A DNA stretch of 64,000 bases, taken from the NCBI GenBank assembly GCA_019637355.1, contig JAHBVT010000001.1, positions 2,821,192 to 2,885,191 on the forward strand. The letters are read 5' to 3'. The stretch comes from Gemmatimonadaceae bacterium. Lineage in GTDB: Bacteria > Gemmatimonadota > Gemmatimonadetes > Gemmatimonadales > Gemmatimonadaceae. Position numbers and translations under genes: made by a program. Positions within the stretch are counted from its first letter, which is position 1, and each line of letters starts with the position of its first letter. Shown here piece after piece: positions 1 to 64,000 of the stretch. The notes beneath the pieces were generated by a model. That model did not search any database and had not been told where the DNA came from. It saw only the letters and a list, made by a program, of their open reading frames with translations.

Positions 1-992
1 ACGAACAGCCATTCCGTGTTCGTGAGATGGCCCGGCGCGCCGACCAGCTCACCGCTGCGCGAGAAGATCCCGATCTTCGCGCCGACGTAGCGCTTGGAGG
101 GCACGGGCAGGCCCGCCACGTCGCCGAAGCGCGCCGAGAGCATCGCGTGAATGCCAGGCAGCGGATGGAAGCCTTCGTCGGAGAACGAGAGGATCACGTG
201 CCGCGCCTCGACGCCGTCGATGACCGCCTGGAGCGCCGCGGCGGCCTCGCCGCGCAGGTTGAATGCACTGCGCGTGCGGCGGCAGTCCTCGCGCTTGTTG
301 GCGATGCCGTACGTCGGCGGCGCGTCGCCGCGCACCAACGTCTCCCACACGTGATAGTTGCGATAGTACGAGTGCTGATTGTACGGCGGGTCGAGATAGG
401 CCACGTCGTAGCGCCCGCCGCGCACCGCTTGCGTGGCATCCCTGCGCAATGCCACACCGGCGCCGGGTAGCAGGTTCGGCATCCGCAGTCGCAACGGACG
501 ATGGCTGCGCGCGGACCATTCCTTGAGATAGGCCATCTGCAGACCGGTAGTGGAATCCACGCGGTCGGTGGCCTCGAGCAGCGCCGTGAGCAGGACGGCG
601 CGTTCGGTGGCGTCGTCGGTAATCGTCTCGATGCGTGTACGGATGGCATCCACGCGCATCCCGTTGGCCGGCTGCACATAACGGGCGTCTTCGCAGAACG
701 TGCGCGTGAAGTAGCCGCGGACGCCGGGCAGCGCGTTCAGCTCCTCCAGCATCGCCGCGAGGGCATCGTGCCGCAGCGTCCGGGCGTCGGCCTGGATGTA
801 CGCCTGCGCCAGGACCTCGCTATAGCTGGCGAGGTCGTTGGCGGTGACGTGCAGGCCGGCGCGCTTGAGGCCTTGGGCCACCCGCGTCGTGCCCGTGAAC
901 AGATCCAGTGCGCGGCGCGCCCCCGGAATCGCCTGCGCCAGCGCGACGATCCGCGGCACCAGCCGCCGCTTTGAGCCCAGGTACTTGATCAC
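1..992 (-). CDS. D12-class adenine-specific DNA methyltransferase, partial
   Basis: N6-adenine DNA methyltransferase that transfers methyl from S-adenosylmethionine to adenine in a specific DNA site. The minus frame is open from a GTG at 992 to the window edge, about 330 codons, so the C-terminus is missing. It starts MIKYLGSKRRLVPRI, the usual opening of D12 enzymes, with a SAM-binding stretch DLFTGTTRVAQGL near residue 35 and the catalytic DPPY motif inside YLDPPYNQHSYYRNYH at about residue 197. An in-frame TAG lies just upstream, and CTG is the only earlier start option. No clear ribosome-binding site is visible. It is divergent from fadN and no restriction gene is seen beside it, so it may be an orphan, although the left side is cut off. 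The target site cannot be read from sequence. Confidence 0.88.
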   Translation of the reverse strand, partial: MIKYLGSKRRLVPRIVALAQAIPGARRALDLFTGTTRVAQGLKRAGLHVTANDLASYSEVLAQAYIQADARTLRHDALAAMLEELNALPGVRGYFTRTFCEDARYVQPANGMRVDAIRTRIETITDDATERAVLLTALLEATDRVDSTTGLQMAYLKEWSARSHRPLRLRMPNLLPGAGVALRRDATQAVRGGRYDVAYLDPPYNQHSYYRNYHVWETLVRGDAPPTYGIANKREDCRRTRSAFNLRGEAAAALQAVIDGVEARHVILSFSDEGFHPLPGIHAMLSARFGDVAGLPVPSKRYVGAKIGIFSRSGELVGAPGHLTNTEWLF

Positions 993-1120
993 CTGCCCAA
1001 GGTAGGGTTGCGCGGCACCGCCAGCCAGTGACGGACGCTACATTCCAAGACGGCCCGAGCCCTGCGACGGCCGCGGAGGCCACCCCTCCCCCCGCATCAC
1101 ATTTTCGATTCGGAGTCGCA

Positions 1121-3445
1121 ATGCGGATCACCTCGGTCGGCGTCATCGGCGCCGGCGCAATGGGAGCCGGCATCGCCGCCCTCGCGGCCTCGGCCGGCGT
1201 TCCCGTCGTCCTGCTCGACATCCCGGGCCGCGACGACCCAGCGCATCCAGACCGCTCGAAGCCAGCCCGCGACGGGCTCGAGCGCGCTCGCAAGGCCAAG
1301 CCCGCCGCGTTTATGGACGCCAAGGCCGCCGCCCTCATCACCGTCGGCAACACCGCCGACCACCTCGACCGCCTCGCGCACTGCGATTGGATCTGCGAGG
1401 CCATCATCGAGAAGCCCGCGCCCAAGCAGGAGCTCTTCGCCAAGCTCGAGCGCATCGCGCCGGACGCCATCGTCACGTCGAACACCTCGGGCATTCCGAT
1501 GTCCATCCTGCTCGAGGGCCGCTCGGCGCGCTTCCGCGAGCGATTCCTCGGGACGCACTACTTCAATCCGCCGCGGTATATGCACCTGCTCGAACTCATC
1601 CCGACGGATGAGACGGTGCCTGCGGCGCTCAATGCCATCCGCCACTTCCAGGAGCGCATCCTCGGCAAGGGCATCGTGCTGGCCAAGGACGTGCCCGGTT
1701 TCGTCGCCAACCGACTCGGCGTGCACGGGATGGTCGTGGCCGGTCGCTTGATGCTGCAGCACGACCTCAGCATCCCCGCGGTGGACACACTCACCGGCGC
1801 GCTCATCGGCCGTGCCAAGACGGCCACCTTCCGCACCGGCGACCTCTCCGGCCTCGACGTGCTCGTGCACGTGACCGCCGGCCTCTCGCAGACTACCGGC
1901 GAGGACCTCGCCCTCGTGCCCTTCGTGCACGAGTTGGTGAAGCAAGGCCGCCTGGGCGACAAGACCAAGCAGGGCTTCTATAAGAAGGACAAGAAGGACA
2001 TCCTCGCGCTCAACTGGAAGACGCTCGAGTACGAGAACCTCGGACGGTACTCCACGCCTGAGATCGACGCGGCGATGAAGCTGCCGCTCGCCGAGCGCCT
2101 GCGCGCCGCGCGGGATCTCGGCGGCGCCGATGGTGCCTTCCTCCGCGACCTGCTCGTGGCGCAGTGCCACTACGCTTGCACACTCGCGCCGAACCTCGCG
2201 TACAACCTCGCCGCGGTGGACCGTGCGATGGAGTGGGGCTACGGCTGGGAGCTCGGACCCTTCCGCGCGATGGACGCCTTCGGGTTGGACTGGTTGCGCG
2301 GCGAGATGCAGTCCCGCAGCCTCACCGTACCGCCGCTGCTCGCGCGCGCCGGAGAGCGCTTTTACGAAGAAGCCGGCAGCACCGCGACCATTCCTGCACT
2401 CGACTCCGACTCGCGCATCGCAGTGCCGGCGGTGCCGGGCCAAATCGCCCTGGCCGACCTGCGACGCGCCGGCCGCGTCATCAAGGAGAACGCCGAGGCG
2501 CGTTTGGTCGATCTCGGCGACGGCGTCGCCTGTCTGGAGTTCTGCGGCAAGATGAACACGCTCGGCGTCGGCGTGATGGAGATGGTCGCCGCATCGCTGG
2601 AGCACGTGGACAAGACCGGAATGCAAGGGCTGGTGATCGGCAACGACGATCCGCGCACGTTCACGGCCGGCGCCAACCTCGCCGCACCGCGCGCGCTACT
2701 CGAGAAGGGCGACTGGAAGTCGCTCGAAGCCATCACCAAGCGCTTCCAAGACACGGTGATGTCGTTCCGCTTCGCGCCGTTCCCGGTCGTGGCGGCACCC
2801 TTCGGGCTCACGCTCGGCGGTGGCTGTGAGATCTCGCTGCACTGCGACCGCATCCAGGCGCACGCTGAGCTGTATATGGGCTTGGTGGAAGTTGGCGTCG
2901 GCTTGATTCCCGGTGGTGGCGGGACCAAGGAGCTCGCCTTCCGCTTCACGAACGCGCTGTCGCCATACGACGAGGCCGATCCGTTCGAAGGTCTCAAGCG
3001 TGCGTTCAAGCTCATCGCGCTCGCGCAGACCAGCACCAGCGCGCACGAAGCGCGCGCGATGGGCTTCCTGCGTCCGGTGGCTGACCGCATCACGATGAAC
3101 CGCGACGTGCTCCTTGCCGACGCCAAGGCGCGCGTGCTCGATCTCGCCGCAGACTACGTGCCGCCGCAGCCGCGTCGGATGACGTCGATGGGCCGCGCGG
3201 CCGTCGCAAACCTCGACTACGCGCTCTGGAGCTTCAAGGAAGCCGGCCAGGCCTCGGACCACGATCTCCGCATCGGCCACGAGGTGGCGGTCATCCTCGC
3301 CGGCGGCGACGGACCGCCGCGCGACGTCACCGAGCAGGACCTGCTCGATCTCGAACGCGACGCCTTCCTTCGCCTGCTCGGCACGAAGGAGACGCAGGAG
3401 CGCATCGCCCACACCCTCGCCACCGGCAAGCCGCTGCGGAACTAA
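1121..3445 (+). CDS. fadN: 3-hydroxyacyl-CoA dehydrogenase / enoyl-CoA hydratase
   Basis: Bifunctional beta-oxidation enzyme that hydrates enoyl-CoA and oxidises 3-hydroxyacyl-CoA with NAD, in the cytoplasm. The dehydrogenase half is N-terminal, with the Rossmann motif [13 protein letters not shown] in the first 20 residues and SNTSGIPMS around residue 125. The crotonase half is C-terminal, with FTAGANL and [16 protein letters not shown] around residues 510-575. This order and the 774-aa length match FadN of Bacillus rather than FadB or FadJ, which have the hydratase first. I chose ATG 1121 because it opens straight into the Rossmann fold. An ATG-like extension from 1028 would add 31 low-complexity residues. 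fadA follows after 23 nt, as in fadNA operons. Confidence 0.93.
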
Positions 3446-3468
3446 GCGGCGCAGGTCACGGAGATCAT

Positions 3469-4641
3469 ATGAAGACCGAAGTCGTGATCGTGAGCGCCGT
3501 CCGCACGGCGGTGGCTCGCGGCAAGAAGGATGGGGCGCTCGCCAGCGTGCACCCGGTGGACCTCTCGGCCACGGTGCTCAAGGCCGTGGTCGAGAAGGTG
3601 AAGCTCGACGCCAAGCACGTGGATGACGTCATCTGGGGCTGTGCGATGCCCGAGGCCGGCCAAGGCCTCAACGTCGCGCGCCTCAGCGTGCTGCGCGCCG
3701 GCTTCCCGGTGGACGTCAGTGCGATGACCATCAATCGCTTCTGCTCCAGCGGCCTGCAGAGCATCGCACTGGGCGCGCAGGCCATCCTCAGCGGAATGAA
3801 CGACGTGATCGTCGCCGGCGGCGTGGAGATGATGAGCGCGGTGCCGATGAGCGGCTTCCACACGCGGCTGCATCCGGAGCTTACCGAGGAGAACATCGGG
3901 ATGGGCTTCACCGCCGAGCGAGTGGCCAAGCGCTGGGGCATCTCGCGCGAGCAGCAGGACCAGTTCGCGCTGGACAGCCAGCAGAAGGCTGCCGCGGCGT
4001 GGTCGAAGGGCGTGTTCGCCAACGAGATCGTGCCGGTGCCGGTGGAACGCGTGCGCTGGGAAGGCGCCAAGGCGCATCGTGAGTCCGTCGCATTCGCCGC
4101 GGACGAGCTCGTGCGCGGGAGCACGACGCTCGAAGGCCTCGCCAAGCTGCCGCCGGCGTTCAAGCCTGGCGGCACCGTCACCGCAGGCAACGCCTCGCCG
4201 CTCAGCGACGGCGCGGCGGCGGTGCTGATGATGAGCGCCGCCAAGGCCAAGGAACTCGGCCTCAAGCCGCTGGCGCGCTTCGTGCACTTCGCCACGGCCG
4301 GCGTGGAGCCTGACGTGATGGGCATCGGGCCGGTGAAGGCCGTGCCCAAGGTGCTCGCGCGCGCGGGCCTCACGCTCGGCGACATCAAGCTCATCGAGTT
4401 CAACGAGGCCTTCGCGGCGCAGGCGCTGGCGGTGATCAAGGACCTCGAGATGGATACCTCGCGCGTCAACGTGAACGGCGGGGCGATCGCGCTCGGGCAT
4501 CCGCTCGGCGCCACCGGAGCCAAGCTCACCGTCCAGCTCGTGCACGAACTCGGGCGGCGCGGCGGCGGGCTCGGGATGGTGACGATGTGCATCGGCGGCG
4601 GGATGGGTGCCGCAGGTGTGTTTGAGGTTGTGTCAGCGTAG
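3469..4641 (+). CDS. fadA: acetyl-CoA C-acyltransferase (3-ketoacyl-CoA thiolase)
   Basis: Thiolase for the last step of beta-oxidation, cleaving 3-ketoacyl-CoA with CoA to acetyl-CoA and a shortened acyl-CoA. The 390-aa protein is full length. The acyl-carrying Cys92 lies in NRFCSSGLQ, His344 in [11 protein letters not shown], and the second catalytic Cys374 in [11 protein letters not shown] ribosome-binding site (cggag) sits before ATG 3469. It follows fadN by 23 nt and is probably co-transcribed. Its last 9 nt overlap the end of the convergent gene on the other strand. Confidence 0.95.
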
Positions 4642-6093
4642 CGGCTCGTTCGCGACCGCCTCACGGGCCAGCCCCACCAGGGCCCAATACGGCGGCGGAT
4701 ACCCGCGCGCTGTACGCCAAGCCTCAGCGCCGCGCAGTACCTCGGCGCTGAGGCGGTCGTGCCGCGCGTTGTAACTCCGGTTGCGTAGCGCTGCCGCCGG
4801 AGTCATCCCCTCGGGGATTGGCCCCGCGCCACCGCTTCGCTCGCGCAGCCAACTCCAGCCCTTCAGTACGCGCGCGAGCGGCAACTGGTACCAGGGGTAG
4901 CGCAGTCGGTCACCGCGGTCGGCCCCCTCGAGCATTGCATCGGTCACCGCGTTGTCCACGTGGTCCTCGAACAGCGTCGCCGGATCGCGCCACTCCGCCG
5001 CCACGGCAAGCTGCGGGTCGTACTCGAGATCGCTCGGCTCCTGCGTCTCGAAGTGCCGCACGCCGAATGACCCCAACCACTGCCGCAGTCCTGGGCGCGA
5101 GATCGTCGACCGGCCCATCCACAGCGTCAAGCCCTGCGCGCGGTATCCCTGCGACGCCACCTCGGAACAGAAGAGCCGCGTGGGGTCCTCGTAGTCCATC
5201 GTGAAGTCGTACGGGATGTGCTCGCGGCGCGCGCGATCGAGCATCAACTGCGCGGCCTTGTGCGGCAGTTGCGGATCCGCCGTCAACGCGGGGAGATCGG
5301 CGCGCGGGCGCAACACCATCACGCGCAACTTCTTGTCCGCGAGGTATCCCTCGGCCGTGGTGATCGCGACTCCGAGTTCGATATGCGCTTCGATGACGGA
5401 CACCGCACGCGATGTGGCATCGATGTGCACGAGCGCGATATGCGAGAAGTTGCCCGGATGGTCGCTGCCGCGCGCAATGAGCGCCGAGGTCGGATAGCCA
5501 CCGCGCGACACGAGGATATCGCCTGAGTGCAGCGTCACGCCCTGCACCACGGCGCTCGGTGTCACCGACGGGACGTCGGCGCCCCGCAGCAGCGGCGCGA
5601 CAGCGCCCGGTTGCTGCAGCATCACTTCCTCGACAGCGGCCCGTCCACCATAGAGGGCGCGGTACAGCGCATCGCGCTGCGCGCGATCGCTGGGATCCCA
5701 GTCCACAGTGGCCTGCTTGGCCGCCGTACGCCACGCGGACTGCAGCGCCGCGAAGCGTGAGATCAGCGCGGCGCAGGGTGCGACGCGCGGAGCGAGCTGG
5801 AAGAAGCGCTGCGAGAGCGCGTCGAGTTGCGGCACCGTCGGACCGCGCAGAGCGGACACGGCCGACTCGAACGCCGTGAGCGCCGCGAGCGTCGCCGAGG
5901 AATCTGCGCACGCATTCGCCCTCGACTCAGTAAACGCTTCCTCGAGTGCAGTCCAGAGCGAGTCCCGCCCCCAGACGAACGGCGCTCCACCCTCCGGTAC
6001 CGGCGCGATCACAGGCTCCCGGGCCGGCACGACCAATACGAGCGCCGCGACCACTGCGACGCCGAGCGTGTAGCGGTTGGCGAGGGCGGACAC
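4633..6093 (-). CDS. YiiX/YebB-like permuted NlpC/P60 cysteine hydrolase, membrane-anchored
   Basis: Predicted cell-envelope hydrolase of the circularly permuted papain-like (YaeF/YiiX) group. The substrate is unknown; relatives are amidases or peptidases acting on lipids or peptidoglycan-like bonds. The 486-aa protein starts with a hydrophobic anchor ([13 protein letters not shown], residues 13-25). After an alpha-helical region of about 170 residues comes the catalytic module: GDILVSRGG, then the candidate catalytic His in [11 protein letters not shown] and the candidate Cys in [11 protein letters not shown], in permuted order. A C-terminal region of about 120 residues has no family I recognise. 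It is convergent with fadA with a 9-nt overlap. Confidence 0.75.
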
Positions 6094-6291
6094 GAAGGCT
6101 GGTCGGATCTCAGGCTCGTGGTGTCAGGGGAGGAAGCGCGGACACGCAGGAACATACGCCGCGCCGCCCCAACGCGCGTGGCGGGCACGCCCCGCCCAGA
6201 CGGGTGGGGGAATTCCGTCGACAATTCGCTACCATACAGTGGAGCGCATTCCACGCGGAAACAGCGTGCATCAGAACCGCGTTGTCCCAAT

Positions 6292-6651
6292 ATGATGAGC
6301 CCTGCGATGACCGATTCGATGAGCGCCACGGACCGCCAGCTGCGATCGCTGGCGATGACCCGCGCCGCCAAACTCGACGCGATCGAGACCGAGATCCGCG
6401 CCCGTACGCCGCGCCCCTCAGCGCGGCTGCACATCTCGCTGTCGAATCCGCCCGTCCGCACAGCCTACGAGACGCAGATGCGCGTCGCCGGCAGCCGCGA
6501 CGACGTGCTCGACTTCGTCGCCGCGCTCTACGACGAGGTGAAGGGAATGGTCCGCCCCGACGGCACGCCGCCAATCTCCGTGCAGTCCATCGAGAGCGAG
6601 AGTAGCGAGCACATCCAGTTGCTGCTCGCGCGGGATCTCTACGAGGGTTGA
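6292..6651 (+). CDS. small hypothetical protein
   Basis: About 119 aa, rich in Ala, Arg and Glu, with no family I recognise. The reading frame is open and the codons are GC-rich like the neighbours. Candidate starts are clustered ATGs at 6292, 6295, 6307 and 6319. The sequence looks like a soluble, mostly helical protein (LRSLAMTRAAKLDAIETEI near the start, FVAALYDEVKGMV in the middle). It stands alone between two minus-strand genes. I rate it a likely gene because it has no larger overlapping competitor. Confidence 0.5.
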   Translation: MMSPAMTDSMSATDRQLRSLAMTRAAKLDAIETEIRARTPRPSARLHISLSNPPVRTAYETQMRVAGSRDDVLDFVAALYDEVKGMVRPDGTPPISVQSIESESSEHIQLLLARDLYEG

Positions 6652-6675
6652 GCGTTCACGTGGCGCGTCTCCGGC

Positions 6676-6996
6676 TCAGCGCACCACGCGCAACGCCGCC
6701 CGCTTCTGCTTGATCCCATCCTCGATCCACCCACACACGTAGTCACACAACCGAAAGATCTCCTCATTCGAGATCGCGTAGTACACGAAGGTCCCTTCCT
6801 TCCGACGCGTGACATACCCGCAGTCGAGCAACTGATGCAGGTGCTTCGACACATTCGCCTGCCCGAGGCCAGTCAGCTCCACCAGCTCCGTCACTGAGCG
6901 CTCGCCGTTACGCAGCGCCTGCAGCAACTGCAGGCGCGTCGGTTCGCCGAGGGCGCGGAAGTACTCCGCCACCTCGGTCATCAGTTCGGGAGACAT
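6676..6996 (-). CDS. ArsR-family transcriptional regulator
   Basis: Winged-helix repressor of 106 aa from ATG 6996, with FRALGEPTRLQLLQAL and the recognition helix QANVSKHLHQLLDCGYV. It is last in a minus-strand operon behind tauE and the cstB-like gene, so it likely represses its own operon through the palindrome at 9189-9204. It lacks the ELCVCDL metal motif of ArsR and SmtB. Cysteines are at 59, 84 and 88, the last two (CDYVC) in the C-terminal helix, and could sense persulfide or another thiol-reactive signal. The pattern is not the cysteine spacing of BigR/SqrR as I recall it. An upstream start at 7050 would overlap the previous gene and is less likely. Confidence 0.9.
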   Translation of the reverse strand: MSPELMTEVAEYFRALGEPTRLQLLQALRNGERSVTELVELTGLGQANVSKHLHQLLDCGYVTRRKEGTFVYYAISNEEIFRLCDYVCGWIEDGIKQKRAALRVVR

Positions 6997-7012
6997 ATTC
7001 GACTTGCGCACG

Positions 7013-8449
7013 TCACACCCCGGCGGTGGCGGTTTCGCGCACGACGGCATTGCCGGCCTGCTGCCAGGCGACGAAGCCGCCCGTCAGGTCAGTCGCGTCG
7101 GTCACGCCCAGCTTCTGCAGCACGCTCGTCGCGATCGCGGAGCGCGCACCGCTCTGGCACTGCACGATGATCGGCTTATCGCGTGGGATCTCGGCGAGCC
7201 GCTCCGGCAGGTAGCCCACGGGGATGTGCAACGAGCCCGGGAGATGGCCGGCCTCGTACTCCGAGCGGTTGCGCACATCGACCACGGTGACGTCACCGCG
7301 CGCGAGGCGCGGAGCCAGCGCCGCGACGTCCGTCTTGCGCACGGTGCCCAGCGGCTGGCCGCTCTTCTCCCACTCCCCGATCACCTGCGGGTCATACCAG
7401 GCCGCGACCTGGTCGAGTCCGATCATCGCGAGCTCGCGTACGGCTTTGGCGACGTCGGCCGCTGCGGCGATGAGATGGATGGCTTGATCGTACTTCACCA
7501 GCCAGCCGGCCCAGGTGGAGAAGCTCTTGTTGAGCGGGATGTTAATCGTGCCGGGGATGTGCCCCTTGGCGAAGTCGCTGGCGGAACGCAGGTCGAGCAC
7601 GGCGGCGTGCCCGGCGAGCGCAACGGCGAGCGCCTCGCGCGCGCCCTGCGCCGGCACGGTGAACCCGCCGAGGATGGGCGGGCCATCGCGGTTGATGCGC
7701 TTCATCTCGGCGAAGTACAGCGGCGGCTCCGGCTGCCCGGCCAGCACCATCTCCACGAAGTCCCGCTCGGTCGTCGTGCCCACCCCCCAGTTGAAGCGCT
7801 TCTCGTAGCCGACGGTGCTCGTCGGCACGGCGCCGAGCGACTTGCCGCAGGCCGAACCCGCCCCGTGGCCGGGCCACACCTGCAAGTAGTCGGGCAGCGC
7901 GCGGAAGCGCGCGAGCGAATGGAACAGCGTGCGCGCGCCGGCTTCCATCGTGCCCGCAGCCTTGGCGGCCTTCTCCAACAGGTCGGGGCGGCCGACGTCG
8001 CCGACGAACACGAAGTCGCCGGTAGCGATGCCCATCGGCTCGCTGGCGCCGGCCGTGTCGGTCACGACGAACGAGAGATGCTCGGGCGTATGGCCCGGCG
8101 TGTGCATCACCTCGATGCGGATGTTGCCGACCTTGATCACGTCGCCGTCGCGCAGCAGCGTCGCGCCGTCCGCCTTCGCGAAGGCGTACTGCCAGTCCTT
8201 GCCGCCCTCGGCGGAGAGGAAGAGCGTCGCACCGGTCCGCTTGGCGAGCTCGCGCGAGCCGGAGACGTAGTCGGCGTGGATGTGCGTCTCGGTCACGTGC
8301 GTGATGCGGAGCTTCTCGGTCGCCGCCGCGTCGATGTACTGCTGCACGTCGCGGTTGGCGTCGATCACCAGCGCTTCGCCGGTGGCGGCGCAGCCAATCA
8401 GGTAAGAGGCCTGCGCGAGACCGTCGTCGTAGAATCGCTTGAGGAACAT
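7013..8449 (-). CDS. persulfide dioxygenase-rhodanese fusion, CstB-like
   Basis: Predicted sulfide-detoxification enzyme that oxidises persulfide sulfur and transfers sulfane sulfur. The N-terminal metallo-beta-lactamase domain (about residues 1-240) carries the metal motif ETHIHADYVSG (H56, H58, D60), then HTPGHTPEH and GDFVFVGDVGRPDLL. Two rhodanese-like domains follow. The first (about 260-350) has HLIAAAAD where the active cysteine would be, so it looks like a pseudo-rhodanese. The second has the intact loop QCQSGARS with Cys431. This three-part layout and the 478-aa length match CstB of Staphylococcus. It sits 4 nt after tauE and 16 nt before arsR in one operon. Confidence 0.9.
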   Translation of the reverse strand: MFLKRFYDDGLAQASYLIGCAATGEALVIDANRDVQQYIDAAATEKLRITHVTETHIHADYVSGSRELAKRTGATLFLSAEGGKDWQYAFAKADGATLLRDGDVIKVGNIRIEVMHTPGHTPEHLSFVVTDTAGASEPMGIATGDFVFVGDVGRPDLLEKAAKAAGTMEAGARTLFHSLARFRALPDYLQVWPGHGAGSACGKSLGAVPTSTVGYEKRFNWGVGTTTERDFVEMVLAGQPEPPLYFAEMKRINRDGPPILGGFTVPAQGAREALAVALAGHAAVLDLRSASDFAKGHIPGTINIPLNKSFSTWAGWLVKYDQAIHLIAAAADVAKAVRELAMIGLDQVAAWYDPQVIGEWEKSGQPLGTVRKTDVAALAPRLARGDVTVVDVRNRSEYEAGHLPGSLHIPVGYLPERLAEIPRDKPIIVQCQSGARSAIATSVLQKLGVTDATDLTGGFVAWQQAGNAVVRETATAGV

Positions 8450-8453
8450 TGGG

Positions 8454-9188
8454 TCAGCCCTTGATGAGAAGGTAAATCGCGACCGCCACGAGCAGCGCGG
8501 CGAACGCGCGCTTGAGGGCGGTGTGCGGAACGCGTGTTGCGAATGCGGTGCCTACCAACAAGCCCGCGGCCGTGAAGCCGGCGAACCACGCCACCAAGTC
8601 CCACGGCACGTGCACGCTGCTGTGATACCCGGCGTAGCCGGCCAGCGTGTTGAGGACGATGACGAACAGCGACGTGCCGACGGCTTGGTGCATCGAAACG
8701 CCGGCGAGGAGCACCAGCGCCGGCACGAGCAGGAACCCTCCGCCCACGCCGACGAGGCCAGTGAGCGATCCGGCGGCGACGCCGACGAGCATCAGGATGC
8801 GTCGGCGGGGCGTCGCGATTGGTCGCTCGGGGAGCGCCGAGTTGCGGAACATCAGCACGGCGGCGACGAGCATCACGACGGCGAGCAGGCGGAGTTGGGT
8901 GTGGCCGGACAGGTGCCGTGCTGCGATCGCGCCGCCGTAGGCGCCGAGCATTGCGGCGAGCCCGAAGGGGATGGCGACGCGGAAGTTGACGTTGCCGTGG
9001 CGATAGTGCTGGACGACGCCGACGAGGGCGGCGCCGCCGACGATGGGGAGGCCCATCGCGATGGCGGTCTTGGTGTGGACGCCGAGGGCGAGGACGAGGA
9101 CGGGGACGGTGAGGATGGAGCCGCCGGCGCCGAGGAGGCCGAGGGTGACGCCTATCGCGAGCGCTAGGGCGGCGGCTATCGCTGTCAT
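8454..9188 (-). CDS. TauE/SafE-family sulfite/anion exporter
   Basis: Integral membrane exporter of 244 aa with about eight hydrophobic segments. The repeat motif GVTLGLLGAGGSILTVPVLV opens the N-terminal half, and GLVGVGGGFLLVPALVLLAG opens the second half, as is usual for TauE/SafE. It is first in the operon with the persulfide dioxygenase and ArsR regulator, which suggests export of sulfite or thiosulfate made by persulfide oxidation. The ATG at 9188 is only one base from the AT-rich palindrome and has no ribosome-binding site, so its mRNA may be leaderless. Confidence 0.9.
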   Translation of the reverse strand: MTAIAAALALAIGVTLGLLGAGGSILTVPVLVLALGVHTKTAIAMGLPIVGGAALVGVVQHYRHGNVNFRVAIPFGLAAMLGAYGGAIAARHLSGHTQLRLLAVVMLVAAVLMFRNSALPERPIATPRRRILMLVGVAAGSLTGLVGVGGGFLLVPALVLLAGVSMHQAVGTSLFVIVLNTLAGYAGYHSSVHVPWDLVAWFAGFTAAGLLVGTAFATRVPHTALKRAFAALLVAVAIYLLIKG

Positions 9189-9204
9189 ATAACTATATAG
9201 TAAT
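9189..9204. promoter_or_regulatory. candidate ArsR operator / promoter of the sulfur operon
   Basis: A 16-bp near-perfect palindrome, ATAACTATATAGTAAT, matches 14 of 16 positions on both strands and contains the perfect 10-mer ACTATATAGT. It is an AT-only island in very GC-rich DNA and ends next to the tauE start codon. Position, symmetry and base content fit an ArsR-family operator overlapping a -10 element. Which protein binds it is inference. Confidence 0.65.
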
Positions 9205-9222
9205 ATACATTAGCCCGTGGTC

Positions 9223-9304
9223 AAGGTGGGAGAGGGGAGGTGGGAGGGGGGTGACGGGGGGGAGAGGGGAGAGGGGAGATAGATGGGAGAGGGGAGATGG
9301 GGGG
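9223..9304. repeat. homopurine G/A tract with GGGAGAGG units
   Basis: About 80 bases that are almost entirely G and A on the plus strand, built from imperfect repeats of GGGAGAGGGGAGAT-like units. It lies between the sulfur operon and the divergent DUF1295 gene. The many G-runs could form G-quadruplex or triplex DNA. I see no coding signal in it. Confidence 0.7.
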
Positions 9305-9316
9305 TACATTTTGGGG

Positions 9317-10111
9317 GTGGGCTTCCTTCCTCTGCTCGGCACTGGCTTGCTCGTTGCTTCCTCCCTGATGCTGCTGCTCTGGGGGGTGCATCGGCGTACG
9401 GGGAATGCGTCTTGGGTAGACGTCGGGTGGGCGGGGACGCTGGGGGTGCTGGCGCTGCTCTACTCCGCTCTGGCAGATGGGTTTGGGGCGCGGCGGGTGC
9501 TTATTGCCGCAGTCGTTGGGGTGTGGAGTTTGCGGCTCACGTTCCACCTCGTGCGGCGGGTGCTCGCTGAGCCTGAAGATCCGCGCTATGGGGAGATGCG
9601 GGGGCGTTGGGGGGGGAACCTCCCTGCCAAGTTCTTCCTGCTCTTTTTGGGGCAGGGGCTGCTCGACGTGGTGCTGGCGCTTCCCTTCCTCTTTGCTGCG
9701 CTGGATCCGACGCCGCGCATCCACATCCTCACCTGGGCCGGTGCGGCGTTGGCGCTGCTGGCGATGCTCGGCGAGGCCGCGGCCGATGCGCAGTTGCGCG
9801 CGTTCAAGGCCGATCCTTCCAACCGCGGACAGGTCTGCCGCGTGGGGCTCTGGGGCTGGTCGCGGCACCCGAACTACTTCTTCGACTGGCTGGTGTGGTG
9901 CGGCTTTGCACTCATCGGGCTAGGCTCGCCCTGGGGATGGACCGGACTGCTGGGGCCGGCGCTGATACTGTACTTCCTCACGCGCGTCACCGGCATCGCG
10001 GCCACCGAAGCGCACGCGCTGCGCTCGCGGGGCGAGGCCTACGCCAGGTACCAGCGCGAGGTCAGCGCATTCGTCCCGCTGCCGCCACGACGCCTGCGCG
10101 GCGCGCACTGA
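9317..10111 (+). CDS. DUF1295 membrane protein (steroid 5-alpha-reductase-like)
   Basis: Predicted polytopic membrane oxidoreductase-like protein of about 264 aa, of the DUF1295 / 3-oxo-5-alpha-steroid 4-dehydrogenase fold. It carries the family features SWVDVGWAGTLG near residue 30, VWSLRLTFHLVRR, GLWGWSRHPNYFFDWLVWCG around residue 180, and a C-terminal VTGIAATEAHALRSRGEAY. The substrate is unknown. The start is uncertain: GTG 9317 or TTG 9311. Longer readings would translate the purine tract and are unlikely. Confidence 0.82.
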   Translation: MGFLPLLGTGLLVASSLMLLLWGVHRRTGNASWVDVGWAGTLGVLALLYSALADGFGARRVLIAAVVGVWSLRLTFHLVRRVLAEPEDPRYGEMRGRWGGNLPAKFFLLFLGQGLLDVVLALPFLFAALDPTPRIHILTWAGAALALLAMLGEAAADAQLRAFKADPSNRGQVCRVGLWGWSRHPNYFFDWLVWCGFALIGLGSPWGWTGLLGPALILYFLTRVTGIAATEAHALRSRGEAYARYQREVSAFVPLPPRRLRGAH

Positions 10112-10159
10112 GCACTGCCTGCACACGAACCGCCCGAGGGGAATCGCTTAGATTGCGGG

Positions 10160-10735
10160 ATGGGACGTTCGCTCTCCACGATCACCGCACTCGCGTTCGC
10201 CACTGCGCTCAGCGCCTGCTCGGGCCAACTGGAACGCGGCATCGTCATCGAGGATCCCGATCCGGCACCGGCGCTGGCGTTCGTCGCGGCGGACTCAACG
10301 CGCTTTGACCTCGCGGCCGAACGCGGCAAGGTGGTGCTGCTGTACTTCGGCTACACGCACTGCCCGGACGTGTGCCCCACCACGCTGGCCGACTGGTCGC
10401 GCGCCAAGCGCGCACTGGGTGCGGACACGGCCAACGTCCGTTGGGTGTTCATCAGTATGGATCCGGACCGCGATTCGCCGGAGCTGGCGCTGCGCTACGC
10501 ACGGCAGTTCGACGCCTCCTTCCTCGGCCTCACGGGCAGCGATGAGGAGCTCGAGGCGCTGAAGAAGCGTTGGAGCATCGCGGCGTATCCGGAGAGCGAC
10601 CCGCGCGACGGTCCCTACAGCGTCGCGCACCCGGCACACACCTTCGTCGTGGACCGGCAAGGCCGGCTCCGCGTGCTCTTTGAACCTGGAGTCCCCGGTG
10701 AAGCACTGGCGAAAGACCTCCGCAAGCTCCTCTAG
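10160..10735 (+). CDS. SCO1/SenC copper chaperone lipoprotein
   Basis: Membrane-tethered thioredoxin-fold protein that delivers copper to the CuA site of cytochrome c oxidase or acts in redox control. The 191-aa precursor has a lipoprotein signal with Cys20 in LSACSG. The copper site is complete: Cys68 and Cys72 in THCPDVCP and His157 in YSVAHPAHTFVVD. A CTTAGATT element 14 bases before the ATG may be a promoter. It overlaps the next gene by 38 nt, which points to one copper operon. Confidence 0.93.
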   Translation: MGRSLSTITALAFATALSACSGQLERGIVIEDPDPAPALAFVAADSTRFDLAAERGKVVLLYFGYTHCPDVCPTTLADWSRAKRALGADTANVRWVFISMDPDRDSPELALRYARQFDASFLGLTGSDEELEALKKRWSIAAYPESDPRDGPYSVAHPAHTFVVDRQGRLRVLFEPGVPGEALAKDLRKLL

Positions 10736-11174
10736 CCGCGCCTCGACCATCACCGCGCTCGCGGCGGCGACGCTGCTCGGCGCGGCCTGCGCCCGCGATG
10801 CAGCGGTGCGGCCCTCGGCGCTGGACGTGCGCGAGGCCTGGGCCCGCACGGCGGACAGCGGCGCGATGACGGCGGTGTACTTCACGCTGGGCAACGGCGG
10901 CGCCGAGTCGGACACGCTCGTCGGCGTCGAAAGCACGGTGGCCGAACGCACCGAGATGCACATCTCCACGCAACACGGCGGGATGATGCGAATGTCGGCG
11001 GTGACCTCGCTGCCGGTCCCGGCCGACGACAGCGTGATGTTCCAACCGCTCGGCGCCCACGTGATGCTCACCGGACTCAACCGCCCGCTCGTCGAGGGCG
11101 ATTCCCTGAGCATCACGTTGCGCTTCACGTCGGGGCAGACCGTCGAGGTGCGGGCCGGTGTCCGCAAGCCGTAG
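10698..11174 (+). CDS. PCuAC-family periplasmic copper chaperone (lipoprotein)
   Basis: Copper(I) chaperone of 158 aa that works with SCO1 in cytochrome oxidase assembly. I chose GTG 10698 because it follows a GGAG and gives a clean lipoprotein signal (TALAAATLLGAAC). The His/Met copper motif is visible: EMHISTQHGGMMRM followed by LGAHVMLTGL. It lies inside the sco operon, overlapping the upstream gene by 38 nt and the downstream gene by 17 nt. Confidence 0.9.
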   Translation: MKHWRKTSASSSSRASTITALAAATLLGAACARDAAVRPSALDVREAWARTADSGAMTAVYFTLGNGGAESDTLVGVESTVAERTEMHISTQHGGMMRMSAVTSLPVPADDSVMFQPLGAHVMLTGLNRPLVEGDSLSITLRFTSGQTVEVRAGVRKP

Positions 11175-11493
11175 CCTCGCGGTAGGCTTGGTCGTCCTTG
11201 TGATGGCCTCGCTCACCTGGTGGACGTGGCCGCGCGCAGCGGTAACGATCCGTATCGCGCCGGGTGGGGTAGCAACGGTGAATGGTGTGGTGCTTCCTGA
11301 GACGCTGTTCGTGAAGGCGCGAGGGCGCAGCACCGTCATCCGCGTGGTGAACGGCGACTCGGTCCGGCATCAACTGGCGCTCTTCGGCGCCGACGCCGGC
11401 GAGACGCGCGACTTCACGATCACCTACCCCGGCACCTACGGGGGCGTCTGCTCTACGCATCCCAGCGGCAACCTCACTTACGTCGTCCAATGA
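11158..11493 (+). CDS. cupredoxin-like exported protein
   Basis: Small protein of 111 aa with an N-terminal signal or anchor (LAVGLVVLVMASLTWWTW) and one cupredoxin-like domain. Candidate copper ligands are His in SVRHQLALF and Cys and His in GVCSTHPSGNLTYVV. The usual axial Met after the second His is not obvious, so the copper site may differ from plastocyanin. The GTG start overlaps the PCuAC gene by 17 nt and its stop overlaps the next gene by 4 nt, placing it in the copper operon. Confidence 0.72.
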   Translation: MSASRSLAVGLVVLVMASLTWWTWPRAAVTIRIAPGGVATVNGVVLPETLFVKARGRSTVIRVVNGDSVRHQLALFGADAGETRDFTITYPGTYGGVCSTHPSGNLTYVVQ

Positions 11494-13046
11494 TCCGCTC
11501 CGTCTTCCTCGCTTCGCTGCTGCTGGCCACGCCCGTCGTGGCCCAGGAGCTCTGTGAGCAGGAAGACGCGAGCTGCGTGCCCCCGGCGGTCACGCGTGAG
11601 TTCCGCGGGCTGTGGATCGCCAGCGTCGGCAACATTGATTGGCCGTCGCGGCCGGGCCTGCCGCCGGACTCGGCGCGGCTCGAGCTGACGCGCCTCTTCG
11701 ACAAAGCGCGCGCCAGCGGCCTGAACGCCGTCATCTTCCAGGTGCGCCCCGCTGCTGACGCGCTCTATGCTTCGGAGATCGAGCCCTGGAGCGAGTACCT
11801 CACCGGCCAGGAAGGCGTCGCGCCGCGGCCCTGGTGGGATCCGCTGCGCTTCGCGGTGGACGAAGCTCACAAGCGCGGGCTCGAGCTGCACGCCTGGTTC
11901 AACCCGTACCGCGCGCGCCATCCCTCGGCCAAGGGTGCGCACTCACGGGGCCACGTCACGCTCGCCCGTCCCTCGCACGTGCGGCAGTACGGCCGCTCCG
12001 AGTGGATGGACCCCGGCGAGCCCGCCGTGCGCCAGCACACCATCCGCGTGATCCTCGACGTCGTCAAGCGCTATGACATCGACGGCGTGCACATCGACGA
12101 CTACTTCTATCCGTACAAGGAACGCGATCGGCGCGGGCAGACGATCGAGTTCCCGGACGACCGCACCTGGCAGCGCTACCAGCGCAGCGGCGGCACACTC
12201 GCGCGGGATGATTGGCGCCGCGAGAACGTGAACACGCTGGTGCGCGAGCTCTACGAGCGCATCCACGCCGAGAAGCCCTGGGTGAAGTTCGGCGTCTCGC
12301 CCTTCGGCATCTGGCGCCCGGGCTTCCCCGAGAGCGTCGTCGGCTTTGACGCCTACAGCGAGCTCTACGCCGACGCGCGCAAGTGGCTGCAGGAGGGCTG
12401 GCTCGACTACTTCTCGCCGCAGCTCTACTGGCCGGTGGCGCAGCAGGGACAGGAGTATCCGGTGTTGCTGCGCTGGTGGTCGGAGCAGAACGCGTTCTCG
12501 CGCCACCTCTGGCCCGGCAACTACACGAGCAAAGTCGGCGAACTCTCGCGCACGGCCTGGCGCGCCAACGAGATCGAACACCAGATCCGCGTCACGCGCG
12601 CGGAGTCCGGCGCCAGCGGCAACGTGCACTTCTCGGCAAAGGTCTTCCTCGAGGACCGCGACTCGCTGGCGACGCGGCTCTCGAAGCACGTGTACGACGA
12701 AGTCGCGCTGGTGCCGGCCTCGCCGTGGATGCGCGTGGAGCGGCAGGGCGCACCGACGGTCGAGTTCGTCGAGAGCGCCAACGGGCCGGGCAGCAACGGC
12801 GCGAACGGAAACCACGGCAGCAACGGCAACATCGCGGGCTCGCTGGTCGTGCGGCTCACGCCGGCCTCCGGCACGCCGCGCTGGTGGTTGATCCAGACGC
12901 GCCGTGGTGACGGCACCTGGGAGCACACGGTGCTGCGCGGTGCGGCGCGCGAGATCAGCATTCCCGCCACGACCGACCGCCTAGCAGTGCGGGCCCTCGA
13001 CCACGCTGCTGTCGAGGGCCCGCCAGTCGTACTGCGACTGCGCTAG
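11490..13046 (+). CDS. GH10-like (GHL10/DUF187, YngK-type) secreted glycosyl hydrolase
   Basis: Exported hydrolase of 518 aa, probably acting on cell-wall or extracellular polysaccharide. A signal peptide (MIRSVFLASLLLATPVVAQ) precedes the GHL10 core: REFRGLWIASVGNIDWPS, GLNAVIFQVRP, LHAWFNPYRARHPS, YDIDGVHIDDYFYP and FGVSPFGIWRPG. A Gly/Asn-rich linker around residues 430-450 leads to a C-terminal beta domain. The ATG overlaps the cupredoxin-like stop in ATGA, so translation is probably coupled, although function links to copper are not obvious. A strong hairpin lies inside its last codons. Confidence 0.87.
   Translation: MIRSVFLASLLLATPVVAQELCEQEDASCVPPAVTREFRGLWIASVGNIDWPSRPGLPPDSARLELTRLFDKARASGLNAVIFQVRPAADALYASEIEPWSEYLTGQEGVAPRPWWDPLRFAVDEAHKRGLELHAWFNPYRARHPSAKGAHSRGHVTLARPSHVRQYGRSEWMDPGEPAVRQHTIRVILDVVKRYDIDGVHIDDYFYPYKERDRRGQTIEFPDDRTWQRYQRSGGTLARDDWRRENVNTLVRELYERIHAEKPWVKFGVSPFGIWRPGFPESVVGFDAYSELYADARKWLQEGWLDYFSPQLYWPVAQQGQEYPVLLRWWSEQNAFSRHLWPGNYTSKVGELSRTAWRANEIEHQIRVTRAESGASGNVHFSAKVFLEDRDSLATRLSKHVYDEVALVPASPWMRVERQGAPTVEFVESANGPGSNGANGNHGSNGNIAGSLVVRLTPASGTPRWWLIQTRRGDGTWEHTVLRGAAREISIPATTDRLAVRALDHAAVEGPPVVLRLR
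12989..13023 (+). terminator. hairpin inside the 3' end of the GH10-like gene
   Basis: A 12-bp perfect stem, GCGGGCCCTCGA pairing with TCGAGGGCCCGC around an 11-nt loop, lies just upstream of the stop codon at 13044-13046. It may serve as the terminator for the copper/GH10 operon, before the convergent propeller gene. No T-run follows within the coding end. Confidence 0.5.
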
Positions 13047-13065
13047 GTGCGGAGGCGGGCGCCGA

Positions 13066-14496
13066 CTACTCAGCGCACAACGGAAGAGGAGTGCGCTCGA
13101 CGATGAACTCCCCCGCACTCGTACGGCTGGTGAAGTACGCGAAGCCGAATCCGATATCCCGTAGATCGCTTCCACGCTTCGCGAGACGGAACGGTCCGCG
13201 CGCCTCTCCGGTCTCAATGCTCACGGCGATACCCCAGTGGCCAGTGCCATCCGTGAAGTCGCGAAGGTCCGTGCCTACCAGCCAGAGACAGCGCCCCGCA
13301 GCGAACATCGCGGCCACCGAGGCGAGCTTTTCACTCATGGCGGATGATTGACTCGCGCGCAGTTTTTGCGCGAATGTCGCACGTCGCGCATTCCGCTCCC
13401 ACTGCCGTGCATCCGCTTCGGTCACGGCGGCTGCAATGAGGTCTCGCATCAGCCATTCTTGTGCTTGCACGCGCAATGAGTCCGTGAGCGCTACCTCCGT
13501 GTGCGGCCACGTGACAATGCGGCGACCGTCCCCCGCGAGACCCACAATCGAAACTCGGTCGCGAGCCGGGTCGAAGATGGCAAACCACGTCGAGGTTCCT
13601 GCCACCAGCGGGCGAGCCCCGAATAGTGGTTCATTCACCGGTTGCTGAATGTTGGTCATCGGCTGTCCACGCGCATCCGTCACCATGATCATGGCCAAGG
13701 AGCGTTCTGGCCCGCGCACCGATTCCACACTGTCCGCCGCGAGAGTCCGACTCGAGAGCCGAAGGACGGAGAGAGACAGATGTTCCGTGCCGCCCGCCTG
13801 CGGAGGTAGGGCGCTGATGCCACGCTCGCCGCCCAGCACCACGAAGTCCGCTCCGAAGCCCGCAAAGCGTCGACTCACATCCTCCGGCCCAGATTGAAAC
13901 GGCGCACGATGAAACAGATTCGGCTTCTTGAACAATTGGAGCGACCAGTCGGGAAGCCACGGGAGCCTCGCACGTCCGACCGAGGTGCCATCGAAGCGGA
14001 ATAGCTCGATGGCGTCCCGATCCAGAACGGCGAATCCCGAGTCACTCGCCTCCACAGCGAGGGGACTCCGGAATTCCCCTGGACCTTCGCCGCGTCGTCC
14101 AAAGCGATGCTCAATTGCGCCGTCCCGCAGCACCACCACCTGGCGAAGATCCCGCAGCAATAACGCGACCCGACCATTGGGCAGCGCCTCGACATCGGCG
14201 ATGTGCGCCTCGCGCACTTCCGCAGGCAGCGCGAGACGCTCCACAACATCAGGCGCCGCTGGTTCCGACGGCATGGCGAGTGACGCCACCGTCGGCGAAT
14301 GAGAAAGCCGCATCACAATGGTGTCGCCCGTGACAGAAACCACGCTGCCCACGGCCAGCGCAGGTGCCGCATCCGACTTCACGCAGGCGTGACCGACGAT
14401 CACGAAGGCGGCGGCCAAGGTCCGAGCTACAAGTGCGGAACGCCACGTTCCACCTGGGGAGCCTTGAAGAGTGGGGCGGGTATCTGGCGAGCTCAC
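13066..14496 (-). CDS. 6-bladed beta-propeller lipoprotein, hypothetical
   Basis: Exported protein of 476 aa with repeated beta-propeller-like strands, such as FGRRGEGPGEFRSP, GFAVLDRDAIELFRFDG and GRVALLLRDLRQVVVLRDG. GTG 14496 gives a lipoprotein-type signal ending VIVGHAC. A longer reading to 14667 adds 57 poor residues. No catalytic motif is seen. By eye it has lower GC and four CATG sites, whereas neighbouring genes have almost none, so it may be a recent arrival. It is convergent with the GH10-like gene. Confidence 0.7.
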   Translation of the reverse strand: MSSPDTRPTLQGSPGGTWRSALVARTLAAAFVIVGHACVKSDAAPALAVGSVVSVTGDTIVMRLSHSPTVASLAMPSEPAAPDVVERLALPAEVREAHIADVEALPNGRVALLLRDLRQVVVLRDGAIEHRFGRRGEGPGEFRSPLAVEASDSGFAVLDRDAIELFRFDGTSVGRARLPWLPDWSLQLFKKPNLFHRAPFQSGPEDVSRRFAGFGADFVVLGGERGISALPPQAGGTEHLSLSVLRLSSRTLAADSVESVRGPERSLAMIMVTDARGQPMTNIQQPVNEPLFGARPLVAGTSTWFAIFDPARDRVSIVGLAGDGRRIVTWPHTEVALTDSLRVQAQEWLMRDLIAAAVTEADARQWERNARRATFAQKLRASQSSAMSEKLASVAAMFAAGRCLWLVGTDLRDFTDGTGHWGIAVSIETGEARGPFRLAKRGSDLRDIGFGFAYFTSRTSAGEFIVERTPLPLCAE

Positions 14497-14696
14497 GAGT
14501 CCGTGGTTTGAGTTGAAAGCAACTCTTGCTCGCGACACGAGGCTCGTCAAGCACCTGTGAAGCGGGGTGCGCTCTTGGGGTACAGTCAGCGAAGCGACGC
14601 GGCGGAGCGCTTCATCCTGACCGCGCTCCGCCGCTGGACCTACAAGAATCAACGTTGGCTCAGGCATCGACCTCCTGAGAGCCGATAGCTAGTCGC

Positions 14697-17600
14697 TTAC
14701 CGCTGCGCGCGCAGCCAACGGTTGAACGCGCGCTCCATCTCCTCGACCTCGAAGGGGAAGCCGCTGCCGCTGCCGCCGGCCATCCGCTCCACGCGCAGCG
14801 TCTGCGTGTAGGTCTGGCCCTCGATCGTCATCGCGACGCGGTACGTGCCCGGCTCGGCGACTGAGCCGCCGCCGAAGCCACCGCCACCACCGCCGCCGCC
14901 CATCACGCCGGCCGCACGGATAATCGCGAAGACCTCTTCCTGCGAGACGTTGCCCATCGCGCCGGCCTGACCCGCGCCGCCCGCACCGGGACGGCCCGCG
15001 CCACCGGGACCACCCTGCCCCGCCGGACGCGGCGGCGCCTGCTCGGCCGGACGCTCCGTCCACACGCCGGGCTGCGCGCCGCCACCACCGCCGCCGCCGC
15101 CGAAGCCCAGCTGGCGCGCGATGGCCTGCATCCCGCCGGTGCTGCCGCTGAGCGCCTGCCGCAGCATCGCGATCATCGGCGCGGGGATCTTGCCTTCCGC
15201 CGCGACCGAGTCGAGCACCGCGGTCACGCGACGCGCCTGGAGAATCGAGTCACGCAGCGCGGCGCCGGTGAGCGCCGGACGCGGAGCCGGACGGCCCTGG
15301 AAGCCCCAGGTCACCTTGTGCACGCCCGCCGAACCCTGGCCCGTGAGCGTCTGCAACGTGTCGCCGTTGATGTCCATCACGACCACGCGCACCGGCCCCA
15401 CGTTCTTGCTCAGGCGGTACCACACGTCCGCGCCGTACTGCGGGCTCGGCGCCTGGAACACCATATTGCCGGTCGAGTGCCCTTCCATCGGCGGCTCGCC
15501 CCACTGGAAGGCCGTGCGCGGCTCGTACAGGTGCGCCGTCTGCGACATCGGGCCCGCCATCTGCTGCAGCGGCGCGATGTCCACGATCCAGATCGAGCGC
15601 CCGTGCGTGCCGGCGATCAGCTCGGCGTCGCGCGGATGGATCTTGAGGTCGTGCACCGGCACGTTCGGGAAGCCGGTCATGAACTTCTGCCAGCTCGCGC
15701 CGCGGTCGCCGGAGACATAGGCGCCCACGTCGGTGCCGACGAAGAGCAGGTGCTGGTTCTTCACGTCCTCGCGGATCACGTGCACGAAGTCCGGCCCGCC
15801 CTTCGGCAAGTTGCTCGCGATGCTGCGGAACGTGCGGCCGTTGTTGTCCGACACGTACACGTACGGCGTGAAGTCGCCGCGGCGGTGATTGTCGTAGGTC
15901 ACGTACACGCGGCCCGCATCGAACTGCGAGGGCTCGATGCGCGACACGTACGTGCCGGCCGGCACACCCGGCACGCGCGACGTGAGCTCCGTCCACGCGC
16001 CGCCGTCGTTCTCCGTCATCCAGAGACGGCCGTCGTCGGTGCCGGCGTACAGCTTGCCCGCCACCAGCGGCGACTCGTTGAGCGAGACGATCGTGCCGAA
16101 GGTCTCGGCGCCGGTGGCGTCGACCGTGATGCCGCCCGTCGTGCGCGTCGAGATGCGGATCTTCGTCGTATCCGCGTACGAGAGGTCCGCCGAGATCGGG
16201 AACATATTGTCGCCGCGCTGGAGCGACTTGTATACGCGGCTGGCGCCCATATACACGATGCTCGGGTTGTGCGGCGAGAGGAAGAATGGCGTGTTCCAGT
16301 TCCAGCGCGGGCTGTCGGCCGTGGAGTCGGCCTTCTGCTGCGCGCGGAGGCCGTCGATCGTGCGGCGCAGCGCCGGCGTCATCGGGCGCGTGGTGTCGCC
16401 GCGCACGACCATGATCGAGTCCTCCCACTTCATATAACGCTCGCGGTAGTTCGGCTTGCGCAGCGCGGTGCGCTGGCCGGCCGAGACGATGTAGCGGCCC
16501 ATATTGCCGCCCTGCGAGGTCCCGTAGATGATGTCCGGATTCGTCGGATCCTGGTTCGTCACGAACCCATCGCCGCCGTTGAACGTGAACCACATCGCGT
16601 TCGTGATCGGTCCCTGCCGGCGCCGCGACGGGCCGCACCACGAGCCGTTGTCCTGCAGGCCGCCGCAGACGCGGTACGGCACGGCCATATCGTACGAGAT
16701 GTTGTAGAACTGCCCGATCGCGAAGGTGTTCGGGAAGATGTAGTTGCCGCCGTTGTCGAACGTGATGCCGATGCCGCCGTCGTTGCCGACGATGTGGCGG
16801 TTCGGGTCGTTCGGGTCGATCCACTGCGCGTGATGGTCCACGTGCAGGCCGATGGTCGCGTTGCGCGCGTTCTTGCCGCCCTCATCCGAGACCTTCACCG
16901 GCGTGGAGCTGAACCACACGCGGTCCGGGTTGCTGGGGTGCACGCGCACCTGGCTGTAATAGAAGGGACGCACGTTGTCGGGCGCGGTGCGCTCCCAGGT
17001 GCGGCCGCCATCCGCCGAGCGGTACAGGCCGCTGGGACGCTCCTGCGCTCGCGCGCCCGCCGCCGGACGCGGATTCGGGTTCGTGTCCGCCTCGACCATC
17101 GCATACATCACCTGCGGGTTGCTCTGCGCGATCGCCACCTCGATGCGGCCCTTCATCGTCTCGGGGAAGCCGCCGCCGCGCACTTCGGTCCAGGTCTCGC
17201 CGCCGTCCTCGGAGCGCCACAGCGCCGAGCCGCGCCCGCCCGACTGCAGGAAGTACGGGCCGCGGAGGCGGTGATAGCTCGCCGCGAACAGGACGTTCGG
17301 GTTCGTGGGGTGGATGTCGACGTCCACGAAGCCCGTAGTGTCGTTGATGAACTTCTTGAGCTGCCAGGTCTGGCCGCCGTCGGTGGTCTTGTAGAGGCCA
17401 CGCTCGCGGTTGGGACGCCAGGCCGCGCCGAGCGCCGCCACCCAGGCCACGTTCGGGTTGGTCGGGTGCACGATGATGCGCCCGATGTGCTCCGTCTCCT
17501 TGAGACCCATATAGGTCCACGTATTGCCGCCGTCCGTGGACTTGAACACCCCGCCGCCCGGCGAGATGGAGTTGCGCGAGTTCGGCTCGCCGGTGCCCAG

Positions 17601-17918
17601 GTAGATGACGTTCGTGTCGCTCGGGGCGATCGCGAGGTCGCCCATCGAGGCCACGCCGTAGTTGTCGAACACCGGGCGGAACGTCACGCCGCCGTTGGTG
17701 GACTTCCAGACGCCGCCCGCGGCGGCCGCCACGAAGATGGTCCGGCTGGGCGAGGGAATCGCCTCGATGTCGGTGATGCGGCCGGACATATTCGCCGGGC
17801 CGATCTGCCGCCAGCGGAGCCCGTCGATGACCGACTGGTCCACCGACTGGGCCGGCAACGCCGTGGCCGCGAGGGCCGCCGCGCCGCCGAGCACCGTGAG
17901 AAACCGTGTCACGCGCAT
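14697..17918 (-). CDS. VPS10/sortilin-like BNR-repeat exported protein
   Basis: Large exported beta-propeller protein of 1073 aa, of the WD40/YVTN/BNR-like glycosyl hydrolase (sortilin VPS10) family. The signal peptide is MRVTRFLTVLGGAAALAATA. Asp-box/BNR repeats recur, for example GVWKSTNGGVTF, GVFKSTDGGNTW, GLYKTTDGGQTW, ALWRSEDGGETW and GLYRSADGGRTW. A Gly-rich linker follows near residues 950-1010. The start at 17918 opens directly into the signal; an upstream start at 17963 is possible but weaker. The ligand or substrate is unknown. It is divergent from the Na/Pi cotransporter. Confidence 0.85.
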   Translation of the reverse strand: MRVTRFLTVLGGAAALAATALPAQSVDQSVIDGLRWRQIGPANMSGRITDIEAIPSPSRTIFVAAAAGGVWKSTNGGVTFRPVFDNYGVASMGDLAIAPSDTNVIYLGTGEPNSRNSISPGGGVFKSTDGGNTWTYMGLKETEHIGRIIVHPTNPNVAWVAALGAAWRPNRERGLYKTTDGGQTWQLKKFINDTTGFVDVDIHPTNPNVLFAASYHRLRGPYFLQSGGRGSALWRSEDGGETWTEVRGGGFPETMKGRIEVAIAQSNPQVMYAMVEADTNPNPRPAAGARAQERPSGLYRSADGGRTWERTAPDNVRPFYYSQVRVHPSNPDRVWFSSTPVKVSDEGGKNARNATIGLHVDHHAQWIDPNDPNRHIVGNDGGIGITFDNGGNYIFPNTFAIGQFYNISYDMAVPYRVCGGLQDNGSWCGPSRRRQGPITNAMWFTFNGGDGFVTNQDPTNPDIIYGTSQGGNMGRYIVSAGQRTALRKPNYRERYMKWEDSIMVVRGDTTRPMTPALRRTIDGLRAQQKADSTADSPRWNWNTPFFLSPHNPSIVYMGASRVYKSLQRGDNMFPISADLSYADTTKIRISTRTTGGITVDATGAETFGTIVSLNESPLVAGKLYAGTDDGRLWMTENDGGAWTELTSRVPGVPAGTYVSRIEPSQFDAGRVYVTYDNHRRGDFTPYVYVSDNNGRTFRSIASNLPKGGPDFVHVIREDVKNQHLLFVGTDVGAYVSGDRGASWQKFMTGFPNVPVHDLKIHPRDAELIAGTHGRSIWIVDIAPLQQMAGPMSQTAHLYEPRTAFQWGEPPMEGHSTGNMVFQAPSPQYGADVWYRLSKNVGPVRVVVMDINGDTLQTLTGQGSAGVHKVTWGFQGRPAPRPALTGAALRDSILQARRVTAVLDSVAAEGKIPAPMIAMLRQALSGSTGGMQAIARQLGFGGGGGGGGAQPGVWTERPAEQAPPRPAGQGGPGGAGRPGAGGAGQAGAMGNVSQEEVFAIIRAAGVMGGGGGGGGFGGGSVAEPGTYRVAMTIEGQTYTQTLRVERMAGGSGSGFPFEVEEMERAFNRWLRAQR

Positions 17919-18026
17919 AGGAGATTGGTGGGTTGTGGGGTACGCCCCCTGCTGGGGGCCCATAACTTACGGCTGCGTTCCTGCCGGCGTTGGCCCACCT
18001 CGACTCGCACGCACCCAGCCCCTCCC

Positions 18027-18974
18027 GTGTCCGGTTTCCAGATCTTCATCGGCGTGACCGCCGCCGTGATTCTCTTCCTGCACGGGCTGCAGTCCTTCAG
18101 CCACGAGCTGCAGGCGGTGGCCGGCCCGGTGATGCGGCGCTGGCTGGCCCGGGTGACCGCCAGCCGCATCCGCGGGATGGCCGTCGGCGCCCTCGCCACC
18201 GGCATCGTCCAGAGTTCGAGCGCCATCTCGGCCATCACCGTGGCCCTCGTGGACGCCGGCACGCTCACCTTCCGCGCCTCGCTCGGCGTAATGCTCGGCG
18301 CCAACATCGGCACCACCACCACCGCCTGGCTGGTCTCGTACAAGCTCACCGGCATCGGGCCGGTGTTCATCGTGATCGGCGCGTTGCTGGGCTTCCTGCC
18401 CACGAAGGCGCGGGTGGCCGGCAAGGCGGTGTTCTACTTCGGGTTCATCTTCTTTGCGCTGGACCTCATCAGTGCCGCGTTGCAGCCGCTGCAGACCAAC
18501 GGCGTGTGGCAGGCCTGGCTCTCGGCGGCAGACGATCCCTGGTCCGGCGTCGCCGTCGGGATACTCGCCACGGCCTTGCTGCAATCGTCGAGCGTGGTGG
18601 TGGGTCTCGCCATCCTGCTCGTGCAGCAGGGGCTGCTGCCACCCGAGGCGGCGGTACCCATCGTCATCGGCTCCAATGTGGGCACGACGTCCACTGCGTT
18701 GGTGGCCTCGCTGCACCTGGGCCCCGTGGCGCGGCGCAGCGCCAGCGCCAACCTGATGTTCAACCTCGGCGGCCTCGTGCTGGTGGCGCCCGTGCTGCCG
18801 TGGTTCGCGCGCACCGTCACGCGCCTCAGCGACACGCCGGCCATCGCCGTCGCCAGCGCGCACCTCTACTTCAACGTCGGCATTGCGGTCGTCTTTCTCG
18901 TAGTGCTTTCCCTGATGCACAAGCGGCTCGAACGCTTCGACCAGCCGCCGCGGCCGAGTGAAGGACCGGTGTAG
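18027..18974 (+). CDS. Na/Pi cotransporter family protein
   Basis: Polytopic inner-membrane protein of 315 aa, probably importing phosphate with sodium. It has the two inverted family repeats: GIVQSSSAISAITVAL with GANIGTTTTAW, and ALLQSSSVVVGLAIL with GSNVGTTSTALV. The GTG at 18027 starts just before the first membrane segment. There is no C-terminal PhoU domain, which makes it a short version of the family. The long open frame upstream of this start is antisense to the propeller gene and is not real. Confidence 0.88.
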   Translation: MSGFQIFIGVTAAVILFLHGLQSFSHELQAVAGPVMRRWLARVTASRIRGMAVGALATGIVQSSSAISAITVALVDAGTLTFRASLGVMLGANIGTTTTAWLVSYKLTGIGPVFIVIGALLGFLPTKARVAGKAVFYFGFIFFALDLISAALQPLQTNGVWQAWLSAADDPWSGVAVGILATALLQSSSVVVGLAILLVQQGLLPPEAAVPIVIGSNVGTTSTALVASLHLGPVARRSASANLMFNLGGLVLVAPVLPWFARTVTRLSDTPAIAVASAHLYFNVGIAVVFLVVLSLMHKRLERFDQPPRPSEGPV

Positions 18975-19050
18975 CGCAAGGCTACAATCGCGCGTGTCAT
19001 TCGGCGAAATTGCGGAGCCAATCGTTCACGCGAAATCAGAGGATGCCGCA

Positions 19051-19476
19051 ATGGCCCGTACGTTCCGTTCCAAGGACACCCGCCGCGCCCCGATGGGCGT
19101 GGCCGCCAACAAGGCGCCGCGCAACGAGCGCGGCCGCACCGACGCCCCCGAGACGCCGCTGGCGATCCGCAGCAAGGACGCCGAGGTGGATGCCGAGCTC
19201 CGCGAATACGTCGCCAAGCGCAGCGGCTTCAAGTTGGGTAAGTTCGCGACAGCGATCGAACGCATCACCGTGCGCTTCGAGGACCTGAATGGCCCCAAGA
19301 AGGGATCGCCGGCGGACCGCTGCGCCATCAAGGTCGTGATCTCGCGGCTGGAGAGCGTGATGGTCGAGGTCGTGGACCACGAACCGCGCACGGCGTTCGA
19401 CAAGTGCATCGATTCCGTCGAGCGCGCCGTGCGCCGCGCGCTCGAGAAGCCCAAGTCCAAGGCGCGGAGGCGCTAG
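19051..19476 (+). CDS. hpf: ribosome hibernation promoting factor (HPF/RaiA-like)
   Basis: Small S30EA/HPF-fold protein of 141 aa that would bind the 30S subunit in stationary phase. An Arg/Lys-rich N-terminal extension of about 38 residues precedes the fold, which runs PLAIRSKDAEVDAELREYV to AFDKCIDSVERAVRRALEK. AGAGGA lies 7 bases before ATG 19051. It is short and lacks the C-terminal dimerisation domain of long HPF. It overlaps the convergent GH20 gene by 4 nt. Confidence 0.72.
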   Translation: MARTFRSKDTRRAPMGVAANKAPRNERGRTDAPETPLAIRSKDAEVDAELREYVAKRSGFKLGKFATAIERITVRFEDLNGPKKGSPADRCAIKVVISRLESVMVEVVDHEPRTAFDKCIDSVERAVRRALEKPKSKARRR

Positions 19477-21605
19477 TCGCGCGGGCGCGAGGCGCCGCCG
19501 CCGGTCGGCGCAGGGCGCGACGGCGCCAATGCTGACGGCACTCCCAATGACGCCGGCGTCGGCAGCGCCCGCTCCCGAGTGAAGCGACGCCGCGCCGCGT
19601 CCATATCATTGATGCGCTGCACCCAGCGATGCGTCTCCACGTCGTAGCGCGCCAGGTTGTTCTGTAGCCAGTACGGACGGTTCTCGTAGCGCCAACTGCG
19701 CTCGAAGAGCTCGCGCGTCAGCACCCAGCCGTCGCGCATATCCTGCAGCTTGCCGTTGATGCCGGTGAACTCGGCGAACTCCTTCCAGGTCACCGTGTCC
19801 AGCGTCGCGAGCAGGTGCACGCCCTGCGCCACTTCGTCGGCGATCTGGAACTTCATCCCCAGCCAGTCGATGCGCCGCGCGCCCAGCTCCATCGCATCCA
19901 CCGCGCTCGGCTCCCGCAGGTGCCGCTGCGTGCGTGCGCGCGCGATCTGCACCAACGCGCTCTCCGCGTGCACGCGCACCTGCGCGATGTGCGGACGCAG
20001 GCGCAGCGTCTCGATCACGCCTTCCTCGCTCCACGGATCCAGGAAGAACAGATACGAGCCCGCATCGCCGGCACCCGAACGCTGCAGCGCCGCGTGCGCC
20101 GCCATCAGGTGCCGTTGCGCCGCGTCGATCGCGCCGAGGGTGTCGCCGTGGAAGTTGAGGCCGTAGGCGTTCTGGAATGCTGCGATGTTCGACTCGCCCG
20201 GCTGCCACGAGGCCGCCGCGCCGAACACCAAGCCGTACCAGTTCTGCTCGAAGATCCCGTCGCCCCAGTCGTCCCAAGTCGTGTTGATGACGCCCGTGGC
20301 GCCGCTGCGCTGCCCGTCTCGGATGAAGCCCTGGATGTTCGGCAGCGCCGTGTTGCTGTTGGGGTACACGCCGTTCCAGTTGCTGATGCCCGGCGCCACC
20401 CAGGTCTCCATTCCCGCGTCGCGGAAGGGCTTGAGCAGACGGTCGAAGTTGTTGCGAGACCAATAGTCCCAGCCCACCGCGATCAGGTCCTTGGGCAGGC
20501 GGCTCACCAGCTCCGGTGAGTTCATCGCGATGTCGCCCCAGAACAGGTAGCGCTTGCCCGGCTTGCGCACCGTCTCGACGATGTCGCGCAGATAGTTGAT
20601 GTACACCGCGCCAAGCCCGTCGCGCTCCACCATCGGCTTCGTGCGGCCCGCGCCCAGCTCGAAGGTCTCGTCGGCGCCGAGGTGCACGAACGGCGACGGG
20701 AACATCGAGTCGATCTCGGCGAAGATGCCGCGCGTGAAGGCCAGTGTGCCCGGCTGCCCCGGCGCGAGCACGTGCCCGTGCGGCGTCTCGGCCAGGTCCG
20801 CGTAGATCTCCAGCTTGAGCGCGTGGTGCAGATGCCCGAAGGTCTGCTGCTGCGGGATGATCGTGACGTGGTAGCGCCGCGCGTAGGCCACCAGCTCGGC
20901 GACGTCTTCGCGGCTCATCGAACCGCCCGGCGGCGCGATCACCGGCTGCGAGGCGAACTGCAGCGTGTGCTCGAAGTACAGCGTGAAGGTGTTGATCTTG
21001 TACGCCGCCAGCAGGCGCACCTGGCGCTTCTGGTACTCCAGCGTCGGCATCGGGCCGCGCGAGAGGTCGTCCTGCACGCCGCGCCAGCGCATCGCCGGCC
21101 AATCGCGGATCGTCGCGAGGTGCAGGCGCGCGCCCGGGCCCGCGCCGACAATCAACTGCTTGAGCGTCTGCAGTCCGTAGAACGCGCCCGCCGCCGTGTG
21201 CGCGATGACCGTCGCGCCGCTGGTGTCCGTGACCAGGATGTAGCCTTCGTCGCGCATCGCGGCGTCGAAGCGCAGCGAGTGGCGCTCGAGCACGCGGCGG
21301 GCCTGCTCCGAACCGTTGCGCAACATCGTCACGTGCCAGCCGCGCGGGGCGCCGTGCAGCGCCGCGGTGAAGCCGCGTTCGCGCATCGCGAGGGCGAAGT
21401 CCTCGGCGGCGTCGATGTCTGCGCGCTCAGAACTCGGCGTGATGGAGATCTGTGCGCGGAACAGCGCGGTGCCGTCGTGGCGGACGATCTCGCGCGGCGC
21501 GGGGAGCAGGCGCGGGGCGTTGCTGGCGGCCGAGGGCCTGGCGGGGGCCTGCGCGGCGAGGGCGGCCGGCAGGAGGATCGCAGCAAGGATGGCGATTGGG
21601 CGCAT
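19473..21605 (-). CDS. glycoside hydrolase family 20 beta-N-acetylhexosaminidase
   Basis: Secreted exo-hexosaminidase of 710 aa that removes terminal GlcNAc or GalNAc from chitin or glycan ends. The signal peptide is MRPIAILAAILLPAALAAQA. A GH20b-like N-terminal domain covers about residues 30-150. The TIM barrel follows, with the catalytic Asp-Glu pair at about 311-312 in FVHLGADETFELG. The ATG at 21605 is chosen because the signal starts there. The C-terminus ends in a Pro/Ala-rich tail. Confidence 0.9.
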   Translation of the reverse strand: MRPIAILAAILLPAALAAQAPARPSAASNAPRLLPAPREIVRHDGTALFRAQISITPSSERADIDAAEDFALAMRERGFTAALHGAPRGWHVTMLRNGSEQARRVLERHSLRFDAAMRDEGYILVTDTSGATVIAHTAAGAFYGLQTLKQLIVGAGPGARLHLATIRDWPAMRWRGVQDDLSRGPMPTLEYQKRQVRLLAAYKINTFTLYFEHTLQFASQPVIAPPGGSMSREDVAELVAYARRYHVTIIPQQQTFGHLHHALKLEIYADLAETPHGHVLAPGQPGTLAFTRGIFAEIDSMFPSPFVHLGADETFELGAGRTKPMVERDGLGAVYINYLRDIVETVRKPGKRYLFWGDIAMNSPELVSRLPKDLIAVGWDYWSRNNFDRLLKPFRDAGMETWVAPGISNWNGVYPNSNTALPNIQGFIRDGQRSGATGVINTTWDDWGDGIFEQNWYGLVFGAAASWQPGESNIAAFQNAYGLNFHGDTLGAIDAAQRHLMAAHAALQRSGAGDAGSYLFFLDPWSEEGVIETLRLRPHIAQVRVHAESALVQIARARTQRHLREPSAVDAMELGARRIDWLGMKFQIADEVAQGVHLLATLDTVTWKEFAEFTGINGKLQDMRDGWVLTRELFERSWRYENRPYWLQNNLARYDVETHRWVQRINDMDAARRRFTRERALPTPASLGVPSALAPSRPAPTGGGASRPRD

Positions 21606-21697
21606 CGGCAGAATGTAATGATTGTGAGAGCCGGCGAACCTCGTGTTACCCTCGGGTATGGTGAATCGATCGTATGGACGGGCAGGCAAGGTTGCCG

Positions 21698-21719
21698 AGG
21701 TAGCTACCGGTAGCTACCT
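21698..21719. promoter_or_regulatory. 22-bp perfect palindrome, candidate Phd operator
   Basis: Two copies of the 10-bp palindrome GGTAGCTACC lie back to back inside a 22-bp perfect palindrome, ending 7 bases before the antitoxin ATG at 21727. Phd/YefM antitoxins repress their own operons through such repeats. Binding is inferred. Confidence 0.75.
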
Positions 21720-21726
21720 TAACAGA

Positions 21727-22029
21727 ATGAAAGTCGTCGGCATCAAGGAGCTCAAGAACAAGCTCAGCGAGTACGTGAAGCTCGCGAAGGCTGGCGAAGT
21801 CGTGCTCGTCACGGATCGCGGGGACGTGGTGGCGGAGCTGCGCGCGCCCACGCCGTGGAATGATCCGATGATGGAGGATCCCTGGTGGGCTGAGCAGGTG
21901 CGGAAGGGCATCGTCACGCCAGAGAAGGTGCCCCCGGGTACGCCGCTCAACCTGAAGCGCAACTACCCTCGCGTCCCGCTCGAGGAGATCCTGCGTGACC
22001 TCGACAAGAGTCGGGAGGATCGGTTCTGA
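21727..22029 (+). CDS. Phd/YefM-family antitoxin
   Basis: DNA-binding antitoxin of 100 aa. The N-terminal Phd fold is clear: MKVVGIKELKNKLSEYVKLA followed by GEVVLVTDRGDVVAEL. The C-terminal part, which would wrap the toxin, is Pro- and charge-rich. It pairs with the PIN toxin that overlaps its stop codon. The palindrome at 21698-21719 is the likely autoregulatory site. An upstream in-frame start at 21643 would read through that palindrome and is rejected. Confidence 0.9.
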   Translation: MKVVGIKELKNKLSEYVKLAKAGEVVLVTDRGDVVAELRAPTPWNDPMMEDPWWAEQVRKGIVTPEKVPPGTPLNLKRNYPRVPLEEILRDLDKSREDRF

Positions 22030-22412
22030 TCTACGTCGACTCATCCGTCGTGTTGGCGACGCTGCTGGAGGAGCACCGACGCCCTGCCGATCAGTTCTGG
22101 CAGGCGCCTCGCATCGCGAGCCGCCTGATGGAACTCGAGGTGCGTGTTCGTGCGGCCGACCGTCCACAGCCTGCGGACGCCGAGCGGGATCTCGATGAGC
22201 TGTTGTCGCGGGTGAAGTTCGTCGAGATTGAGCGCGAAGCGGTCGCGCTGCTCTATGAGGACCCGCCGAAGTCCGTGCGGACCCTCGATGCCATTCACCT
22301 CGCGACGCTTGCGTACCTGAACTCGGGCCCGCGCAGCATTCCGCTCGCCACCTACGACCGCCGTCTCGCCACCGCCGCCCACGCGATGGGCTTCGAGGTG
22401 ATCGTCCCGTGA
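22026..22412 (+). CDS. PIN-domain (VapC-like) toxin with CTG start
   Basis: Predicted ribonuclease toxin of 128 aa. Reading from CTG 22026 gives MIYVDSSVVLATLLEE, the canonical PIN opening with Asp5. Further acidic residues lie in LMELEVR, SVRTLDAIHLATL and ATYDRRLA. The next ATG, GTG or TTG start would remove Asp5, so the CTG is the likely start. It overlaps the antitoxin stop as CTGA, which favours coupled translation. Confidence 0.82.
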   Translation: MIYVDSSVVLATLLEEHRRPADQFWQAPRIASRLMELEVRVRAADRPQPADAERDLDELLSRVKFVEIEREAVALLYEDPPKSVRTLDAIHLATLAYLNSGPRSIPLATYDRRLATAAHAMGFEVIVP

Positions 22413-23227
22413 CCGCCCGCCACTACTGGCGCCGCGTGATCTTCGATCACGACACCAAGGCCGGCAAGGCCTTCGACATCGCGCTGATCATCGCCATCCT
22501 CGGCAGCGTCGCCACGATGCTGCTCGACAGCCTGCCCGGCCTCTCGCCCTCGGCGCACTACGCGCTGTACCTGTTCGAGTGGCTCTTCACGATCCTCTTC
22601 ACCATCGAGTACGCCGCGCGCCTCTGGTGCGCCGCCGATCGCCTGCGCTACGCCAAGAGCTTCTACGGCGTGGTGGACCTGCTCGCGCTGCTGCCCACCT
22701 GGATCGGGCTGATCTTCCCCGAGGGCCGCTTCCTCGGTGTCGTCCGCATCATCCGCGTGCTGCGCATCTTCCGCATCCTCAAGCTCACGCAGTATGTGGC
22801 CGAAGCCAGCGTGCTCACGCAGGCGCTGGTGGCGGCGCGGTACAAGATCGTGGTGTTTATGTTCACCATCGTCACCGCGGTGAGCGTGGTGGGCTCGCTG
22901 ATGTACCTGGTGGAAGGCCCCGAGCACGGCTTCACCAGCATCCCGATGGCGATGTACTGGGCCGTGGTGACGATGACCACCGTCGGCTATGGCGACATCG
23001 CGCCGGGCACCCCATTCGGCCGACTGCTCGCCAGCGCGCTGATGATCCTCGGCTACGGCATCATCGCCGTGCCCACCGGCATCGTGACGATGGAACTGCA
23101 GCGCAGCGCGCAGGCGCGCGTGCCGCGTGCCGTCACCTGCCCCGGCTGCGGCGGCGACGGGCACGACGCCGACGCCAAGTTCTGCAAGGGCTGCGGCGTG
23201 CAGCTCCCGACGCGCGGCGTGCTCTGA
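22409..23227 (+). CDS. voltage-gated-like potassium channel with C-terminal zinc ribbon
   Basis: Six-transmembrane ion channel of 272 aa. An S4-like segment, FLGVVRIIRVLRIFRILKL, lies around residues 108-126, and the selectivity filter TVGYGDIAP is at 191-199. The C-terminus carries a CPGCGG ... FCKGCG zinc-ribbon motif, probably cytoplasmic. The GTG start overlaps the PIN toxin stop as GTGA, so the channel is translationally linked to the toxin-antitoxin pair, which is unusual. Confidence 0.9.
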   Translation: MTARHYWRRVIFDHDTKAGKAFDIALIIAILGSVATMLLDSLPGLSPSAHYALYLFEWLFTILFTIEYAARLWCAADRLRYAKSFYGVVDLLALLPTWIGLIFPEGRFLGVVRIIRVLRIFRILKLTQYVAEASVLTQALVAARYKIVVFMFTIVTAVSVVGSLMYLVEGPEHGFTSIPMAMYWAVVTMTTVGYGDIAPGTPFGRLLASALMILGYGIIAVPTGIVTMELQRSAQARVPRAVTCPGCGGDGHDADAKFCKGCGVQLPTRGVL

Positions 23228-23252
23228 GCGACGTGCCCTTGGGCGACCTGCG

Positions 23253-25094
23253 CTAGCGCCGCTCGCCGCGCGTGATGCGCTGCCAGTGCTCCCAGATGAG
23301 CACCATCGCGAGCGTGTCGAGCTTGCAGTACTCGCGCAGCAGCTGTGACCACTTGGCCTTGTGCTGCGGGTCGTCGCGCTCGAGGCCGTATGTCATCTCG
23401 AAGTATGCGCGGATGGCCCCCGTGCCCTCGCTCACCTCGCGCTCCTCGCCATCGATGATCTCCGCCGGCAGCGTCGCGTAGGGCCCCAGCGCCGGATCAC
23501 CTTCGCGGCCCGCCAACGCGGCGAAGCGCGTGCGCAGTTCCGGCGAATGCTTCCACAGCGCGTCCAGCACCCACTTGATGGAGTTGCTGCCCTGCATCCC
23601 CGGGTGGTAGTAGTGCTTGCGGCAGACCTTGAGCAGGTCGAGCTGCCGGCCCGCGCCGTTGCCGATCGTGAGCGCCGCCGCCTGCAACCAATTCTTGAGG
23701 TCCTCGTCCGCCGAGCCCAGCGTGGCCAGCTCCTCGGCCACGCGCGAGAGCACCGACTTCTCGAACGGCGACCACACCAGCAGCGTGCCGTCGTCGCCCA
23801 CCCACTCCCGCAGCGAACGCGCGAAGAGCTCGTTGGGCCAGATCGCGTCCGTGTTGAGGAACTCCGCGTGCTCCAGCGGCGCGCCCGGCGCGCGCTGCGT
23901 GTGGCAGCTCCATTGGAAGGCCAGCAGGCCGTAGGGCGTCATCCCCTTGTGATGCGGGATCGCGATGCGCGCCGCCTCGAAGTCAATGAAGTGCAGCGGA
24001 TACCGCGCCTGCGCCAGCTCGTGCGCGAGCGTCTCGCTCGTCCATTCGCTCTCGGCCAGCGTCTGCACGATCTGCACCTTCTGGCGCTCGCCGAACACGC
24101 CCGTGAGCGCCGCGACGTTCTCGTGCGGGATCTCCGTGACCAGGTCCACGCCGCGCGCGATCATCGCATCGGTCAGCTCGCCGCCGCGGTACAGCTGCAG
24201 CACGTGCGGCGTCTTCTGCCCACGCTCGCCCCAGCACTCGGCGAATCCACTCGGGCTCACACCCTCCGGCACGCGGAACTCACAGTCGCGGCACTTGCGG
24301 TTGAGCTGCGGCTCGATGCGCGTGAGCTCCGGCGTAAGCGAGGCCACGAACATCTGCGCCGCGTCGCGCACTTCCGGCTCGAGCAGTTCTACTTCCTGCG
24401 AGCAATCCACCGCCACCACCAGCCGCGTCTCGCGCGCCAGCGCCGCGTCGCCGATGAACTCCGCCGTCGCCAAGTGGCCGTCGTCTCCGCGCACGATGCG
24501 GAACCACTGCGGCATCCCGTCGTGCGGCACCGGCTGGGCTTTGTCCACCAGCATCAGGTGCGCGCGGATCGGCACGTCCGGGTACAGGTCGCGCAGCAGC
24601 GCCGCCTGGAACGTCACGTCCTCCAAGTATTCGCGCCAATCGGAGAGGATGCCGTGCGGCTTCTTCGTGGAGCGAAACAGCGAGCCTGTCTTTTCCTGAT
24701 TCTTCGCCTGCTTCACGAAGTCGATTGACGACGACTTCACTTCGTAGAGGTCGAAGCCCTGCGGCGTGCGCCGCAGGATGTCCACGCGCGCCTGGCGGAA
24801 GCCGTCGAACAGCGTCGCCTCGAACAGCGTGACCGGCTCGCGCTCCCCGCGCGCCAAGTGCTCGGCCGTTTCGCGGGCCGCTTCTTCGAGCGGCTTCTTG
24901 CCGTACTCCAGCGTGATCCCGTCCGGGAACATCTGCTTGGCCAGCAGCTCCACCATATAGCCGCCTTCGGCCAGCATCTGCAGGTACTCGTTGTCCTGCA
25001 GCGTGTTCGGGTACTTCAGCTCGCGGTAGTAGAGCTTGGTGGCGCAGGAGCGCGCGAGCTTGAAGTCCGACTTGGAGAGCGTGTGCCGAGTCAT
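23253..25094 (-). CDS. DUF2779 protein with RecB-like nuclease N-terminus
   Basis: Cytoplasmic protein of 613 aa. The N-terminus (TLSKSDFKLARSCATKLYY) and the motif QARVDILRRTPQGFDLYEVKSS resemble the PD-(D/E)XK core of RecB/Cas4-like nucleases. Cysteines in the N-terminal part and CRDCEFRVPEG could hold a cluster. The C-terminal half is DUF2779, with HFIDFEAARIAIPHHKG and YCKLDTLAMVLIWEHW suggesting an RNase H/DnaQ-like exonuclease fold. The role is unknown; nucleic-acid repair or defence is likely. It is convergent with the ion channel. Confidence 0.82.
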   Translation of the reverse strand: MTRHTLSKSDFKLARSCATKLYYRELKYPNTLQDNEYLQMLAEGGYMVELLAKQMFPDGITLEYGKKPLEEAARETAEHLARGEREPVTLFEATLFDGFRQARVDILRRTPQGFDLYEVKSSSIDFVKQAKNQEKTGSLFRSTKKPHGILSDWREYLEDVTFQAALLRDLYPDVPIRAHLMLVDKAQPVPHDGMPQWFRIVRGDDGHLATAEFIGDAALARETRLVVAVDCSQEVELLEPEVRDAAQMFVASLTPELTRIEPQLNRKCRDCEFRVPEGVSPSGFAECWGERGQKTPHVLQLYRGGELTDAMIARGVDLVTEIPHENVAALTGVFGERQKVQIVQTLAESEWTSETLAHELAQARYPLHFIDFEAARIAIPHHKGMTPYGLLAFQWSCHTQRAPGAPLEHAEFLNTDAIWPNELFARSLREWVGDDGTLLVWSPFEKSVLSRVAEELATLGSADEDLKNWLQAAALTIGNGAGRQLDLLKVCRKHYYHPGMQGSNSIKWVLDALWKHSPELRTRFAALAGREGDPALGPYATLPAEIIDGEEREVSEGTGAIRAYFEMTYGLERDDPQHKAKWSQLLREYCKLDTLAMVLIWEHWQRITRGERR

Positions 25095-25136
25095 AGGGAC
25101 AAGTTGGCACGGGGGACTGACAGGCGCGATGCTGGG

Positions 25137-25574
25137 CTAGGCTGGCGGGCGTGTCGGGTCAGTCCACTTGAGGCGGGGGAAGCGGGCGAAGTTGCTGTCC
25201 GCCGAGCAGAGTTCAGCCCCGTTCTCAATGGCAAGCGCCGCGAGGTGCGCATCCGGGTAGAGCTTCCCGCGGGCTCCGGCTGCGGCACTGAGCTCCGTGA
25301 GGATTCGCCAGTGGCGGGGACCCGGCTCAACCACGAGCACGTTGGGGCGCGACAGGAGCGTTGAGACGAAATGCTCTGCCTGGTCGCGCGACAGCAACGT
25401 CCGTCCTCCGATTCTGCGCGTGGTAAGGCGCAGGAATCCGACGATCGAGTGCCAGGGCAGGCCAAGGACGTCCGAATCGGCGTACGCGCGCTCCACGAAG
25501 TCGCGCACTGGGACGTGGAACTCGCTGCCTTCGTCGTTGAGGTACATCAAGACGGTGACGTCAAGAATCTTCAT
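25137..25574 (-). CDS. VapC-type PIN-domain toxin
   Basis: Predicted RNase toxin of 145 aa starting MKILDVTVLMYLND, with Asp5 as the first active-site acid. Later acids are in LYPDAHLAALAIENG and LCSADSNFARFP. The usual second acid (Glu) is not obvious in WHSIVGFLRLTT. It follows its antitoxin with a 14-nt overlap on the minus strand. Confidence 0.9.
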   Translation of the reverse strand: MKILDVTVLMYLNDEGSEFHVPVRDFVERAYADSDVLGLPWHSIVGFLRLTTRRIGGRTLLSRDQAEHFVSTLLSRPNVLVVEPGPRHWRILTELSAAAGARGKLYPDAHLAALAIENGAELCSADSNFARFPRLKWTDPTRPPA

Positions 25575-25842
25575 CGTCGCGCGGCAGGAGTCCCATAGAG
25601 CGAAGGATGCGTTGATCCTCCATCTCCCCGATAAGCTCGTTCACCTTGTTGATATCGAAGTAGCGCGCGAAGCCCACATTGAAGGTCGGGAGATCGAGTT
25701 TGCGCGGCGCGGGCGGCGCGGGCACCTCCAAGCCCCGGGCAATGACCCGCCGCAGCGCCTCCTTGAAGGAGACGCCTTCGTCGTCCGCCAGCTTGCGGAC
25801 GCGCGCGAGGAGGTCGGGGCTTATGTCCACGGTCGTGCGCAT
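25561..25842 (-). CDS. VapB-type ribbon-helix-helix antitoxin
   Basis: Antitoxin of 93 aa. The N-terminal MRTTVDISPDLLARVRKLA followed by SFKEALRRVIARGL is a ribbon-helix-helix DNA-binding domain. The C-terminal tail would bind the toxin. It overlaps vapC by 14 nt. A 16-bp inverted repeat 4 bases upstream is the likely autoregulatory operator. Confidence 0.88.
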   Translation of the reverse strand: MRTTVDISPDLLARVRKLADDEGVSFKEALRRVIARGLEVPAPPAPRKLDLPTFNVGFARYFDINKVNELIGEMEDQRILRSMGLLPRDDEDS

Positions 25843-25846
25843 AGGA

Positions 25847-25862
25847 TGATGCTAACGCATCA
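25847..25862. promoter_or_regulatory. inverted repeat, candidate VapB operator
   Basis: TGATGC-TAAC-GCATCA is a perfect 6-bp inverted repeat with a 4-nt spacer, next to the vapB start. A weaker copy with CGATG and CATCG ends lies just beyond it (25866-25884), giving two phased half-site pairs typical of ribbon-helix-helix operators. Confidence 0.6.
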
Positions 25863-25969
25863 CGTCGATGATGTCAAAGCATCGCACGACATACATAGTC
25901 AAGTCAGCCGAGCGGGCGTGCAGCATTTACTATAGACGAACCGATTTCTGCAATCATCTACCCCTCCGA

Positions 25970-26761
25970 ATGCCGTCCAAAGACGAAGAGCTCGTCGGCT
26001 ACATCCTGTGCGAGATGCTGAACGCCGAGCAGACTGCGGCCTTCTGCAGACAGGAGGGGATCAAGGTTCCTAGCGGTAGTCGCTCGTCACAGTGCCGCGT
26101 CGTAGCAGCACAAACGAAGCTTGCTGCGCTGCACGCCTTCTGTATCGCGAACTGGGAGAGGCCGAGCGCGGCGATTCACATCGAGAATCTCAAGTCAGGC
26201 AAGCTCAACGGATTCTCGTGGCACAACCTTGCCCCGTCGCGCCTGCATCTCGGGCTGCAAGGACACGTGCGACGCGTGGCCACAGGACAGATTTCACTCG
26301 ACGCCTTTCTCGCACTCGGCGCGGACGTGATCCATAAGGAGTACGTAATGGTGGCCGTCGCAGATCTCACAGAGCTCACGCTCGTCGAGAGGTGCGGCGC
26401 AACACCTCCACTGCGCGCGCGATCCGTCTCTGACGTCGTGCTCGGTGGCTACCCGTTTGACGTCAAGAACGGCTCCATCCCAAACGGTTGGACAGCCGCG
26501 TCCATCAGAAACGACCCCAAGGCCTTTGCCGCAGCGATGATTGCGGGCGCCGATTCCGAACGCCTCCGCAAGGAAGCGAACAAGGCATTCAATGCCTGGG
26601 CCAACAATCGCCTCTTTGTGAATACGGAACACGAGGAACGCTGGCTCGACGAACCCGAGGCCTGCATGAACGACCTCGCGGCAGCCGCTTCAAAGCTCAC
26701 TACTCCGTTCCGGCTCACCGTAGCAGATGCGGAAGTGCTCACCCACGTGATTGTGATCTAA
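25970..26761 (+). CDS. hypothetical protein with possible PD-(D/E)XK nuclease motif
   Basis: Protein of 263 aa from ATG 25970, with no family I can name. The stretch SDVVLGGYPFDVKNGS around residues 155-170 looks like a PD-(D/E)XK nuclease core (Asp, then Asp-Val-Lys after a short beta hairpin), as found in restriction enzymes. It is convergent with the C5 methyltransferase with a 3-nt gap, so it may be part of a restriction-modification set. By eye its base content is lower in GC than the core, and it carries a CATG site. An RNA-binding or regulatory role cannot be excluded. Confidence 0.6.
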   Translation: MPSKDEELVGYILCEMLNAEQTAAFCRQEGIKVPSGSRSSQCRVVAAQTKLAALHAFCIANWERPSAAIHIENLKSGKLNGFSWHNLAPSRLHLGLQGHVRRVATGQISLDAFLALGADVIHKEYVMVAVADLTELTLVERCGATPPLRARSVSDVVLGGYPFDVKNGSIPNGWTAASIRNDPKAFAAAMIAGADSERLRKEANKAFNAWANNRLFVNTEHEERWLDEPEACMNDLAAAASKLTTPFRLTVADAEVLTHVIVI

Positions 26762-26764
26762 TCG

Positions 26765-27988
26765 TTAGGCCGAGCGTTTGCGCTTGGCGGGTGCGGTGGC
26801 GGTAGCAAGCATTGCCTGAATCGCGGTTCCGATTGCTCGTCCTAAGAGCGGCGGCACCGCGTTGCCAATTTGCACGAGCACCTTGGACTTGGGGCCCGCA
26901 AAGCGGAAGGAATCCGGAAAGCTCTGGAGCCGTGCCAACTCACGTGGCGTGAGCACGCGGGGGTGTCGATAATGCACGAACACGCCGCCGTGATTCTCCT
27001 TGACCGTGCGGCTTGGCTCGTCTGGCGGTTGGCGATACCACGCGTCTGAGAATCCTTCGTAGACGCTCCCGCCCACCGGCGTTTGCGCAAGCCGCTCCAC
27101 GAAGTCCGGCTTGTGCCGCGTGAACTCGTGGCTCCACTCCACGTTCTCAGGGGCGTCCTCAAGGTCGCCGATGGCATCTTGCGTCGTGACCCAAGGCAGG
27201 AGCGCGGCATCAAAGAGGGACGTCGCACTCGACGGCTCGCGGTGCGTTGGCTCCGGAAACACGATAGGCACGTCGAGCCGAGTACCGACGAATATCACAC
27301 GCTCGCGTCGCTGCGGAACACCGTAATCGGCCGCGTTGAGCACGCGATACTCCACGCGATACCCAAGCCGCTCCAGACGCGAGACAATGCGCTCCGGAAC
27401 TGACTCACGTAGCTTGGCCGCCATTCGCTGTAGCTGCGCGTACTCCGCGTTCACCTGCTGAAGGTGCTCCGCATCTGCCGCCGTGAACGGAATGCGATCC
27501 GTGTTCTTGTGTTGCTTGCGCAGCTTGCGAAGCCTGATCTGCTCCTTTTCCAGTACCTTGATGCGATCGAGCGTGGCTTGATCGGAGGCTGAGAGGTCGG
27601 TGCGATCGTGCTTCATTGAGAGCAGGCCCTTCACGTTCTCCATCACGAAGAACTTGGGGCGCAGCGCGTCGACCACGGCGACGTAGTCCTCAAAGAGATG
27701 CCCACGCTCGTCGTCCACGTCGCGCTTACCGGCTACGCTGTACGCCTGACAGGGCGGGCCGCCGACGACGACATCCACGTTTTGCGCGCGGGCGTAGGCG
27801 ATAATCTCTTCCCGGAGCGCGGGTTCGGTGATGGATCCGAGAAAGAAGCGTGAGCGCGGGTGGTTCAGCCGGTGCGTCTCCGCCGCCGATGCGGCGATAT
27901 CGTTGCCCGCGACGACTTCGAAGCCCGCGAGCTCGAGGCCGTAGCTCAGGCCGCCGCAGCCGGCAAATAGGTCGAGGACTCGGGGCAT
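26765..27988 (-). CDS. DNA (cytosine-5-)-methyltransferase
   Basis: C5 methyltransferase of 407 aa that makes 5-methylcytosine in a specific site. All main motifs are present: I (VLDLFAGCGGLSYGLELAGF), IV with catalytic Cys80 in VGGPPCQAYSVAGKRD, VI (FVMENVKG), VIII (QRRERVIFVGTR) and X (VQIGNAVPPLLGRAI). The target-recognition region lies between about residues 240 and 330 and does not reveal the site. It likely pairs with the nuclease candidate encoded just upstream on the same strand (28065-28808). Confidence 0.93.
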   Translation of the reverse strand: MPRVLDLFAGCGGLSYGLELAGFEVVAGNDIAASAAETHRLNHPRSRFFLGSITEPALREEIIAYARAQNVDVVVGGPPCQAYSVAGKRDVDDERGHLFEDYVAVVDALRPKFFVMENVKGLLSMKHDRTDLSASDQATLDRIKVLEKEQIRLRKLRKQHKNTDRIPFTAADAEHLQQVNAEYAQLQRMAAKLRESVPERIVSRLERLGYRVEYRVLNAADYGVPQRRERVIFVGTRLDVPIVFPEPTHREPSSATSLFDAALLPWVTTQDAIGDLEDAPENVEWSHEFTRHKPDFVERLAQTPVGGSVYEGFSDAWYRQPPDEPSRTVKENHGGVFVHYRHPRVLTPRELARLQSFPDSFRFAGPKSKVLVQIGNAVPPLLGRAIGTAIQAMLATATAPAKRKRSA

Positions 27989-28064
27989 CGGAAGGATTGC
28001 TTAATCCAGAAAATGGTGGTAGTGGAGAGCCGAATATACGCCGAAGCACTCTGCGCCGCAACGA

Positions 28065-28808
28065 TCATTTTAGCTCATCGAGGAGCCTGACGAGTTCCTT
28101 CATCTTGAATCGGAACTTGAAGCCGGCCCGATTCTTATGAATCTGGAACTCGCCGATGCTGATGCGACCGAGCTCGGCCGTAGGCTCGTAACGCACGGTG
28201 CAGCCCTCCTTCCACGAGGCTGGGGTCTGCGTGAAGTAGAACTCGCCTTGGTTCCAATCAACCTTCGGCAGCTTCGAGGTGCGAAAGACCCGGTATCCCG
28301 GCGTCGGCTTCAGCCAAAGCCAAAGCAGGTAGTCGCACGTAAGGAGGGCATCTAAGTACCGGGTCATCTTCGCGACAATTCGCTCCTGCGCCACTCTACG
28401 AAATGCTTGTGGAAGAACGTGGCCGGCTTGGTTGAGGTCAGCAGGTTGGTAGAGCTCTGCGAACTCTTTGGCGTAGGTCTTCGCCCCCGGTTGGCCAATT
28501 CCTGGCGGGCACACCTTTCCACTGACCCTCGACTCGTTTGTCTTGACCGAGAGCGTCTTTCCTCCCGCAAGTTTAAAGTCGAAAGGATTCTTGCCCTGTC
28601 TGCCAGCGGCACTAAGCTCGGAACCGACGTGACGCGCAACTGCTGGTAGCTCCACTAGTGCCAGTGTGACGATAGGGGAGACCGCTCGAACAAGCCTGCT
28701 GTCAATTCTACGTTCCAGTCCCTGCGGCTCAACGCCCGCTACGTTACAGATGGCCTTCTCGGTCGAGAGTCCCAGCACCTCTGTGTTCTTCTTCTTCGCA
28801 GCTGTCAA
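28065..28808 (-). CDS. candidate type II restriction endonuclease
   Basis: Protein of 247 aa directly upstream of, and on the same strand as, the C5 methyltransferase (76-nt gap). It contains LSTEKAICNVAGV, and PFDFKLAGGKTLSVKTN near residue 80. The latter fits the Asp-x-(Ser/Glu)-Val-Lys pattern of several type II endonucleases. The chosen TTG at 28808 has a strong AGGAG six bases upstream. An ATG at 28865 would add 19 residues and place the start 5 bases from the divergent decarboxylase start. Family assignment is inference from motif and context. Confidence 0.6.
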   Translation of the reverse strand: MTAAKKKNTEVLGLSTEKAICNVAGVEPQGLERRIDSRLVRAVSPIVTLALVELPAVARHVGSELSAAGRQGKNPFDFKLAGGKTLSVKTNESRVSGKVCPPGIGQPGAKTYAKEFAELYQPADLNQAGHVLPQAFRRVAQERIVAKMTRYLDALLTCDYLLWLWLKPTPGYRVFRTSKLPKVDWNQGEFYFTQTPASWKEGCTVRYEPTAELGRISIGEFQIHKNRAGFKFRFKMKELVRLLDELK

Positions 28809-28870
28809 CCTACACTCCTGAAGGTAGAATGAAGTTGGGTTGCGCCGCCCCTGCTTAAGACTCATTACCT

Positions 28871-30319
28871 ATGCCGGAAGTCTCAACCGCCGAGCTCCTC
28901 GCCGCACTCGAAGCCGACACCACGTTCGAGGCCGGCGCCCAGTTCCTGAAGATCGCGAGCGACTACTTCCAGCGGACCCGCAGCGGCGAGGGTCCCGTGT
29001 CCACGCGGCTCGATAAGCGAGCGCTGACCGCGCGCTTCGACGAGCCCATCCCGTTGGGGATGACGCCGCTCGCGGACGTCGCCAAGCGCATCGAGACCGA
29101 CGTGATGCCTGACGTGATCCAACTGATGCATCCCAAGTACATGGGCCATCAGGTGTCGGCGCCGCTGGCGGCGGCCGTGTGGACCGATGTGGTGATCAGC
29201 GCCATCAACAACTCCCAGGCCGTGTGGGAGATGAGTCCCGTGACCACCGTGATCGAGGAGCGCGTGATCGGGTGGATGTGCCAGCTCGCCGGCTACGGCC
29301 CTGGCGCCGCGGGAACGTTCACCAGCGGCGGCACCGAGGCCACGCTCACCGCGCTGCTCGCGGCGCGCGCGGCCAAGTACCCCGATGCCTGGCGCAGCGG
29401 CTGGTTCGGCAAGCAGCCGCCCGTGCTCGTGCACGGCGAGCACGCGCACTACGCCGTGCAGCGCGCGGCTGGCGTGATGGGGCTCGGGACCGACAACTGC
29501 ATCGCGGTGGGGAGCACGCCCGAGTTCAAGATGGATCCGGCCAAGCTGGCCGTGGTTTTGGAACAGCTACACCGCGAGGGGCGCGATGTGCTCGCCGTGG
29601 TCGCGACCGCGGGGTGCACTGCTGTCGGGGCGTTTGATGACCTGGAGGCGATCGCGGATCTCTGCGACCGCTATGGGCACTGGCTGCACGTGGACGGCGC
29701 GCACGGGGCGTCGGCGCTGCTCAGCGAGAAGCACAAGTGGCGGGTAAAGGGGATCCACCGGGCGCGGTCGCTGGCGTGGGATCCGCACAAGATGATGTTG
29801 ATGCCGCTGAGCGCGGGGGTGGTGTTGGTGCGGTCTGGTAAGGACTTGGAACGCGCGTTTGCTCAGTCGGCGCCGTATCTGTTTCATGGGGCGGACTCGG
29901 AGGTCGAGCTGAGTCCGGATTTGGGGAAGCGGAGTTTTCAGTGTTCGCGGCGGGCGGATGCGTTGAAGGTTTGGGTGGGGTTGCAGCGGTTTGGAGTTGC
30001 AGGGATTGGCGCTATGTATACTGCGCTCTGCGATTCCGCGGCGGACTTACACGCGAAGCTGGCGGCGAGGCCGGGTATCGATCCCCTGCACGTGCCGGAG
30101 TCGAACATTCTCGCTTGGAGCGTCGCAGAGAGCGACAGCGAGACCGTGGCGCGTATCCGGCGGGACATCCGCGAGGTGGATGGTGCGTGGCTGACCAGCA
30201 CGGTCATTGCTGGCACCCCCTGTCTTCGCGTGACGATGATGAACCTGCGAACGGACGCTACGGAGTCGTTAGCGTCGCGGCCACCGCGCGAACGGTCGCG
30301 ACCGCGCGTTCGAGATTGA
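28871..30319 (+). CDS. pyridoxal-phosphate-dependent decarboxylase, altered C-terminus
   Basis: Fold-type I PLP enzyme of the group II amino acid decarboxylase family. HVDGAHGASALL and SLAWDPHKMMLMP contain the cofactor Asp and the Schiff-base Lys307; TFTSGGTEATLTALL is the phosphate-binding region. The substrate amino acid is not clear. The last 20 or so residues (after VTMMNLRTDA) read into DNA that codes for AbiEii on the other strand. A diverged remnant of a normal family C-terminus lies 4.3 kb downstream at 34598-34753, so the gene end was probably replaced when the island formed. Confidence 0.87.
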   Translation: MPEVSTAELLAALEADTTFEAGAQFLKIASDYFQRTRSGEGPVSTRLDKRALTARFDEPIPLGMTPLADVAKRIETDVMPDVIQLMHPKYMGHQVSAPLAAAVWTDVVISAINNSQAVWEMSPVTTVIEERVIGWMCQLAGYGPGAAGTFTSGGTEATLTALLAARAAKYPDAWRSGWFGKQPPVLVHGEHAHYAVQRAAGVMGLGTDNCIAVGSTPEFKMDPAKLAVVLEQLHREGRDVLAVVATAGCTAVGAFDDLEAIADLCDRYGHWLHVDGAHGASALLSEKHKWRVKGIHRARSLAWDPHKMMLMPLSAGVVLVRSGKDLERAFAQSAPYLFHGADSEVELSPDLGKRSFQCSRRADALKVWVGLQRFGVAGIGAMYTALCDSAADLHAKLAARPGIDPLHVPESNILAWSVAESDSETVARIRRDIREVDGAWLTSTVIAGTPCLRVTMMNLRTDATESLASRPPRERSRPRVRD

Positions 30320-31130
30320 ACTCCGAGAACTCGCGGTCGCGAAGCATCGGTTTCAGTTGCGCCTCGAGCTGCTGGCGCAGTTCGTTCACCCGAGCGTCCG
30401 ACACGTCGACTGGACCCGTGCGCGGAGCTGCGAGCTTCTGGCGAAGCAGGGTGTGCAGATCGGCGTCCGCTGGGTCGAGCTTCCCCGAGCGCACTGCGTG
30501 ATCGACGTCGAAGTAGTCGCGGATCGCCACTTCGCGGCGACACATCGCCGCGCGCAGCTTCTCGGCCATCGTCTCTCGATAGGAGAGCGCGTCCACGGGG
30601 AACGATGCGACGAGCGCGGCACCGGTCACTGGATTGCGCAGCAGCGTCGCTGCGGGGCCACGCTCGATGGGCAGCAGCGTCGGCTCGGAGAGACTGATTT
30701 CGATGCGAACGGGCTCGGCTTGGCCATCCAACAGCGACTGATATTCGAGCGCCCCGTTGTACTGCCTGGACGAGTCTGCGCCGGTGAGTTGGTCACGGAC
30801 GCGGAACCCCGGCAGTGACGTCTCCGTGCGTGCGATGAGCGCCCGTGCGGTGGCGACCAGCGCACTTCGTTCGGTCCGTTTCGGCTCGCCGGACACGGAG
30901 ACGGTGAAGTCCAGATCCTCGCTCAGGCGGTAGAAGCGGTCGTGGATCTTGGCGAGGCAGGTGCCACCCTTGAACGTGAGCCCTGCACTGCCGCCGGCGA
31001 GGTACTCTAGCACGACGCTGCAGAAGTAGTCCTTCTCGATCAGTCGCGGGTTGAATCCCGTCTCGCGCGCGGTGTAGCCGATGGCTTGGTACATCAGCTC
31101 AGGATCCGTCTCGTGCAGGAGCATCGGCAC
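30258..31130 (-). CDS. AbiEii-type nucleotidyltransferase toxin
   Basis: Toxin of the type IV AbiE abortive-infection system, 290 aa. It has the DNA polymerase beta-like nucleotidyltransferase motif in LTFKGGTCLAKIHDRFYR and SEDLDFTVSV. These enzymes modify tRNA or other targets and stop growth during phage infection. The gene starts 2 nt after the AbiEi stop, and its 3' end overlaps the decarboxylase 3' end by 62 nt on the opposite strand. Confidence 0.92.
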   Translation of the reverse strand: MPMLLHETDPELMYQAIGYTARETGFNPRLIEKDYFCSVVLEYLAGGSAGLTFKGGTCLAKIHDRFYRLSEDLDFTVSVSGEPKRTERSALVATARALIARTETSLPGFRVRDQLTGADSSRQYNGALEYQSLLDGQAEPVRIEISLSEPTLLPIERGPAATLLRNPVTGAALVASFPVDALSYRETMAEKLRAAMCRREVAIRDYFDVDHAVRSGKLDPADADLHTLLRQKLAAPRTGPVDVSDARVNELRQQLEAQLKPMLRDREFSEFNLERAVATVRAVAATLTTP

Positions 31131-31132
31131 GC

Positions 31133-31933
31133 TCAGACCTCACCGTTGACGACCACACCCCAGCGGCGGCTCACCGTACCCCGCTTGGGCAGGGTCGGAA
31201 TCCACGGAATCGTGCTGCTCGATGCGCTGATCGCGGACTCCAGCTTCTTAAGCTGTGCGCTGCCGACGCCGGCACGTTCGAGCAGGACGCCGACGCGGCG
31301 GATGCTGCTCACGTCGCCGTAGCGCAGGGTGCTCGCAATCAACGACGCCGTCGATACGCGGCGCTCCTCGAGCTCGCGTAGGATCCAGCGATAGCCGCGC
31401 GGCAAACTGTCGAATCGCGACCAGTCGCGTACGGCGTCCACGAGGCTCCTGACTCTCGACGAGTACAGGGCGACGTCACCATCGCGGGTCGTGACGCTTT
31501 CGGTATCGCCAAGGCGATCGCCGGCCACCTTGATGAGCGTGAGCGAGACCGCACCGATGCTCCTGTCGCCGGAGTACAGGGTGTTGTAGACGCTGGTGCG
31601 GTTCGGAATCTGCTCCGTGAAGCCGTAGCGGTTGAATGCCTTCGGTCCGCAGATCTGGTAGCGTCCGTCGCGGTCGCGCAGGAGCGTGTTGATGGCAAGC
31701 GCTTCGTTCGGCGTCCACGCGCCGCCGAGCTGCAGCTCGCGCGGCACGAGGTAGAGCCCGCGTCGTACTTGGGCGATGAGACCCGACTTTGCGAGTCGGG
31801 TGTAGAGTTCCCGCTCTTGCTTTGGCGTGATGGCCAAGGGTGCCACGAGGTCGCCCGTGCGCAGCTCACGAAGCTTGCGGAGCTGTGTCCAGGCGAAGAG
31901 TTGGCGCTCGAGGTTCCCGAGGCGGCGTTTCAT
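31133..31933 (-). CDS. AbiEi-type antitoxin / transcriptional repressor
   Basis: Antitoxin of 266 aa with an N-terminal winged-helix domain (LAITPKQERELYTRLAKSGLIAQVRRGLYLVP) and a C-terminal domain typical of AbiEi (NEALAINTLLRDRDGRYQICG, FNRYGFTEQIPNRTSVYNT). AbiEi proteins bind inverted repeats in their own promoter. A matching repeat lies at 31948-31980. It is first in the two-gene AbiE operon. Confidence 0.9.
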   Translation of the reverse strand: MKRRLGNLERQLFAWTQLRKLRELRTGDLVAPLAITPKQERELYTRLAKSGLIAQVRRGLYLVPRELQLGGAWTPNEALAINTLLRDRDGRYQICGPKAFNRYGFTEQIPNRTSVYNTLYSGDRSIGAVSLTLIKVAGDRLGDTESVTTRDGDVALYSSRVRSLVDAVRDWSRFDSLPRGYRWILRELEERRVSTASLIASTLRYGDVSSIRRVGVLLERAGVGSAQLKKLESAISASSSTIPWIPTLPKRGTVSRRWGVVVNGEV

Positions 31934-31947
31934 CCGTGCATAATAAT

Positions 31948-31980
31948 ACTCTGTAATTGCGTGTCAAGCAATTAGAGAGT
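31948..31980. promoter_or_regulatory. inverted repeat upstream of abiEi, candidate operator
   Basis: ACTCTGTAATTG and CAATTAGAGAGT form a 12-bp inverted repeat matching at 11 of 12 positions, separated by 9 bases. The AT-rich element begins 15 bases upstream of the AbiEi ATG at 31933. AbiEi-family antitoxins are known to repress through such paired repeats, so this is the likely operator and promoter. Confidence 0.72.
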
Positions 31981-32026
31981 TATATTGTGCAAGGCGCGCC
32001 TCAGCTGCTGAGCTCGTGGACGCGGA

Positions 32027-32383
32027 TCACTCCGCCACCTGCGCGTAATTGTCGCCCGTATCCGGCGGCAGCTCGTACGACAGATAATAGGAGAGCGTCC
32101 GCACCTCTCCGCCGTGCAGGTGAATTTTCACCCCGACCTCGAACATCCCCCACGTCCAGATCGTGATTCCGAACTTGTTGTCGCGATTCGCGGAGCGGCG
32201 GACGCGGCGGCGAAAGCTCGGGTCAAGCTCGTACTCCACCTCTTCGATGCGGTCCAGTTCCTCTGGCGTCGCTTCTATCCAAAGTCCGACGTGGTAGTGT
32301 TCACGCCCACCCTCGGAAGGGACCCAGAACTTGATCTGGCCATCAGCGTTCCGGATTACCTGATTTTTCACTGAGTATGGCAT
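32027..32383 (-). CDS. prokaryotic YEATS (pYEATS) domain protein
   Basis: Protein of 118 aa made almost wholly of one YEATS-like beta-sandwich. The signature is EEVEYELDPSFRRRVR, then FGITIWTWGMFEVGVKIHLH, matching the V-x-Y-x-L-x-P-S-F and W-G-x-F pattern of YEATS domains. The N-terminal part (FWVPSEGGREHYHVGLWI) gives the first strands. Eukaryotic YEATS domains read acylated lysines; the ligand of bacterial ones is not established here. It is last in a three-gene operon with a SLATT membrane protein and an alpha/beta hydrolase, with 16 nt after the SLATT gene. Confidence 0.8.
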   Translation of the reverse strand: MPYSVKNQVIRNADGQIKFWVPSEGGREHYHVGLWIEATPEELDRIEEVEYELDPSFRRRVRRSANRDNKFGITIWTWGMFEVGVKIHLHGGEVRTLSYYLSYELPPDTGDNYAQVAE

Positions 32384-32399
32384 CTGGAGTCTCCTCGTG

Positions 32400-32993
32400 T
32401 CAGCTCGCGCGCACGCGCACGACGGGAATCATTCCCGGCACGCTTTGCGGAAGCGCGTCCCGGCCCTCGGACTCGGCGAGCGGCGCGGCGGCAGTCGCGC
32501 GGGCCAGGAGTACGGCGATCAGCGATTGCCGGAAGGCTTCCTCGGCAAACGCTCGGTCCGCAGGCTCTACGACGATCGGCTCGCGCATCGCCTGTAGCAT
32601 CCGCGTCGACGCCTGACGAATGGGGGCATCGCCGCCGTCGAAGTCGAGCTCGCTGGCGACACTCAGGGCGTAGGATTCGAGCGTTCCCTTGACCTCCTTC
32701 AGCTCGCTCATACACTCCCAGAACTTGCGAAGCATCTCAGCAGGAGAGAACTGCTGCTGGATGGCCGCGAGGGTGGATGTGACGAGGGCCGCGCTGACGG
32801 TGACCCATTTCCAGTCCAGGCCTGCCGCGGCCGCCCCCGTGACGATGCCGAGGATCACCGTGGTCCATCTGAGCGCCGCACTCCGCCTCGCCTCGCGGTG
32901 TAGCCGCCGCTCGTAGGCCGAGAGGTGTGCTGTCGCGTCCGACCAGGTATGCTGCGCCGCAAGCAGCAGCGTCCGCTGGCGTTCCGAGATCAT
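32400..32993 (-). CDS. SLATT-domain two-transmembrane protein
   Basis: Protein of 197 aa with a charged N-terminal helix, two adjacent membrane segments (about residues 42-60, TTVILGIVTGAAAAGL, and 64-80, VTVSAALVTSTLAAI), and a cytoplasmic helical tail. This layout is that of the SLATT family, proposed pore-forming effectors in nucleotide-sensing and other conflict systems. It lies between the hydrolase (11-nt gap) and the pYEATS gene (16-nt gap). SLATT assignment rests on architecture and context, as the family is poorly conserved. Confidence 0.72.
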   Translation of the reverse strand: MISERQRTLLLAAQHTWSDATAHLSAYERRLHREARRSAALRWTTVILGIVTGAAAAGLDWKWVTVSAALVTSTLAAIQQQFSPAEMLRKFWECMSELKEVKGTLESYALSVASELDFDGGDAPIRQASTRMLQAMREPIVVEPADRAFAEEAFRQSLIAVLLARATAAAPLAESEGRDALPQSVPGMIPVVRVRAS

Positions 32994-33004
32994 CTCGCCA
33001 CCTC

Positions 33005-34441
33005 CTATCGCCTCACCGGCTTGTCAGAGAGCCACACGTAATCGCACTTGCGGTCGACGCCAATGTCGACGAGCGTCGTCGTGTTCGGGAACAGCAGTTG
33101 CGGTGTGCTTCGCCGCCTGTGCGGAGCGGACGTCGCGAGCGCGACGGCGTGCAGCTTGTCGTTCTCGTAGCGAATGCCGCCATCCACCGGCGGCACGTAC
33201 ACGCGCATCGTGAGCGCCACATCCTGGTCGAGGGCTTGCGCGGCGTCCTTGATGATCTTCTTGACCGCCTGCGGATCGACGAGGAACCTGCGGTACGCGG
33301 CATTGCTTCGGTTCTCGTGGCCTTCAGCCACGAGGGCCTTGTGGGCCGCCTCACCAAACCTTCGCTCCTCCGCGCTGTCTCTGGTGGACGTGCGCCAACC
33401 CGCGGAGTCTAGGCGCGAGAGCTTGACGATGCCGAAGCTGAGCGTGAAGTCGCGCACGGGAACGTCGTGATCGTCCCGTACGCGGACCAGGAACTGCTGG
33501 TATTGTGGGTACGCGACATTCTGATAGGTCCTGTCAGTGACCGCTCGTACGTCCTGCTGCAAGCGCCGAAACGAGTCTGCATCCCGTGTGCGGAGCGCGC
33601 GCAGCACCAGTTGCTCGAGTTCCGTGGGCTGCACTCGCCGCGCGTCGAACCGCGACTTGATCGTCGTGTGGTTCAGGCCCTCGAGCACTCCGAATGCGAA
33701 GTCGTGCGCGTGGGAGTGCCCGCTCCAGCGATACGGCGGCGCATCTGCGTCGTCGCCGTAGTGGGTCGGGGTCACTCGCAAGAGCACCGCGTTGAGCGGC
33801 GCGCCCGCGATGACAATCGTGCCGTCGGTTCCCGGCTTCGTGACCATTCCGGGGATTCCCTTGTACGGCTCGACGCCCGTCAGCACCGTGAGCTGAATGC
33901 CGTCGGGCGAGAAGTGGTTGGCATCGCCAAGCGTATCGCGCTCCGCAAGCTGCCACTGGTAGGGACTCGCAAGCTCCAGCCCGTCGAGCAGCGTCCGGCC
34001 CGTTTCGAGGAAGTTGCCGAACTCCCAGCGTCCTTTGACGATCGACCCGAGAAATGATTTGCCGCGGTGCGCCAGCGGCGATCCGAAGTTCGCCGGGGCG
34101 AGCATCACCAGCCGCCGGATGGGGCAGTCCGCGATGCGATTGCCGTCTCGCAAGTAGTAGCGCCAGATCCAGTGTCGGATGACCAATCCGCCCGTGGAGT
34201 GCACGATAACGTTGATCTGTCGCTTCGCCGTGCCGTCGGCACCGATGATGCCGTGCTCGATGAGGCGTTCGTGCAGCCCGTCGACGATGTCGTCGAAGGT
34301 GAGCGCGTCCTCGCGTGACTCGTACTCGCCGAAGAGGATCTCACGGACGTCGGCGATATTGTTGGCGTGCAGGAAGGCCTTGAGGTCGGTGAAGGACTTC
34401 GCCGTGTCGCTCCAGCCGTGGACGAGAATCGTCGTGGTCAT
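33005..34441 (-). CDS. alpha/beta hydrolase (lipase/PGAP1-like) with C-terminal beta domain
   Basis: Predicted esterase or lipase of 478 aa. TILVHGWSDTAKSF is the oxyanion-hole region and the nucleophile is Ser82 in VIVHSTGGLVIRHW. Candidate His residues lie in WSGHSHAHDF. After about residue 320 a separate domain, probably beta-rich (QFLVRVRDDHDVPVRDFTLSFG ... VALTMRVYVPPVDGG region), follows. The ATG at 34441 is chosen over a far-upstream frame that would cross the promoter. It is first in the operon with SLATT and pYEATS genes. No signal peptide is seen, so it should be cytoplasmic, where it could attack the inner membrane. Confidence 0.82.
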   Translation of the reverse strand: MTTTILVHGWSDTAKSFTDLKAFLHANNIADVREILFGEYESREDALTFDDIVDGLHERLIEHGIIGADGTAKRQINVIVHSTGGLVIRHWIWRYYLRDGNRIADCPIRRLVMLAPANFGSPLAHRGKSFLGSIVKGRWEFGNFLETGRTLLDGLELASPYQWQLAERDTLGDANHFSPDGIQLTVLTGVEPYKGIPGMVTKPGTDGTIVIAGAPLNAVLLRVTPTHYGDDADAPPYRWSGHSHAHDFAFGVLEGLNHTTIKSRFDARRVQPTELEQLVLRALRTRDADSFRRLQQDVRAVTDRTYQNVAYPQYQQFLVRVRDDHDVPVRDFTLSFGIVKLSRLDSAGWRTSTRDSAEERRFGEAAHKALVAEGHENRSNAAYRRFLVDPQAVKKIIKDAAQALDQDVALTMRVYVPPVDGGIRYENDKLHAVALATSAPHRRRSTPQLLFPNTTTLVDIGVDRKCDYVWLSDKPVRR

Positions 34442-34597
34442 GAGTGGCCTCTGGTGGCGGGTCTTGGCCACAATACCGCATCCCTTGGTCGAGGCCGCAA
34501 GTGCAGTTTTGTGCCAGGGCGGAGTGCGGCACGGTGCCGTCACCCCGTACAAGCCGAATTCGGCCGTCGTGCCCCGGGCGCTCGGTGATGCAGGCCG

Positions 34598-34753
34598 GTG
34601 AAGGTTGCGGAGCTCCGTTCCGAGCTGAACCTTAGTGAGGCTGCGTGGATTACCAGCACGTCGATTGCGGGTATGTCCTGCCTGCGGGTTACGATGATGA
34701 ACCCGCGCAGTACCGCAGCTGACCGTCAACGACTCATCACTGCTCTCTCCTGA
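34598..34753 (+). pseudogene. remnant of a PLP decarboxylase C-terminus
   Basis: The frame 34598-34753 encodes about 51 codons resembling the end of the decarboxylase at 28871: VAELRSEL, AAWITSTSIAG and CLRVTMMNPRS align with VARIRRDI, GAWLTSTVIAG and CLRVTMMNLRT there. It ends in TGA one base before the start of the Sau3AI-like gene. A TGA lies just upstream in frame, so only the tail remains. Identity is partial, so it is not a fresh duplication; it probably marks an old recombination edge. Confidence 0.75.
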
Positions 34754-34754
34754 G

Positions 34755-36122
34755 ATGGCGACAACCTACGCGCAGTTCGATGGTGACTCCGCATCGGAGG
34801 CTGAGGTCCTCGAGCACGCGCGGAAACTGAAGGGCAAGCGACTGCGCGATGTCATTCCGGCAAGCGGACGCGTCTCGGAATCGAAGCCCGGGGACAAGGG
34901 TGCGGTGGGGCAGCTCGTCGAGCGCGCGTTCGGCCTCCCGCGCAGCAGCGACCAACGACCTGACTTTGGTGCGGCGGGCATCGAGCTGAAGGTCGTTCCA
35001 TTAAAGCGCAGCGCGAGGTCCGTTCGCTCCAAAGAGCGCACCAGCGTCACCATGATCGACTATGGTGCGTTGGTCGACGAGTCGTGGCCGACGGCCAAGG
35101 TTCGCAAGAAGCTCCAGAAGATTCTCTTTGTCTTCTGCTATCACGTCGACAAGGGTAACCCGCTCGACACGGTCATCGAAGCGACCGTGCTCTGGACGCC
35201 GCAGGCGGACCTGCTGCCTCAGCTCGAGAGTGACTGGTCCGTCGTGCAACAGAAGGTCCTCGATGGTCTCGCGCACGAGATCTCTGAGGGCGATGGGCGC
35301 GTCCTCGGCGCTGCGACGAAGGGAGCTGGCGGCGGGAGGCTCGTTGACCAGCCGCGGAACCCGGCGATTCGCGCGAAGCCTCGCGCGTGGGCGCTGAAGC
35401 CTGCGCTCACTACCTGGCTCTACGAGAAGGAGCGTGCCGGCAAGCTTCCCGTTGTCACGCTTCGTGATGCGCTCAAGCTGAAGGCGACCGAGAGCTTCGA
35501 GGATGCTGTGCTGCGGCGGCTGCAGGCGTACGAAGGAAGGACGCTCGGCCAGGTCGCAAAGCAGCTCAACGTTCCGCTCAGCAAGGCGAAATCCGGGGCG
35601 GCTGTGCTTGTCCGCCGTGCTATCGGCGTTCTCGATGACAAGGCGTCAATCGAGGAGTTCAGGGAGCGCGGCATTCAAATCAAGATCGTCCCCATCTCCC
35701 CGGCGGGTCGGCCGTATGAGGCTATGTCCTTCCCGAAGTTCAACCATATGGAAGTTTGGAAGGAGGAGTGGGAGGAAAGCGATCTGCTGCAGCAGCTCAA
35801 TCGGATGTTGATTGTTCCGCTTGTCCGGAGTGCGCGGAAGACGCCTAAGGAGAAGCAGGTCTGGGGGCGCGCATTCTTCTGGTCGCCGACCGCCGATCAA
35901 CTGAACGGTATCGAGTGCGAGTGGCGGGACTATTGTCGCCGCATTCAGGCGGGCGAGGCCAACCAACTTCCGGGGGCCAGCCAGACCAAGTACATCCACG
36001 TTCGACCGCATGCGCGGGACAGTCGGGACACTGAGCAGGCACCTCGGGTCGGGCAGGTGGTGAAGAAATGCTTTTGGTTGAACCAGGACTTCATCGCACA
36101 CATACTAGAATCCGGCTCCTGA
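34755..36122 (+). CDS. Sau3AI/MutH-family type II restriction endonuclease
   Basis: Restriction endonuclease of 455 aa. The N-terminal MutH-like domain has KGAVGQLVERAFG and RPDFGAAGIELKVVPL, giving Glu56, Asp70, Glu77 and Lys79. These match the MutH catalytic set in spacing and even in number. A second half, starting near residue 220 (LRDALKLKATESFEDAVLRR and SIEEFRERGIQIKIVPIS), is a degenerate MutH-like copy, as in Sau3AI. Sau3AI cuts GATC; the same site here is inference. The cognate enzyme is probably the C5 methyltransferase at 39063-40415. Confidence 0.87.
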   Translation: MATTYAQFDGDSASEAEVLEHARKLKGKRLRDVIPASGRVSESKPGDKGAVGQLVERAFGLPRSSDQRPDFGAAGIELKVVPLKRSARSVRSKERTSVTMIDYGALVDESWPTAKVRKKLQKILFVFCYHVDKGNPLDTVIEATVLWTPQADLLPQLESDWSVVQQKVLDGLAHEISEGDGRVLGAATKGAGGGRLVDQPRNPAIRAKPRAWALKPALTTWLYEKERAGKLPVVTLRDALKLKATESFEDAVLRRLQAYEGRTLGQVAKQLNVPLSKAKSGAAVLVRRAIGVLDDKASIEEFRERGIQIKIVPISPAGRPYEAMSFPKFNHMEVWKEEWEESDLLQQLNRMLIVPLVRSARKTPKEKQVWGRAFFWSPTADQLNGIECEWRDYCRRIQAGEANQLPGASQTKYIHVRPHARDSRDTEQAPRVGQVVKKCFWLNQDFIAHILESGS

Positions 36123-36222
36123 CTTTGACTCGCGGCGCAAACAACCCCGGGGCACAACTTCTCAGGCCGATTTCGTCACGGAAACCTCCGGTCCAACCCA
36201 GCGCACGTCCGGACTGATCAGT

Positions 36223-38265
36223 CTAAGAGCCTCGGCGCCTCGCCGGTGTACGCGACTGCCGAGTCAGCGGACCGGATTCAGCGACACTTACTCGGTCACT
36301 CGAGCTCTCCATGAGTGCAGGCGGTAGATACTCGCCATGCATGTCGCGGAGATACTTCACGGCGCTCTCGTCTGACGCCTCATACTGCAGGGCGTCCTGG
36401 AAGAACCGCAAACGCGCCTTACAGTCCGCAACAACCTGCCCCCAGGACTTCACCCAGATCTCGATGTTGTCGGAAGAGTATGTTTGGCCTGGCTGAAGGC
36501 GTTGTTGCGACGCCAGCTGCGACACCTCATCGGTCAGCTCATTCGACACGGCCCAGAATATCCATCGCGTGTTAGTGTCGCGGAACCGCTCATCCTTAGC
36601 AACTGCAAACGCATACGACTGCAGCTGTGAATGAACAGACAGAGACACTTTCACGCGTGGTCTCTTGAGTTCGACAACCAAGTGCTCTCGGGCGTTTGGG
36701 TTGGCCTGGGGCACCTTTCGCGAGAGCATCAGGTCTACTATTCCCATGCTCCCATCCTCTCTTTGGACCGGCCGCCCGTCTTCTTCTGCATCCTTTCTTA
36801 GCAGATGAAGGTGCTTCGCGAGAACTTCGTCCAGTGATTTATCACTGGCGGTCAAATGGAACTGTTCTCCGAAGATCCAGGTGTTCTTCTCCACAATCTT
36901 GTGAAGCTGGCTGCGCTCAAGTAGCTGGTCTTTCGAGTTCTTTTCAAAGACGAGCCTCTCGAGACCAAGGACAAAGTCTAGTCGGTCGGCTACCAAACGG
37001 GCCGCGCTGATGATTGAGGAGAGAGAGGTCCTGTCGAGCAGGGATGCCAGTTGCTGTTGTTTGACCAACGGCAGCTCTAGCACCTCTGAGAGGATGCGGC
37101 GCGCGACGTCTGGCGAGGCCTCTACTGCTTGCCGCAACAATCGCAGCTGCAGGCGCTGCGTGCGATCGTCTGAATCTGCGAAGCTCGGGAGATACTCTGA
37201 GACGTTGAGGGCGACGAGATCGAAGACCTGACGCTCTGCGACTTCAACCGGAGATTTCGCCTCTCCTTGAAACGGATAGATATCCCGCTTCTTCCATCCA
37301 TCCACGAGCTCTACCGCTCTCTCAGCGCTCCGACTCCGAAAATGGGACTTAAGCGCCTGCTTGCCGGCCTCGACGAGCCTCCCTGTTCCTTCAGAGAGAT
37401 CGTCGAGTTCCAGTTGGTTGTTCTCATGCAACTCGCGTATGTACGCAGACCGCAAGTACGCCGTGAAGTCAAATCCGGGCGCTTGAATTTTGGGCGCCAC
37501 GCGATGGTAGGTGAAACCATCCTCATCGCACAGAAATAGCGAGCGTTCAGAGGGAATCGACCATTCGATGATGACGAGCGTGGCAGACACGCTGCGACCG
37601 TCATCGAGAGAGACTGGCCCAATCTCGTATTCGTGGTTTGCGATTTCGAGAGCAGCGGGATCGACCCGAGCTCCATCATAGGTCACCCGTGTGTCAGAAT
37701 ACTGCCGCAGGTAAATTGCAAGCTGCTCGGCCACCTCCACTCGCGCCTTGTCGCCCTGCAAGCGGAACTCTTTCGAGAATCCTGAAATCTCCACACAAGT
37801 GCCAGTGGGAGTGTCGTCAGGCACCTCCCGAACATCGCTAAGAAGGAATGTGCCAAGCCTGTCTCTAGACCCCGAGATTGAGAATTGAATCCGACGGTCC
37901 CCATCCTGCGCTACTGTCGACCATTCGACTCGGTCGCCGAGTGCGAACGCCCGGAATCGGCCCTTCCCAGCCCGACCGTGCAGGATGCGACCTCTCTTCC
38001 GGGAGCGGCTTCCAAATTTTTTCCAGGAACCACCCAGGCGTCCGAACGAGTGCTCGGCGTCGTGCGGCAACATTCCCAAGCCATTGTCAACTACTCGAAT
38101 AGTATCGAGCGCCCCAAGAAGGCTTCTCTCAAATATGACAGATACCTCCGTCGCATCTGCATCTAGGCCATTCCACACAAGCTCAGCCAGTGCGAGGATC
38201 GGCTTCTTCACGGCCGACATGCGCTGCAAGTGGTCTGGCTGAACTGCGACTGAAATTGTCTTCAC
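36223..38265 (-). CDS. GHKL ATPase (MORC/MutL-like) fused to a PD-(D/E)XK nuclease
   Basis: Protein of 680 aa. The N-terminus is a GHKL ATPase: Glu28 and Asn32 in ALAELVWNGLDADAT, Asp60 in VVDNGLGM, and GRAGKGRFRAFALG near 96-109. A middle region with alpha-helical repeats follows. The C-terminus has a Shedu-like/DUF4263-type nuclease core: QLHKIVEKNTWIFGEQF, Asp511 in GIVDLMLSR, and Glu532 and Lys534 in HLVVELKRPRVKV. MORC-like ATPases are known companions of C5-methyltransferase restriction systems. It lies between the Sau3AI-like enzyme (convergent) and the DUF4145 gene. Base content is clearly less GC-rich than the core, with many CATG sites, so it was probably transferred. Confidence 0.82.
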   Translation of the reverse strand: MKTISVAVQPDHLQRMSAVKKPILALAELVWNGLDADATEVSVIFERSLLGALDTIRVVDNGLGMLPHDAEHSFGRLGGSWKKFGSRSRKRGRILHGRAGKGRFRAFALGDRVEWSTVAQDGDRRIQFSISGSRDRLGTFLLSDVREVPDDTPTGTCVEISGFSKEFRLQGDKARVEVAEQLAIYLRQYSDTRVTYDGARVDPAALEIANHEYEIGPVSLDDGRSVSATLVIIEWSIPSERSLFLCDEDGFTYHRVAPKIQAPGFDFTAYLRSAYIRELHENNQLELDDLSEGTGRLVEAGKQALKSHFRSRSAERAVELVDGWKKRDIYPFQGEAKSPVEVAERQVFDLVALNVSEYLPSFADSDDRTQRLQLRLLRQAVEASPDVARRILSEVLELPLVKQQQLASLLDRTSLSSIISAARLVADRLDFVLGLERLVFEKNSKDQLLERSQLHKIVEKNTWIFGEQFHLTASDKSLDEVLAKHLHLLRKDAEEDGRPVQREDGSMGIVDLMLSRKVPQANPNAREHLVVELKRPRVKVSLSVHSQLQSYAFAVAKDERFRDTNTRWIFWAVSNELTDEVSQLASQQRLQPGQTYSSDNIEIWVKSWGQVVADCKARLRFFQDALQYEASDESAVKYLRDMHGEYLPPALMESSSDRVSVAESGPLTRQSRTPARRRGS

Positions 38266-38352
38266 TGCTCACCAAGAGATTGCAGGGTCACCATGGTCAA
38301 CAGCCTCAAATGTTTTTCGCGTACCTAGATGCGGCGCCACTCCCGCACAACC

Positions 38353-38889
38353 TTACAACGATGTCTCGCCTTTGGGTGTAGCGCGCCGCGGAATGCTGGT
38401 TGAGAGCTCAGGCGCCTGGGTTGCCACAACAGTAGCATGCAACAAATTCTCGACGATGTCGAGGATAACGGTTAGCTCGGAACCGTTTGGGCTGTAGCCC
38501 CTGTGAGCTGCTGCATTCCCCGCATCGAGTGCGGTTCCGAGCGACTGCCGTGAACGGCGACTTAGATAGCCATCATTTTCAAGTTGCTCAAGTCTTGCAG
38601 CGAAGGTCCCGGCGTCTCCAACTGTTCTGACGATGAACAAGTCTATCAAGGCGCGGCATCCCATAGCTGCAAGTCGACGACTGTCAGTGCCAAGCGCTTC
38701 GTACACTTCGATGAGCAGTTCCTGCTCTGCCTCAGGAAGGTTGGAAATCCAAACCGGCAAGCGTCGGAAGAGTCGCGGTGGGAAGAACGACACTTCAGAC
38801 TCGCCATCATTCCACTCTGAGAAGAAGTACTCACGTCTAACGCACACGCTCTCGCACCCGCGACACTCGAGCATCGCGTATCGCGTCAC
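38353..38889 (-). CDS. DUF4145-domain protein
   Basis: Protein of 178 aa. Its C-terminal two-thirds fits DUF4145: RRLAAMGCRALIDLFIV near residue 75 and GNAAAHRGYSPNG near 120. The N-terminus has CRGCESVC, a possible zinc-binding motif. DUF4145 proteins often sit in restriction and defence loci, and the role is unknown. It lies between the GHKL-nuclease and the methyltransferase on the same strand, and shares their lower GC. Confidence 0.78.
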   Translation of the reverse strand: MTRYAMLECRGCESVCVRREYFFSEWNDGESEVSFFPPRLFRRLPVWISNLPEAEQELLIEVYEALGTDSRRLAAMGCRALIDLFIVRTVGDAGTFAARLEQLENDGYLSRRSRQSLGTALDAGNAAAHRGYSPNGSELTVILDIVENLLHATVVATQAPELSTSIPRRATPKGETSL

Positions 38890-39062
38890 CCACGAGATGC
38901 TTTCGTGACCGTGGGTTGCTGAACCTGTTTAGCGCCTAGTGGCAACAACATCGTGACGCGTTTCCGAGTCGCAGTCATTGCAGTGCGCTCGCTCCATCGC
39001 AGAGCTCGAAGCAGCTGGAGTGGTTTCGCTCACTGGACCCATCCCTTGCTTGACGGAGAAGC

Positions 39063-40415
39063 TCATGTGGCATTTTGTACAGCTTTACTGCGCAGACGCA
39101 CAGCCTCTCGAACAGCAACTTCGACGCCGATAGCTTCGACCAAACCGACCACGAGCGCATTACCCATACAAAACGCCCGCTGTGTTTCGGTCATCTCAGT
39201 TGCGGTGTGATCATCAGGAAAGCCGTTGAGGCGCTCGAGTTCAACGGGCGTAAGTCTCCGGTATCCGCCGTCCTTCGCAGCCACGATGTGCTTCGACCGA
39301 CTCGGCGACGCTCCTCCCTCGGAGGTGAGAATCGTGCGCGAAGGTCGATCCACCGGATCCGGAAATGGCAGCGCCCCCTCAGTGTAGAAGTACTTGAACC
39401 CGCTCGCCTTGTGGACGCGCTCTTCCGCTTTCGATCCCTTGGCGGTCCTCCACTTGGCCAGCGCAGCGTCGATCACGAAGAACTGTTTCGGCACCGCGCC
39501 GCGCTCAAGCACATCTCGCAGCAGCAGCGAACGCCCCACAAAGTTTGGCTTGGGATTATAGGTCCAGACGATGCGCTTCCGAGAGGCGCCAATCCCGATA
39601 GGGCGGACGTACCCAGCCTGCCCGAACTTCGTACGCTCGACGCCGCGCCCGAAATCAGCTGACAGCTCGTGTAGTTCTCCGGTCAGCTCGAAATGCTCAG
39701 TCTCCGAGAGATCTAAACGATTGTCTGAGTGCACGGGAAGCGAATTGGCGAACACCCCACTCTCAAAGACAACGTCCGCACCGCTCTTCTTCGACTTGGC
39801 CTTCCCCGCCAGCTGCGCCACGATGAACACACGCCGCCGCCGCTGCGGGAACCCATAGTCCGCCGCATTCACCACGCGCCATTCGACCTCGTACCCAAGG
39901 TCGCACAGACTCGCGAGCATAATCGCAAAGTCACGCCCACGCTGCGTCGCCGGCGACTTGATCAACCGATCGACATTCTCCAGAAACACCCACTGCGCGG
40001 GCTTCTTCTTGTCCTTGAGGATGCGCAGCAGCCGATGAATCTCCCACCACAGCACACCCTTCTTTCCTTGAAGGCCTGCCGACTGATTCAACGGCTTCGC
40101 GACAGAGTAGTCCTGGCAGGGAAACCCGCCGACGACCATATCGATGTCTGGCAGCTTCCGCTCGCCACGCTCGACCTCGTCGAGTACCTTCGCAATGTCT
40201 TCGTTGCTGTGCCCTTCCGTACCGAACCGCTCGACGTAGCACCGCGACGCAAACTGTTTCGACGGCGTGCCAGGCGGCTCCCACTGACTGCTAAACACCG
40301 TGACGAAGTCCGGCGACGCGGCTTCGAGTCCGAGACGAAACCCTCCCACACCGGCAAACAGCTCTGCAACGCGAATCTGTTTGCGACTCGACTTCGTCTT
40401 TGGCTTCGCGGGCAT
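39063..40415 (-). CDS. DNA (cytosine-5-)-methyltransferase, Sau3AI-type
   Basis: C5 methyltransferase of 450 aa. Motif I is VAELFAGVGGFRLGLEAA; motif IV is VVGGFPCQDYSVAKPL with Cys100; FLENVDRL is motif VI; QRRRRVFIVAQ is motif VIII; and MGNALVVGLVEAIG is motif X. It probably protects against the Sau3AI-like endonuclease encoded 4 kb downstream on the other strand. The start at 40415 opens into a basic tail and then motif I; an ATG-like start at 40448 is also possible. It is divergent from the MarR gene. Confidence 0.93.
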   Translation of the reverse strand: MPAKPKTKSSRKQIRVAELFAGVGGFRLGLEAASPDFVTVFSSQWEPPGTPSKQFASRCYVERFGTEGHSNEDIAKVLDEVERGERKLPDIDMVVGGFPCQDYSVAKPLNQSAGLQGKKGVLWWEIHRLLRILKDKKKPAQWVFLENVDRLIKSPATQRGRDFAIMLASLCDLGYEVEWRVVNAADYGFPQRRRRVFIVAQLAGKAKSKKSGADVVFESGVFANSLPVHSDNRLDLSETEHFELTGELHELSADFGRGVERTKFGQAGYVRPIGIGASRKRIVWTYNPKPNFVGRSLLLRDVLERGAVPKQFFVIDAALAKWRTAKGSKAEERVHKASGFKYFYTEGALPFPDPVDRPSRTILTSEGGASPSRSKHIVAAKDGGYRRLTPVELERLNGFPDDHTATEMTETQRAFCMGNALVVGLVEAIGVEVAVREAVRLRSKAVQNAT

Positions 40416-40511
40416 ACTTTCTCTCGGCAAGGCGGGTGAAGGCCTCAATATAGGCCTTCGATCAATACCGAGGAAACACCGAATCTTGCCCTGCGCCAGC
40501 GCCCAAACGAG

Positions 40512-40530
40512 TTATCTTAATACTGAGATG
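40512..40530. promoter_or_regulatory. MhqR-like operator overlapping the regulator's start codon
   Basis: TTATCTTAATACTGAGATG contains ATCT-N8-AGAT, the spacing of the MhqR box known from Bacillus (ATCT, eight bases, AGAT). Its right arm overlaps the ATG of the MarR-family gene, consistent with autorepression. A sister copy lies at 41106-41124. Confidence 0.72.
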
Positions 40531-41025
40531 TCTACCGAGTCCCGCGCCCTCAACCTCTACGTCGTCCTCTCCCGGGCCGCCGAAGCCCTGCACGCCCACA
40601 CCGCCGCCGACGTCGAGTCCCACGGCCTCACCCACACCGAATTCGCCATCCTCGAAGCCCTCTTCCACAAGGGCCCGATGCTCCTCGGCGAAGTCCAGAA
40701 AAAGATCCTCGTCTCCAGCGGCGGCATCACCTTCCTCATCGACAAGCTCGCCAAGCGCGGCCTGGTCCAACGCCGCCTCTGCGAATCCGACCGCCGCGCC
40801 CGCTGGGCGGAGCTCACGCCCGCAGGCAAAGAGTTGATCGCGGGCATCTTCCCCGGCCACGCCGAGGTCATCCGCCGCGCGGCATCTGGCCTCTCGGCGG
40901 CCGAGCAGCAGACGCTGATCACCCTCCTCAAGAAGCTCGGCTACCACGCCGCCAGCCTCGAGCTCGAACCCTCGGGCCCGCTCGCCGCGCAGCCGGCCGG
41001 GACCCCCGCCGAACCAGGCGTCTAG
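40528..41025 (+). CDS. MarR-family regulator, MhqR-like
   Basis: Winged-helix repressor of 165 aa: LTHTEFAILEALFHKGPMLLGEVQKKILVSSGGITFLIDKLAKRGLV spans the DNA-binding region. MhqR proteins sense quinones and related electrophiles and control ring-cleaving dioxygenases. The gene next downstream is such a dioxygenase, and both have the same ATCT-N8-AGA(T/C) site at their starts. The N-terminal region would hold the sensor Cys, but I see only one Cys, in RRLCESD. Confidence 0.87.
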   Translation: MSTESRALNLYVVLSRAAEALHAHTAADVESHGLTHTEFAILEALFHKGPMLLGEVQKKILVSSGGITFLIDKLAKRGLVQRRLCESDRRARWAELTPAGKELIAGIFPGHAEVIRRAASGLSAAEQQTLITLLKKLGYHAASLELEPSGPLAAQPAGTPAEPGV

Positions 41026-41105
41026 CCCGCCCAGCGGCCTAGGCCATACATATAGAAGGACCCCCAAATCCCGGCCCCCCTTGCGGGGAACCTTTCGAAG
41101 GCCTA

Positions 41106-41124
41106 TTATCTTAGTTGTGAGACG
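41106..41124. promoter_or_regulatory. MhqR-like operator upstream of the dioxygenase
   Basis: TTATCTTAGTTGTGAGACG shares TTATCTTA-N-T-NN-TGAGA-N-G with the site at 40512-40530, 20 bases before the dioxygenase ATG. The dyad is weaker on the right (AGAC for AGAT). A shared regulator is the simplest reading. Confidence 0.68.
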
Positions 41125-41143
41125 TTTACCAGTAGAGGTATTT

Positions 41144-42214
41144 ATGACCCGCTCCGCACCCACCACACTCGGCTTCCACCACATCACGCTCGTCGCCTCC
41201 GACGCGCGCCGAACCCTCGCGTTCTACCACGAGGTCCTCGGACTCCAGCTGGTGAAGCAGACGGTCAACTTCGACGACCCGTCGTCGTACCACCTGTACT
41301 TCGGCAACGCCGAGGGCGCGCCGGGCACGCTGGTGACCTTCTTCGAATGGCCGCAGGCCCCGCGCGGACGCTTCGGCGTCGGCGGCGTGCATCACCTGGC
41401 CTTCTCGACGCCGACCTACGAGACGCTGCTGAAGTGGAAGCGCCGGCTGCAGGACCTGGGACTCGCAGTCTCGGGCCCGATGCCCCGCGGCTACTTCACC
41501 TCGCTGTACTTCCGCGATCCGGATGGACAGGTGCTGGAGATCGCCACGGCCGGCCCGGGCTACGACATCGACGAACCGATGTCGGAGTTGGGCCAGCGAG
41601 TACTCGGCCAGCAGCCGCATCAGCTGCCGGGCACGCGCGACGACGCGGCGATCGCACGCACGACGCATCCGGAGCCGGTGCCGACGATCACGCCCGATAT
41701 GGCACTCACGGGCCTGCACCACATCACGGGAATGACGGACGACATCGAGCGCACTAGCGACTTCTATGAGGAAGCACTCGGACTTCGTCTAGTGAAGAAG
41801 ACGATCAACCAGGACGATCCGGACACGCCGCACTGGCTCTGGGCCAACTACGACGGCACGCGCGTGCTGCCCGGTAGCTCGTGGACACTGTTCGGCTGGA
41901 ATCCGCGTTCACCTCACGCACGCAACGGCGTCGGCCAGACGCATCACGTCGCCTTCCGCGCGAAGGATGACGACGAGCAACTGGCCTGGCGCGATCACCT
42001 CACTTCGATCGGGCTGCAAGTCTCGCCCGTGATGGATAGGCAGTACTTCAAGAGCATCTACTTCCAGGCGCCAGACGGGCAGTTGCTGGAGATCGCGACG
42101 GATGGGCCAGGATTCGCGGTGGATGAAGCTGTACTCGGCGCGGAGCTCAAGCTTCCGCCGTGGCTCGAATCCGAGAGAACGCAGATCGCGGAAGCTCTCG
42201 GGCCGCTCAAGTAG
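41144..42214 (+). CDS. ring-cleaving dioxygenase, glyoxalase/VOC type (MhqO/MhqA-like)
   Basis: Two VOC domains of about 150 residues each, 356 aa in all. The first opens GFHHITLVASDARRTLAFYH and the second LTGLHHITGMTDDIERTSDF; the metal-binding His and Glu are in HHIT and LLEIATDGPG. Such enzymes open hydroquinone or catechol-like rings and protect against quinones. AGAGG lies 7 bases before the ATG. It is controlled, by inference, by the MhqR-like protein upstream. Confidence 0.9.
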   Translation: MTRSAPTTLGFHHITLVASDARRTLAFYHEVLGLQLVKQTVNFDDPSSYHLYFGNAEGAPGTLVTFFEWPQAPRGRFGVGGVHHLAFSTPTYETLLKWKRRLQDLGLAVSGPMPRGYFTSLYFRDPDGQVLEIATAGPGYDIDEPMSELGQRVLGQQPHQLPGTRDDAAIARTTHPEPVPTITPDMALTGLHHITGMTDDIERTSDFYEEALGLRLVKKTINQDDPDTPHWLWANYDGTRVLPGSSWTLFGWNPRSPHARNGVGQTHHVAFRAKDDDEQLAWRDHLTSIGLQVSPVMDRQYFKSIYFQAPDGQLLEIATDGPGFAVDEAVLGAELKLPPWLESERTQIAEALGPLK

Positions 42215-42215
42215 A

Positions 42216-42287
42216 GGACGGAAGACGGATGACGGATGCTCACTGCACCAACGCGCGGTACTCGCATCCGTCCTCCGTCATCCGTCC
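42216..42287. repeat. paired heptad repeats forming a hairpin (left arm 42216-42239, right arm 42264-42287)
   Basis: The left arm is three imperfect GACGGAW/GACGGAT heptads just after the dioxygenase stop. The right arm, GCATCCGTCC followed by TCCGTCATCCGTCC, is its reverse complement at 22 of 24 positions and lies before yceI. The loop is 24 nt. The same arms recur elsewhere in the window. It could act as a terminator or mRNA-end structure. Confidence 0.8.
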
Positions 42288-42321
42288 CAAACCAACCCTC
42301 ACCAACACTCGGTACCCAACT

Positions 42322-42867
42322 ATGATCTGGAACCTCGACGCTTCCCACACGAACCTTGATTTCGCCGTCAAGCATATGGCGATCTCCACCGTCCGCGGCT
42401 CGTTCAACGTCTTCTCCGCCACCGGCGAGACGAACGATGCCGGTATGCCCACCAAGCTCTCGATGAAAATCGATGCGGCGTCGGTGTCCACGAACAACGA
42501 ACAGCGCGACGGCCACCTGAAGTCGGCGGACTTCTTCGACGTCGCCAATCACCCGACGATCACCTTCGTCGCGACGAAGATCGCCGGCACGCCAGCCGAG
42601 CTGACGATCACCGGCGACCTCACCATCCGCGGCGTCACCAAGAGCGTCGTGCTCACCGGCGAACTCTCCGGCGAGGCGAAGGATCCCTGGGGCCAGCCGC
42701 GCCGCTCGCTCGAGGTCTCGGGCAAGATCAAGCGCTCGGAGTGGGGCCTCACCTGGAACCAGGCGCTGGAGATGGGCGGCGTGCTGGTCTCCGACGAAGT
42801 GAAGCTCAGCCTCTCGGCGCAGGCGGTGGCCGCGGAGCCGGAAGGCGCGGAGACGGCTACGGCGTAA
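42322..42867 (+). CDS. YceI-family lipocalin-like protein
   Basis: Protein of 181 aa with the YceI fold: WNLDASHTNLDFAVKHMAIS at the start, and GHLKSADFFDVANHPTITF and GDLTIRGVTKSVVL in the middle. YceI proteins bind isoprenoid-like lipids such as polyprenyl chains. No signal peptide is seen, so this copy is probably cytoplasmic. It ends at a strong terminator (42912-42944). Confidence 0.92.
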   Translation: MIWNLDASHTNLDFAVKHMAISTVRGSFNVFSATGETNDAGMPTKLSMKIDAASVSTNNEQRDGHLKSADFFDVANHPTITFVATKIAGTPAELTITGDLTIRGVTKSVVLTGELSGEAKDPWGQPRRSLEVSGKIKRSEWGLTWNQALEMGGVLVSDEVKLSLSAQAVAAEPEGAETATA

Positions 42868-42911
42868 GGCAGGCAACACAAGGATTGCCCCCGCACCTTT
42901 CGCCGCGGCGA

Positions 42912-42944
42912 CGGGCCCGGACACCGCTATGGTGTCCGGGCCCG
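42912..42944 (+). terminator. 14-bp GC-rich hairpin after yceI
   Basis: CGGGCCCGGACACC pairs perfectly with GGTGTCCGGGCCCG around a GCTAT loop, 45 bases after the yceI stop. There is no long T-run, as is common in such GC-rich genomes. Confidence 0.78.
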
Positions 42945-42967
42945 ACTCGCTTTCAGCAGAAGCAGCA

Positions 42968-42986
42968 TTGTATTACATTGTCTTAC
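42968..42986. promoter_or_regulatory. tandem half-sites before an RHH antitoxin
   Basis: TTGTATTAC and TTGTCTTAC lie in tandem at 10-base spacing and end exactly at the GTG start of the antitoxin. Phased direct half-sites are typical of ribbon-helix-helix operators. There is no ribosome-binding site, so the mRNA may be leaderless. Confidence 0.58.
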
Positions 42987-43208
42987 GTGAAGACCTCGAC
43001 CGTGACCATCCGCCTGGACGCCAAGTTGGAACGCGAGCTCACGCGCCTGGCCAAGAAGCTTGGCCGTAGCCGCAGCGATCTCGTCCGCGACGCACTACGC
43101 CGGCAGCTCGCACTGGCGCGCTTCGAGCAGGCCCGCCGGGCGCTGCTCCCGCTCGCGGAAGCCCAGGGAATCGTCACGGATGAGGATGTCTTCGCCGATC
43201 TCCGGTGA
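42987..43208 (+). CDS. ribbon-helix-helix (CopG-like) antitoxin
   Basis: Small DNA-binding protein of 73 aa: TVTIRLDAKLERELTRLAKK followed by SRSDLVRDALRRQLALAR is a ribbon-helix-helix domain. It overlaps the PIN toxin by 4 nt (GTGA). The GTG start is next to the tandem half-sites at 42968-42986. An ATG-started reading further upstream would be out of context. Confidence 0.85.
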   Translation: MKTSTVTIRLDAKLERELTRLAKKLGRSRSDLVRDALRRQLALARFEQARRALLPLAEAQGIVTDEDVFADLR

Positions 43209-43525
43209 AGGTCTTCTTCGATACGAACGTCCTCGTCAGCGCGCTCGTCGCCCGCGGCCTCTGCGCCGACCTGATGCGCGTGGTACTTGCCGAGCACGAG
43301 CTCGTCACCGGCGAGGTGAACCTGAAGGAGCTGCGGCGGGTTCTCCGCGATCGCTTCAAAGCGTCTGACGCACAGGTCGCGCTGGCCGAGGACCTGCTGC
43401 GTGACCAGGTGGTGGTGCCCAATCCTGCTCAGCTCTCCGCAATCACGGTGCGGGGCGTCGGTGATCCTCGGCAGGAATCCGTCACCCCTCGCCAGGCTTG
43501 GGATTTGCTGCGAAGCCGCGCATAG
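43205..43525 (+). CDS. PIN-domain toxin with apparent internal deletion
   Basis: COG1569-type PIN toxin (PIN_3), 106 aa where about 135-145 is usual. The start MKVFFDTNVLVSALVARG with Asp6 and Glu residues in TGEVNLKELRRVL is normal, and the end VTPRQAWDLLRSR is the normal family C-terminus. Between them, ITVRGVGDPRQES is joined where the family has its D-D-A and T-G-D acidic segment. About 30-40 codons seem to be missing in frame, so the active site is probably incomplete and the toxin inactive. Confidence 0.75.
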   Translation: MKVFFDTNVLVSALVARGLCADLMRVVLAEHELVTGEVNLKELRRVLRDRFKASDAQVALAEDLLRDQVVVPNPAQLSAITVRGVGDPRQESVTPRQAWDLLRSRA

Positions 43526-43540
43526 CGGTCCCGCCCCCCG
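43522..43540 (+). repeat. direct repeat, left copy, beside HigBA
   Basis: ATAGCGGTCCCGCCCCCCG, starting at the stop codon of the PIN gene. A nearly identical copy lies at 44256-44275. Together they bracket the HigB/HigA module. Confidence 0.75.
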
Positions 43541-43581
43541 GCGCATCACGAGGGAACGGATGGCGGGGATTCGGTGTCGCG

Positions 43582-43604
43582 GTTATAACGGGTAGCGTTA
43601 TAAC
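43582..43604. promoter_or_regulatory. paired GTTATAAC palindromes, candidate HigA operator
   Basis: Two perfect 8-bp palindromes GTTATAAC at 43582-43589 and 43597-43604, 15 bases apart centre to centre, and 7 bases before the toxin GTG. This fits HigA binding and autorepression of higBA. Confidence 0.72.
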
Positions 43605-43611
43605 TGCGTCC

Positions 43612-43905
43612 GTGATATACTCCTTTGCGGACGCCGGCACGGAGGACGTCTTTAACGGCCGGGACACCCGCGCGGCGCGGCGAACTTGCCCGCCGCGCCT
43701 GTGGGCCGTTGCGCGACGAAAGCTGGACCAGCTTCGACGTGTCAGGCGGATCGAGGAGTTGCGGCACCCGCCAGGCAACCGACTGGAACCGCTTCAGGGC
43801 GACCGGTTTGGCCAGTACAGCATTCGGATCAACCGCCAGTATCGAATCTGCTTCCGCTGGGAGGATGGAAATGCCGCGCACGTCGAGATCACAGACTACC
43901 ACTAG
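43612..43905 (+). CDS. HigB/RelE-family toxin
   Basis: mRNA-cleaving toxin of the RelE superfamily, 97 aa. It starts MIYSFADAGTEDVFNGRD, continues RRKLDQLRRVRRIEELRHPP, and ends YSIRINRQYRICFRWED ... VEITDYH, typical of HigB. The GTG start is placed just downstream of the palindromes. It overlaps the antitoxin by 35 nt. Confidence 0.9.
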   Translation: MIYSFADAGTEDVFNGRDTRAARRTCPPRLWAVARRKLDQLRRVRRIEELRHPPGNRLEPLQGDRFGQYSIRINRQYRICFRWEDGNAAHVEITDYH

Positions 43906-44251
43906 GCGCCGCTTGGCTGCGGATGCGCTCGTGAGCCGGCGGCTTCCGACGCACCGGCCGCCGACGCATCCCGGTGAGATGCTGGAGATGGAGTTTCTGA
44001 AGCCGCTTCGCATCTCACAGTCTGCGTTCGCCGCGCGACTTGGCGTTTCCTTCGTGCGCCTACACGAGATTGTCCGAGGAAAGCGCGGCATCTCGGCCGA
44101 CACTGCACTTCGGTTGGCACAGGTGCTGGGAATGTCGGCGGATTTCTGGCTGGATCTTCAGGCCGACTGGGATCTCTGGCACGCGATACGCACCCCCCAA
44201 GGGCGCAAGATTCGAAAGCTGGAGCCACTGGCGTACTCCCAGTCGAGTTGA
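43871..44251 (+). CDS. HigA-family HTH antitoxin
   Basis: Antitoxin of about 126 aa. After an Arg-rich extension, the core is PPTHPGEMLEMEFLKPL, then a helix-turn-helix ISQSAFAARLGVSFVRLHEI and GISADTALRLAQVLGMS, as in HigA/VapI. The C-terminus ends KIRKLEPLAYSQ. The start is ATG 43871 or 43865. It follows HigB, the usual order for this family. Confidence 0.87.
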   Translation: MPRTSRSQTTTRRRLAADALVSRRLPTHRPPTHPGEMLEMEFLKPLRISQSAFAARLGVSFVRLHEIVRGKRGISADTALRLAQVLGMSADFWLDLQADWDLWHAIRTPQGRKIRKLEPLAYSQSS

Positions 44252-44255
44252 CGAG

Positions 44256-44275
44256 ATAGCGGTCCCGCCCCCCCG
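44256..44275 (+). repeat. direct repeat, right copy, beside HigBA
   Basis: ATAGCGGTCCCGCCCCCCCG, differing from 43522-43540 only by one extra C. The pair flanks the module of about 715 bases. Confidence 0.75.
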
Positions 44276-44320
44276 CGCGTAACCTTCGCAGACCCTCCAC
44301 TCCCTCGGAGAACCTGCGAC

Positions 44321-45868
44321 GTGCGTCCCACCCGCTCCCTCGCCCGCCCCCTGGCCGCCGCCCTGCTGGCCGGCCTCCTCGCCGCCCCGCTCGCCCTCGA
44401 CGCCCAAGGCGCGAGCGGCAGCACCACCGCCCAGCACAACGTCCGCAGCCGCACGCTGGCCATCCGCAACGCGACCATCGTGGACGGCAACGGCACACCG
44501 GCTCGTGGCCCGGCGGATATCCTCATCGTCGGCGATACGATCGCGCAGATCGTCTGGCTCGATGCCGTCGCGCTGAGTAGCGGCAATGTGCGCCGCGTGC
44601 AGGCGGACGCGGAGATCGACGCCACGGGCAAGTTCGTGCTGCCGGGCCTGATCAATGCGCACGCACACCTGCAGCGCGGCCGCGGCGGATATCCGCAACC
44701 ATACGAGTACACGCTGAAGATCTGGCTGGCCTCGGGCATCACGAGCTTCCGCGAAGTGGGCTCGGACTCGGTCGCCGGCCTGCTCTCGCTGCGCGCCGCC
44801 GAGCGCGCGGGCACGGCGATGTCGCCGCGGGTGTATGCGTACCTGCGCCCGGGCAACGCGCGCACGCCGGCGCAGGCGCGCGAACGCGTGCGCGCGGCCA
44901 AGACGCAGGGCGCGGATGGCCTCAAGCTCGCCGGCCTCGACCGCGACATCCTGATGGCGATCCTCGACGAGGCCAAGAAGCAGGGCCTGCGCGTGGCGCA
45001 CCACGTGGGCGTGGAAGAGACCACGGTGTGGGACGACATCGCCGGCGGCACGACGACGATCGAGCACTGGTACGGCATCCCCGATGCGGCGATTCCCTCG
45101 GGCCGTCAGAGCTTCCCGTCGGACTACAACTACAACGACGAAACGGATCGCTTCCGCTGGGCGGGCCGCCTGTGGCGCGAGGCTGACCCAGTGCTGTTGG
45201 ATTCGGTGCTGAAGAGTATGGTGCGCGCCAACGTGGGCTGGGTGCCGACGCTGGGCATCTACGAAGCCTCGCGCGACCTGCAGCGCGCGCAGACGCAGCC
45301 CTGGTTCCGCGACTACCTGCATCCGGCACTGGAGGAGTTCTTCAAGCCGGACCCGGCCAACCACGGCTCGTACTTCATCGGCTGGAGCAGCACGGACGAG
45401 ACGTACTGGAAGGAGAACTACCAGATTTGGTTCCGCGCCCTGCGCCGCTTCGAAGAACTCGGCGGCACGATCGCCTGCGGCGACGACGCGGGCTTCATCT
45501 ACCAGCTCTACGGCTTCGGTCTCATCCGCGAGATGGAGCTGCACCAGGAAGCGGGCTTCCATCCGCTGAAGGTGATCCAGCACTGTACGGGCAACGCAGC
45601 CAAGCTGATGGGCGAGGAGCAGCGCCTGGGCCGCGTGCGCGCCGGCTGGCTGGCAGACTTGATCGTGGTGGACGGCAACCCGCTCGAGGACTTCAAGGTG
45701 ATGTACCCCGGCGGCACGACACGCATCGTGAACGACGTCGAGGAACGCACGCAGGGCATCGAATGGACGATCAAGGGTGGGATGCCCTACCACGGACCGA
45801 CGCTGATGCGCGAGGTGAAGGAGATCGTGGACCAAGCCCGCACCCGCCGAGCCAACGGCCAAAGGTAG
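44321..45868 (+). CDS. secreted amidohydrolase-family protein
   Basis: Metal-dependent hydrolase of 515 aa with a signal peptide (LAAALLAGLLAAPLALDAQG). Metal and active-site motifs are LPGLINAHAHLQRG, the carboxylated-Lys region GADGLKLAGLDRD, RVAHHVGVEE, TTTIEHWYG and CGDDAGFIY. The family acts on imidazolonepropionate-like, dipeptide or cyclic amide substrates; the actual one is unknown. The GTG at 44321 is the start. Confidence 0.88.
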   Translation: MRPTRSLARPLAAALLAGLLAAPLALDAQGASGSTTAQHNVRSRTLAIRNATIVDGNGTPARGPADILIVGDTIAQIVWLDAVALSSGNVRRVQADAEIDATGKFVLPGLINAHAHLQRGRGGYPQPYEYTLKIWLASGITSFREVGSDSVAGLLSLRAAERAGTAMSPRVYAYLRPGNARTPAQARERVRAAKTQGADGLKLAGLDRDILMAILDEAKKQGLRVAHHVGVEETTVWDDIAGGTTTIEHWYGIPDAAIPSGRQSFPSDYNYNDETDRFRWAGRLWREADPVLLDSVLKSMVRANVGWVPTLGIYEASRDLQRAQTQPWFRDYLHPALEEFFKPDPANHGSYFIGWSSTDETYWKENYQIWFRALRRFEELGGTIACGDDAGFIYQLYGFGLIREMELHQEAGFHPLKVIQHCTGNAAKLMGEEQRLGRVRAGWLADLIVVDGNPLEDFKVMYPGGTTRIVNDVEERTQGIEWTIKGGMPYHGPTLMREVKEIVDQARTRRANGQR

Positions 45869-45875
45869 GGAAGTA

Positions 45876-45912
45876 GTTGCCGTTGCAGTTGCAGCTGTAG
45901 TTGTAGTAGCCG
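45876..45912. repeat. hexanucleotide GTTGCA/GTTGTA repeat tract
   Basis: About six imperfect hexamers (GTTGCC, GTTGCA, GTTGCA, GCTGTA, GTTGTA, then GTAGCC) right after the amidohydrolase stop and before a heptad arm. No coding sense. It may vary in copy number between strains. Confidence 0.6.
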
Positions 45913-45915
45913 TTC

Positions 45916-45939
45916 GCATCCGTCATCCGTCATCCGTCC
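45916..45939. repeat. heptad repeat, right-arm type, before SDR gene
   Basis: GCATCCGTCATCCGTCATCC plus GTCC: three CCGTCAT heptads, 10 bases before the GTG of the dienoyl-CoA reductase gene. No left arm is seen on the other side of the gap. Confidence 0.8.
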
Positions 45940-45948
45940 TCCGCCCCA

Positions 45949-46830
45949 GTGTCCTTCTCTCCCGATCTTCTCCGCCACAAGTCCGCCCTCATAACCGGCG
46001 GCGGTACCGGACTCGGCCGGGCGATGGCCGAGCGCTTCCTCGAACTCGGCGCAACGGTCATCATCTGCGGTCGCCGCAAACAGGTTCTGGACGACGCCGC
46101 GCAAGAGATGATGGCCGCGAAAGGCGGCCGCGTCGTCGCGATCCCCTGCGACATCCGCGACCCCGACGCAGTAGATGCAATGCTCGACCGCGCCTGGGCC
46201 GACATCGGTGGCATTGACATCCTTGTGAACAACGCCGCCGGCAACATCGCGGCGCCTACGGAGTCGCTCTCGCATCGCGCGGTGGATGCGGTGCTCGGCA
46301 TCGTGCTGCACGGCTCCTTCTACTGCACGCTCTCCGCCGGCAAGCGCTGGCTCGCCGAAGGCCGCAAGGCGAAGGTGCTCTCGATCGTCACGACCTACGC
46401 TGAGGGCGGCAGTGCCTTTGTGGTGCCGAGCGCCGCAGCCAAGGCCGGCGTGCTCGCGATGACGCGTTCGCTGGCGGTGGAGTGGGGCCCGCGCGGCATC
46501 CGCTGCAACGCGATCGCACCGGGGCCCTTCCCCACCAAGGGCGCCTGGGACCGCCTGCTGCCTGACCCCTCGCTGCTCGACGCCGCCATCGAGCGCATTC
46601 CGGCGCGTCGTCCGGGCGAACTCATCGAGCTCGCGAATCTCGCGGCATTCCTCGTCAGCGACCTCGCCGACTACATCAACGGCGACTGCATCACGATTGA
46701 CGGCGGCGAGAAGCTCAAGGGCAGCGGCCAGTTCAGTTGGATGGGTTCGCTGACGAAGAGCCAGTGGGAAGCCCTCGAGCGCGCAGCCCGCGGTACGACC
46801 GCGAAGGACAAGAGCCAAATGGAAGGCTGA
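45949..46830 (+). CDS. 2,4-dienoyl-CoA reductase (SDR family)
   Basis: NADPH-dependent reductase of unsaturated fatty acid beta-oxidation, 293 aa. ALITGGGTGLGRAMAERF is the Rossmann start, then ILVNNAAGNIAA. SIVTTYAEGGSAFVVPSAAA followed by KAGVLAMTRSLAVEWG closely follows the DECR subfamily, in which the active Tyr is in the TTYAE position rather than the usual YxxxK. The ending ITIDGGEKLKGSGQF is also typical. The GTG start is 45949. It sits with an acyl-CoA dehydrogenase and a kinase in one fatty-acid cluster. Confidence 0.9.
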   Translation: MSFSPDLLRHKSALITGGGTGLGRAMAERFLELGATVIICGRRKQVLDDAAQEMMAAKGGRVVAIPCDIRDPDAVDAMLDRAWADIGGIDILVNNAAGNIAAPTESLSHRAVDAVLGIVLHGSFYCTLSAGKRWLAEGRKAKVLSIVTTYAEGGSAFVVPSAAAKAGVLAMTRSLAVEWGPRGIRCNAIAPGPFPTKGAWDRLLPDPSLLDAAIERIPARRPGELIELANLAAFLVSDLADYINGDCITIDGGEKLKGSGQFSWMGSLTKSQWEALERAARGTTAKDKSQMEG

Positions 46831-46846
46831 GCCGATTCGCGTTCCT

Positions 46847-46870
46847 GCATCCGTCCTCCGTCATCCGTCC
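46847..46870. repeat. heptad repeat, right-arm type, before acyl-CoA dehydrogenase
   Basis: Identical in all 24 bases to the right arm at 42264-42287 (GCATCCGTCC, then TCCGTCATCCGTCC), 15 bases before the ATG at 46886 and 16 bases after the SDR stop. Confidence 0.8.
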
Positions 46871-46885
46871 CCAGTCGGCAGCCCA

Positions 46886-48082
46886 ATGCCCGATGTGATC
46901 ACCACCCAGATCCGCCGCTTCCTTGAAACGCACGCCTTCCCGCTCGAGCGCTCCTTCCTGAGCCGCCCGTTCCGGGAGCTCGTGCCGCAGCTGAGCGAAC
47001 TCCGCGCTGAGGTGAAGAGTCTGGGGCTCTGGGCCCCTCACCTGCCCAAGGAGCACGGCGGGCTCGGGCTCGCACTGCCGGAGTTCGCCGAGGTGAGTGC
47101 GGTGTTGGGTGAGTCGCCCATCGGGCACTACCTGTTCAATTGCAACGCTCCCGACATCGGCAACCAGGAGCTGCTGCTCGCGCACGGGAGCGACGCGCAG
47201 CGAAAGCAGTGGTTCGAGCCGTTGGCGCGCGGCGAGATCCGCAGCTGCTTCGCGATGACAGAGCCGGAGTTCGCCGGCTCCAACCCAGTCTGGATGGACA
47301 CGCAGGCTCGGCGCGATGGCGACGCGTACGTGATCACTGGCCACAAGTGGTTTACGTCGAGCGCCGAGGGCGCGGCATTCACGATCGTGATGGCGGTGAC
47401 GGATGCCGACGCGCCGCCGCACAAGCGCGCGAGCCAGATCATCGTGCCGCTGGATGCCCCGGGCGTGATGTTCGTGCGCAACATCCCGGTGATGGGCGAG
47501 GCGGGCAGCGACTACGCCAGCCACGCGGAGCTGCGCTTTGAGGGCGTGCGCGTGCCGGTGAGCAACCGCATCGGCGATGAGGGCGCGGGCTTCGCATTGG
47601 CGCAGGAGCGGCTCGGGCCGGGGCGCATCCACCACTGTATGCGGTGGATTGGCATCGGCGAGCGCGCGTTCCGTTTGATGGTGCAGCGCGCGGCCACGCG
47701 GGAGCTGGCGCCGGGCGAGCCGCTGGGGCAGCAGCAGGCGGTGCAGCATTGGATCGCCGAGTGCCGCGCGGAGTTGGATGCCTCGCGGCTCCTGGTGATG
47801 GACGTGGCGCATCGCATCGAGCGCGAGGGCGCCTCGGCGGCCCGGGACGGCATCTCGATGATCAAGTTCCACGTGGCCGGCGTGCTGCAGCGCGTGCTCG
47901 ACCGCGCGATCCAGGTGCACGGTGCGCTGGGGATGACCGACGACACGCCGCTGGCGTATTGGTACCGGCACGAGCGTGGGGCGCGGATTTATGATGGGCC
48001 GGATGAGGTGCATAAGAGTGCGGTGGGGCGGCGGATTCTTGCTGCGGCAGGGATGGCGGGGCGTGTGAGAAAGGACGGATGA
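46886..48082 (+). CDS. acyl-CoA dehydrogenase family protein (ACAD10/11-like)
   Basis: FAD enzyme of 398 aa. Family motifs are CFAMTEPEFAGSNP for substrate and FAD binding, ITGHKWFTSSAEG in the middle, and the C-terminal QVHGALGMTDDTPLAYWYR. The normal catalytic Glu may be replaced, as in ACAD11. The last codons (RKDG, stop) and the stop itself are made by a heptad repeat arm at 48073-48096, so the repeat has been inserted into or has trimmed the gene end. It is followed by an APH-type kinase. Confidence 0.9.
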   Translation: MPDVITTQIRRFLETHAFPLERSFLSRPFRELVPQLSELRAEVKSLGLWAPHLPKEHGGLGLALPEFAEVSAVLGESPIGHYLFNCNAPDIGNQELLLAHGSDAQRKQWFEPLARGEIRSCFAMTEPEFAGSNPVWMDTQARRDGDAYVITGHKWFTSSAEGAAFTIVMAVTDADAPPHKRASQIIVPLDAPGVMFVRNIPVMGEAGSDYASHAELRFEGVRVPVSNRIGDEGAGFALAQERLGPGRIHHCMRWIGIGERAFRLMVQRAATRELAPGEPLGQQQAVQHWIAECRAELDASRLLVMDVAHRIEREGASAARDGISMIKFHVAGVLQRVLDRAIQVHGALGMTDDTPLAYWYRHERGARIYDGPDEVHKSAVGRRILAAAGMAGRVRKDG

Positions 48083-48096
48083 CGGATGACGGATGC
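48073..48096. repeat. heptad repeat, left-arm type, at the end of acyl-CoA dehydrogenase
   Basis: GGACGGATGACGGATGACGG plus ATGC: three GACGGAT heptads. The TGA of the preceding gene and an ATG of the next frame both fall inside it. No right-arm copy lies nearby. Confidence 0.8.
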
Positions 48097-48113
48097 TTGT
48101 TGGGAGTGTGGCG

Positions 48114-49160
48114 ATGAGTGAGGTGACTTCCGTCAGGGCTGGTGAGGAACTGCCGCTGGACTCGTTGAACGCGTGGATTGCGTCTGCGGCGGCGGAGGTG
48201 GGGCGCGTCGAGGCGGTGGAGCAGTTTCCGGGCGGGTTCTCGAATCTCACGTACCTGCTTACGACTTCCTCTGGCGAAGTGGTGCTGCGGCGGCCGCCGA
48301 AGGGGGCGCCGGGCGGATCGGCGCACGATATGGGACGCGAGGCGCGGATTCTGTCGGTGTGCGAGTTGCGGGGGATTCCGGCACCGAAGGTGATTGCGAG
48401 TTGCGACGATGCGTCCGTGATCGGGGCGCCCTTCTATTTGATGGAGCGCGTGCGCGGAGTGATCCTGCGCGGCAACTCGGCGCCTCCGGGCTACGACGCG
48501 GCGGCCTTCGCGGCGCTGGGGGAGCGCTTTCTCGACACGCTCATCGCCATTCACGGTGCCACGCCGTCGGACCCAGTCATCGGTGGGCTGGGGCGGCCGA
48601 TGGGCTATGTGTCGCGGCAAGTCGAAGGCTGGACGGAGCGCTGGCAGAAGTCGCGCACGGACGATGTCGCCAGCGTGGAACAGCTCGCGGCGTGGCTGGC
48701 CGAGCATCAGCCCAGCGAGAGCGGGGCTTGCTTGATCCACAACGACTTCAAGTACGACAACCTTGTGCTCGACGCGGCGCAGCCTGGCAAGATCGTCGCG
48801 GTGTTGGATTGGGAGATGGCGACGCTCGGCGATCCGCTGCTCGATGTGGGTACGTCGCTGGCGTATTGGATCGAGGCGGGAGATCATCCGGCCTTCAAGG
48901 CGCTGGGGCTAGGGATGACGGCGCTGCCCGGCAACCTCACGCGCGCCGAGCTCTGGGAGCGCTACCTCAAGAAGAGCGGGCGGATGCAGCGCGCCTCGAC
49001 TTGGTACCACGCCTTCGGCGTGTTCAAGGTGGCGGTGATCGCGCAGCAGATCTACGCGCGGTATCGCAAGGGACTTACAGCTGACGAGCGCTTCGCGAAA
49101 CTCGGCGACGTGGTGCGGCTGCTCGGGGAGTTTGGCGGCAGCGTGGTTTCGCGCGGCTAG
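48114..49160 (+). CDS. phosphotransferase (APH family), ACAD10/11-type kinase
   Basis: Kinase-like protein of 348 aa. The catalytic loop is CLIHNDFKYDNLVLD and the metal-binding loop is VLDWEMATLGDPLLDVG; YLLTTSSGEVVLRRPPKG is the ATP-lobe start. In mammals, ACAD10 and ACAD11 join such a kinase to an acyl-CoA dehydrogenase and degrade 4-hydroxy fatty acids. Here the two are adjacent genes, so the same pathway is a good inference. I prefer ATG 48114, with GGGAG upstream, over ATG 48093, which lies in the repeat. Confidence 0.87.
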   Translation: MSEVTSVRAGEELPLDSLNAWIASAAAEVGRVEAVEQFPGGFSNLTYLLTTSSGEVVLRRPPKGAPGGSAHDMGREARILSVCELRGIPAPKVIASCDDASVIGAPFYLMERVRGVILRGNSAPPGYDAAAFAALGERFLDTLIAIHGATPSDPVIGGLGRPMGYVSRQVEGWTERWQKSRTDDVASVEQLAAWLAEHQPSESGACLIHNDFKYDNLVLDAAQPGKIVAVLDWEMATLGDPLLDVGTSLAYWIEAGDHPAFKALGLGMTALPGNLTRAELWERYLKKSGRMQRASTWYHAFGVFKVAVIAQQIYARYRKGLTADERFAKLGDVVRLLGEFGGSVVSRG

Positions 49161-49190
49161 ACGAGGTGCGCGGAAAGCGTCGGCGCGCGC

Positions 49191-49871
49191 TCAGTCGCCG
49201 CCGGTGATCTCCAGCATCTCGCTCGCCAGGCGCTCAAACTGCGTTTCGCGCTCGCGGCGCCAGCGCGGCAGGCGCACCAGACCGGCGAGAGTCATTCCCA
49301 CGCCGCCGAGCATAATGGGCAGCGAGCTGGCAATCATCTCGGCGAGCTGCATCGTGCCAGTCAGCGAGCCGGCGAGGACGATGATGCTCGACGCCGCGAG
49401 CATCGAGACGCCGGCCGCGACGAACCCGCGAGTCTCGCCCTTGAGCGTACGGAAGCGCAGGCGGTGGCCGCTGCGGCTGGGTTCGAGCAACACCTGCAGG
49501 TTGCCGTTGGTCCACTGCCGGAACGAGCCGTGCGTCTCCACCTTGCCGCGCGCGTGGAAGGTCTCGCGCAGGCGCACGACGAGGTGCTCCCATTCGTCGT
49601 CGGTGAGCTTGCGTCCGAGTTCTACGTCCTGGGCGACGCCGATAGGGATGCCGAGCATCGCCGGGAGCTTGGGTGGCGCGGGCTGGTCCACTTCACGCGC
49701 AGCACGCGCGACGAGCTCTGCGGAGATGCCCGCTTCCTGGCCGATAGCCTGCAGCTCGGCCAGCGTCATTCCCTCGTTGCGAGTGAGGGTCTTGGAGGAC
49801 TCGCGCTGCACTTCGGTGGCGCGCGAGAAGATGCGGGCGACTTCGTCGTCGGTGAATCGGCGTTCGGACAT
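49191..49871 (-). CDS. hypothetical membrane protein
   Basis: Protein of 226 aa. The N-terminus FTDDEVARIFSRATEVQ and the following Asp/Glu-rich helices are soluble. Two hydrophobic segments (AAGVSMLAASSIIVLAGSL and SSLPIMLGGVGMTLAGLV) lie near residues 150-190, and the C-terminus is Arg-rich. I do not recognise a characterised family. It is convergent with the kinase gene and divergent from the Omp85 gene. Confidence 0.7.
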   Translation of the reverse strand: MSERRFTDDEVARIFSRATEVQRESSKTLTRNEGMTLAELQAIGQEAGISAELVARAAREVDQPAPPKLPAMLGIPIGVAQDVELGRKLTDDEWEHLVVRLRETFHARGKVETHGSFRQWTNGNLQVLLEPSRSGHRLRFRTLKGETRGFVAAGVSMLAASSIIVLAGSLTGTMQLAEMIASSLPIMLGGVGMTLAGLVRLPRWRRERETQFERLASEMLEITGGD

Positions 49872-49983
49872 ATGCGGAATCTCGCGGCTTAGGCGGCGGG
49901 GGGCAAACCGAGGGCAGCCCTAGGGCCGCATTTGCCGTACGGGCGCGGCGGCGGCACGATTCAGCAGTCACTCCGGAGGACGT

Positions 49984-51039
49984 ATGCGACTGCCATCGCT
50001 GGCGCTGTTCGCCTGCCTCGGCCTTGCCCCGCAGCTCTCGGCGCAGGCAACGTGGAAGACCACCGTCCTGCCCGTCGTCGGCTCGGCGCCGGAGACGGGC
50101 GGTCAGTTCGGCGCGGCGCTGTTCCGCACGCTGCAGCCGGACGACTCGCTGGACACGCGGCCGTCGTCGCTGATGGGCAATGCCGTCGCCACCACCAAGG
50201 GGCAGCAGCGAGCGTTCGTCGAGTACGACCGCTGGGCGCCCGGCAACCAGCGACGCACCTGGGCAGCGGTGATCGTCTCACGGTTCCCTCTGCCGCACTG
50301 GGGCTCCGGGTACGAGACGTTCGCCGAACCCGTCGACTACGAGCCCGTCACGCTGGAACTCGCCCTCACGCGACATCGCAAGACCGGCCGGGCCACTTGG
50401 CTCAACGCCGGCGTCCGCGCCGTGTTCGTGGACGTCGAGAGCGCGGTGCTGGCACCGGACGAAAGCGCATTCCCCTACCAACTGGCGACGGCGCAGTTGG
50501 GCGTCATCCACGACACCCGCGACCACCTGTTCGCCCCGACCAACGGACGCGTGGTGGACATCTCGCTGGGCGTGGGGCCGCTACGCCACGAGGGTCGCAC
50601 GAATCTCCTCACGCGCACGCGCGTGGACCTGCGTGGATACCGCCCGCTGCTGCGCGGCAGCTCGGTGGGCGTGCAGGCAGTGCTCGTCGGCAACGACGGC
50701 GCGGTGCCGATCGACCAGATGGCGCTGCTCGGCCACCACACGCTCAACCGCGGCTACACGATGGGCCGCTATCGCGACCACTGGATGGCATCCACACAGA
50801 TGGAGCTGCGCAGCGGCGCCTTCGGCTGGGGGGAGCGCTTCGTGCTGACGGGCTTCGGCGGCGGCGCGCTGCTGGGGCGCTCGTTGCAAGGTCTCTCGGA
50901 GGGCAGCGTCTTGCCAAGCGGGGGCGCGGGCATTCGATTCCGCCTCGACCCGCGCACGCGCTCGGCGATCCGTGTGGACTACGCCGTGGGCAAGGCGGGG
51001 CAGTCAGGCCTGTACGTCGCCTTCAACGAGGCCTTCTAG
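49984..51039 (+). CDS. Omp85/BamA-type outer-membrane beta-barrel protein
   Basis: Exported barrel of 351 aa with signal peptide MRLPSLALFACLGLAPQLSA. It is the surface-antigen barrel without POTRA repeats. The L6-loop motif appears as NRGYTMGRYRDHW near residue 257, and the protein ends in an aromatic Phe as outer-membrane barrels do (LYVAFNEAF). A GGAGGA lies before the ATG. Function is unknown; it may help insertion or export. Confidence 0.8.
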   Translation: MRLPSLALFACLGLAPQLSAQATWKTTVLPVVGSAPETGGQFGAALFRTLQPDDSLDTRPSSLMGNAVATTKGQQRAFVEYDRWAPGNQRRTWAAVIVSRFPLPHWGSGYETFAEPVDYEPVTLELALTRHRKTGRATWLNAGVRAVFVDVESAVLAPDESAFPYQLATAQLGVIHDTRDHLFAPTNGRVVDISLGVGPLRHEGRTNLLTRTRVDLRGYRPLLRGSSVGVQAVLVGNDGAVPIDQMALLGHHTLNRGYTMGRYRDHWMASTQMELRSGAFGWGERFVLTGFGGGALLGRSLQGLSEGSVLPSGGAGIRFRLDPRTRSAIRVDYAVGKAGQSGLYVAFNEAF

Positions 51040-51054
51040 CCTCGGGAGCATCCC

Positions 51055-51432
51055 GTGGCAGACATCAAGCTCGGCAAGATCCAGCAGATCGCGCTCGTGC
51101 AGCACGACGTCGAACGCGCGGTCCCCTTCTATAGAGACGGGCTCGGCTTGCCGCTGCTCTTCGAGACGGCGGGGATGGCGTTCTTTGACGCCGGCGGCGT
51201 GCGGCTGATGCTGAGCAAGCCCAGCCGTGCCGAGGTGGACCACAAGAACTCGATTATGTACTTCGAGGTGGCCGACTGCGCGGCGGCCTATGAGGCGCTC
51301 GCGGCACGCGGCGTACCATTTGATGAAGCGCCGCACGTGGTGGGCCGCACGGCCACGCACGAAATCTGGGTCGCGTTCTGCCGCGATCCCGAGGACAACA
51401 TCCTCGCCATTAGCGAGGCGCGGGCGCTGTAA
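51055..51432 (+). CDS. VOC-family (glyoxalase-like) protein
   Basis: Single VOC domain of 125 aa: KIQQIALVQHDVERAVPFYRDGLG at the start, NSIMYFEVADCAAAYEAL in the middle, and EDNILAISEARAL at the end. The usual metal His at the first position is Gln/Ala here, so it may bind rather than catalyse. GTG 51055. It follows the Omp85 gene by 15 nt. Confidence 0.85.
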   Translation: MADIKLGKIQQIALVQHDVERAVPFYRDGLGLPLLFETAGMAFFDAGGVRLMLSKPSRAEVDHKNSIMYFEVADCAAAYEALAARGVPFDEAPHVVGRTATHEIWVAFCRDPEDNILAISEARAL

Positions 51433-51582
51433 CGGCGCTCAGGACGTCCCCATCGCGCCGGACGAGGCACCACACGCGTTCGCGCTGACTTTAGATTCCC
51501 TCTGTGCAGGCCCAGCGTCCGCCCCAGTCGCGCGGCCGCGCGCGAAACGCCGGTCTCCGTTGTCCAGACAGAGGTCTCCGCT

Positions 51583-51771
51583 GTGAATGATCGCTTCCTT
51601 CGCGCCCTGCGGCGCGAGCCCGTTGACCGTCCCCCCGTGTGGATGATGCGCCAGGCCGGCCGCTACCTGCCGGAGTACCGGGCGGTGCGCAGGAAGGCCG
51701 ACTTCCTCACGATGTGCCGCACGCCGAGCTCGCGACGGAAGTCACGTTGCAACCCGTGGACATCCTCGGCG
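51583..51771 (+). pseudogene. hemE: hemE (uroporphyrinogen decarboxylase) 5' remnant, frameshifted
   Basis: A GTG at 51583 starts [20 protein letters not shown], then [17 protein letters not shown] and FLTMCRTP, the normal HemE N-terminus. After TP the frame shifts: the expected [16 protein letters not shown] continues in another frame, consistent with loss of one G (ccggag read as ccgag) at about 51724. Homology stops near 51771. The remaining 300 or so codons are gone. AGAGG lies upstream, so the start region is original. Confidence 0.85.
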
Positions 51772-51792
51772 CAGGTGCGCGCGCACTTCCCG

Positions 51793-51866
51793 CATCCGCT
51801 CGTCGCCATCAAGCACGCCGACACCGAGCGCATCATCACCTACTACGCTAAGGAAGCCGCGCGCTG

Positions 51867-51867
<1 letters not shown>
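51793..51867 (+). pseudogene. hemB: hemB (porphobilinogen synthase) 3' remnant
   Basis: In the same open frame as the hemE start, the segment [20 protein letters not shown] followed by AAR and a stop resembles the end of HemB (normally [18 protein letters not shown]). Only about 24 codons remain. They end at the TGA whose last base is the first base of the hemL ATG. The hemE and hemB pieces are joined with most of both genes missing. Confidence 0.7.
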
Positions 51868-53096
<1,229 letters not shown>

Positions 53097-53099
53097 ACT

Positions 53100-53186
53100 G
53101 GACGGATGACGGATGACGAATGCTTGAAGGGTGCGCTGAGCTCGGCTCGGCGCACCCTTCTGGCTTCCGTCATCCGTCATCCGTCA
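53100..53186. terminator. heptad-flanked hairpin between hemL and tRNA-Cys
   Basis: A left heptad arm (53100-53123) and a right arm (53163-53186) enclose an inner 11-bp hairpin, GAAGGGTGCGC with GCGCACCCTTC (53126-53136 and 53150-53160). The arms can pair with each other, giving a long two-step stem. It probably ends transcripts from both hemL and the convergent tRNA. Confidence 0.75.
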
Positions 53187-53195
53187 GAAGTTCAG

Positions 53196-53267
53196 AGGCG
53201 CCGGTCGGAATCGAACCGACGAATAGCAGATTTGCAGTCTGCCGCCTTACCACTTGGCCACGGCGCC
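53196..53267 (-). tRNA. tRNA-Cys (GCA)
   Basis: On the minus strand the acceptor stem GGCGCCG pairs with CGGCGCC, the anticodon arm is GCAGACTGCAAATCTGC with anticodon GCA, and the T arm is GTCGGTTCGATTCCGAC. The discriminator is U, as in tRNA-Cys. No CCA is encoded. Confidence 0.96.
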
Positions 53268-53319
53268 GTGCTTGGAAGCTAGCCGAGGGTCGGCCCCTTC
53301 TCAACCGAAATGTCCGCGC

Positions 53320-53345
53320 CGGGGCCCCGAGGTTTCCGGGCCCCG
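53320..53345 (+). other. GC-rich hairpin upstream of the TonB receptor gene
   Basis: CGGGGCCC and GGGCCCCG form an 8-bp stem with a 10-nt loop, about 95 bases before the receptor ATG. It could be a terminator of read-through or a leader structure. No attenuator peptide is seen. Confidence 0.35.
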
Positions 53346-53439
53346 ACCGGGGCGCCGGCGGCCGTGACCGAGGGCGGGCGGCTGGGCACGAACGTTTTGA
53401 GGGAGTGGAACGTCCTACCTGCGTCCCACCACCCAACCA

Positions 53440-56400
53440 ATGCGTTTCCGCTACTTGCCTGCGGCCTCGGCCGCCCTGATCGCCCTGCTCGGAGCCCCGC
53501 TCGCCGCCCAGACGGGCAGCGGCACCGAGATCATCGTCGGCCGCGTGCTCGACACCGAAGGCAAGCCCATCGAGGGCGCCCGGGTCGAGGCGATGTCCAT
53601 CGAGACCCAGACCTCCCGCGGCCGCACCACCAACGACCGCGGCCAGTTCACCATCCTGTTTCCCGACGGCAGCGGCCAGTACCGGGTGACGGCGCGGGCC
53701 ATCGGTTACGCCCCCTCCACGCAGATGGTCTTGCGGCAATCGGACGAGGACCGGCTCGAGGTCACGATCCGCCTCCAGAGGTCGGCGCAGACCCTGCAGC
53801 AGTTCGTGGTCTCGGCCAGCCGCGGCCCGCTGCAGAGCAATGCCGACCGCCCGACGCCCGGCACGCAGGAGCGCGTGCTCTCCGGCGACCAGCTCTACCG
53901 CCTGCCGGTGGATGCGACCGATCCGACCGCACTCGCCGGCCTCTCGGCCGGCGTCGTCACGCTCGGCGGCAGCGACTCCGCCAGCGCCGCGTTCTCCGTG
54001 GCCGGCCAGCGCGTGGACCAGAATCAGGTGACGCTCGACGGACTCTCGTTCGGCAGCGGCGCGGTGCCGCAGGAAGCCGTGCGCGCAAGCCGTGTCGTGA
54101 CCTCCACGTATGACGTCGCCCGCGGCCAGTTCACTGGCGGGCAGGTGTCCAGCACCACGCGCAGCGGCACCAACCAGTTGCAGGGTTCGCTCGGCTACGA
54201 CCTGCGGACGCCGGAGATGCAGTTCTACGACGAAGAGGCCGTGCAGTTCGGTCAGCCGTACACGCAGAACCAGTACTCCTTCGGCCTCGGCGGCCCGATC
54301 AAGAAGAACCGCGCGTTCTGGTTTGGCTCGGCGCAATTCCGCGCGCGCGCCGACGGTTTACAGTCGCTGCTCAGCGGCAACGAGGTCGTGTTCCAACGCT
54401 TCGGCGTGGCGCAGGACTCCGCCAGCCGGTTCCTGAATCTCGTCGAGGGCTACGGACTGCCCGCGCGCGTGGACGGCATTCCATCGCGCCGGCTCTCCGA
54501 GAACCTCTCGACGCTGGCGCGAATGGACTTCGTGCTCACCGACAAGCACACGCTCACCCTGCGCGGCGACTGGCGCTTCGGCGTGCAGGATGGCCAGCGC
54601 ATCTCGGCGCTGAGCGTGCCGCATTATGGCGGTGACCTGAACTCCCTCGGCGGCGGCGTGCTCGCGTCGCTGATCTCGCAGTTCGACAACGGTTTCATCA
54701 ATGAGCTGCGCCTCTACGGCGCGGTGGACACGCGCGACACTAGGCCGTATCTCATCGCGCCGGCCGGCCGTGTGCAGGTGATCTCGGACTTCGACGACGG
54801 GTCGCGTTCCGTGTCGGCGCTGACCTTCGGTGGCAACGGGGCCTTGCCGCAGGACGTCGCCAACGACCAGCTCGAAGCCACCAACGAACTCTCGTGGATC
54901 TCCAACGACGGTGCGCACCGCCTGAAGCTCGGCGGCCTCGTCAACGTCAGCCGCTACGATCAGGACTACGCCACCAACCGCAACGGGACGTTCACCTACC
55001 TCTCGCTGGCCGACCTCGATGCCAACGTGCCGGCGCAGTTCACGCGCACGTTGGCGCCATCGGAGCGCAACGGCGGCATCACCAACAGCGCGCTGTACCT
55101 GGGCGACACCTGGCGCGTCTCGCGCGCCTTCCAGATGACCTACGGCGCGCGCCTCGAGCACACGTCGTACAGCGGGCTGCCCGCGTACAACCCGGCAGTC
55201 GAAGCCGACTTCGGGCGCCGCACCGATCGCTTCCCCAGCGAGACGCACGTGAGCCCGCGCGCCGGCTTCACCTGGACGCTCGGGCTTCCGCCGCAGGGCC
55301 AGCCCGCTGCGCCAGGCGGCGCGCAGGGCGGCGGAGCTCCCGGCGGTGGATTCCCGGGCGGCGGCCGCGGTGGCGCAGGCGGCCCCGGTGGCGGATTCGG
55401 TGGCAGAATGGGCGGCGCGATGGGCGGCGGCGGTCCCTTCGCCGGCCTCGCCACGACAATCATCCGCGGCGGCATCGGCGAGTTCCGCGGCCGCGCACCC
55501 AACGGGCTGCTCACCGGCGCCATCGACGCCACCGGGCTGCCGAACGGCGAGACGCAGTTGGTCTGCGTCGGCACAGACGTCCCGACGCCCGACTGGGCGC
55601 TGTACCGCGCCGATCCGACCGCCATCCCGACATCCTGCCTCAGCGGCGGCGGTGGCGGGCCGACCATCACGCAGCGCCCGAACGTCACGACCTTCGACAA
55701 CGACTTCTCCGCGCCGCGTTCCTGGCGTGCCTCGCTCGGCGTACAGCGCCGCGTACTTGAGCGCATCAACCTGAGCCTCGACGTCTCCTACGCGCTCGGC
55801 ATCGCGCTGTACGGCGTGCGCGACCTCAACTTCGATCCCACGCCGCGCTTCACGCTGGCTGACGAAGGGAACCGGCCCGTATACGTCGCGCCTGGGGCCA
55901 TCATCCCCGCCACCGGCGTGGTGAACAACCTCGATTCGCGCGTCAACGCCAACTACGGCTCGGTCTTCGCCGTGGGCAGCGGCCTGCGGTCGGATACCCG
56001 CCAAGTCACGCTCGGCGCCAACGGCTTCCTGCGCAACGGGATGCTGATGAGCGCCAACTACACCTTCGCCCGCTCGCGCGACCAGTCGTCGTTCTCCTGC
56101 TGCAGCGCGCAACAGGCCTTCGCCTCGCCGACGACGGCCGGCGATCCCAACGACACGCCCTGGGGCACCAGCGACCTCGAGCGGCGGCACGTGATCGTCA
56201 CCACGCTCACGATGCCGCTGCACCCGTCCGTCGAGTTCACGATGATCGGCCGCGCCACGTCGGGGCAGCCGTATACGCCACGCGTGGGCAACGACATCAA
56301 CGGCGACGGCGCCCGCAACGACCGCGCGTTTGTCTTTGACCCCGCCACAACCGCCGACCCTGCACTCGCTGGCGCGATGCAGAGCCTGCTCGACGGCGCC

Positions 56401-57279
56401 ACGCCGCGCGTGCGCGAGTGCCTCTCGTCGCAGCTCGGCCAACTCGCCGCTCGCAACAGCTGCTTCGCGCCGTGGTTCCCGTCGCTGGACCTACGGCTGA
56501 ACTACCGGCCCGACCGCTTCGGGCTCAAACGCAACCTGATGATCTCGCTGCAGCTCGTGAATCCGCTCGCCGGCCTGGATCGCATCGTAAACGGCAAGGA
56601 CCTCGAAGGCTGGGGCCAGCCGCGGCGCATCGATCCGAACTTGCTCTATGTGACGGGCTTCGATCCGGGCACGCAGCGCTTCCAGTACGCCATCAATGAA
56701 CGCTTCGGCGACGCCACCGGAACCGGGGCCGGCGGCCGCGGGGTGGGGCAGCAGCTCAACCCGTTCCAGATCGCGCTGCAGATGCGCTACACCGTCGGAC
56801 CGGACCGCACGCGCGACGCAATGCTCGCTGCACAGACGGCAGCGCGCGGTGGCCGCGGTGCTGCCGGCGGTCCCGGCGGCGGCGATATGGCCGGCATCGT
56901 ACGGCGCTTCGCGCAGAATCCTTTCCAACAGACGCTGGCGATCCGCGACTCGCTTGGACTCGACTCCGCGCAGGTCACCCGGCTCGACGCGATGCGCGAG
57001 GCCTTCGACGGTCGCATCAACACGCTCGCCGCGAGCGTGCAGGAGCGCCTGCAGCGCCTGGGCAACAACGCCGATCCGCAGGCGATGATGCAGCAACTGC
57101 AAGGACCGCTCGGCGACGCGCAGCGCATCCGCACCGAGTCGATGGCCGAGTTGCAGCGCGTGCTCACCCCGGCGCAGTGGGAGAAGCTGCCAGCCCGCAT
57201 CAAGAACCCGCAGGCCGGCTTCCCGGGGATGGCACCGGGCGCCGGCGGTGCCCAGCGCCCGCCGGCCCGCGTACCTTAA
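53440..57279 (+). CDS. TonB-dependent receptor with carboxypeptidase-regulatory domain and C-terminal LTxxQ-like helical domain
   Basis: Outer-membrane receptor of 1279 aa. After a signal peptide, a carboxypeptidase-regulatory-like domain (VGRVLDTEGKPIEGARVEAM to AIGYAPS, about residues 25-95) leads to a plug and a large barrel. A Gly-rich loop lies around residues 625-665. Unusually, after the barrel (about residue 1135) is a helical extension, DSLGLDSAQVTRLDAMREAF and MAELQRVLTPAQWEKLPARI, that looks like the CpxP/Spy LTxxQ family. The imported substrate is unknown. It may be a fusion of receptor and periplasmic sensor. Confidence 0.87.
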   Translation: MRFRYLPAASAALIALLGAPLAAQTGSGTEIIVGRVLDTEGKPIEGARVEAMSIETQTSRGRTTNDRGQFTILFPDGSGQYRVTARAIGYAPSTQMVLRQSDEDRLEVTIRLQRSAQTLQQFVVSASRGPLQSNADRPTPGTQERVLSGDQLYRLPVDATDPTALAGLSAGVVTLGGSDSASAAFSVAGQRVDQNQVTLDGLSFGSGAVPQEAVRASRVVTSTYDVARGQFTGGQVSSTTRSGTNQLQGSLGYDLRTPEMQFYDEEAVQFGQPYTQNQYSFGLGGPIKKNRAFWFGSAQFRARADGLQSLLSGNEVVFQRFGVAQDSASRFLNLVEGYGLPARVDGIPSRRLSENLSTLARMDFVLTDKHTLTLRGDWRFGVQDGQRISALSVPHYGGDLNSLGGGVLASLISQFDNGFINELRLYGAVDTRDTRPYLIAPAGRVQVISDFDDGSRSVSALTFGGNGALPQDVANDQLEATNELSWISNDGAHRLKLGGLVNVSRYDQDYATNRNGTFTYLSLADLDANVPAQFTRTLAPSERNGGITNSALYLGDTWRVSRAFQMTYGARLEHTSYSGLPAYNPAVEADFGRRTDRFPSETHVSPRAGFTWTLGLPPQGQPAAPGGAQGGGAPGGGFPGGGRGGAGGPGGGFGGRMGGAMGGGGPFAGLATTIIRGGIGEFRGRAPNGLLTGAIDATGLPNGETQLVCVGTDVPTPDWALYRADPTAIPTSCLSGGGGGPTITQRPNVTTFDNDFSAPRSWRASLGVQRRVLERINLSLDVSYALGIALYGVRDLNFDPTPRFTLADEGNRPVYVAPGAIIPATGVVNNLDSRVNANYGSVFAVGSGLRSDTRQVTLGANGFLRNGMLMSANYTFARSRDQSSFSCCSAQQAFASPTTAGDPNDTPWGTSDLERRHVIVTTLTMPLHPSVEFTMIGRATSGQPYTPRVGNDINGDGARNDRAFVFDPATTADPALAGAMQSLLDGATPRVRECLSSQLGQLAARNSCFAPWFPSLDLRLNYRPDRFGLKRNLMISLQLVNPLAGLDRIVNGKDLEGWGQPRRIDPNLLYVTGFDPGTQRFQYAINERFGDATGTGAGGRGVGQQLNPFQIALQMRYTVGPDRTRDAMLAAQTAARGGRGAAGGPGGGDMAGIVRRFAQNPFQQTLAIRDSLGLDSAQVTRLDAMREAFDGRINTLAASVQERLQRLGNNADPQAMMQQLQGPLGDAQRIRTESMAELQRVLTPAQWEKLPARIKNPQAGFPGMAPGAGGAQRPPARVP

Positions 57280-57318
57280 GCGGGCCGGCCGCACGTCGCG
57301 GTCGCCGTTCCCGTCGCG

Positions 57319-58014
57319 ATGTCTCGCCTGCTCTCCCGCGCCGCTCGCTTCCGTCCGACCGCCACGCGCGTCCTGCTCCTCGCGGCGCTCGTCACCGCGC
57401 TCGTCGCCGTCGGGCGCTCCGATACGCTGCACCACGAACTGCTCGACGTCCTCGAGGCGTCGCGCAGCATCATCGTGGCGCACCCAGTGGGCGGCGCGCT
57501 GCTGTTCGTCGGTCTCGCTGCGCTCTCGGCGATGCTGGGCTTCGTCTCGAGCGCCGTGCTCGTGCCCGCGGCCGTCTATGCGTGGGGAGCGCCGTGGACC
57601 GCGGTGATGCTGTGGGTCGGCTGGACGCTGGGTGGCCTCACCGCGTACACGCTGGCCGCGACCTTGGGACGGCCCGTGCTGCGCTGGATCGTCGCCGGCG
57701 AGGCGTTGCGGCGCTACAAGCCGCTGCTCGACAAGCAACCGTCGTTTGGATCGGTGCTGCTCTTCCAGCTTGCGCTGCCTTCCGAGATCCCCGGGTACCT
57801 CCTCGGCCTCGCCCGCTATCCGCTGCCGCGCTACCTCGCGGCGCTGATGCTGGCCGAGCTGCCGTATGCCGTCGGCACCGTCCTGCTCGGCATCGGCTTC
57901 GTGAATCGCGACACCACGACGCTCGTCGCCGTCTGCATCGTCGGGGGATTGGCCCTCGTGCTCCTTGCGCGCGCGATGCAACGGCGGCAGCGCGCGGCGG
58001 AACCGAAGGCCTAG
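57319..58014 (+). CDS. VTT/DedA-like (TVP38/TMEM64) membrane protein
   Basis: Inner-membrane protein of 231 aa with VGLAALSAMLGFVSSAVLVP, WVGWTLGGLTAYTLAATLGRP and LFQLALPSEIPGYLLGLARY, the pattern of VTT-domain (lipid scramblase-like) proteins. It follows the TonB receptor after 39 nt. The substrate is not known; phospholipid or undecaprenyl-phosphate flipping is a possibility. Confidence 0.82.
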   Translation: MSRLLSRAARFRPTATRVLLLAALVTALVAVGRSDTLHHELLDVLEASRSIIVAHPVGGALLFVGLAALSAMLGFVSSAVLVPAAVYAWGAPWTAVMLWVGWTLGGLTAYTLAATLGRPVLRWIVAGEALRRYKPLLDKQPSFGSVLLFQLALPSEIPGYLLGLARYPLPRYLAALMLAELPYAVGTVLLGIGFVNRDTTTLVAVCIVGGLALVLLARAMQRRQRAAEPKA

Positions 58015-58070
58015 CACGACCGCTACGCTCTAGCGAACCATCACCGTTCCGCCCAGTATCCGGAGTGCCA

Positions 58071-58613
58071 ATGTCCCGTCGCATCCTGTTCCTCGCCGCG
58101 TTCGCCCTCTTGGCGACCGCTTGCCGCAGCCGCAGCGCCGAAGCGCCCGCGCCGGAAGCCCTGACGGACGCGAACATCGCCGCCATCGTCGTCACGGCCA
58201 ATACCATCGACATCCAGTACGCCGACCTCGCCTTGGCCAAGAGCCAGGATGCCGCCGTTCGCGAGTTCGCGACGATGGTGAAGAAGGATCACGAGTCCGT
58301 GAACGAAGCCGCCGGCTCCCTCGTCGCGCGCCTTGGCGTGACGCCGCAGATGAACAGCATCGCCTTCGACCTGCGCGATGACGCCGAGGTTAAGCGGCTC
58401 ACCCTGCGCGACTTCGAGGGCTTCGCCTTCGACAGCGCCTACGCGGCCAATGAAGTCACGTACCACACGACCGTGCTCGCCGCGATCGATGACGCGCTGA
58501 TTCCATCGGCGCAGAACGCCGAGCTCAAGGCCTTGCTGGTCGCGGTACGGCCGGCCGTGGCCGCGCACCTCGAGCACGCGCGCCACCTCGCGGCGCAGAA
58601 GGCGCGCCGGTGA
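58071..58613 (+). CDS. DUF4142 lipoprotein
   Basis: Exported helical protein of 180 aa. The signal MSRRILFLAAFALLATAC has a lipobox ending ATAC. DUF4142 features include EFATMVKKDHESVNEAA and the His/Glu-rich helices (YHTTVLAAIDDAL, HLEHARHLAAQ). Such proteins are ferritin-like bundles of unknown role. CGGAG precedes the ATG. It overlaps the cupredoxin gene by 4 nt. Confidence 0.87.
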   Translation: MSRRILFLAAFALLATACRSRSAEAPAPEALTDANIAAIVVTANTIDIQYADLALAKSQDAAVREFATMVKKDHESVNEAAGSLVARLGVTPQMNSIAFDLRDDAEVKRLTLRDFEGFAFDSAYAANEVTYHTTVLAAIDDALIPSAQNAELKALLVAVRPAVAAHLEHARHLAAQKARR

Positions 58614-58945
58614 TCACGCGCCGCGCGCTCGCAGGCCTCGTCGTCGTGCTGGCGGTGGCCTGCGGCGCGGCGGCCGTCGGCGCGCGCGGGACGAAGCACG
58701 AGATCACGATGCGCGGAAACTCCTTCGGCCCTCGGCGCCTCGAAGTCGCGCGCGGCGACACCATCGTCTGGATCAATCGCGACATCGTGCGCCACGACGC
58801 CTCGGCGCCGGGCAGCTTCGAGTCCGGCGACCTGCGCGCGGGCGAGCGTTTCGAGTGGGTGCCTGCCGACACCGGGTTGGTTCGGTACCGCTGCACCATC
58901 CACCAACGGATGCGCGGCGAGATTCGGGTCATCGAACGCGAATAA
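58610..58945 (+). CDS. plastocyanin-like cupredoxin, exported
   Basis: Type 1 copper protein of 111 aa with a lipoprotein-like signal (GLVVVLAVACGAAA). Copper ligands are clear: His in IVRHDASAPG and Cys-His-Met in YRCTIHQRMRGEI. It would carry electrons in the periplasm. The GTG start overlaps the DUF4142 stop as GTGA, and a strong terminator follows. Confidence 0.9.
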   Translation: MITRRALAGLVVVLAVACGAAAVGARGTKHEITMRGNSFGPRRLEVARGDTIVWINRDIVRHDASAPGSFESGDLRAGERFEWVPADTGLVRYRCTIHQRMRGEIRVIERE

Positions 58946-58970
58946 CCCGTTACAGGACAACGTCTTAAGC

Positions 58971-59006
58971 CACGGCGCGCAGGGGCATTCACCCCTGCGC
59001 GCCGTG
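58971..59006 (+). terminator. 15-bp hairpin after the cupredoxin gene
   Basis: CACGGCGCGCAGGGG pairs perfectly with CCCCTGCGCGCCGTG around a 6-nt loop, 25 bases after the cupredoxin stop. It separates this operon from the AT-rich promoter region of glutamine synthetase. Confidence 0.85.
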
Positions 59007-59023
59007 CCCGCATATTGACAGAG

Positions 59024-59113
59024 TGTCAGTTGATTCGTGCAGATTCTGCAAATTTTTATGTGAATATGTGAGTTTCCGCTTGGAATTTTGCAAAATGTCA
59101 GTAGATTCCTGCA
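59024..59113. promoter_or_regulatory. AT-rich leader with two 18-nt direct repeats before glnN
   Basis: TGTCAGTTGATTCGTGCA at 59024-59041 and TGTCAGTAGATTCCTGCA at 59096-59113 match at 16 of 18 positions, 72 bases apart, in a stretch rich in A and T. It is the only such island for kilobases and lies upstream of glutamine synthetase III. It may be a regulator-binding region with the promoter between the repeats. Confidence 0.55.
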
Positions 59114-59136
59114 CTTCTCGCGCCATCCGACGCCCA

Positions 59137-59160
59137 CCTTCCGTCCTCCGTCTTCCGTCC
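59137..59160. repeat. heptad repeat, right-arm type, at the glnN start
   Basis: Three imperfect heptads (CTTCCGTCCTCCGTCTTCCG plus flanks), ending one base before the ATG at 59162. It takes the place where a ribosome-binding site would be, and none is visible. Confidence 0.78.
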
Positions 59161-59161
59161 T

Positions 59162-61381
59162 ATGTCCACAACCGACACCCCCCGCCTCGTCGCGATGCGT
59201 GCCATCGCCACGCGAAAGCCCATCGTCCCCGACGTTCCGTCGATGGCTGAGAACCCCAAGCCGACCTCTGCCTACTTCGGCAGCCACACCTTCGGCGCCA
59301 AGCAGATGCGCGACAAGCTTTCGAAGGAGGTCTACGACAGCCTCACGCAGTCCGTGCGCCTCGGGAAGAAGCTCGAGCCCGCCATCGCGCCGGCCGTCGC
59401 GAAGGCCGTGAAGGAGTGGGCGATTGCGCAGGGCGTGACGCACTTCTGCCACTGGTTCCAGCCGCAGACCGGCCTCACCGCCGAGAAGCACGATGCCTTC
59501 CTCACGCTCGATGCCAACGGCAACGCCATCGAGAAGTTCACCGCCGAGCAGCTGATCCAGTCGGAGCCGGACGCCTCGTCGTTCCCGTCGGGCGGCCTGC
59601 GCGCCACCTGGGAAGCGCGCGGCTACACGGCGTGGAATCCGGCCTCGCCGCTCTTCATTATGGAAGCGGCCGGCACCAAGACGCTCTGCATTCCGTCCGT
59701 GTTCATCGGCTACAACGGCGAGGCCCTCGACGAGGTCGCCCCGCTGTTCCGCTCCAGCGAGGTGCTGTCCAAGGCCGCGCGTGAGCTGCTCGACACCATC
59801 GGCGACAAGGGCGCGCTGCGCGTCTACACCACGATGGGCACCGAGCAGGAGTTCTTCGTCATCGACCGCACGCACTTCGCGATGCGTCCCGATCTCGTGA
59901 TGGGCGGCCGCACCGTCGTGGGCGCGCCGCCGCCGCGCGGCCAGCAGCTCGAGGACCACTACTTCGGGGGCATCCCGGAGCGCGTGCAGGCCTTCCTCGC
60001 CGAGGTGGAGCACGAGCTCTACAAGCTCGGCGTGCCGATCGTCACGCGGCACAACGAGGTCGCGCCCTGCCAGTTCGAGATGGCGCCGATGTTCGAGGAA
60101 ACCGACATCGCCTCCGACCACAATCAGCTCGTGATGTCCGTGCTCAAGGACGTGGCCCTGCGCCACGGCCTGCAGGTGCTGCTGCACGAGAAGCCCTTCG
60201 CCGGCATCAACGGCTCGGGCAAGCACTGCAACTGGTCGCTGTCCATCGCCTCCGACAACGAGCTCAACGGCATCAACCTGCTCAAGCCCGGCAAGACGCC
60301 GCACCAGAACATCCGCTTCCTGATGTTCCTGGCGGCGGTGCTCAAGGGCGTGCACAAGCACCAGGGTCTGCTGCGCGCCGGCATCGGAAGCTCCGGCAAC
60401 GAGCACCGGCTCGGCGCCAACGAGGCGCCGCCGGCCATCATCTCGATCTTTATGGGCAACGCGCTCACGAAGATGATCGAGGACATCATCGCCGGCCGCG
60501 CGGGCACCAAGGCCGAGCAGGCGATGCTGCAGCTTGGCGTCGCCAAGCTGCCGGAGATCGAGCAGGACAACACCGACCGCAACCGCACCTCGCCCTTCGC
60601 CTTCACCGGCGCCAAGTTCGAGTTCCGCGCGGTGGGTTCGTCGCAGTCGATCGCGTTCCCGGTGATGATCCTCAACACCGTCGTGGCCGAGGCCATCACC
60701 GAGCTCACGGCGCAGCTCAAGAAGGAGATCGCCGCTGGTGCGGCCGTGGACGACGCCGCGCTGAAGGTCGTGCGCAAGGCGTTCAAGGACACCAGCGCCA
60801 TCCGCTTCGAGGGCAACGGCTACAGCGAGGAGTGGGTGCGCGAAGCCAAGAAGCGCGGCCTGCTCAACCTCCGCCGCGCACCCGAGGCGCTGGCGCAGCT
60901 CAGCACCAAGGCCGCCAAGGACCTCTTCACCGGCACCGGCGTACTGTCGGCCGCGGAGCTCGAGAGCCGCTATCACGTGCGCGTCGAGCGCTACGTGAAG
61001 GATCTCTTGATCGAGATGGAGATGATGTCCGAGATGCTCGACACGATGATCCTGCCGGCCGCCTACGCCTACCTGGGCGACTTGGCCGAGGGCGCCGCCA
61101 AGGCGAAGACGGTGGGCATCAAGAGCATCCCGCAGAAGGCGGCATTGGATGCCATCGGCAAGCGGGTGACCTCCCTGCAGGCGAAGACGGCGGCGCTGCA
61201 CGCGGCGGTGAAGAAGGCGCACGCCCTGCACGACGACGTCACCAAGTGCGCGGCCTTCCTCACCAGCACCGGCGCCGACGCGATGGCCGCCTGCCGCGAC
61301 ATCAGCGACGCGCTCGAGGTCAGCATCGGCGATCAGTACTGGCCGCTGCCGCGCTATCGGGAGATGCTGTTCCCGGTATAA
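59162..61381 (+). CDS. glnN: glutamine synthetase type III
   Basis: Ammonia-assimilating glutamate-ammonia ligase of the large GSIII class, 739 aa. ATP and metal motifs include MGTEQEFFVIDRTHF, NEVAPCQFEMAPMFEE, HEKPFAGINGSGKHCNWS and RAVGSSQSIAFPVM, in the family order. The protein has the N-terminal and C-terminal extensions (SAYFGSHTFGAKQM and the helical tail to about 735) typical of GSIII dodecamers. The ATG abuts a heptad repeat. The upstream direct repeats suggest regulated expression. Confidence 0.95.
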   Translation: MSTTDTPRLVAMRAIATRKPIVPDVPSMAENPKPTSAYFGSHTFGAKQMRDKLSKEVYDSLTQSVRLGKKLEPAIAPAVAKAVKEWAIAQGVTHFCHWFQPQTGLTAEKHDAFLTLDANGNAIEKFTAEQLIQSEPDASSFPSGGLRATWEARGYTAWNPASPLFIMEAAGTKTLCIPSVFIGYNGEALDEVAPLFRSSEVLSKAARELLDTIGDKGALRVYTTMGTEQEFFVIDRTHFAMRPDLVMGGRTVVGAPPPRGQQLEDHYFGGIPERVQAFLAEVEHELYKLGVPIVTRHNEVAPCQFEMAPMFEETDIASDHNQLVMSVLKDVALRHGLQVLLHEKPFAGINGSGKHCNWSLSIASDNELNGINLLKPGKTPHQNIRFLMFLAAVLKGVHKHQGLLRAGIGSSGNEHRLGANEAPPAIISIFMGNALTKMIEDIIAGRAGTKAEQAMLQLGVAKLPEIEQDNTDRNRTSPFAFTGAKFEFRAVGSSQSIAFPVMILNTVVAEAITELTAQLKKEIAAGAAVDDAALKVVRKAFKDTSAIRFEGNGYSEEWVREAKKRGLLNLRRAPEALAQLSTKAAKDLFTGTGVLSAAELESRYHVRVERYVKDLLIEMEMMSEMLDTMILPAAYAYLGDLAEGAAKAKTVGIKSIPQKAALDAIGKRVTSLQAKTAALHAAVKKAHALHDDVTKCAAFLTSTGADAMAACRDISDALEVSIGDQYWPLPRYREMLFPV

Positions 61382-61475
61382 GACGGAAGACGGAGGACGG
61401 ATGACAGAAGAACGCGGGGGGACGGCTCGAAGCCGTCCCCCCGCGTCTGTTGCATCCGTCCTCCGTCTTCCGTCC
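61382..61475. terminator. heptad-flanked terminator after glnN
   Basis: Left arm (61382-61405) and right arm (61452-61475) enclose a perfect 16-bp hairpin: ACGCGGGGGGACGGCT pairs with AGCCGTCCCCCCGCGT around CGA (61412-61446). The arms themselves are mutual reverse complements at most positions. This is the clearest double-stem terminator of the window and probably serves glnN and the convergent gene. Confidence 0.85.
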
Positions 61476-61480
61476 GGTTC

Positions 61481-61921
61481 TCAGTTCACGAACAGCATCA
61501 CCCGGTACGCGCAGGGCGCGAGAGTGCAGGACGCCATCGTGACCCGCACGCGGATCTGGCCGCTGTAGTTCTGGATCGGCACCACCGGTGCGTCGTCCGG
61601 CGTCACGTCCTCGCCCAGCTTGCTGCCGCTGCCGGAGAAGACGGTGAGGTCGAGGTCGTCGCAGTCCTCATCGCACACCCCGATCACGCCGGCCAGTGAC
61701 TTGCCGTTGGGAATCTGCATCTGGATGTCGGTCGTGCCGCCGTTATTCAGGCTGCCGCTGCTGTGGCTCTCGAGCCGCAGGCCCGCCGCGCCCATCGCCT
61801 CGATCGCGGCACGCGTGAGCAGGTCCACGACATTCTGGGCGCGAGCCGCCGCTGGCGTCGCGGCCGCCAACAAGACGGCGGGAAGGGCCAGCAGGACCGC
61901 ACGGCGCATCAACGAACGCAT
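61481..61921 (-). CDS. secreted hypothetical protein
   Basis: Exported protein of 146 aa with a signal peptide (AVLLALPAVLLAAATPAAARAQ). The mature part has four cysteines (VCDEDCDD and ASCTLAPCAY) that could form two disulfides, and a beta-rich pattern (LDLTVFSGSGSKLGED, GQIRVRVTM). It resembles pre-peptidase-type carbohydrate or calcium-binding sandwiches, but I cannot name a family. It converges on glnN. Confidence 0.72.
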   Translation of the reverse strand: MRSLMRRAVLLALPAVLLAAATPAAARAQNVVDLLTRAAIEAMGAAGLRLESHSSGSLNNGGTTDIQMQIPNGKSLAGVIGVCDEDCDDLDLTVFSGSGSKLGEDVTPDDAPVVPIQNYSGQIRVRVTMASCTLAPCAYRVMLFVN

Positions 61922-61957
61922 CCGAGAATTCTCCGGTGGGGGGGGGTCGGCAAGAAA

Positions 61958-62311
61958 CTACCGCAGGAGGCGCTTGGGCGCGACCAGGCGGTAGGAGTCC
62001 TCCACCAGCCGCGCGATCTCGCCCCAGGGCGGGCGCTTGTCCAGCCAGACGCCTACCCAGCCGGCCTTGCCGACGTAGGGCGGGAAGTAGAAGCGCTGCG
62101 GCCGGTCGGCGAGCATCAGTGCCTGGTCGCCGGGCGCCGCCTTGAGCCACACCCCAGGCCGTCCACCGCTATGCTTGGAGTCGCTCGGCTGCGCATACAT
62201 CGCGAAGATCTTGCCGACGCGGAAGGTCGAGGTCTCCCAGGCCAGCACTTCCGTCGCTTCTGGCAGCGCGAGACAGATGCGGCGCAATCGTTCGAGTGGG
62301 TCGGTCGCCAT
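61958..62311 (-). CDS. MmcQ/YjbR-family protein
   Basis: Small DNA-binding-like fold protein of 117 aa: ALPEATEVLAWETSTFRVGKIFAMY at the start, VWLKAAPGDQALML and YVGKAGWVGVWLDKRPPW later, all typical of MmcQ/YjbR. Its role is unknown. The ATG at 62311 is chosen over an upstream start at 62350 because it opens into the family fold. Confidence 0.87.
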   Translation of the reverse strand: MATDPLERLRRICLALPEATEVLAWETSTFRVGKIFAMYAQPSDSKHSGGRPGVWLKAAPGDQALMLADRPQRFYFPPYVGKAGWVGVWLDKRPPWGEIARLVEDSYRLVAPKRLLR

Positions 62312-62400
62312 TGCCGGAAGATCCCGTACCGGCGGCGCGCCGGCAAGCACTCCGGCCGGGTGGCGCGTAGCTTCTGACCATCCTTGAGCCAGGAGCTTTC

Positions 62401-64000
62401 GTGCACGTCCTTCCCACCCGCGCGCGGCACATCCTCGCTGCGCTGTCGCTCACCGCGGCCCTCGCGCTGCCCGCCCTCGCACAGCAGCCGATCGACCAAG
62501 AGTACACGGCCAAGATCCGCGAGCACCTGCAGGACCCGCGCATCACCACCGAGCTGGTGGACCATCTCCCGGCGCACCCGACGATCCCGACGCCGCTCAA
62601 GTTCTTCGGCCGCATCGTCGGCACGCCGGGCGAACTCACCTACGCCGCGGACATCCACCGCTACTTCCAGGCGCTCGACGCCGCGTCCGACCGCGTGAAG
62701 GTCTGGAAGATCGGGACCTCGGAAGAAGGCCGCGATATGTACGTGCTGGCCGTCTCCGACGAGGCGACCATCGCCAACCTCGAGCGCAACCGCGACCAGC
62801 TCAAGGAGCTGACGGATCCGCGGCGCACCAGCGATGCCCGTGCCCAGGAGCTCATTCGCACGACCAAGCCGGCCTACTGGGTCACCACCGGGTTGCACTC
62901 CGGTGAGACCGGCGGCCCCGAGATGGTGATGGAGCTGGCCTACCGGCTCGCCGTCTCCGAGATGCCGCTCATCCAGAACATCCGCAACAACAGCGTGGTC
63001 TTCATCACGCCGGTGCTCGAGGTGGACGGTCGCGAGCGCCAGGTGGATACCTACTACTTCAACAAGACCCGCCCCAGCGGCGAGGCGCAACTGCCGCTGA
63101 TGTACTGGGGCAAGTACGTGGCGCACGACAACAATCGCGACGGGATGGGGCAGTTCCTCGCCCTGACGCGCCACACGAACCGCTTCTTCCTCGACTGGGT
63201 ACCGCAGGTGATGCACGACCTGCACGAGTCGGTGTCGTACCTCTACACCTCCACCGGCACCGGCCCGTACAACGAGTGGCTGGATCCGATCACCGTCACC
63301 GAGTGGTGGACGATGGCGCAGGTGGACGTGATGGAGATGACCAAGCGCGGCGTGCCCGGCGTGTGGACCTACGGCTTCTACGACGGCTGGACGCCCAACT
63401 ACCTGTTCTTCGCGACGCACGCGCACAATGCCATCGGTCGCTTCTACGAAGTACAGCGCTACGGCCCGGACAACGTCGCGTCGCTGCGCGTGCCGCCACA
63501 GACGACCTCGCGCGAGTGGTTCCGCCCGAATCCGCCGCTGCCCGAGATCAAGTGGGGCCCCCGCAACTCGGTGAACATCGGCCAGTCGGGCCTGCTGTTC
63601 TCGCTCGATCACTTCGCCAGCAACCGGCGCCTGTACCTCGAGAACTACTGGCTCAAGAACAAGCGCTCGGTCGAGAAGGGACGCGCCGGCCCGACCTATG
63701 CCTGGCACGTGCCGGCCAACCAGCGCCGTCGCGTCGATGCCGTGGATGCCATCAACGAGCTGCAGCGCCAGGGCCTCGAGATCCACGTCGCCGACACCGA
63801 CTTCCAGGCCGGCAGCACGCGCGTCTCGCGCGGCGACTGGATCGTCCGCGCCGACCAGCCCTACCGCACGCTCGCCGATATGTACTTCAGCGTGCAGAAC
63901 TTCTCGCCCGCCAACCCGCGGCCCTACGACGACACCGGCTGGACCTTCCAGCTGATGCGCAACGTCGTCGTCACGCCGGTCTCCGACTCCAGTGTGCTCA
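62401..64000 (+). CDS. M14-family zinc carboxypeptidase, secreted, partial
   Basis: Exported metallopeptidase, about 533 codons seen, running off the right end. AGGAG precedes the GTG at 62401, and a signal peptide (HILAALSLTAALALPALAQQ) follows. The zinc motif is His166 and Glu169 in TTGLHSGETGGPEM, with the third ligand in QVMHDLHESVSY. TSEEGRDMYVLAVSD and EVDGRERQVDTYYFNKTRP are further M14 features. The C-terminal region beyond residue 420 has an additional domain. The catalytic Glu is expected past the part seen, or in the GVWTYGFYDGW region. Confidence 0.9.
   Translation, partial: MHVLPTRARHILAALSLTAALALPALAQQPIDQEYTAKIREHLQDPRITTELVDHLPAHPTIPTPLKFFGRIVGTPGELTYAADIHRYFQALDAASDRVKVWKIGTSEEGRDMYVLAVSDEATIANLERNRDQLKELTDPRRTSDARAQELIRTTKPAYWVTTGLHSGETGGPEMVMELAYRLAVSEMPLIQNIRNNSVVFITPVLEVDGRERQVDTYYFNKTRPSGEAQLPLMYWGKYVAHDNNRDGMGQFLALTRHTNRFFLDWVPQVMHDLHESVSYLYTSTGTGPYNEWLDPITVTEWWTMAQVDVMEMTKRGVPGVWTYGFYDGWTPNYLFFATHAHNAIGRFYEVQRYGPDNVASLRVPPQTTSREWFRPNPPLPEIKWGPRNSVNIGQSGLLFSLDHFASNRRLYLENYWLKNKRSVEKGRAGPTYAWHVPANQRRRVDAVDAINELQRQGLEIHVADTDFQAGSTRVSRGDWIVRADQPYRTLADMYFSVQNFSPANPRPYDDTGWTFQLMRNVVVTPVSDSSVL

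Follow-up and report, generated by a model that had tools for sequence, protein, structure and literature searches.

The window, a 64,000-nucleotide stretch of a Gemmatimonadaceae genome, carries three closely spaced genes on its minus strand. The first encodes a PlaB-like (phospholipase A-type) alpha/beta hydrolase of 478 aa (33005..34441), the second a SLATT-like protein of 197 aa (32400..32993) and the third a stand-alone prokaryotic YEATS (pYEATS) domain of 118 aa (32027..32383). Gaps of 11 and 16 nt separate the genes, which are laid out as an operon within a defence hotspot exactly as the original prediction had described them, and a ribosome site of the GGAGG/GAGGAG type, judged by eye, lies just 5' of the SLATT-like and pYEATS starts. 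It is the spacing that suggests a shared transcript, since a promoter scan returned no site ahead of the hydrolase gene, and its hit where the pYEATS gene begins was weak (9 of 12 matches).

The trio is adjoined by the AbiE genes, also on the minus strand and together spanning 30258..31933 (abiEi at 31133-31933, abiEii at 30258-31130). A promoter-like site, TTGACA-16-TATTAT with 11 of 12 matches, lies on the same strand between the trio and AbiE (31940..31967) and precedes abiEi, so that AbiE is probably a separate unit. On the other side, a gene for a Sau3AI/MutH-type restriction endonuclease (34755..36122, plus strand) diverges from the trio. Comparison with two genomes of the same genus, G128 and G004, places all three genes in a variable defence hotspot (30320..40511), and the region around them differs in both. 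G128 holds about 3.6 kb of different content between the same two flanks, namely a DUF262-like ORF (recognised by eye) and a 670-aa ORF. G004 retains the restriction gene and the methylase; the trio and AbiE went undetected in the 19 kb examined there, a stretch that stops short of the left flank. The claimed setting, beside AbiE and inside a defence island, is thereby borne out. None of the three proteins matched a PADLOC model.

For the first gene, the serine hydrolase motif VIVHSTGG claimed at the outset is present, at Ser82. The alpha/beta hydrolase call holds as well and agrees with the idea of a lipase, the more exact name being PlaB phospholipase-like. Against PlaB (6zth) a phmmer search gave E 2.1e-30 and a profile search E 1.6e-45 over profile positions 4-335; the sequence match spans only about residues 4-335, the remainder of the likeness coming from the predicted fold. 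The AlphaFold2 model (pLDDT 78.3, pTM 0.79, with pLDDT below 50 at residues 127-132, 137-144 and 207-217), when compared with lipase folds as had been suggested, matches 6zth and 6zti over its whole length (Foldseek TMq 0.71-0.74 across 516-531 columns, identity 22-24%). Judged by alignment and model together, the protein is a full-length relative of the PlaB phospholipase, C-terminal domain included. It has in common with this phospholipase A/lysophospholipase A the overall fold, the HSTGG nucleophile motif and the C-terminal domain, but its gene is grouped with those for the SLATT-like and pYEATS proteins, inside a defence hotspot. Ser82 (HSTGG), Asp206 (GTDG) and His258 are invariant in 21/21 sequences of the family and constitute a candidate catalytic triad, their roles being assigned from motif only; the Asp206 column reads Asn in PlaB in both sequence alignments, and the segment next to it (207-217) is among those modelled at low pLDDT. 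PlaB itself is a cell-associated enzyme of a pathogen, with phospholipase A activity and a tetrameric form controlled by NAD(H), whose binding is reported to keep the enzyme in this less active state. A solved PlaB complex with thio-NAD exists, to go by a structure title among the Foldseek matches.

The second protein had been called a SLATT protein with two adjacent membrane spans. Profile matches do make it SLATT-like, but all scores fall below the curated cut-offs; the two stretches are there (about residues 41-59 and 62-78), but they are weakly hydrophobic, with a Kyte-Doolittle mean that peaks at 1.45 over 19 residues and reaches up to 1.97 over 15. NCBIfam SLATT_1 gave 30.7 bits (E 2.5e-7) and a missed cut-off of 41, a cut-off that appears strict since SLOG-SLATT-type proteins, recognised by eye, likewise score below it. 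In Pfam, DUF4231 (E 5.5e-4) and SLATT_1 (E 0.0097) both stayed under cut-off; a Pfam score of 16.4 bits compares with a cut-off of 26.3. A purpose-built profile of 14 SLATT sequences placed residues 24-101 in the right register, at a probability of only 8%; a two-sequence SLATT profile gave no result. In a background of 807 ORFs that included two copies of the window protein itself, the protein ranked third among distinct sequences (E 0.083). The protein is thus named SLATT-like, not SLATT, and is probably a membrane protein of that kind. Like the known two-transmembrane SLATT proteins it would consist of a short helix and a two-stretch hairpin in the same register, whereas its position under the curated cut-offs and its pYEATS partner set it apart. 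According to excerpts of three papers, SLATT accompanies partners in conflict loci, e.g., TIR, nucleotide-related effectors or DRT9 (PMC7159879, PMC12483538, PMC9503650). In contrast to such loci, no nucleotide-signal gene was recognised adjoining the window gene.

The third protein can be assigned with confidence to the pYEATS domain on the strength of its Pfam match (PF20305, 83.4 bits, E 1.1e-23, cut-off 26.9 bits); the YEATS profile PF03366 also matches (E 8e-7). The signature originally read from it, YELDPSF and WGMFEVGV, is present, and the PF20305 match is far above chance. A profile built from 14 pYEATS sequences matches 46 distinct solved sequences of YEATS type at E 1.4e-8 to 2e-4, among them YEATS2, AF-9, ENL, YEATS4 (GAS41), TAF14 and Yaf9. 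In our own cells the YEATS domain recognises chemical marks on proteins. Ser56, Phe57 and Trp78 of the window protein align with the columns of the acyl-lysine pocket (Ser/Thr, Phe and Trp/Tyr in the eukaryotic readers), which we take to hold the aromatic reader positions; the pocket columns are aromatic in 12/14 and 13/14 pYEATS sequences as counted by eye. Unlike the eukaryotic readers, the window protein has no histone context, and the LH within their motif is LD in it. A single-sequence model of the domain, beta-rich and with a pLDDT of 52.4, was too poor to use, and no YEATS structure appeared among the 50 Foldseek matches listed for it.

pYEATS proteins are said to have been placed in predicted immune systems by Burroughs and Aravind, in J Bacteriol in 2020. 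The window protein has the Pfam pYEATS domain in common with those proteins, which elsewhere are accompanied by membrane segments, TIR or SIR2, whereas here the domain stands alone and its gene follows those for a PlaB-type lipase and a SLATT-like protein. The company kept by pYEATS in other genomes was surveyed in a set of 14 proteins, from which a weak match in G005 (24.8 bits, internal stop) had been dropped. A hydrophobic span of at least 1.6 occurs in 8 of the 13 other proteins as against 43 of 127 background ORFs (34%), a modest excess in a count that leaves out the N-terminus of the G821 protein (hydrophobicity 2.04), taken as a signal peptide. Two pYEATS proteins are fused to domains of immune type, SIR2 and TIR, and the TIR-pYEATS gene has downstream of it, on the same strand, an ORF resembling an alpha/beta hydrolase (weak Pfam match). 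In G1182 a small membrane-protein gene overlaps by 4 nt a gene for a transmembrane pYEATS protein. The only other stand-alone pYEATS gene, in G897, has a 4-nt overlap with the end of a gene whose product bears two strong spans; the order, membrane gene before pYEATS, is that of the window. Fusions or gene pairs, seen in three further phyla of the sample and in another genome of the window's own phylum, give the link between pYEATS and membranes some independent support. The recurrent unit is pYEATS plus a membrane part, not the trio.

Indeed, the three genes were found together in none of the other sampled genomes, an outcome that the original prediction had named as counting against a system. 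The interpretation offered there, whose sensing and pore formation are putative, survives in most of its domain calls, the SLATT call only as SLATT-like, but not in its fixed trio, and a conserved three-gene system, seen once, is rejected on present data. No pYEATS was detected in any of the 23 hydrolase-bearing genomes tested, or in the available flanking DNA (short at some loci) of about 52 distinct hydrolase relatives, which include the 69%-identical hydrolase of G128, a copy that sits elsewhere in its genome, outside the hotspot. Among 298 genomes of the phylum, a pYEATS match occurs in three others; no second genome carries the SLATT-like protein, save for a weak match in G236, which lies within a 369-aa ORF of peptidase-like appearance (by eye) and was judged spurious. 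A contig scan with the pYEATS protein alone, which detects close relatives only, found none. Mobile sources gave a similar picture: pYEATS had no match in plasmids, phages or IMG/VR, its group-A alignment found no viral relative, and none of the 8 contigs from an IMG/VR motif scan carried pYEATS (phmmer, E 10). The SLATT-like protein was likewise without a match in plasmids or IMG/VR, and the hydrolase alignment without one in IMG/VR; on plasmids there were two distant PlaB-type matches.

Judged by eye, most neighbours at 28 hydrolase loci are non-defence genes, some recurring within clades, and they suggest that the hydrolase relatives have an ordinary role in the cell. This distribution, together with the lack of pYEATS around the relatives and the recurrence of membrane-pYEATS pairs with no PlaB-type gene seen adjoining, is what would be expected if the conflict pair comprised only the SLATT-like protein as membrane effector and pYEATS as sensor, the hydrolase being a separate gene of housekeeping type that came to lie immediately upstream and only shares their transcript. 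We regard this as a doubtful reading, one to be kept in serious consideration; against it, a gap of 11 nt with a ribosome site speaks for co-expression under selection, and the window hydrolase lies inside the hotspot whereas the G128 copy does not. The non-defence contexts, and the silence of PADLOC, could also be taken to mean that the trio has no part in defence and is a lipid-turnover or envelope-stress operon present by chance in a variable region. That seems quite improbable given that the region holds AbiE and restriction systems and that pYEATS is elsewhere fused to SIR2 and TIR.

Our preferred reading, tentative at a probability of about 0.4, is that a pYEATS sensor and its membrane partner have recruited a PlaB-type lipase as a membrane-attack effector. 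pYEATS would be cytosolic, its conserved aromatic pocket binding an acyl group or another small ligand. It may act at the inner membrane together with the SLATT-like protein, given how often pYEATS in other genomes is joined to membrane segments or paired with them. The phospholipase would be inactive until triggered and would then break membrane lipids, so that the infected cell ceases growth or lyses ahead of phage release. The lipase would be an exchangeable effector and not a fixed member of a three-gene family. If so, bacterial YEATS domains would do the sensing in immune systems that act on membranes, an immune setting would be found for relatives of the acyl-lysine readers of eukaryotes, and PlaB-type phospholipases would become candidate self-directed immune effectors. 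The pocket residues Phe57 and Trp78 and the invariant Ser82 make the sensor and effector ideas directly testable.

The tight spacing and the small last gene would also suit an arrangement of toxin and inhibitor, in which the pYEATS and SLATT-like proteins restrain the phospholipase at the membrane until the complex is lost upon infection and the enzyme set free; the thio-NAD structure and the less active NAD(H)-bound tetramer of PlaB fit such restraint. We consider this unlikely, as hydrolase relatives have no such partner nearby and as pYEATS elsewhere, with the exception of G897, forms part of a fusion, with effector-type domains or with membrane segments, instead of standing as a separate inhibitor. 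A more specific and rather improbable scheme would have pYEATS read an infection-linked acyl mark and, via its SLATT-like partner, unleash an NAD(H)-restrained PlaB-type phospholipase, with NAD loss during infection or the acyl signal leading to lipid destruction. TIR and SIR2, the domains fused to pYEATS in other genomes, have NAD loss as their output.

The three genes lie where they were first described, on the minus strand of a 3.15-Mb genome (G000), with intergenic gaps of 11 and 16 nt. They encode a PlaB-like alpha/beta hydrolase (478 aa; 33005-34441), a SLATT-like protein (197 aa; 32400-32993) and a protein with a prokaryotic YEATS (pYEATS, PF20305) domain (118 aa; 32027-32383). Ribosome sites, judged by eye, are good at both inner starts. 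In a promoter scan the hydrolase gene had no upstream site, the pYEATS gene a weak one (9/12) at its start, and abiEi, which starts 93 nt past the trio, a promoter-like one (11/12 matches) before it; no terminator was detected. A Sau3AI/MutH-type restriction gene stands on the other side in divergent orientation. On the most economical reading of the full operon, to which we assign a probability of about 0.4, the pYEATS protein would be the sensor and would work with a partner in the membrane and an enzyme acting on membrane lipids, all in a region where defence genes are exchanged. A sensor role has been suggested before: Burroughs and Aravind (2020) reportedly predicted that prokaryotic YEATS domains are immune sensors. 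A literature search of open papers returned no match for pYEATS or prokaryotic YEATS and no description of the trio, and PADLOC has no model for any of its three proteins.

The assignment of the first protein as an alpha/beta hydrolase holds, and the lipase idea fits, as it is PlaB-like by phmmer (E 2.1e-30 against the phospholipase structure 6zth), by a 21-sequence profile (E 1.6e-45) and by predicted fold. The sequence match alone spans only about residues 4-335. The AlphaFold2 model built from the 21-sequence alignment has a mean pLDDT of 78.3 and a pTM of 0.79, with pLDDT below 50 at residues 127-132, 137-144 and 207-217. Among the 50 structural matches listed, those outside PlaB are mainly lipases and other hydrolases with TMq of at most 0.34; by predicted fold the C-terminal domain is PlaB-like too, since seven PlaB chains match the model over 516-531 columns at TMq 0.71-0.74. 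Ser82, Asp206 and His258 are invariant (21/21 sequences) and, judging from their motifs, may be the catalytic residues. However, PlaB has Asn at the column of Asp206, so its acid must lie elsewhere. NAD(H) is reported to keep PlaB as a less active tetramer. The title of structure 6zti names a thio-NAD complex. One review classes PlaB as a phospholipase A/lysophospholipase A associated with the cell (PMC9867486).

Recurrence of the triplet in other genomes had been set as a test of the system reading; the loci and genomes searched contained no second instance. Within Gemmatimonadota the hydrolase has matches in 26 of 298 genomes, its own included, the last two being weak and partial; the closest relative (69%), in the same-genus genome G128, has neither partner gene beside it. 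The flanks of the in-phylum loci reached up to about 1.5 kb, and 12 of the 25 were re-fetched wider. A contig search with a three-hydrolase alignment gave 28 loci with best-segment identities of 41-63% (all but one 41-50%), in records named Balneolaceae, Fodinibius, Brevifollis, Limisphaera, Persephonella, Aquificota, Bacteroidetes, Phycisphaerales and others; two are cut within the gene, others have short flanks, and L083 and in-phylum locus L005 are one and the same contig. Their ORFs gave no phmmer match to the SLATT-like or pYEATS protein at E <=1. Profile searches of the ORFs of 65 hydrolase loci (25 in-phylum, 12 wider re-fetches of these and the 28, together representing about 52 distinct genes) found no pYEATS, the best score being E 0.23; all 14 pYEATS loci were recovered at E <=1.8e-20, by construction, as the same 14 had built the profile. 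Nor was pYEATS found at E 1e-3 in any of 23 hydrolase-bearing genomes (the 28 loci minus L075, L079, L080, L083 and L085), a search in which the controls were silent too, so that the model's power rests on the phylum surveys with PF20305.

By eye, the majority of the 28 loci adjoin non-defence genes, and neighbours repeat within clades: several Balneolaceae loci have ferredoxin-oxidoreductase-like and antiporter-like genes, and L078-L080 a ferritin-like gene. These neighbourhoods speak for a two-gene reading, in which the SLATT-like and pYEATS proteins would work together and the hydrolase independently. It is the operon layout, and this only, that places the PlaB-type lipase in the same system; we rank the full operon above the two-gene reading, which we regard as rather unlikely. 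A membrane-protein gene is found near the hydrolase in two of the 28 loci. In Fodinibius sediminis (L062, 11436-12284) it is convergent with the hydrolase gene, and its weakly SLATT-like product ranks second with our own SLATT profile (E 0.031 and 0.16 in two runs) and has no Pfam match; in Mucilaginibacter pineti (L077, 9414-9968) it lies 11 nt upstream and has no Pfam family above cut-off.

The pYEATS assignment stands at the profile level, a 14-domain profile reaching 46 distinct solved sequences that are eukaryotic YEATS by name or belong to proteins carrying YEATS domains (TAF14, Yaf9, silencing protein 5), but structure prediction for the 118-aa protein gave only a poor single-sequence model and no confirmation of the fold. 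In the alignment, counted by eye, Ser or Thr occupies the Ser56 column in 13 of the 14 domains, and the columns of Phe57 and Trp78 are aromatic in 12 and 13; in eukaryotic YEATS the three columns make up the acyl-lysine sandwich. PF20305 is rare in the phyla surveyed: 4/298 genomes in Gemmatimonadota (3 over cut-off), 1/194 in the phylum of Brevifollis, 5/199 in that of a Phycisphaerales record, 5/238 in that of Mucilaginibacter (4 over cut-off) and 0/244 in that of a record titled uncultured cyanobacterium. Whole-protein scores fall on both sides of the cut-off of 26.9, with G494 just under (26.3 bits) and G812 just over (27.0). G1080 (23.7 bits) is under it, yet alignable with the others along its length, and was kept, making 14 proteins with that of the window; a match in G005 (24.8 bits, internal stop) was set aside.

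Some evidence from outside the window points to pYEATS acting together with membrane parts. A hydrophobic span of at least 1.6 occurs in 8 of the 13 other pYEATS proteins (G272, G494, G856, G1080, G1156, G1166, G1173, G1182) against 43 of 127 ORFs of at least 150 aa from the same loci, an excess that is suggestive, not strong; G804, at 1.54, is a borderline case, as the SIR2 and TIR fusions themselves have 1.50 and 1.52. Two gene pairs are telling: in G897 the stand-alone pYEATS gene shares 4 nt with a gene whose product has two strong spans (2.56, 3.12), the gene order being that of the window, and in G1182 a 92-aa membrane-protein gene has a 4-nt overlap with a TM-pYEATS gene. In genomes of two phyla, G494 (L087, 913-1737) and G856 (L091, 934-1734), a hydrophobic hairpin and a common ITKFK..G.EFE motif precede pYEATS, and no PADLOC model matched.

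Ten pYEATS proteins were submitted to PADLOC, and the SIR2 and TIR fusions were the only ones with a match. The SIR2-pYEATS protein of G048 (PF13289, E 8e-23; L047 6745-8406 = L042 88-1749), a candidate immune effector, is encoded near genes that by eye are subtilase-like and metallo-beta-lactamase-like. The TIR-pYEATS gene of G812 (PF13676, E 3e-25) belongs to a same-strand run (L099, 5299-8429) that also includes a 179-aa ORF and a second, short ORF that looks TIR-like by eye. About 120 nt after the TIR-pYEATS gene the run has a 444-aa ORF that is weakly alpha/beta-hydrolase-like (best Pfam E 0.047, PDB E 0.15), with no link to PlaB in the searches made. In G821 (L096, 5211-7106) a signal-peptide-like start, a papain-type peptidase and repeated pYEATS form one protein, possibly exported, with an FHA-like gene nearby (by eye).

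The 197-aa protein, proposed as SLATT, is here called SLATT-like, as its scores are below the curated cut-offs. Such scores are nothing unusual among relatives: three proteins of the phylum that by eye are of SLOG-SLATT type reach 27-37 bits with the same model. With our own 14-sequence profile the protein ranks third among distinct sequences (8.4 bits, E 0.083) in a background of 807 ORFs, two of them copies of itself; hhalign places residues 24-101 in the SLATT register at 8% probability, and a two-sequence profile gave no match. Apart from a G236 match judged spurious, the searches made gave no homologue beyond its own genome. SLATT_1 matches occur in 4 of the 14 pYEATS genomes, including the window's; in the other three they are on different contigs from the pYEATS gene. 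SLATT has been noted alongside DRT9 (PMC12483538) and TIR (PMC9503650).

The trio's region, compared between a PLP-decarboxylase gene (28871-30319) and a glyoxalase-type gene (41081-42214) with two same-genus genomes, is variable and contains defence genes. In G128 both near flanks are alignable (85% and 82.5% DNA identity) and enclose about 3.6 kb of different content versus about 10.5 kb in the window; by eye, this is a DUF262-like gene and a 670-aa ORF (L149, 10437-14075). G004 retains the methylase and the restriction gene, but its 19-kb stretch, which ends short of the left flank, gave no tblastn match at E 1e-3 to the proteins of the trio, AbiE, the HATPase or the DUF4145 protein; named by eye, its content is a Sau3AI-type restriction, an HTH and a Fic-like gene (L150, 1-8600). 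GC, profiled over 14-52 kb, is 66-71% up to 25 kb and again beyond 46 kb, 64-65% across the trio and 56-60% at 36-40 kb. The window has two C-5 cytosine DNA methylases (26765-27988 and 39063-40448), the second in the hotspot alongside the Sau3AI-type gene. A GHKL-ATPase gene (36223-38265), whose product is partially similar to BbrUII/HgiDII restriction enzymes and MutL, separates the restriction gene from this methylase, and a 613-aa DUF2779 protein is encoded left of the hotspot (23253-25094).

What the first reader, a model, noticed from the sequence alone, without database searches (positions are those of the whole stretch)
36223..38265. GHKL ATPase fused to a Shedu-like nuclease in a Sau3AI-type locus
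Seen: intact GHKL motifs (Glu28, Asn32, Asp60) and, 450 residues later, an Asp511 ... Glu532-x-Lys534 nuclease core in one 680-aa protein. Known: MORC/MutL-like ATPases accompany C5-methyltransferase restriction systems. Inference: an ATP-gated DNA clamp with its own nuclease, adding a second layer to the Sau3AI-like enzyme, perhaps for hemimethylated or otherwise protected DNA.
Basis: partly seen in the sequence, partly recalled or inferred. Interest (0 to 1): 0.68.

Follow-up and report, generated by a model that had tools for sequence, protein, structure and literature searches.

The report
ATP-gated Shedu-type nuclease, mobile cargo
The gene is real and intact and joins an ATP-driven clamp to a DNA-cutting domain, a combination already described and shown to block phages in a cholera bacterium, and here it sits as exchangeable cargo inside an unrelated restriction system.

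Summary
Window 36223-38265(-) encodes one intact 680-aa protein. It has a GHKL ATPase plus S5 module (VIA-align Z 16-20 to Hsp90/TRAP1 and MORC) and a C-terminal PD-(D/E)XK nuclease. The nuclease matches Shedu/DUF4263 by profile-profile comparison (96%, E 1e-9); controls (MutH/Sau3AI, PDDEXK_5, methyltransferase) score under 2% and NucS 71%. The fusion is already described: paraMORC3 (Iyer 2008) and VcSduA (2025), a single-gene defence that needs both active sites. The proposed partnership with the Sau3AI-type system is not supported. One congener has the same R and M genes at the same chromosomal site with unrelated genes between them, a second has only a Vsr gene there, and no other locus examined pairs this protein with Sau3AI. 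GHKL and DUF4145 are lower in G+C than the genes around them. Best reading: an ATP-gated, stand-alone anti-phage nuclease carried as swappable cargo between the R and M genes. New member of a known kind, modest interest.

The parts
36223..38265 (-). GHKL-Shedu fusion protein (paraMORC3 / VcSduA-like), 680 aa
   Evidence: Intact ORF; alignments of 19 and 29 sequences; structure
37771..38247 (-). GHKL ATPase domain, about residues 7-165, with E28, N32, D60-x-G62-x-G64, G97-x-x-G100-x-G102-R103
   Evidence: Pfam HATPase_c_3; profile matches MutL, MORC and topoisomerase VI in PDB; VIA-align Z 16-20 to TRAP1, Hsp90 and MORC
37321..37770 (-). S5-type transducer domain, about residues 166-315
   Evidence: Fold match to TRAP1/MORC2 spans model residues 7-315
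36949..37320 (-). Helical middle region, about residues 316-439, part of it at lower confidence
   Evidence: Predicted helices 292-440, block pLDDT 57-94
36376..36948 (-). PD-(D/E)XK nuclease domain, Shedu/DUF4263-like, residues 440-630: E450, D511, E532-x-K534, Q547
   Evidence: hhalign 96.4% to DUF4263 set against controls of 0.3-1.7% and NucS_C 71%; fold matches NucS Z 10, Shedu Z 7-8
38353..38889 (-). DUF4145 (HEPN-clan) protein just upstream of the GHKL gene; probable co-cargo; keeps the H but lacks an R at the HEPN catalytic position
   Evidence: Pfam DUF4145 1.4e-11; sequence GNAAAH; HEPN assignment from PMC3710099; function unknown
34755..36122 (+). Sau3AI-family type II restriction endonuclease (flanking, not judged part of the system)
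   Evidence: NCBIfam restrict_Sau3AI 6e-83 (279 bits, below the 300-bit cut-off), Pfam MutH 3e-36
39063..40448 (-). C5-cytosine methyltransferase of the Sau3AI-type system (flanking)
   Evidence: Pfam DNA_methylase 4e-56; PADLOC MTase_II 4e-138

Best explanation
A single-protein anti-phage nuclease of the GHKL-Shedu (paraMORC3, VcSduA-like) kind. Shown: the GHKL and S5 fold, the PD-(D/E)XK fold related to Shedu/DUF4263, conservation of both active sites, wide spread on plasmids, prophages and chromosomes, and insertion between R and M genes that exist without it. Inferred: it works as a homodimer in which ATP binding closes the GHKL clamp on invading DNA and this releases the C-terminal nuclease to cut; hydrolysis resets it. 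What it senses is unknown; by analogy with other Shedu proteins it may be a DNA end or a replication or repair intermediate. It is most likely independent of the adjacent Sau3AI-type enzyme and travels, perhaps with the DUF4145 gene, as exchangeable cargo in a defence island.
For: Motif invariance in 29 sequences. Fold matches for both ends. Profile-profile link to DUF4263 with controls. VcSduA, with the same architecture, blocks phages as a single gene and loses activity with E27A or K557A (PMC12137116). Relatives occur alone among structural genes of Pasteurella phages, on plasmids next to conjugation genes, or beside other restriction types: ISP, LlaMI, helicases. The orthologous island in G004 has unrelated genes in this slot and G125 has Vsr only. 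Lower GC3 of GHKL (0.64) and DUF4145 (0.59) than MTase (0.71) and Sau3AI (0.77).
Against: No assay here. The Pfam SduA_C model itself does not match, and the closest solved fold by Z is NucS/EndoMS rather than Shedu. The VcSduA sequence was not at hand, so the relation to it rests on architecture, motifs and the authors' description. The position between R and M of one system would also fit a functional link.
Confidence: 0.8

Rival explanations
1. It is a working subunit or second layer of the Sau3AI-like system: the GHKL clamp loads at sites that the Sau3AI-type enzyme or methyltransferase marks, and its own nuclease cuts hemimethylated or protected DNA.
For: It lies between the M and R genes, downstream of the M gene on the same strand. 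Sau3AI is a MutH relative and the GHKL domain is MutL-like, and MutL activates MutH. Some relatives sit near C5-methyltransferases.
Against: Congeners G004 and G125 keep R and M (71-82% and 52-64% identical) without it. Relatives are never beside Sau3AI in the other loci examined. The Sau3AI gene is convergent, so not in the same operon. Relatives pair with other nuclease types or none.
Confidence: 0.1
2. A mismatch-repair or housekeeping nuclease (NucS-like cutting end with a MutL-like ATPase) rather than a defence system.
For: NucS/EndoMS is the closest solved fold of the nuclease domain (Z 10.2-10.4), and the GHKL domain is closest to MutL by sequence. Iyer 2008 raised this for stand-alone paraMORC3.
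Against: Patchy distribution (2 of 395 genomes in the phylum), location in mobile elements and a defence island, stronger profile match to Shedu than to NucS, and proven defence by VcSduA.
Confidence: 0.06
3. A guard module with the DUF4145 (HEPN-clan) protein that watches the surrounding restriction system and kills the cell when it fails, as PrrC does with its type I system.
For: The pair is nested between R and M. paraMORC-HEPN fusions in restriction neighbourhoods were likened to PrrC/RloC (PMC3710099).
Against: DUF4145 was not found next to any relative examined, its HEPN motif lacks the catalytic arginine, and VcSduA protects while preserving viability.
Confidence: 0.04

Closest known systems
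VcSduA (Shedu type I-D) of Vibrio cholerae VSP-II WASA, PMC12137116
   Same: Single protein, N-terminal GHKL ATPase, C-terminal PD-(D/E)XK DUF4263-type nuclease; catalytic Glu (E27 there, E28 here) and Lys (K557 there, K534 here)
   Different: Distance between the two catalytic residues is 530 there and 506 here; different host and neighbours; sequence identity could not be measured here; defence not tested for this one
paraMORC3 family of GHKL ATPases (Iyer, Abhiman and Aravind 2008, PMC2292703)
   Same: GHKL plus S5 plus a conserved C-terminal restriction-endonuclease-fold domain with E-D-ExK (here E450, D511, E532-x-K534); found in or near restriction systems or alone
   Different: Restriction partners differ; I found no statement in the text read that links it to Sau3AI
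Shedu SduA of Bacillus cereus and E. coli (PDB 8ti8, 8ti9, 8ps4)
   Same: Nuclease domain fold and catalytic motif order (VIA-align Z 7-8; hhalign 96% to a DUF4263 set)
   Different: Other N-terminal sensor domains, no GHKL; EcSduA is a tetramer that senses DNA ends (PMC12904381)
NucS/EndoMS repair endonuclease (PDB 2vld, 5gke)
   Same: Closest solved fold of the nuclease core (Z 10; 2.3 A over 106 residues for 2vld)
   Different: Different N-terminal part, repair function, weaker profile match (71%)
BbrUII/HgiDII family restriction enzymes (NCBIfam NF050001)
   Same: Match to the GHKL part, residues 26-171
   Different: 50 bits against a 550-bit cut-off; only the N-terminal part matches

Membership tests
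paraMORC3 (Iyer 2008) | N-terminal GHKL ATPase with intact motifs | tested here: met
   HATPase_c_3 1e-12; invariant motifs; fold Z 16-20
paraMORC3 (Iyer 2008) | S5-fold domain after the GHKL domain | tested here: met
   Fold match spans residues 7-315 of TRAP1/MORC2-type GHKL+S5 modules
paraMORC3 (Iyer 2008) | C-terminal globular domain with E-D-ExK of restriction-endonuclease fold | tested here: met
   E450, D511, E532-x-K534 invariant; PD-(D/E)XK fold
paraMORC3 (Iyer 2008) | Phylogenetic grouping with the published paraMORC3 sequences | not tested
Shedu type I-D (VcSduA) | Signature DUF4263 nuclease domain, by profile-profile homology | tested here: met
   hhalign 96.4%, E 1.2e-9; controls 0.3-1.7%; NucS_C 71%
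Shedu type I-D (VcSduA) | Direct match to the Pfam SduA_C model (PF14082) above its cut-off | tested here: not met
   No match in G000 at E up to 1; PADLOC SduA only 0.064. I therefore call it Shedu-like and file it under paraMORC3
Shedu type I-D (VcSduA) | Single-gene defence needing the catalytic Glu and Lys | not testable with these tools
   Shown for VcSduA only
Subunit of a Sau3AI-type restriction system | Conserved linkage with the Sau3AI R and M genes | tested here: not met
   R and M without it in G004 and G125; it without R in G010 and in the other loci with relatives

The most novel reading that the evidence does not exclude
The R and M genes of the Sau3AI-type system act as a bracket for swappable defence cargo, and here the GHKL-Shedu nuclease with its HEPN-clan neighbour has become tied to it, for example firing when the outer restriction system fails or meets modified DNA.
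Probability: 0.07. Interest if true: 0.55.

Novelty: new member of a known kind. Interest (0 to 1): 0.27.

Why it matters
It adds a divergent member to the recently validated class of ATPase-gated Shedu nucleases, whose trigger is still unknown. The 29-sequence alignment fixes which residues define both active sites. The congener comparison gives a clean natural experiment showing that such nucleases can be exchanged between the R and M genes of one restriction system, so genome position alone should not be read as partnership.

Tried and rejected
Functional tie to Sau3AI: looked for co-occurrence in the 74 held records that encode the protein or a relative; only the window's own records (L007, L018) had Sau3AI (most loci cover only a few kilobases each side and some are near-duplicates). 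VcSduA sequence: could not be obtained, so no direct identity. Sequence search of PDB with the nuclease-domain profile gave nothing. Foldseek on the full model listed only GHKL proteins, so the nuclease domain was folded alone. Shedu relatives in viral contigs: none found from one query. Sau3AI relatives in viral contigs: none. NucS as the better parent of the nuclease: weaker than Shedu by profile, although slightly better by fold. The Gu 2025 Shedu classification paper is not held, so type I-D is taken from PMC12137116.

Full report
Observation. The ORF at 36223-38265(-) is intact, 680 aa, GTG start. Pfam recognises only the GHKL part (HATPase_c_3, residues 25-128, 1e-12); PADLOC gives a weak SduA hit (E 0.064). 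Relatives were gathered from bacterial genomes, plasmids, phages, the phylum and prophage contigs. With members down to 19% identity this is far beyond chance.

Fold. The model of the whole protein has mean pLDDT 84.4. Residues 7-315 align with TRAP1/Hsp90 and MORC2/3/4 at VIA-align Z 16-20, that is, GHKL plus S5; by sequence the family profile finds MutL, PMS2, MORC and topoisomerase VI. The C-terminal 216 residues folded alone (pLDDT 86.5) match PD-(D/E)XK nucleases: NucS/EndoMS Z 10.4 and 10.2, FokI 8.3, Bacillus cereus Shedu 8.1, E. coli SduA 7.6. Pfam HSDR_N_2, another PD-(D/E)XK family, is hit by 9 of 19 aligned members.

Which nuclease. A set of seven DUF4263 (Shedu) domains was built from family-scan hits and plasmid genes, most of them annotated as Shedu. 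Profile-profile comparison with the nuclease part gives 96.4% probability, E 1.2e-9, with D, E-x-K and Q aligned. Controls: Sau3AI/MutH 1.7%, methyltransferase 1.1%, PDDEXK_5 pair 0.35%, NucS_C set 71%. So 'Shedu-like' is right, although the Pfam SduA_C model itself does not reach the protein.

What is known. Iyer et al. 2008 (PMC2292703) defined paraMORC3: GHKL plus S5 plus a C-terminal restriction-endonuclease-fold domain with E-D-ExK, in restriction neighbourhoods or alone. In 2025 VcSduA of Vibrio cholerae, described as GHKL plus DUF4263 nuclease and tied by its authors to paraMORC3 and Shedu type I-D, was shown to protect against phages as a single gene, with E27A and K557A both abolishing activity (PMC12137116). 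The fusion is therefore known and a relative is tested; this protein is a further member of that kind.

The Sau3AI context. The flanking genes are a Sau3AI-family endonuclease (+) and a C5-methyltransferase (-), with a DUF4145 gene and the GHKL gene between them, the latter two on the methyltransferase strand. Two genomes of the same genus carry the R and M genes without the GHKL gene. In G004 the island is at the same place: the genes after the methyltransferase (MarR-like, glyoxalase-like, YceI-like, amidohydrolase-like by inspection; 61-89% identical) follow in the same order, and R and M are conserved at DNA level (70-75%), but the stretch between R and M is unrelated and encodes two PDDEXK_5-like proteins, an HTH protein and a Fic protein. 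In G125 only a Vsr gene lies between them. Conversely G010 has the GHKL gene (50-51% identical) without Sau3AI. Among the other loci with relatives no Sau3AI-like gene was seen; C5-methyltransferases appear in a few, and other neighbours include LlaMI, a type ISP enzyme, helicases, conjugation genes and phage structural genes. GHKL and DUF4145 have lower GC3 (0.64, 0.59) than MTase (0.71) and Sau3AI (0.77). This fits separate acquisition as cargo.

Mechanism. Shown: folds, motif conservation, mobility, separability. Inferred from VcSduA, MutL and MORC: a homodimer whose ATP-dependent closure around DNA licenses the C-terminal nuclease. The trigger is unknown; other Shedu proteins sense DNA ends (PMC12904381). 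Action on hemimethylated DNA is not excluded but has no support here.

Limits. 'Orthologous island' for G004 rests on gene order and identity, not on a tree.

Noticed in passing
window 34755-40448 compared with L031 9271-15110 and L032 10338-13694: The same Sau3AI R and M genes flank different genes in congeners: DUF4145 + GHKL-Shedu here, PDDEXK_5/HTH/Fic/PDDEXK_5 in G004 (same chromosomal site), Vsr only in G125. R and M seem to bracket a cargo slot.
   Followed up: partly
window 38353-38889 (-): DUF4145 (HEPN-clan) protein upstream of the GHKL gene; the motif reads GNAAAH, so the HEPN arginine is missing and it may be a non-catalytic HEPN.
   Followed up: partly
window 26765-28865 (-): A second C5-methyltransferase (26765-27988) next to a 266-aa protein with a PADLOC REase_II match (5e-9): probably a second type II restriction system.
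   Followed up: partly
window 32027-34441 (-): pYEATS protein, SLATT-like two-helix membrane protein and a serine-esterase-like hydrolase in one run of genes: looks like a predicted effector module.
   Followed up: no
window 30258-31933 (-): AbiEi/AbiEii-type toxin-antitoxin pair.
   Followed up: no
window 23253-25094 (-): 613-aa protein with a DUF2779 domain, near a PIN-domain protein (25137-25574).
   Followed up: no
L016 5989-7947, L030 5989-7947: Pasteurella phages Pmp3 and Pmp14 carry a GHKL-Shedu gene about 35% identical to this one among structural (tail) genes, a likely prophage-borne defence gene.
   Followed up: no
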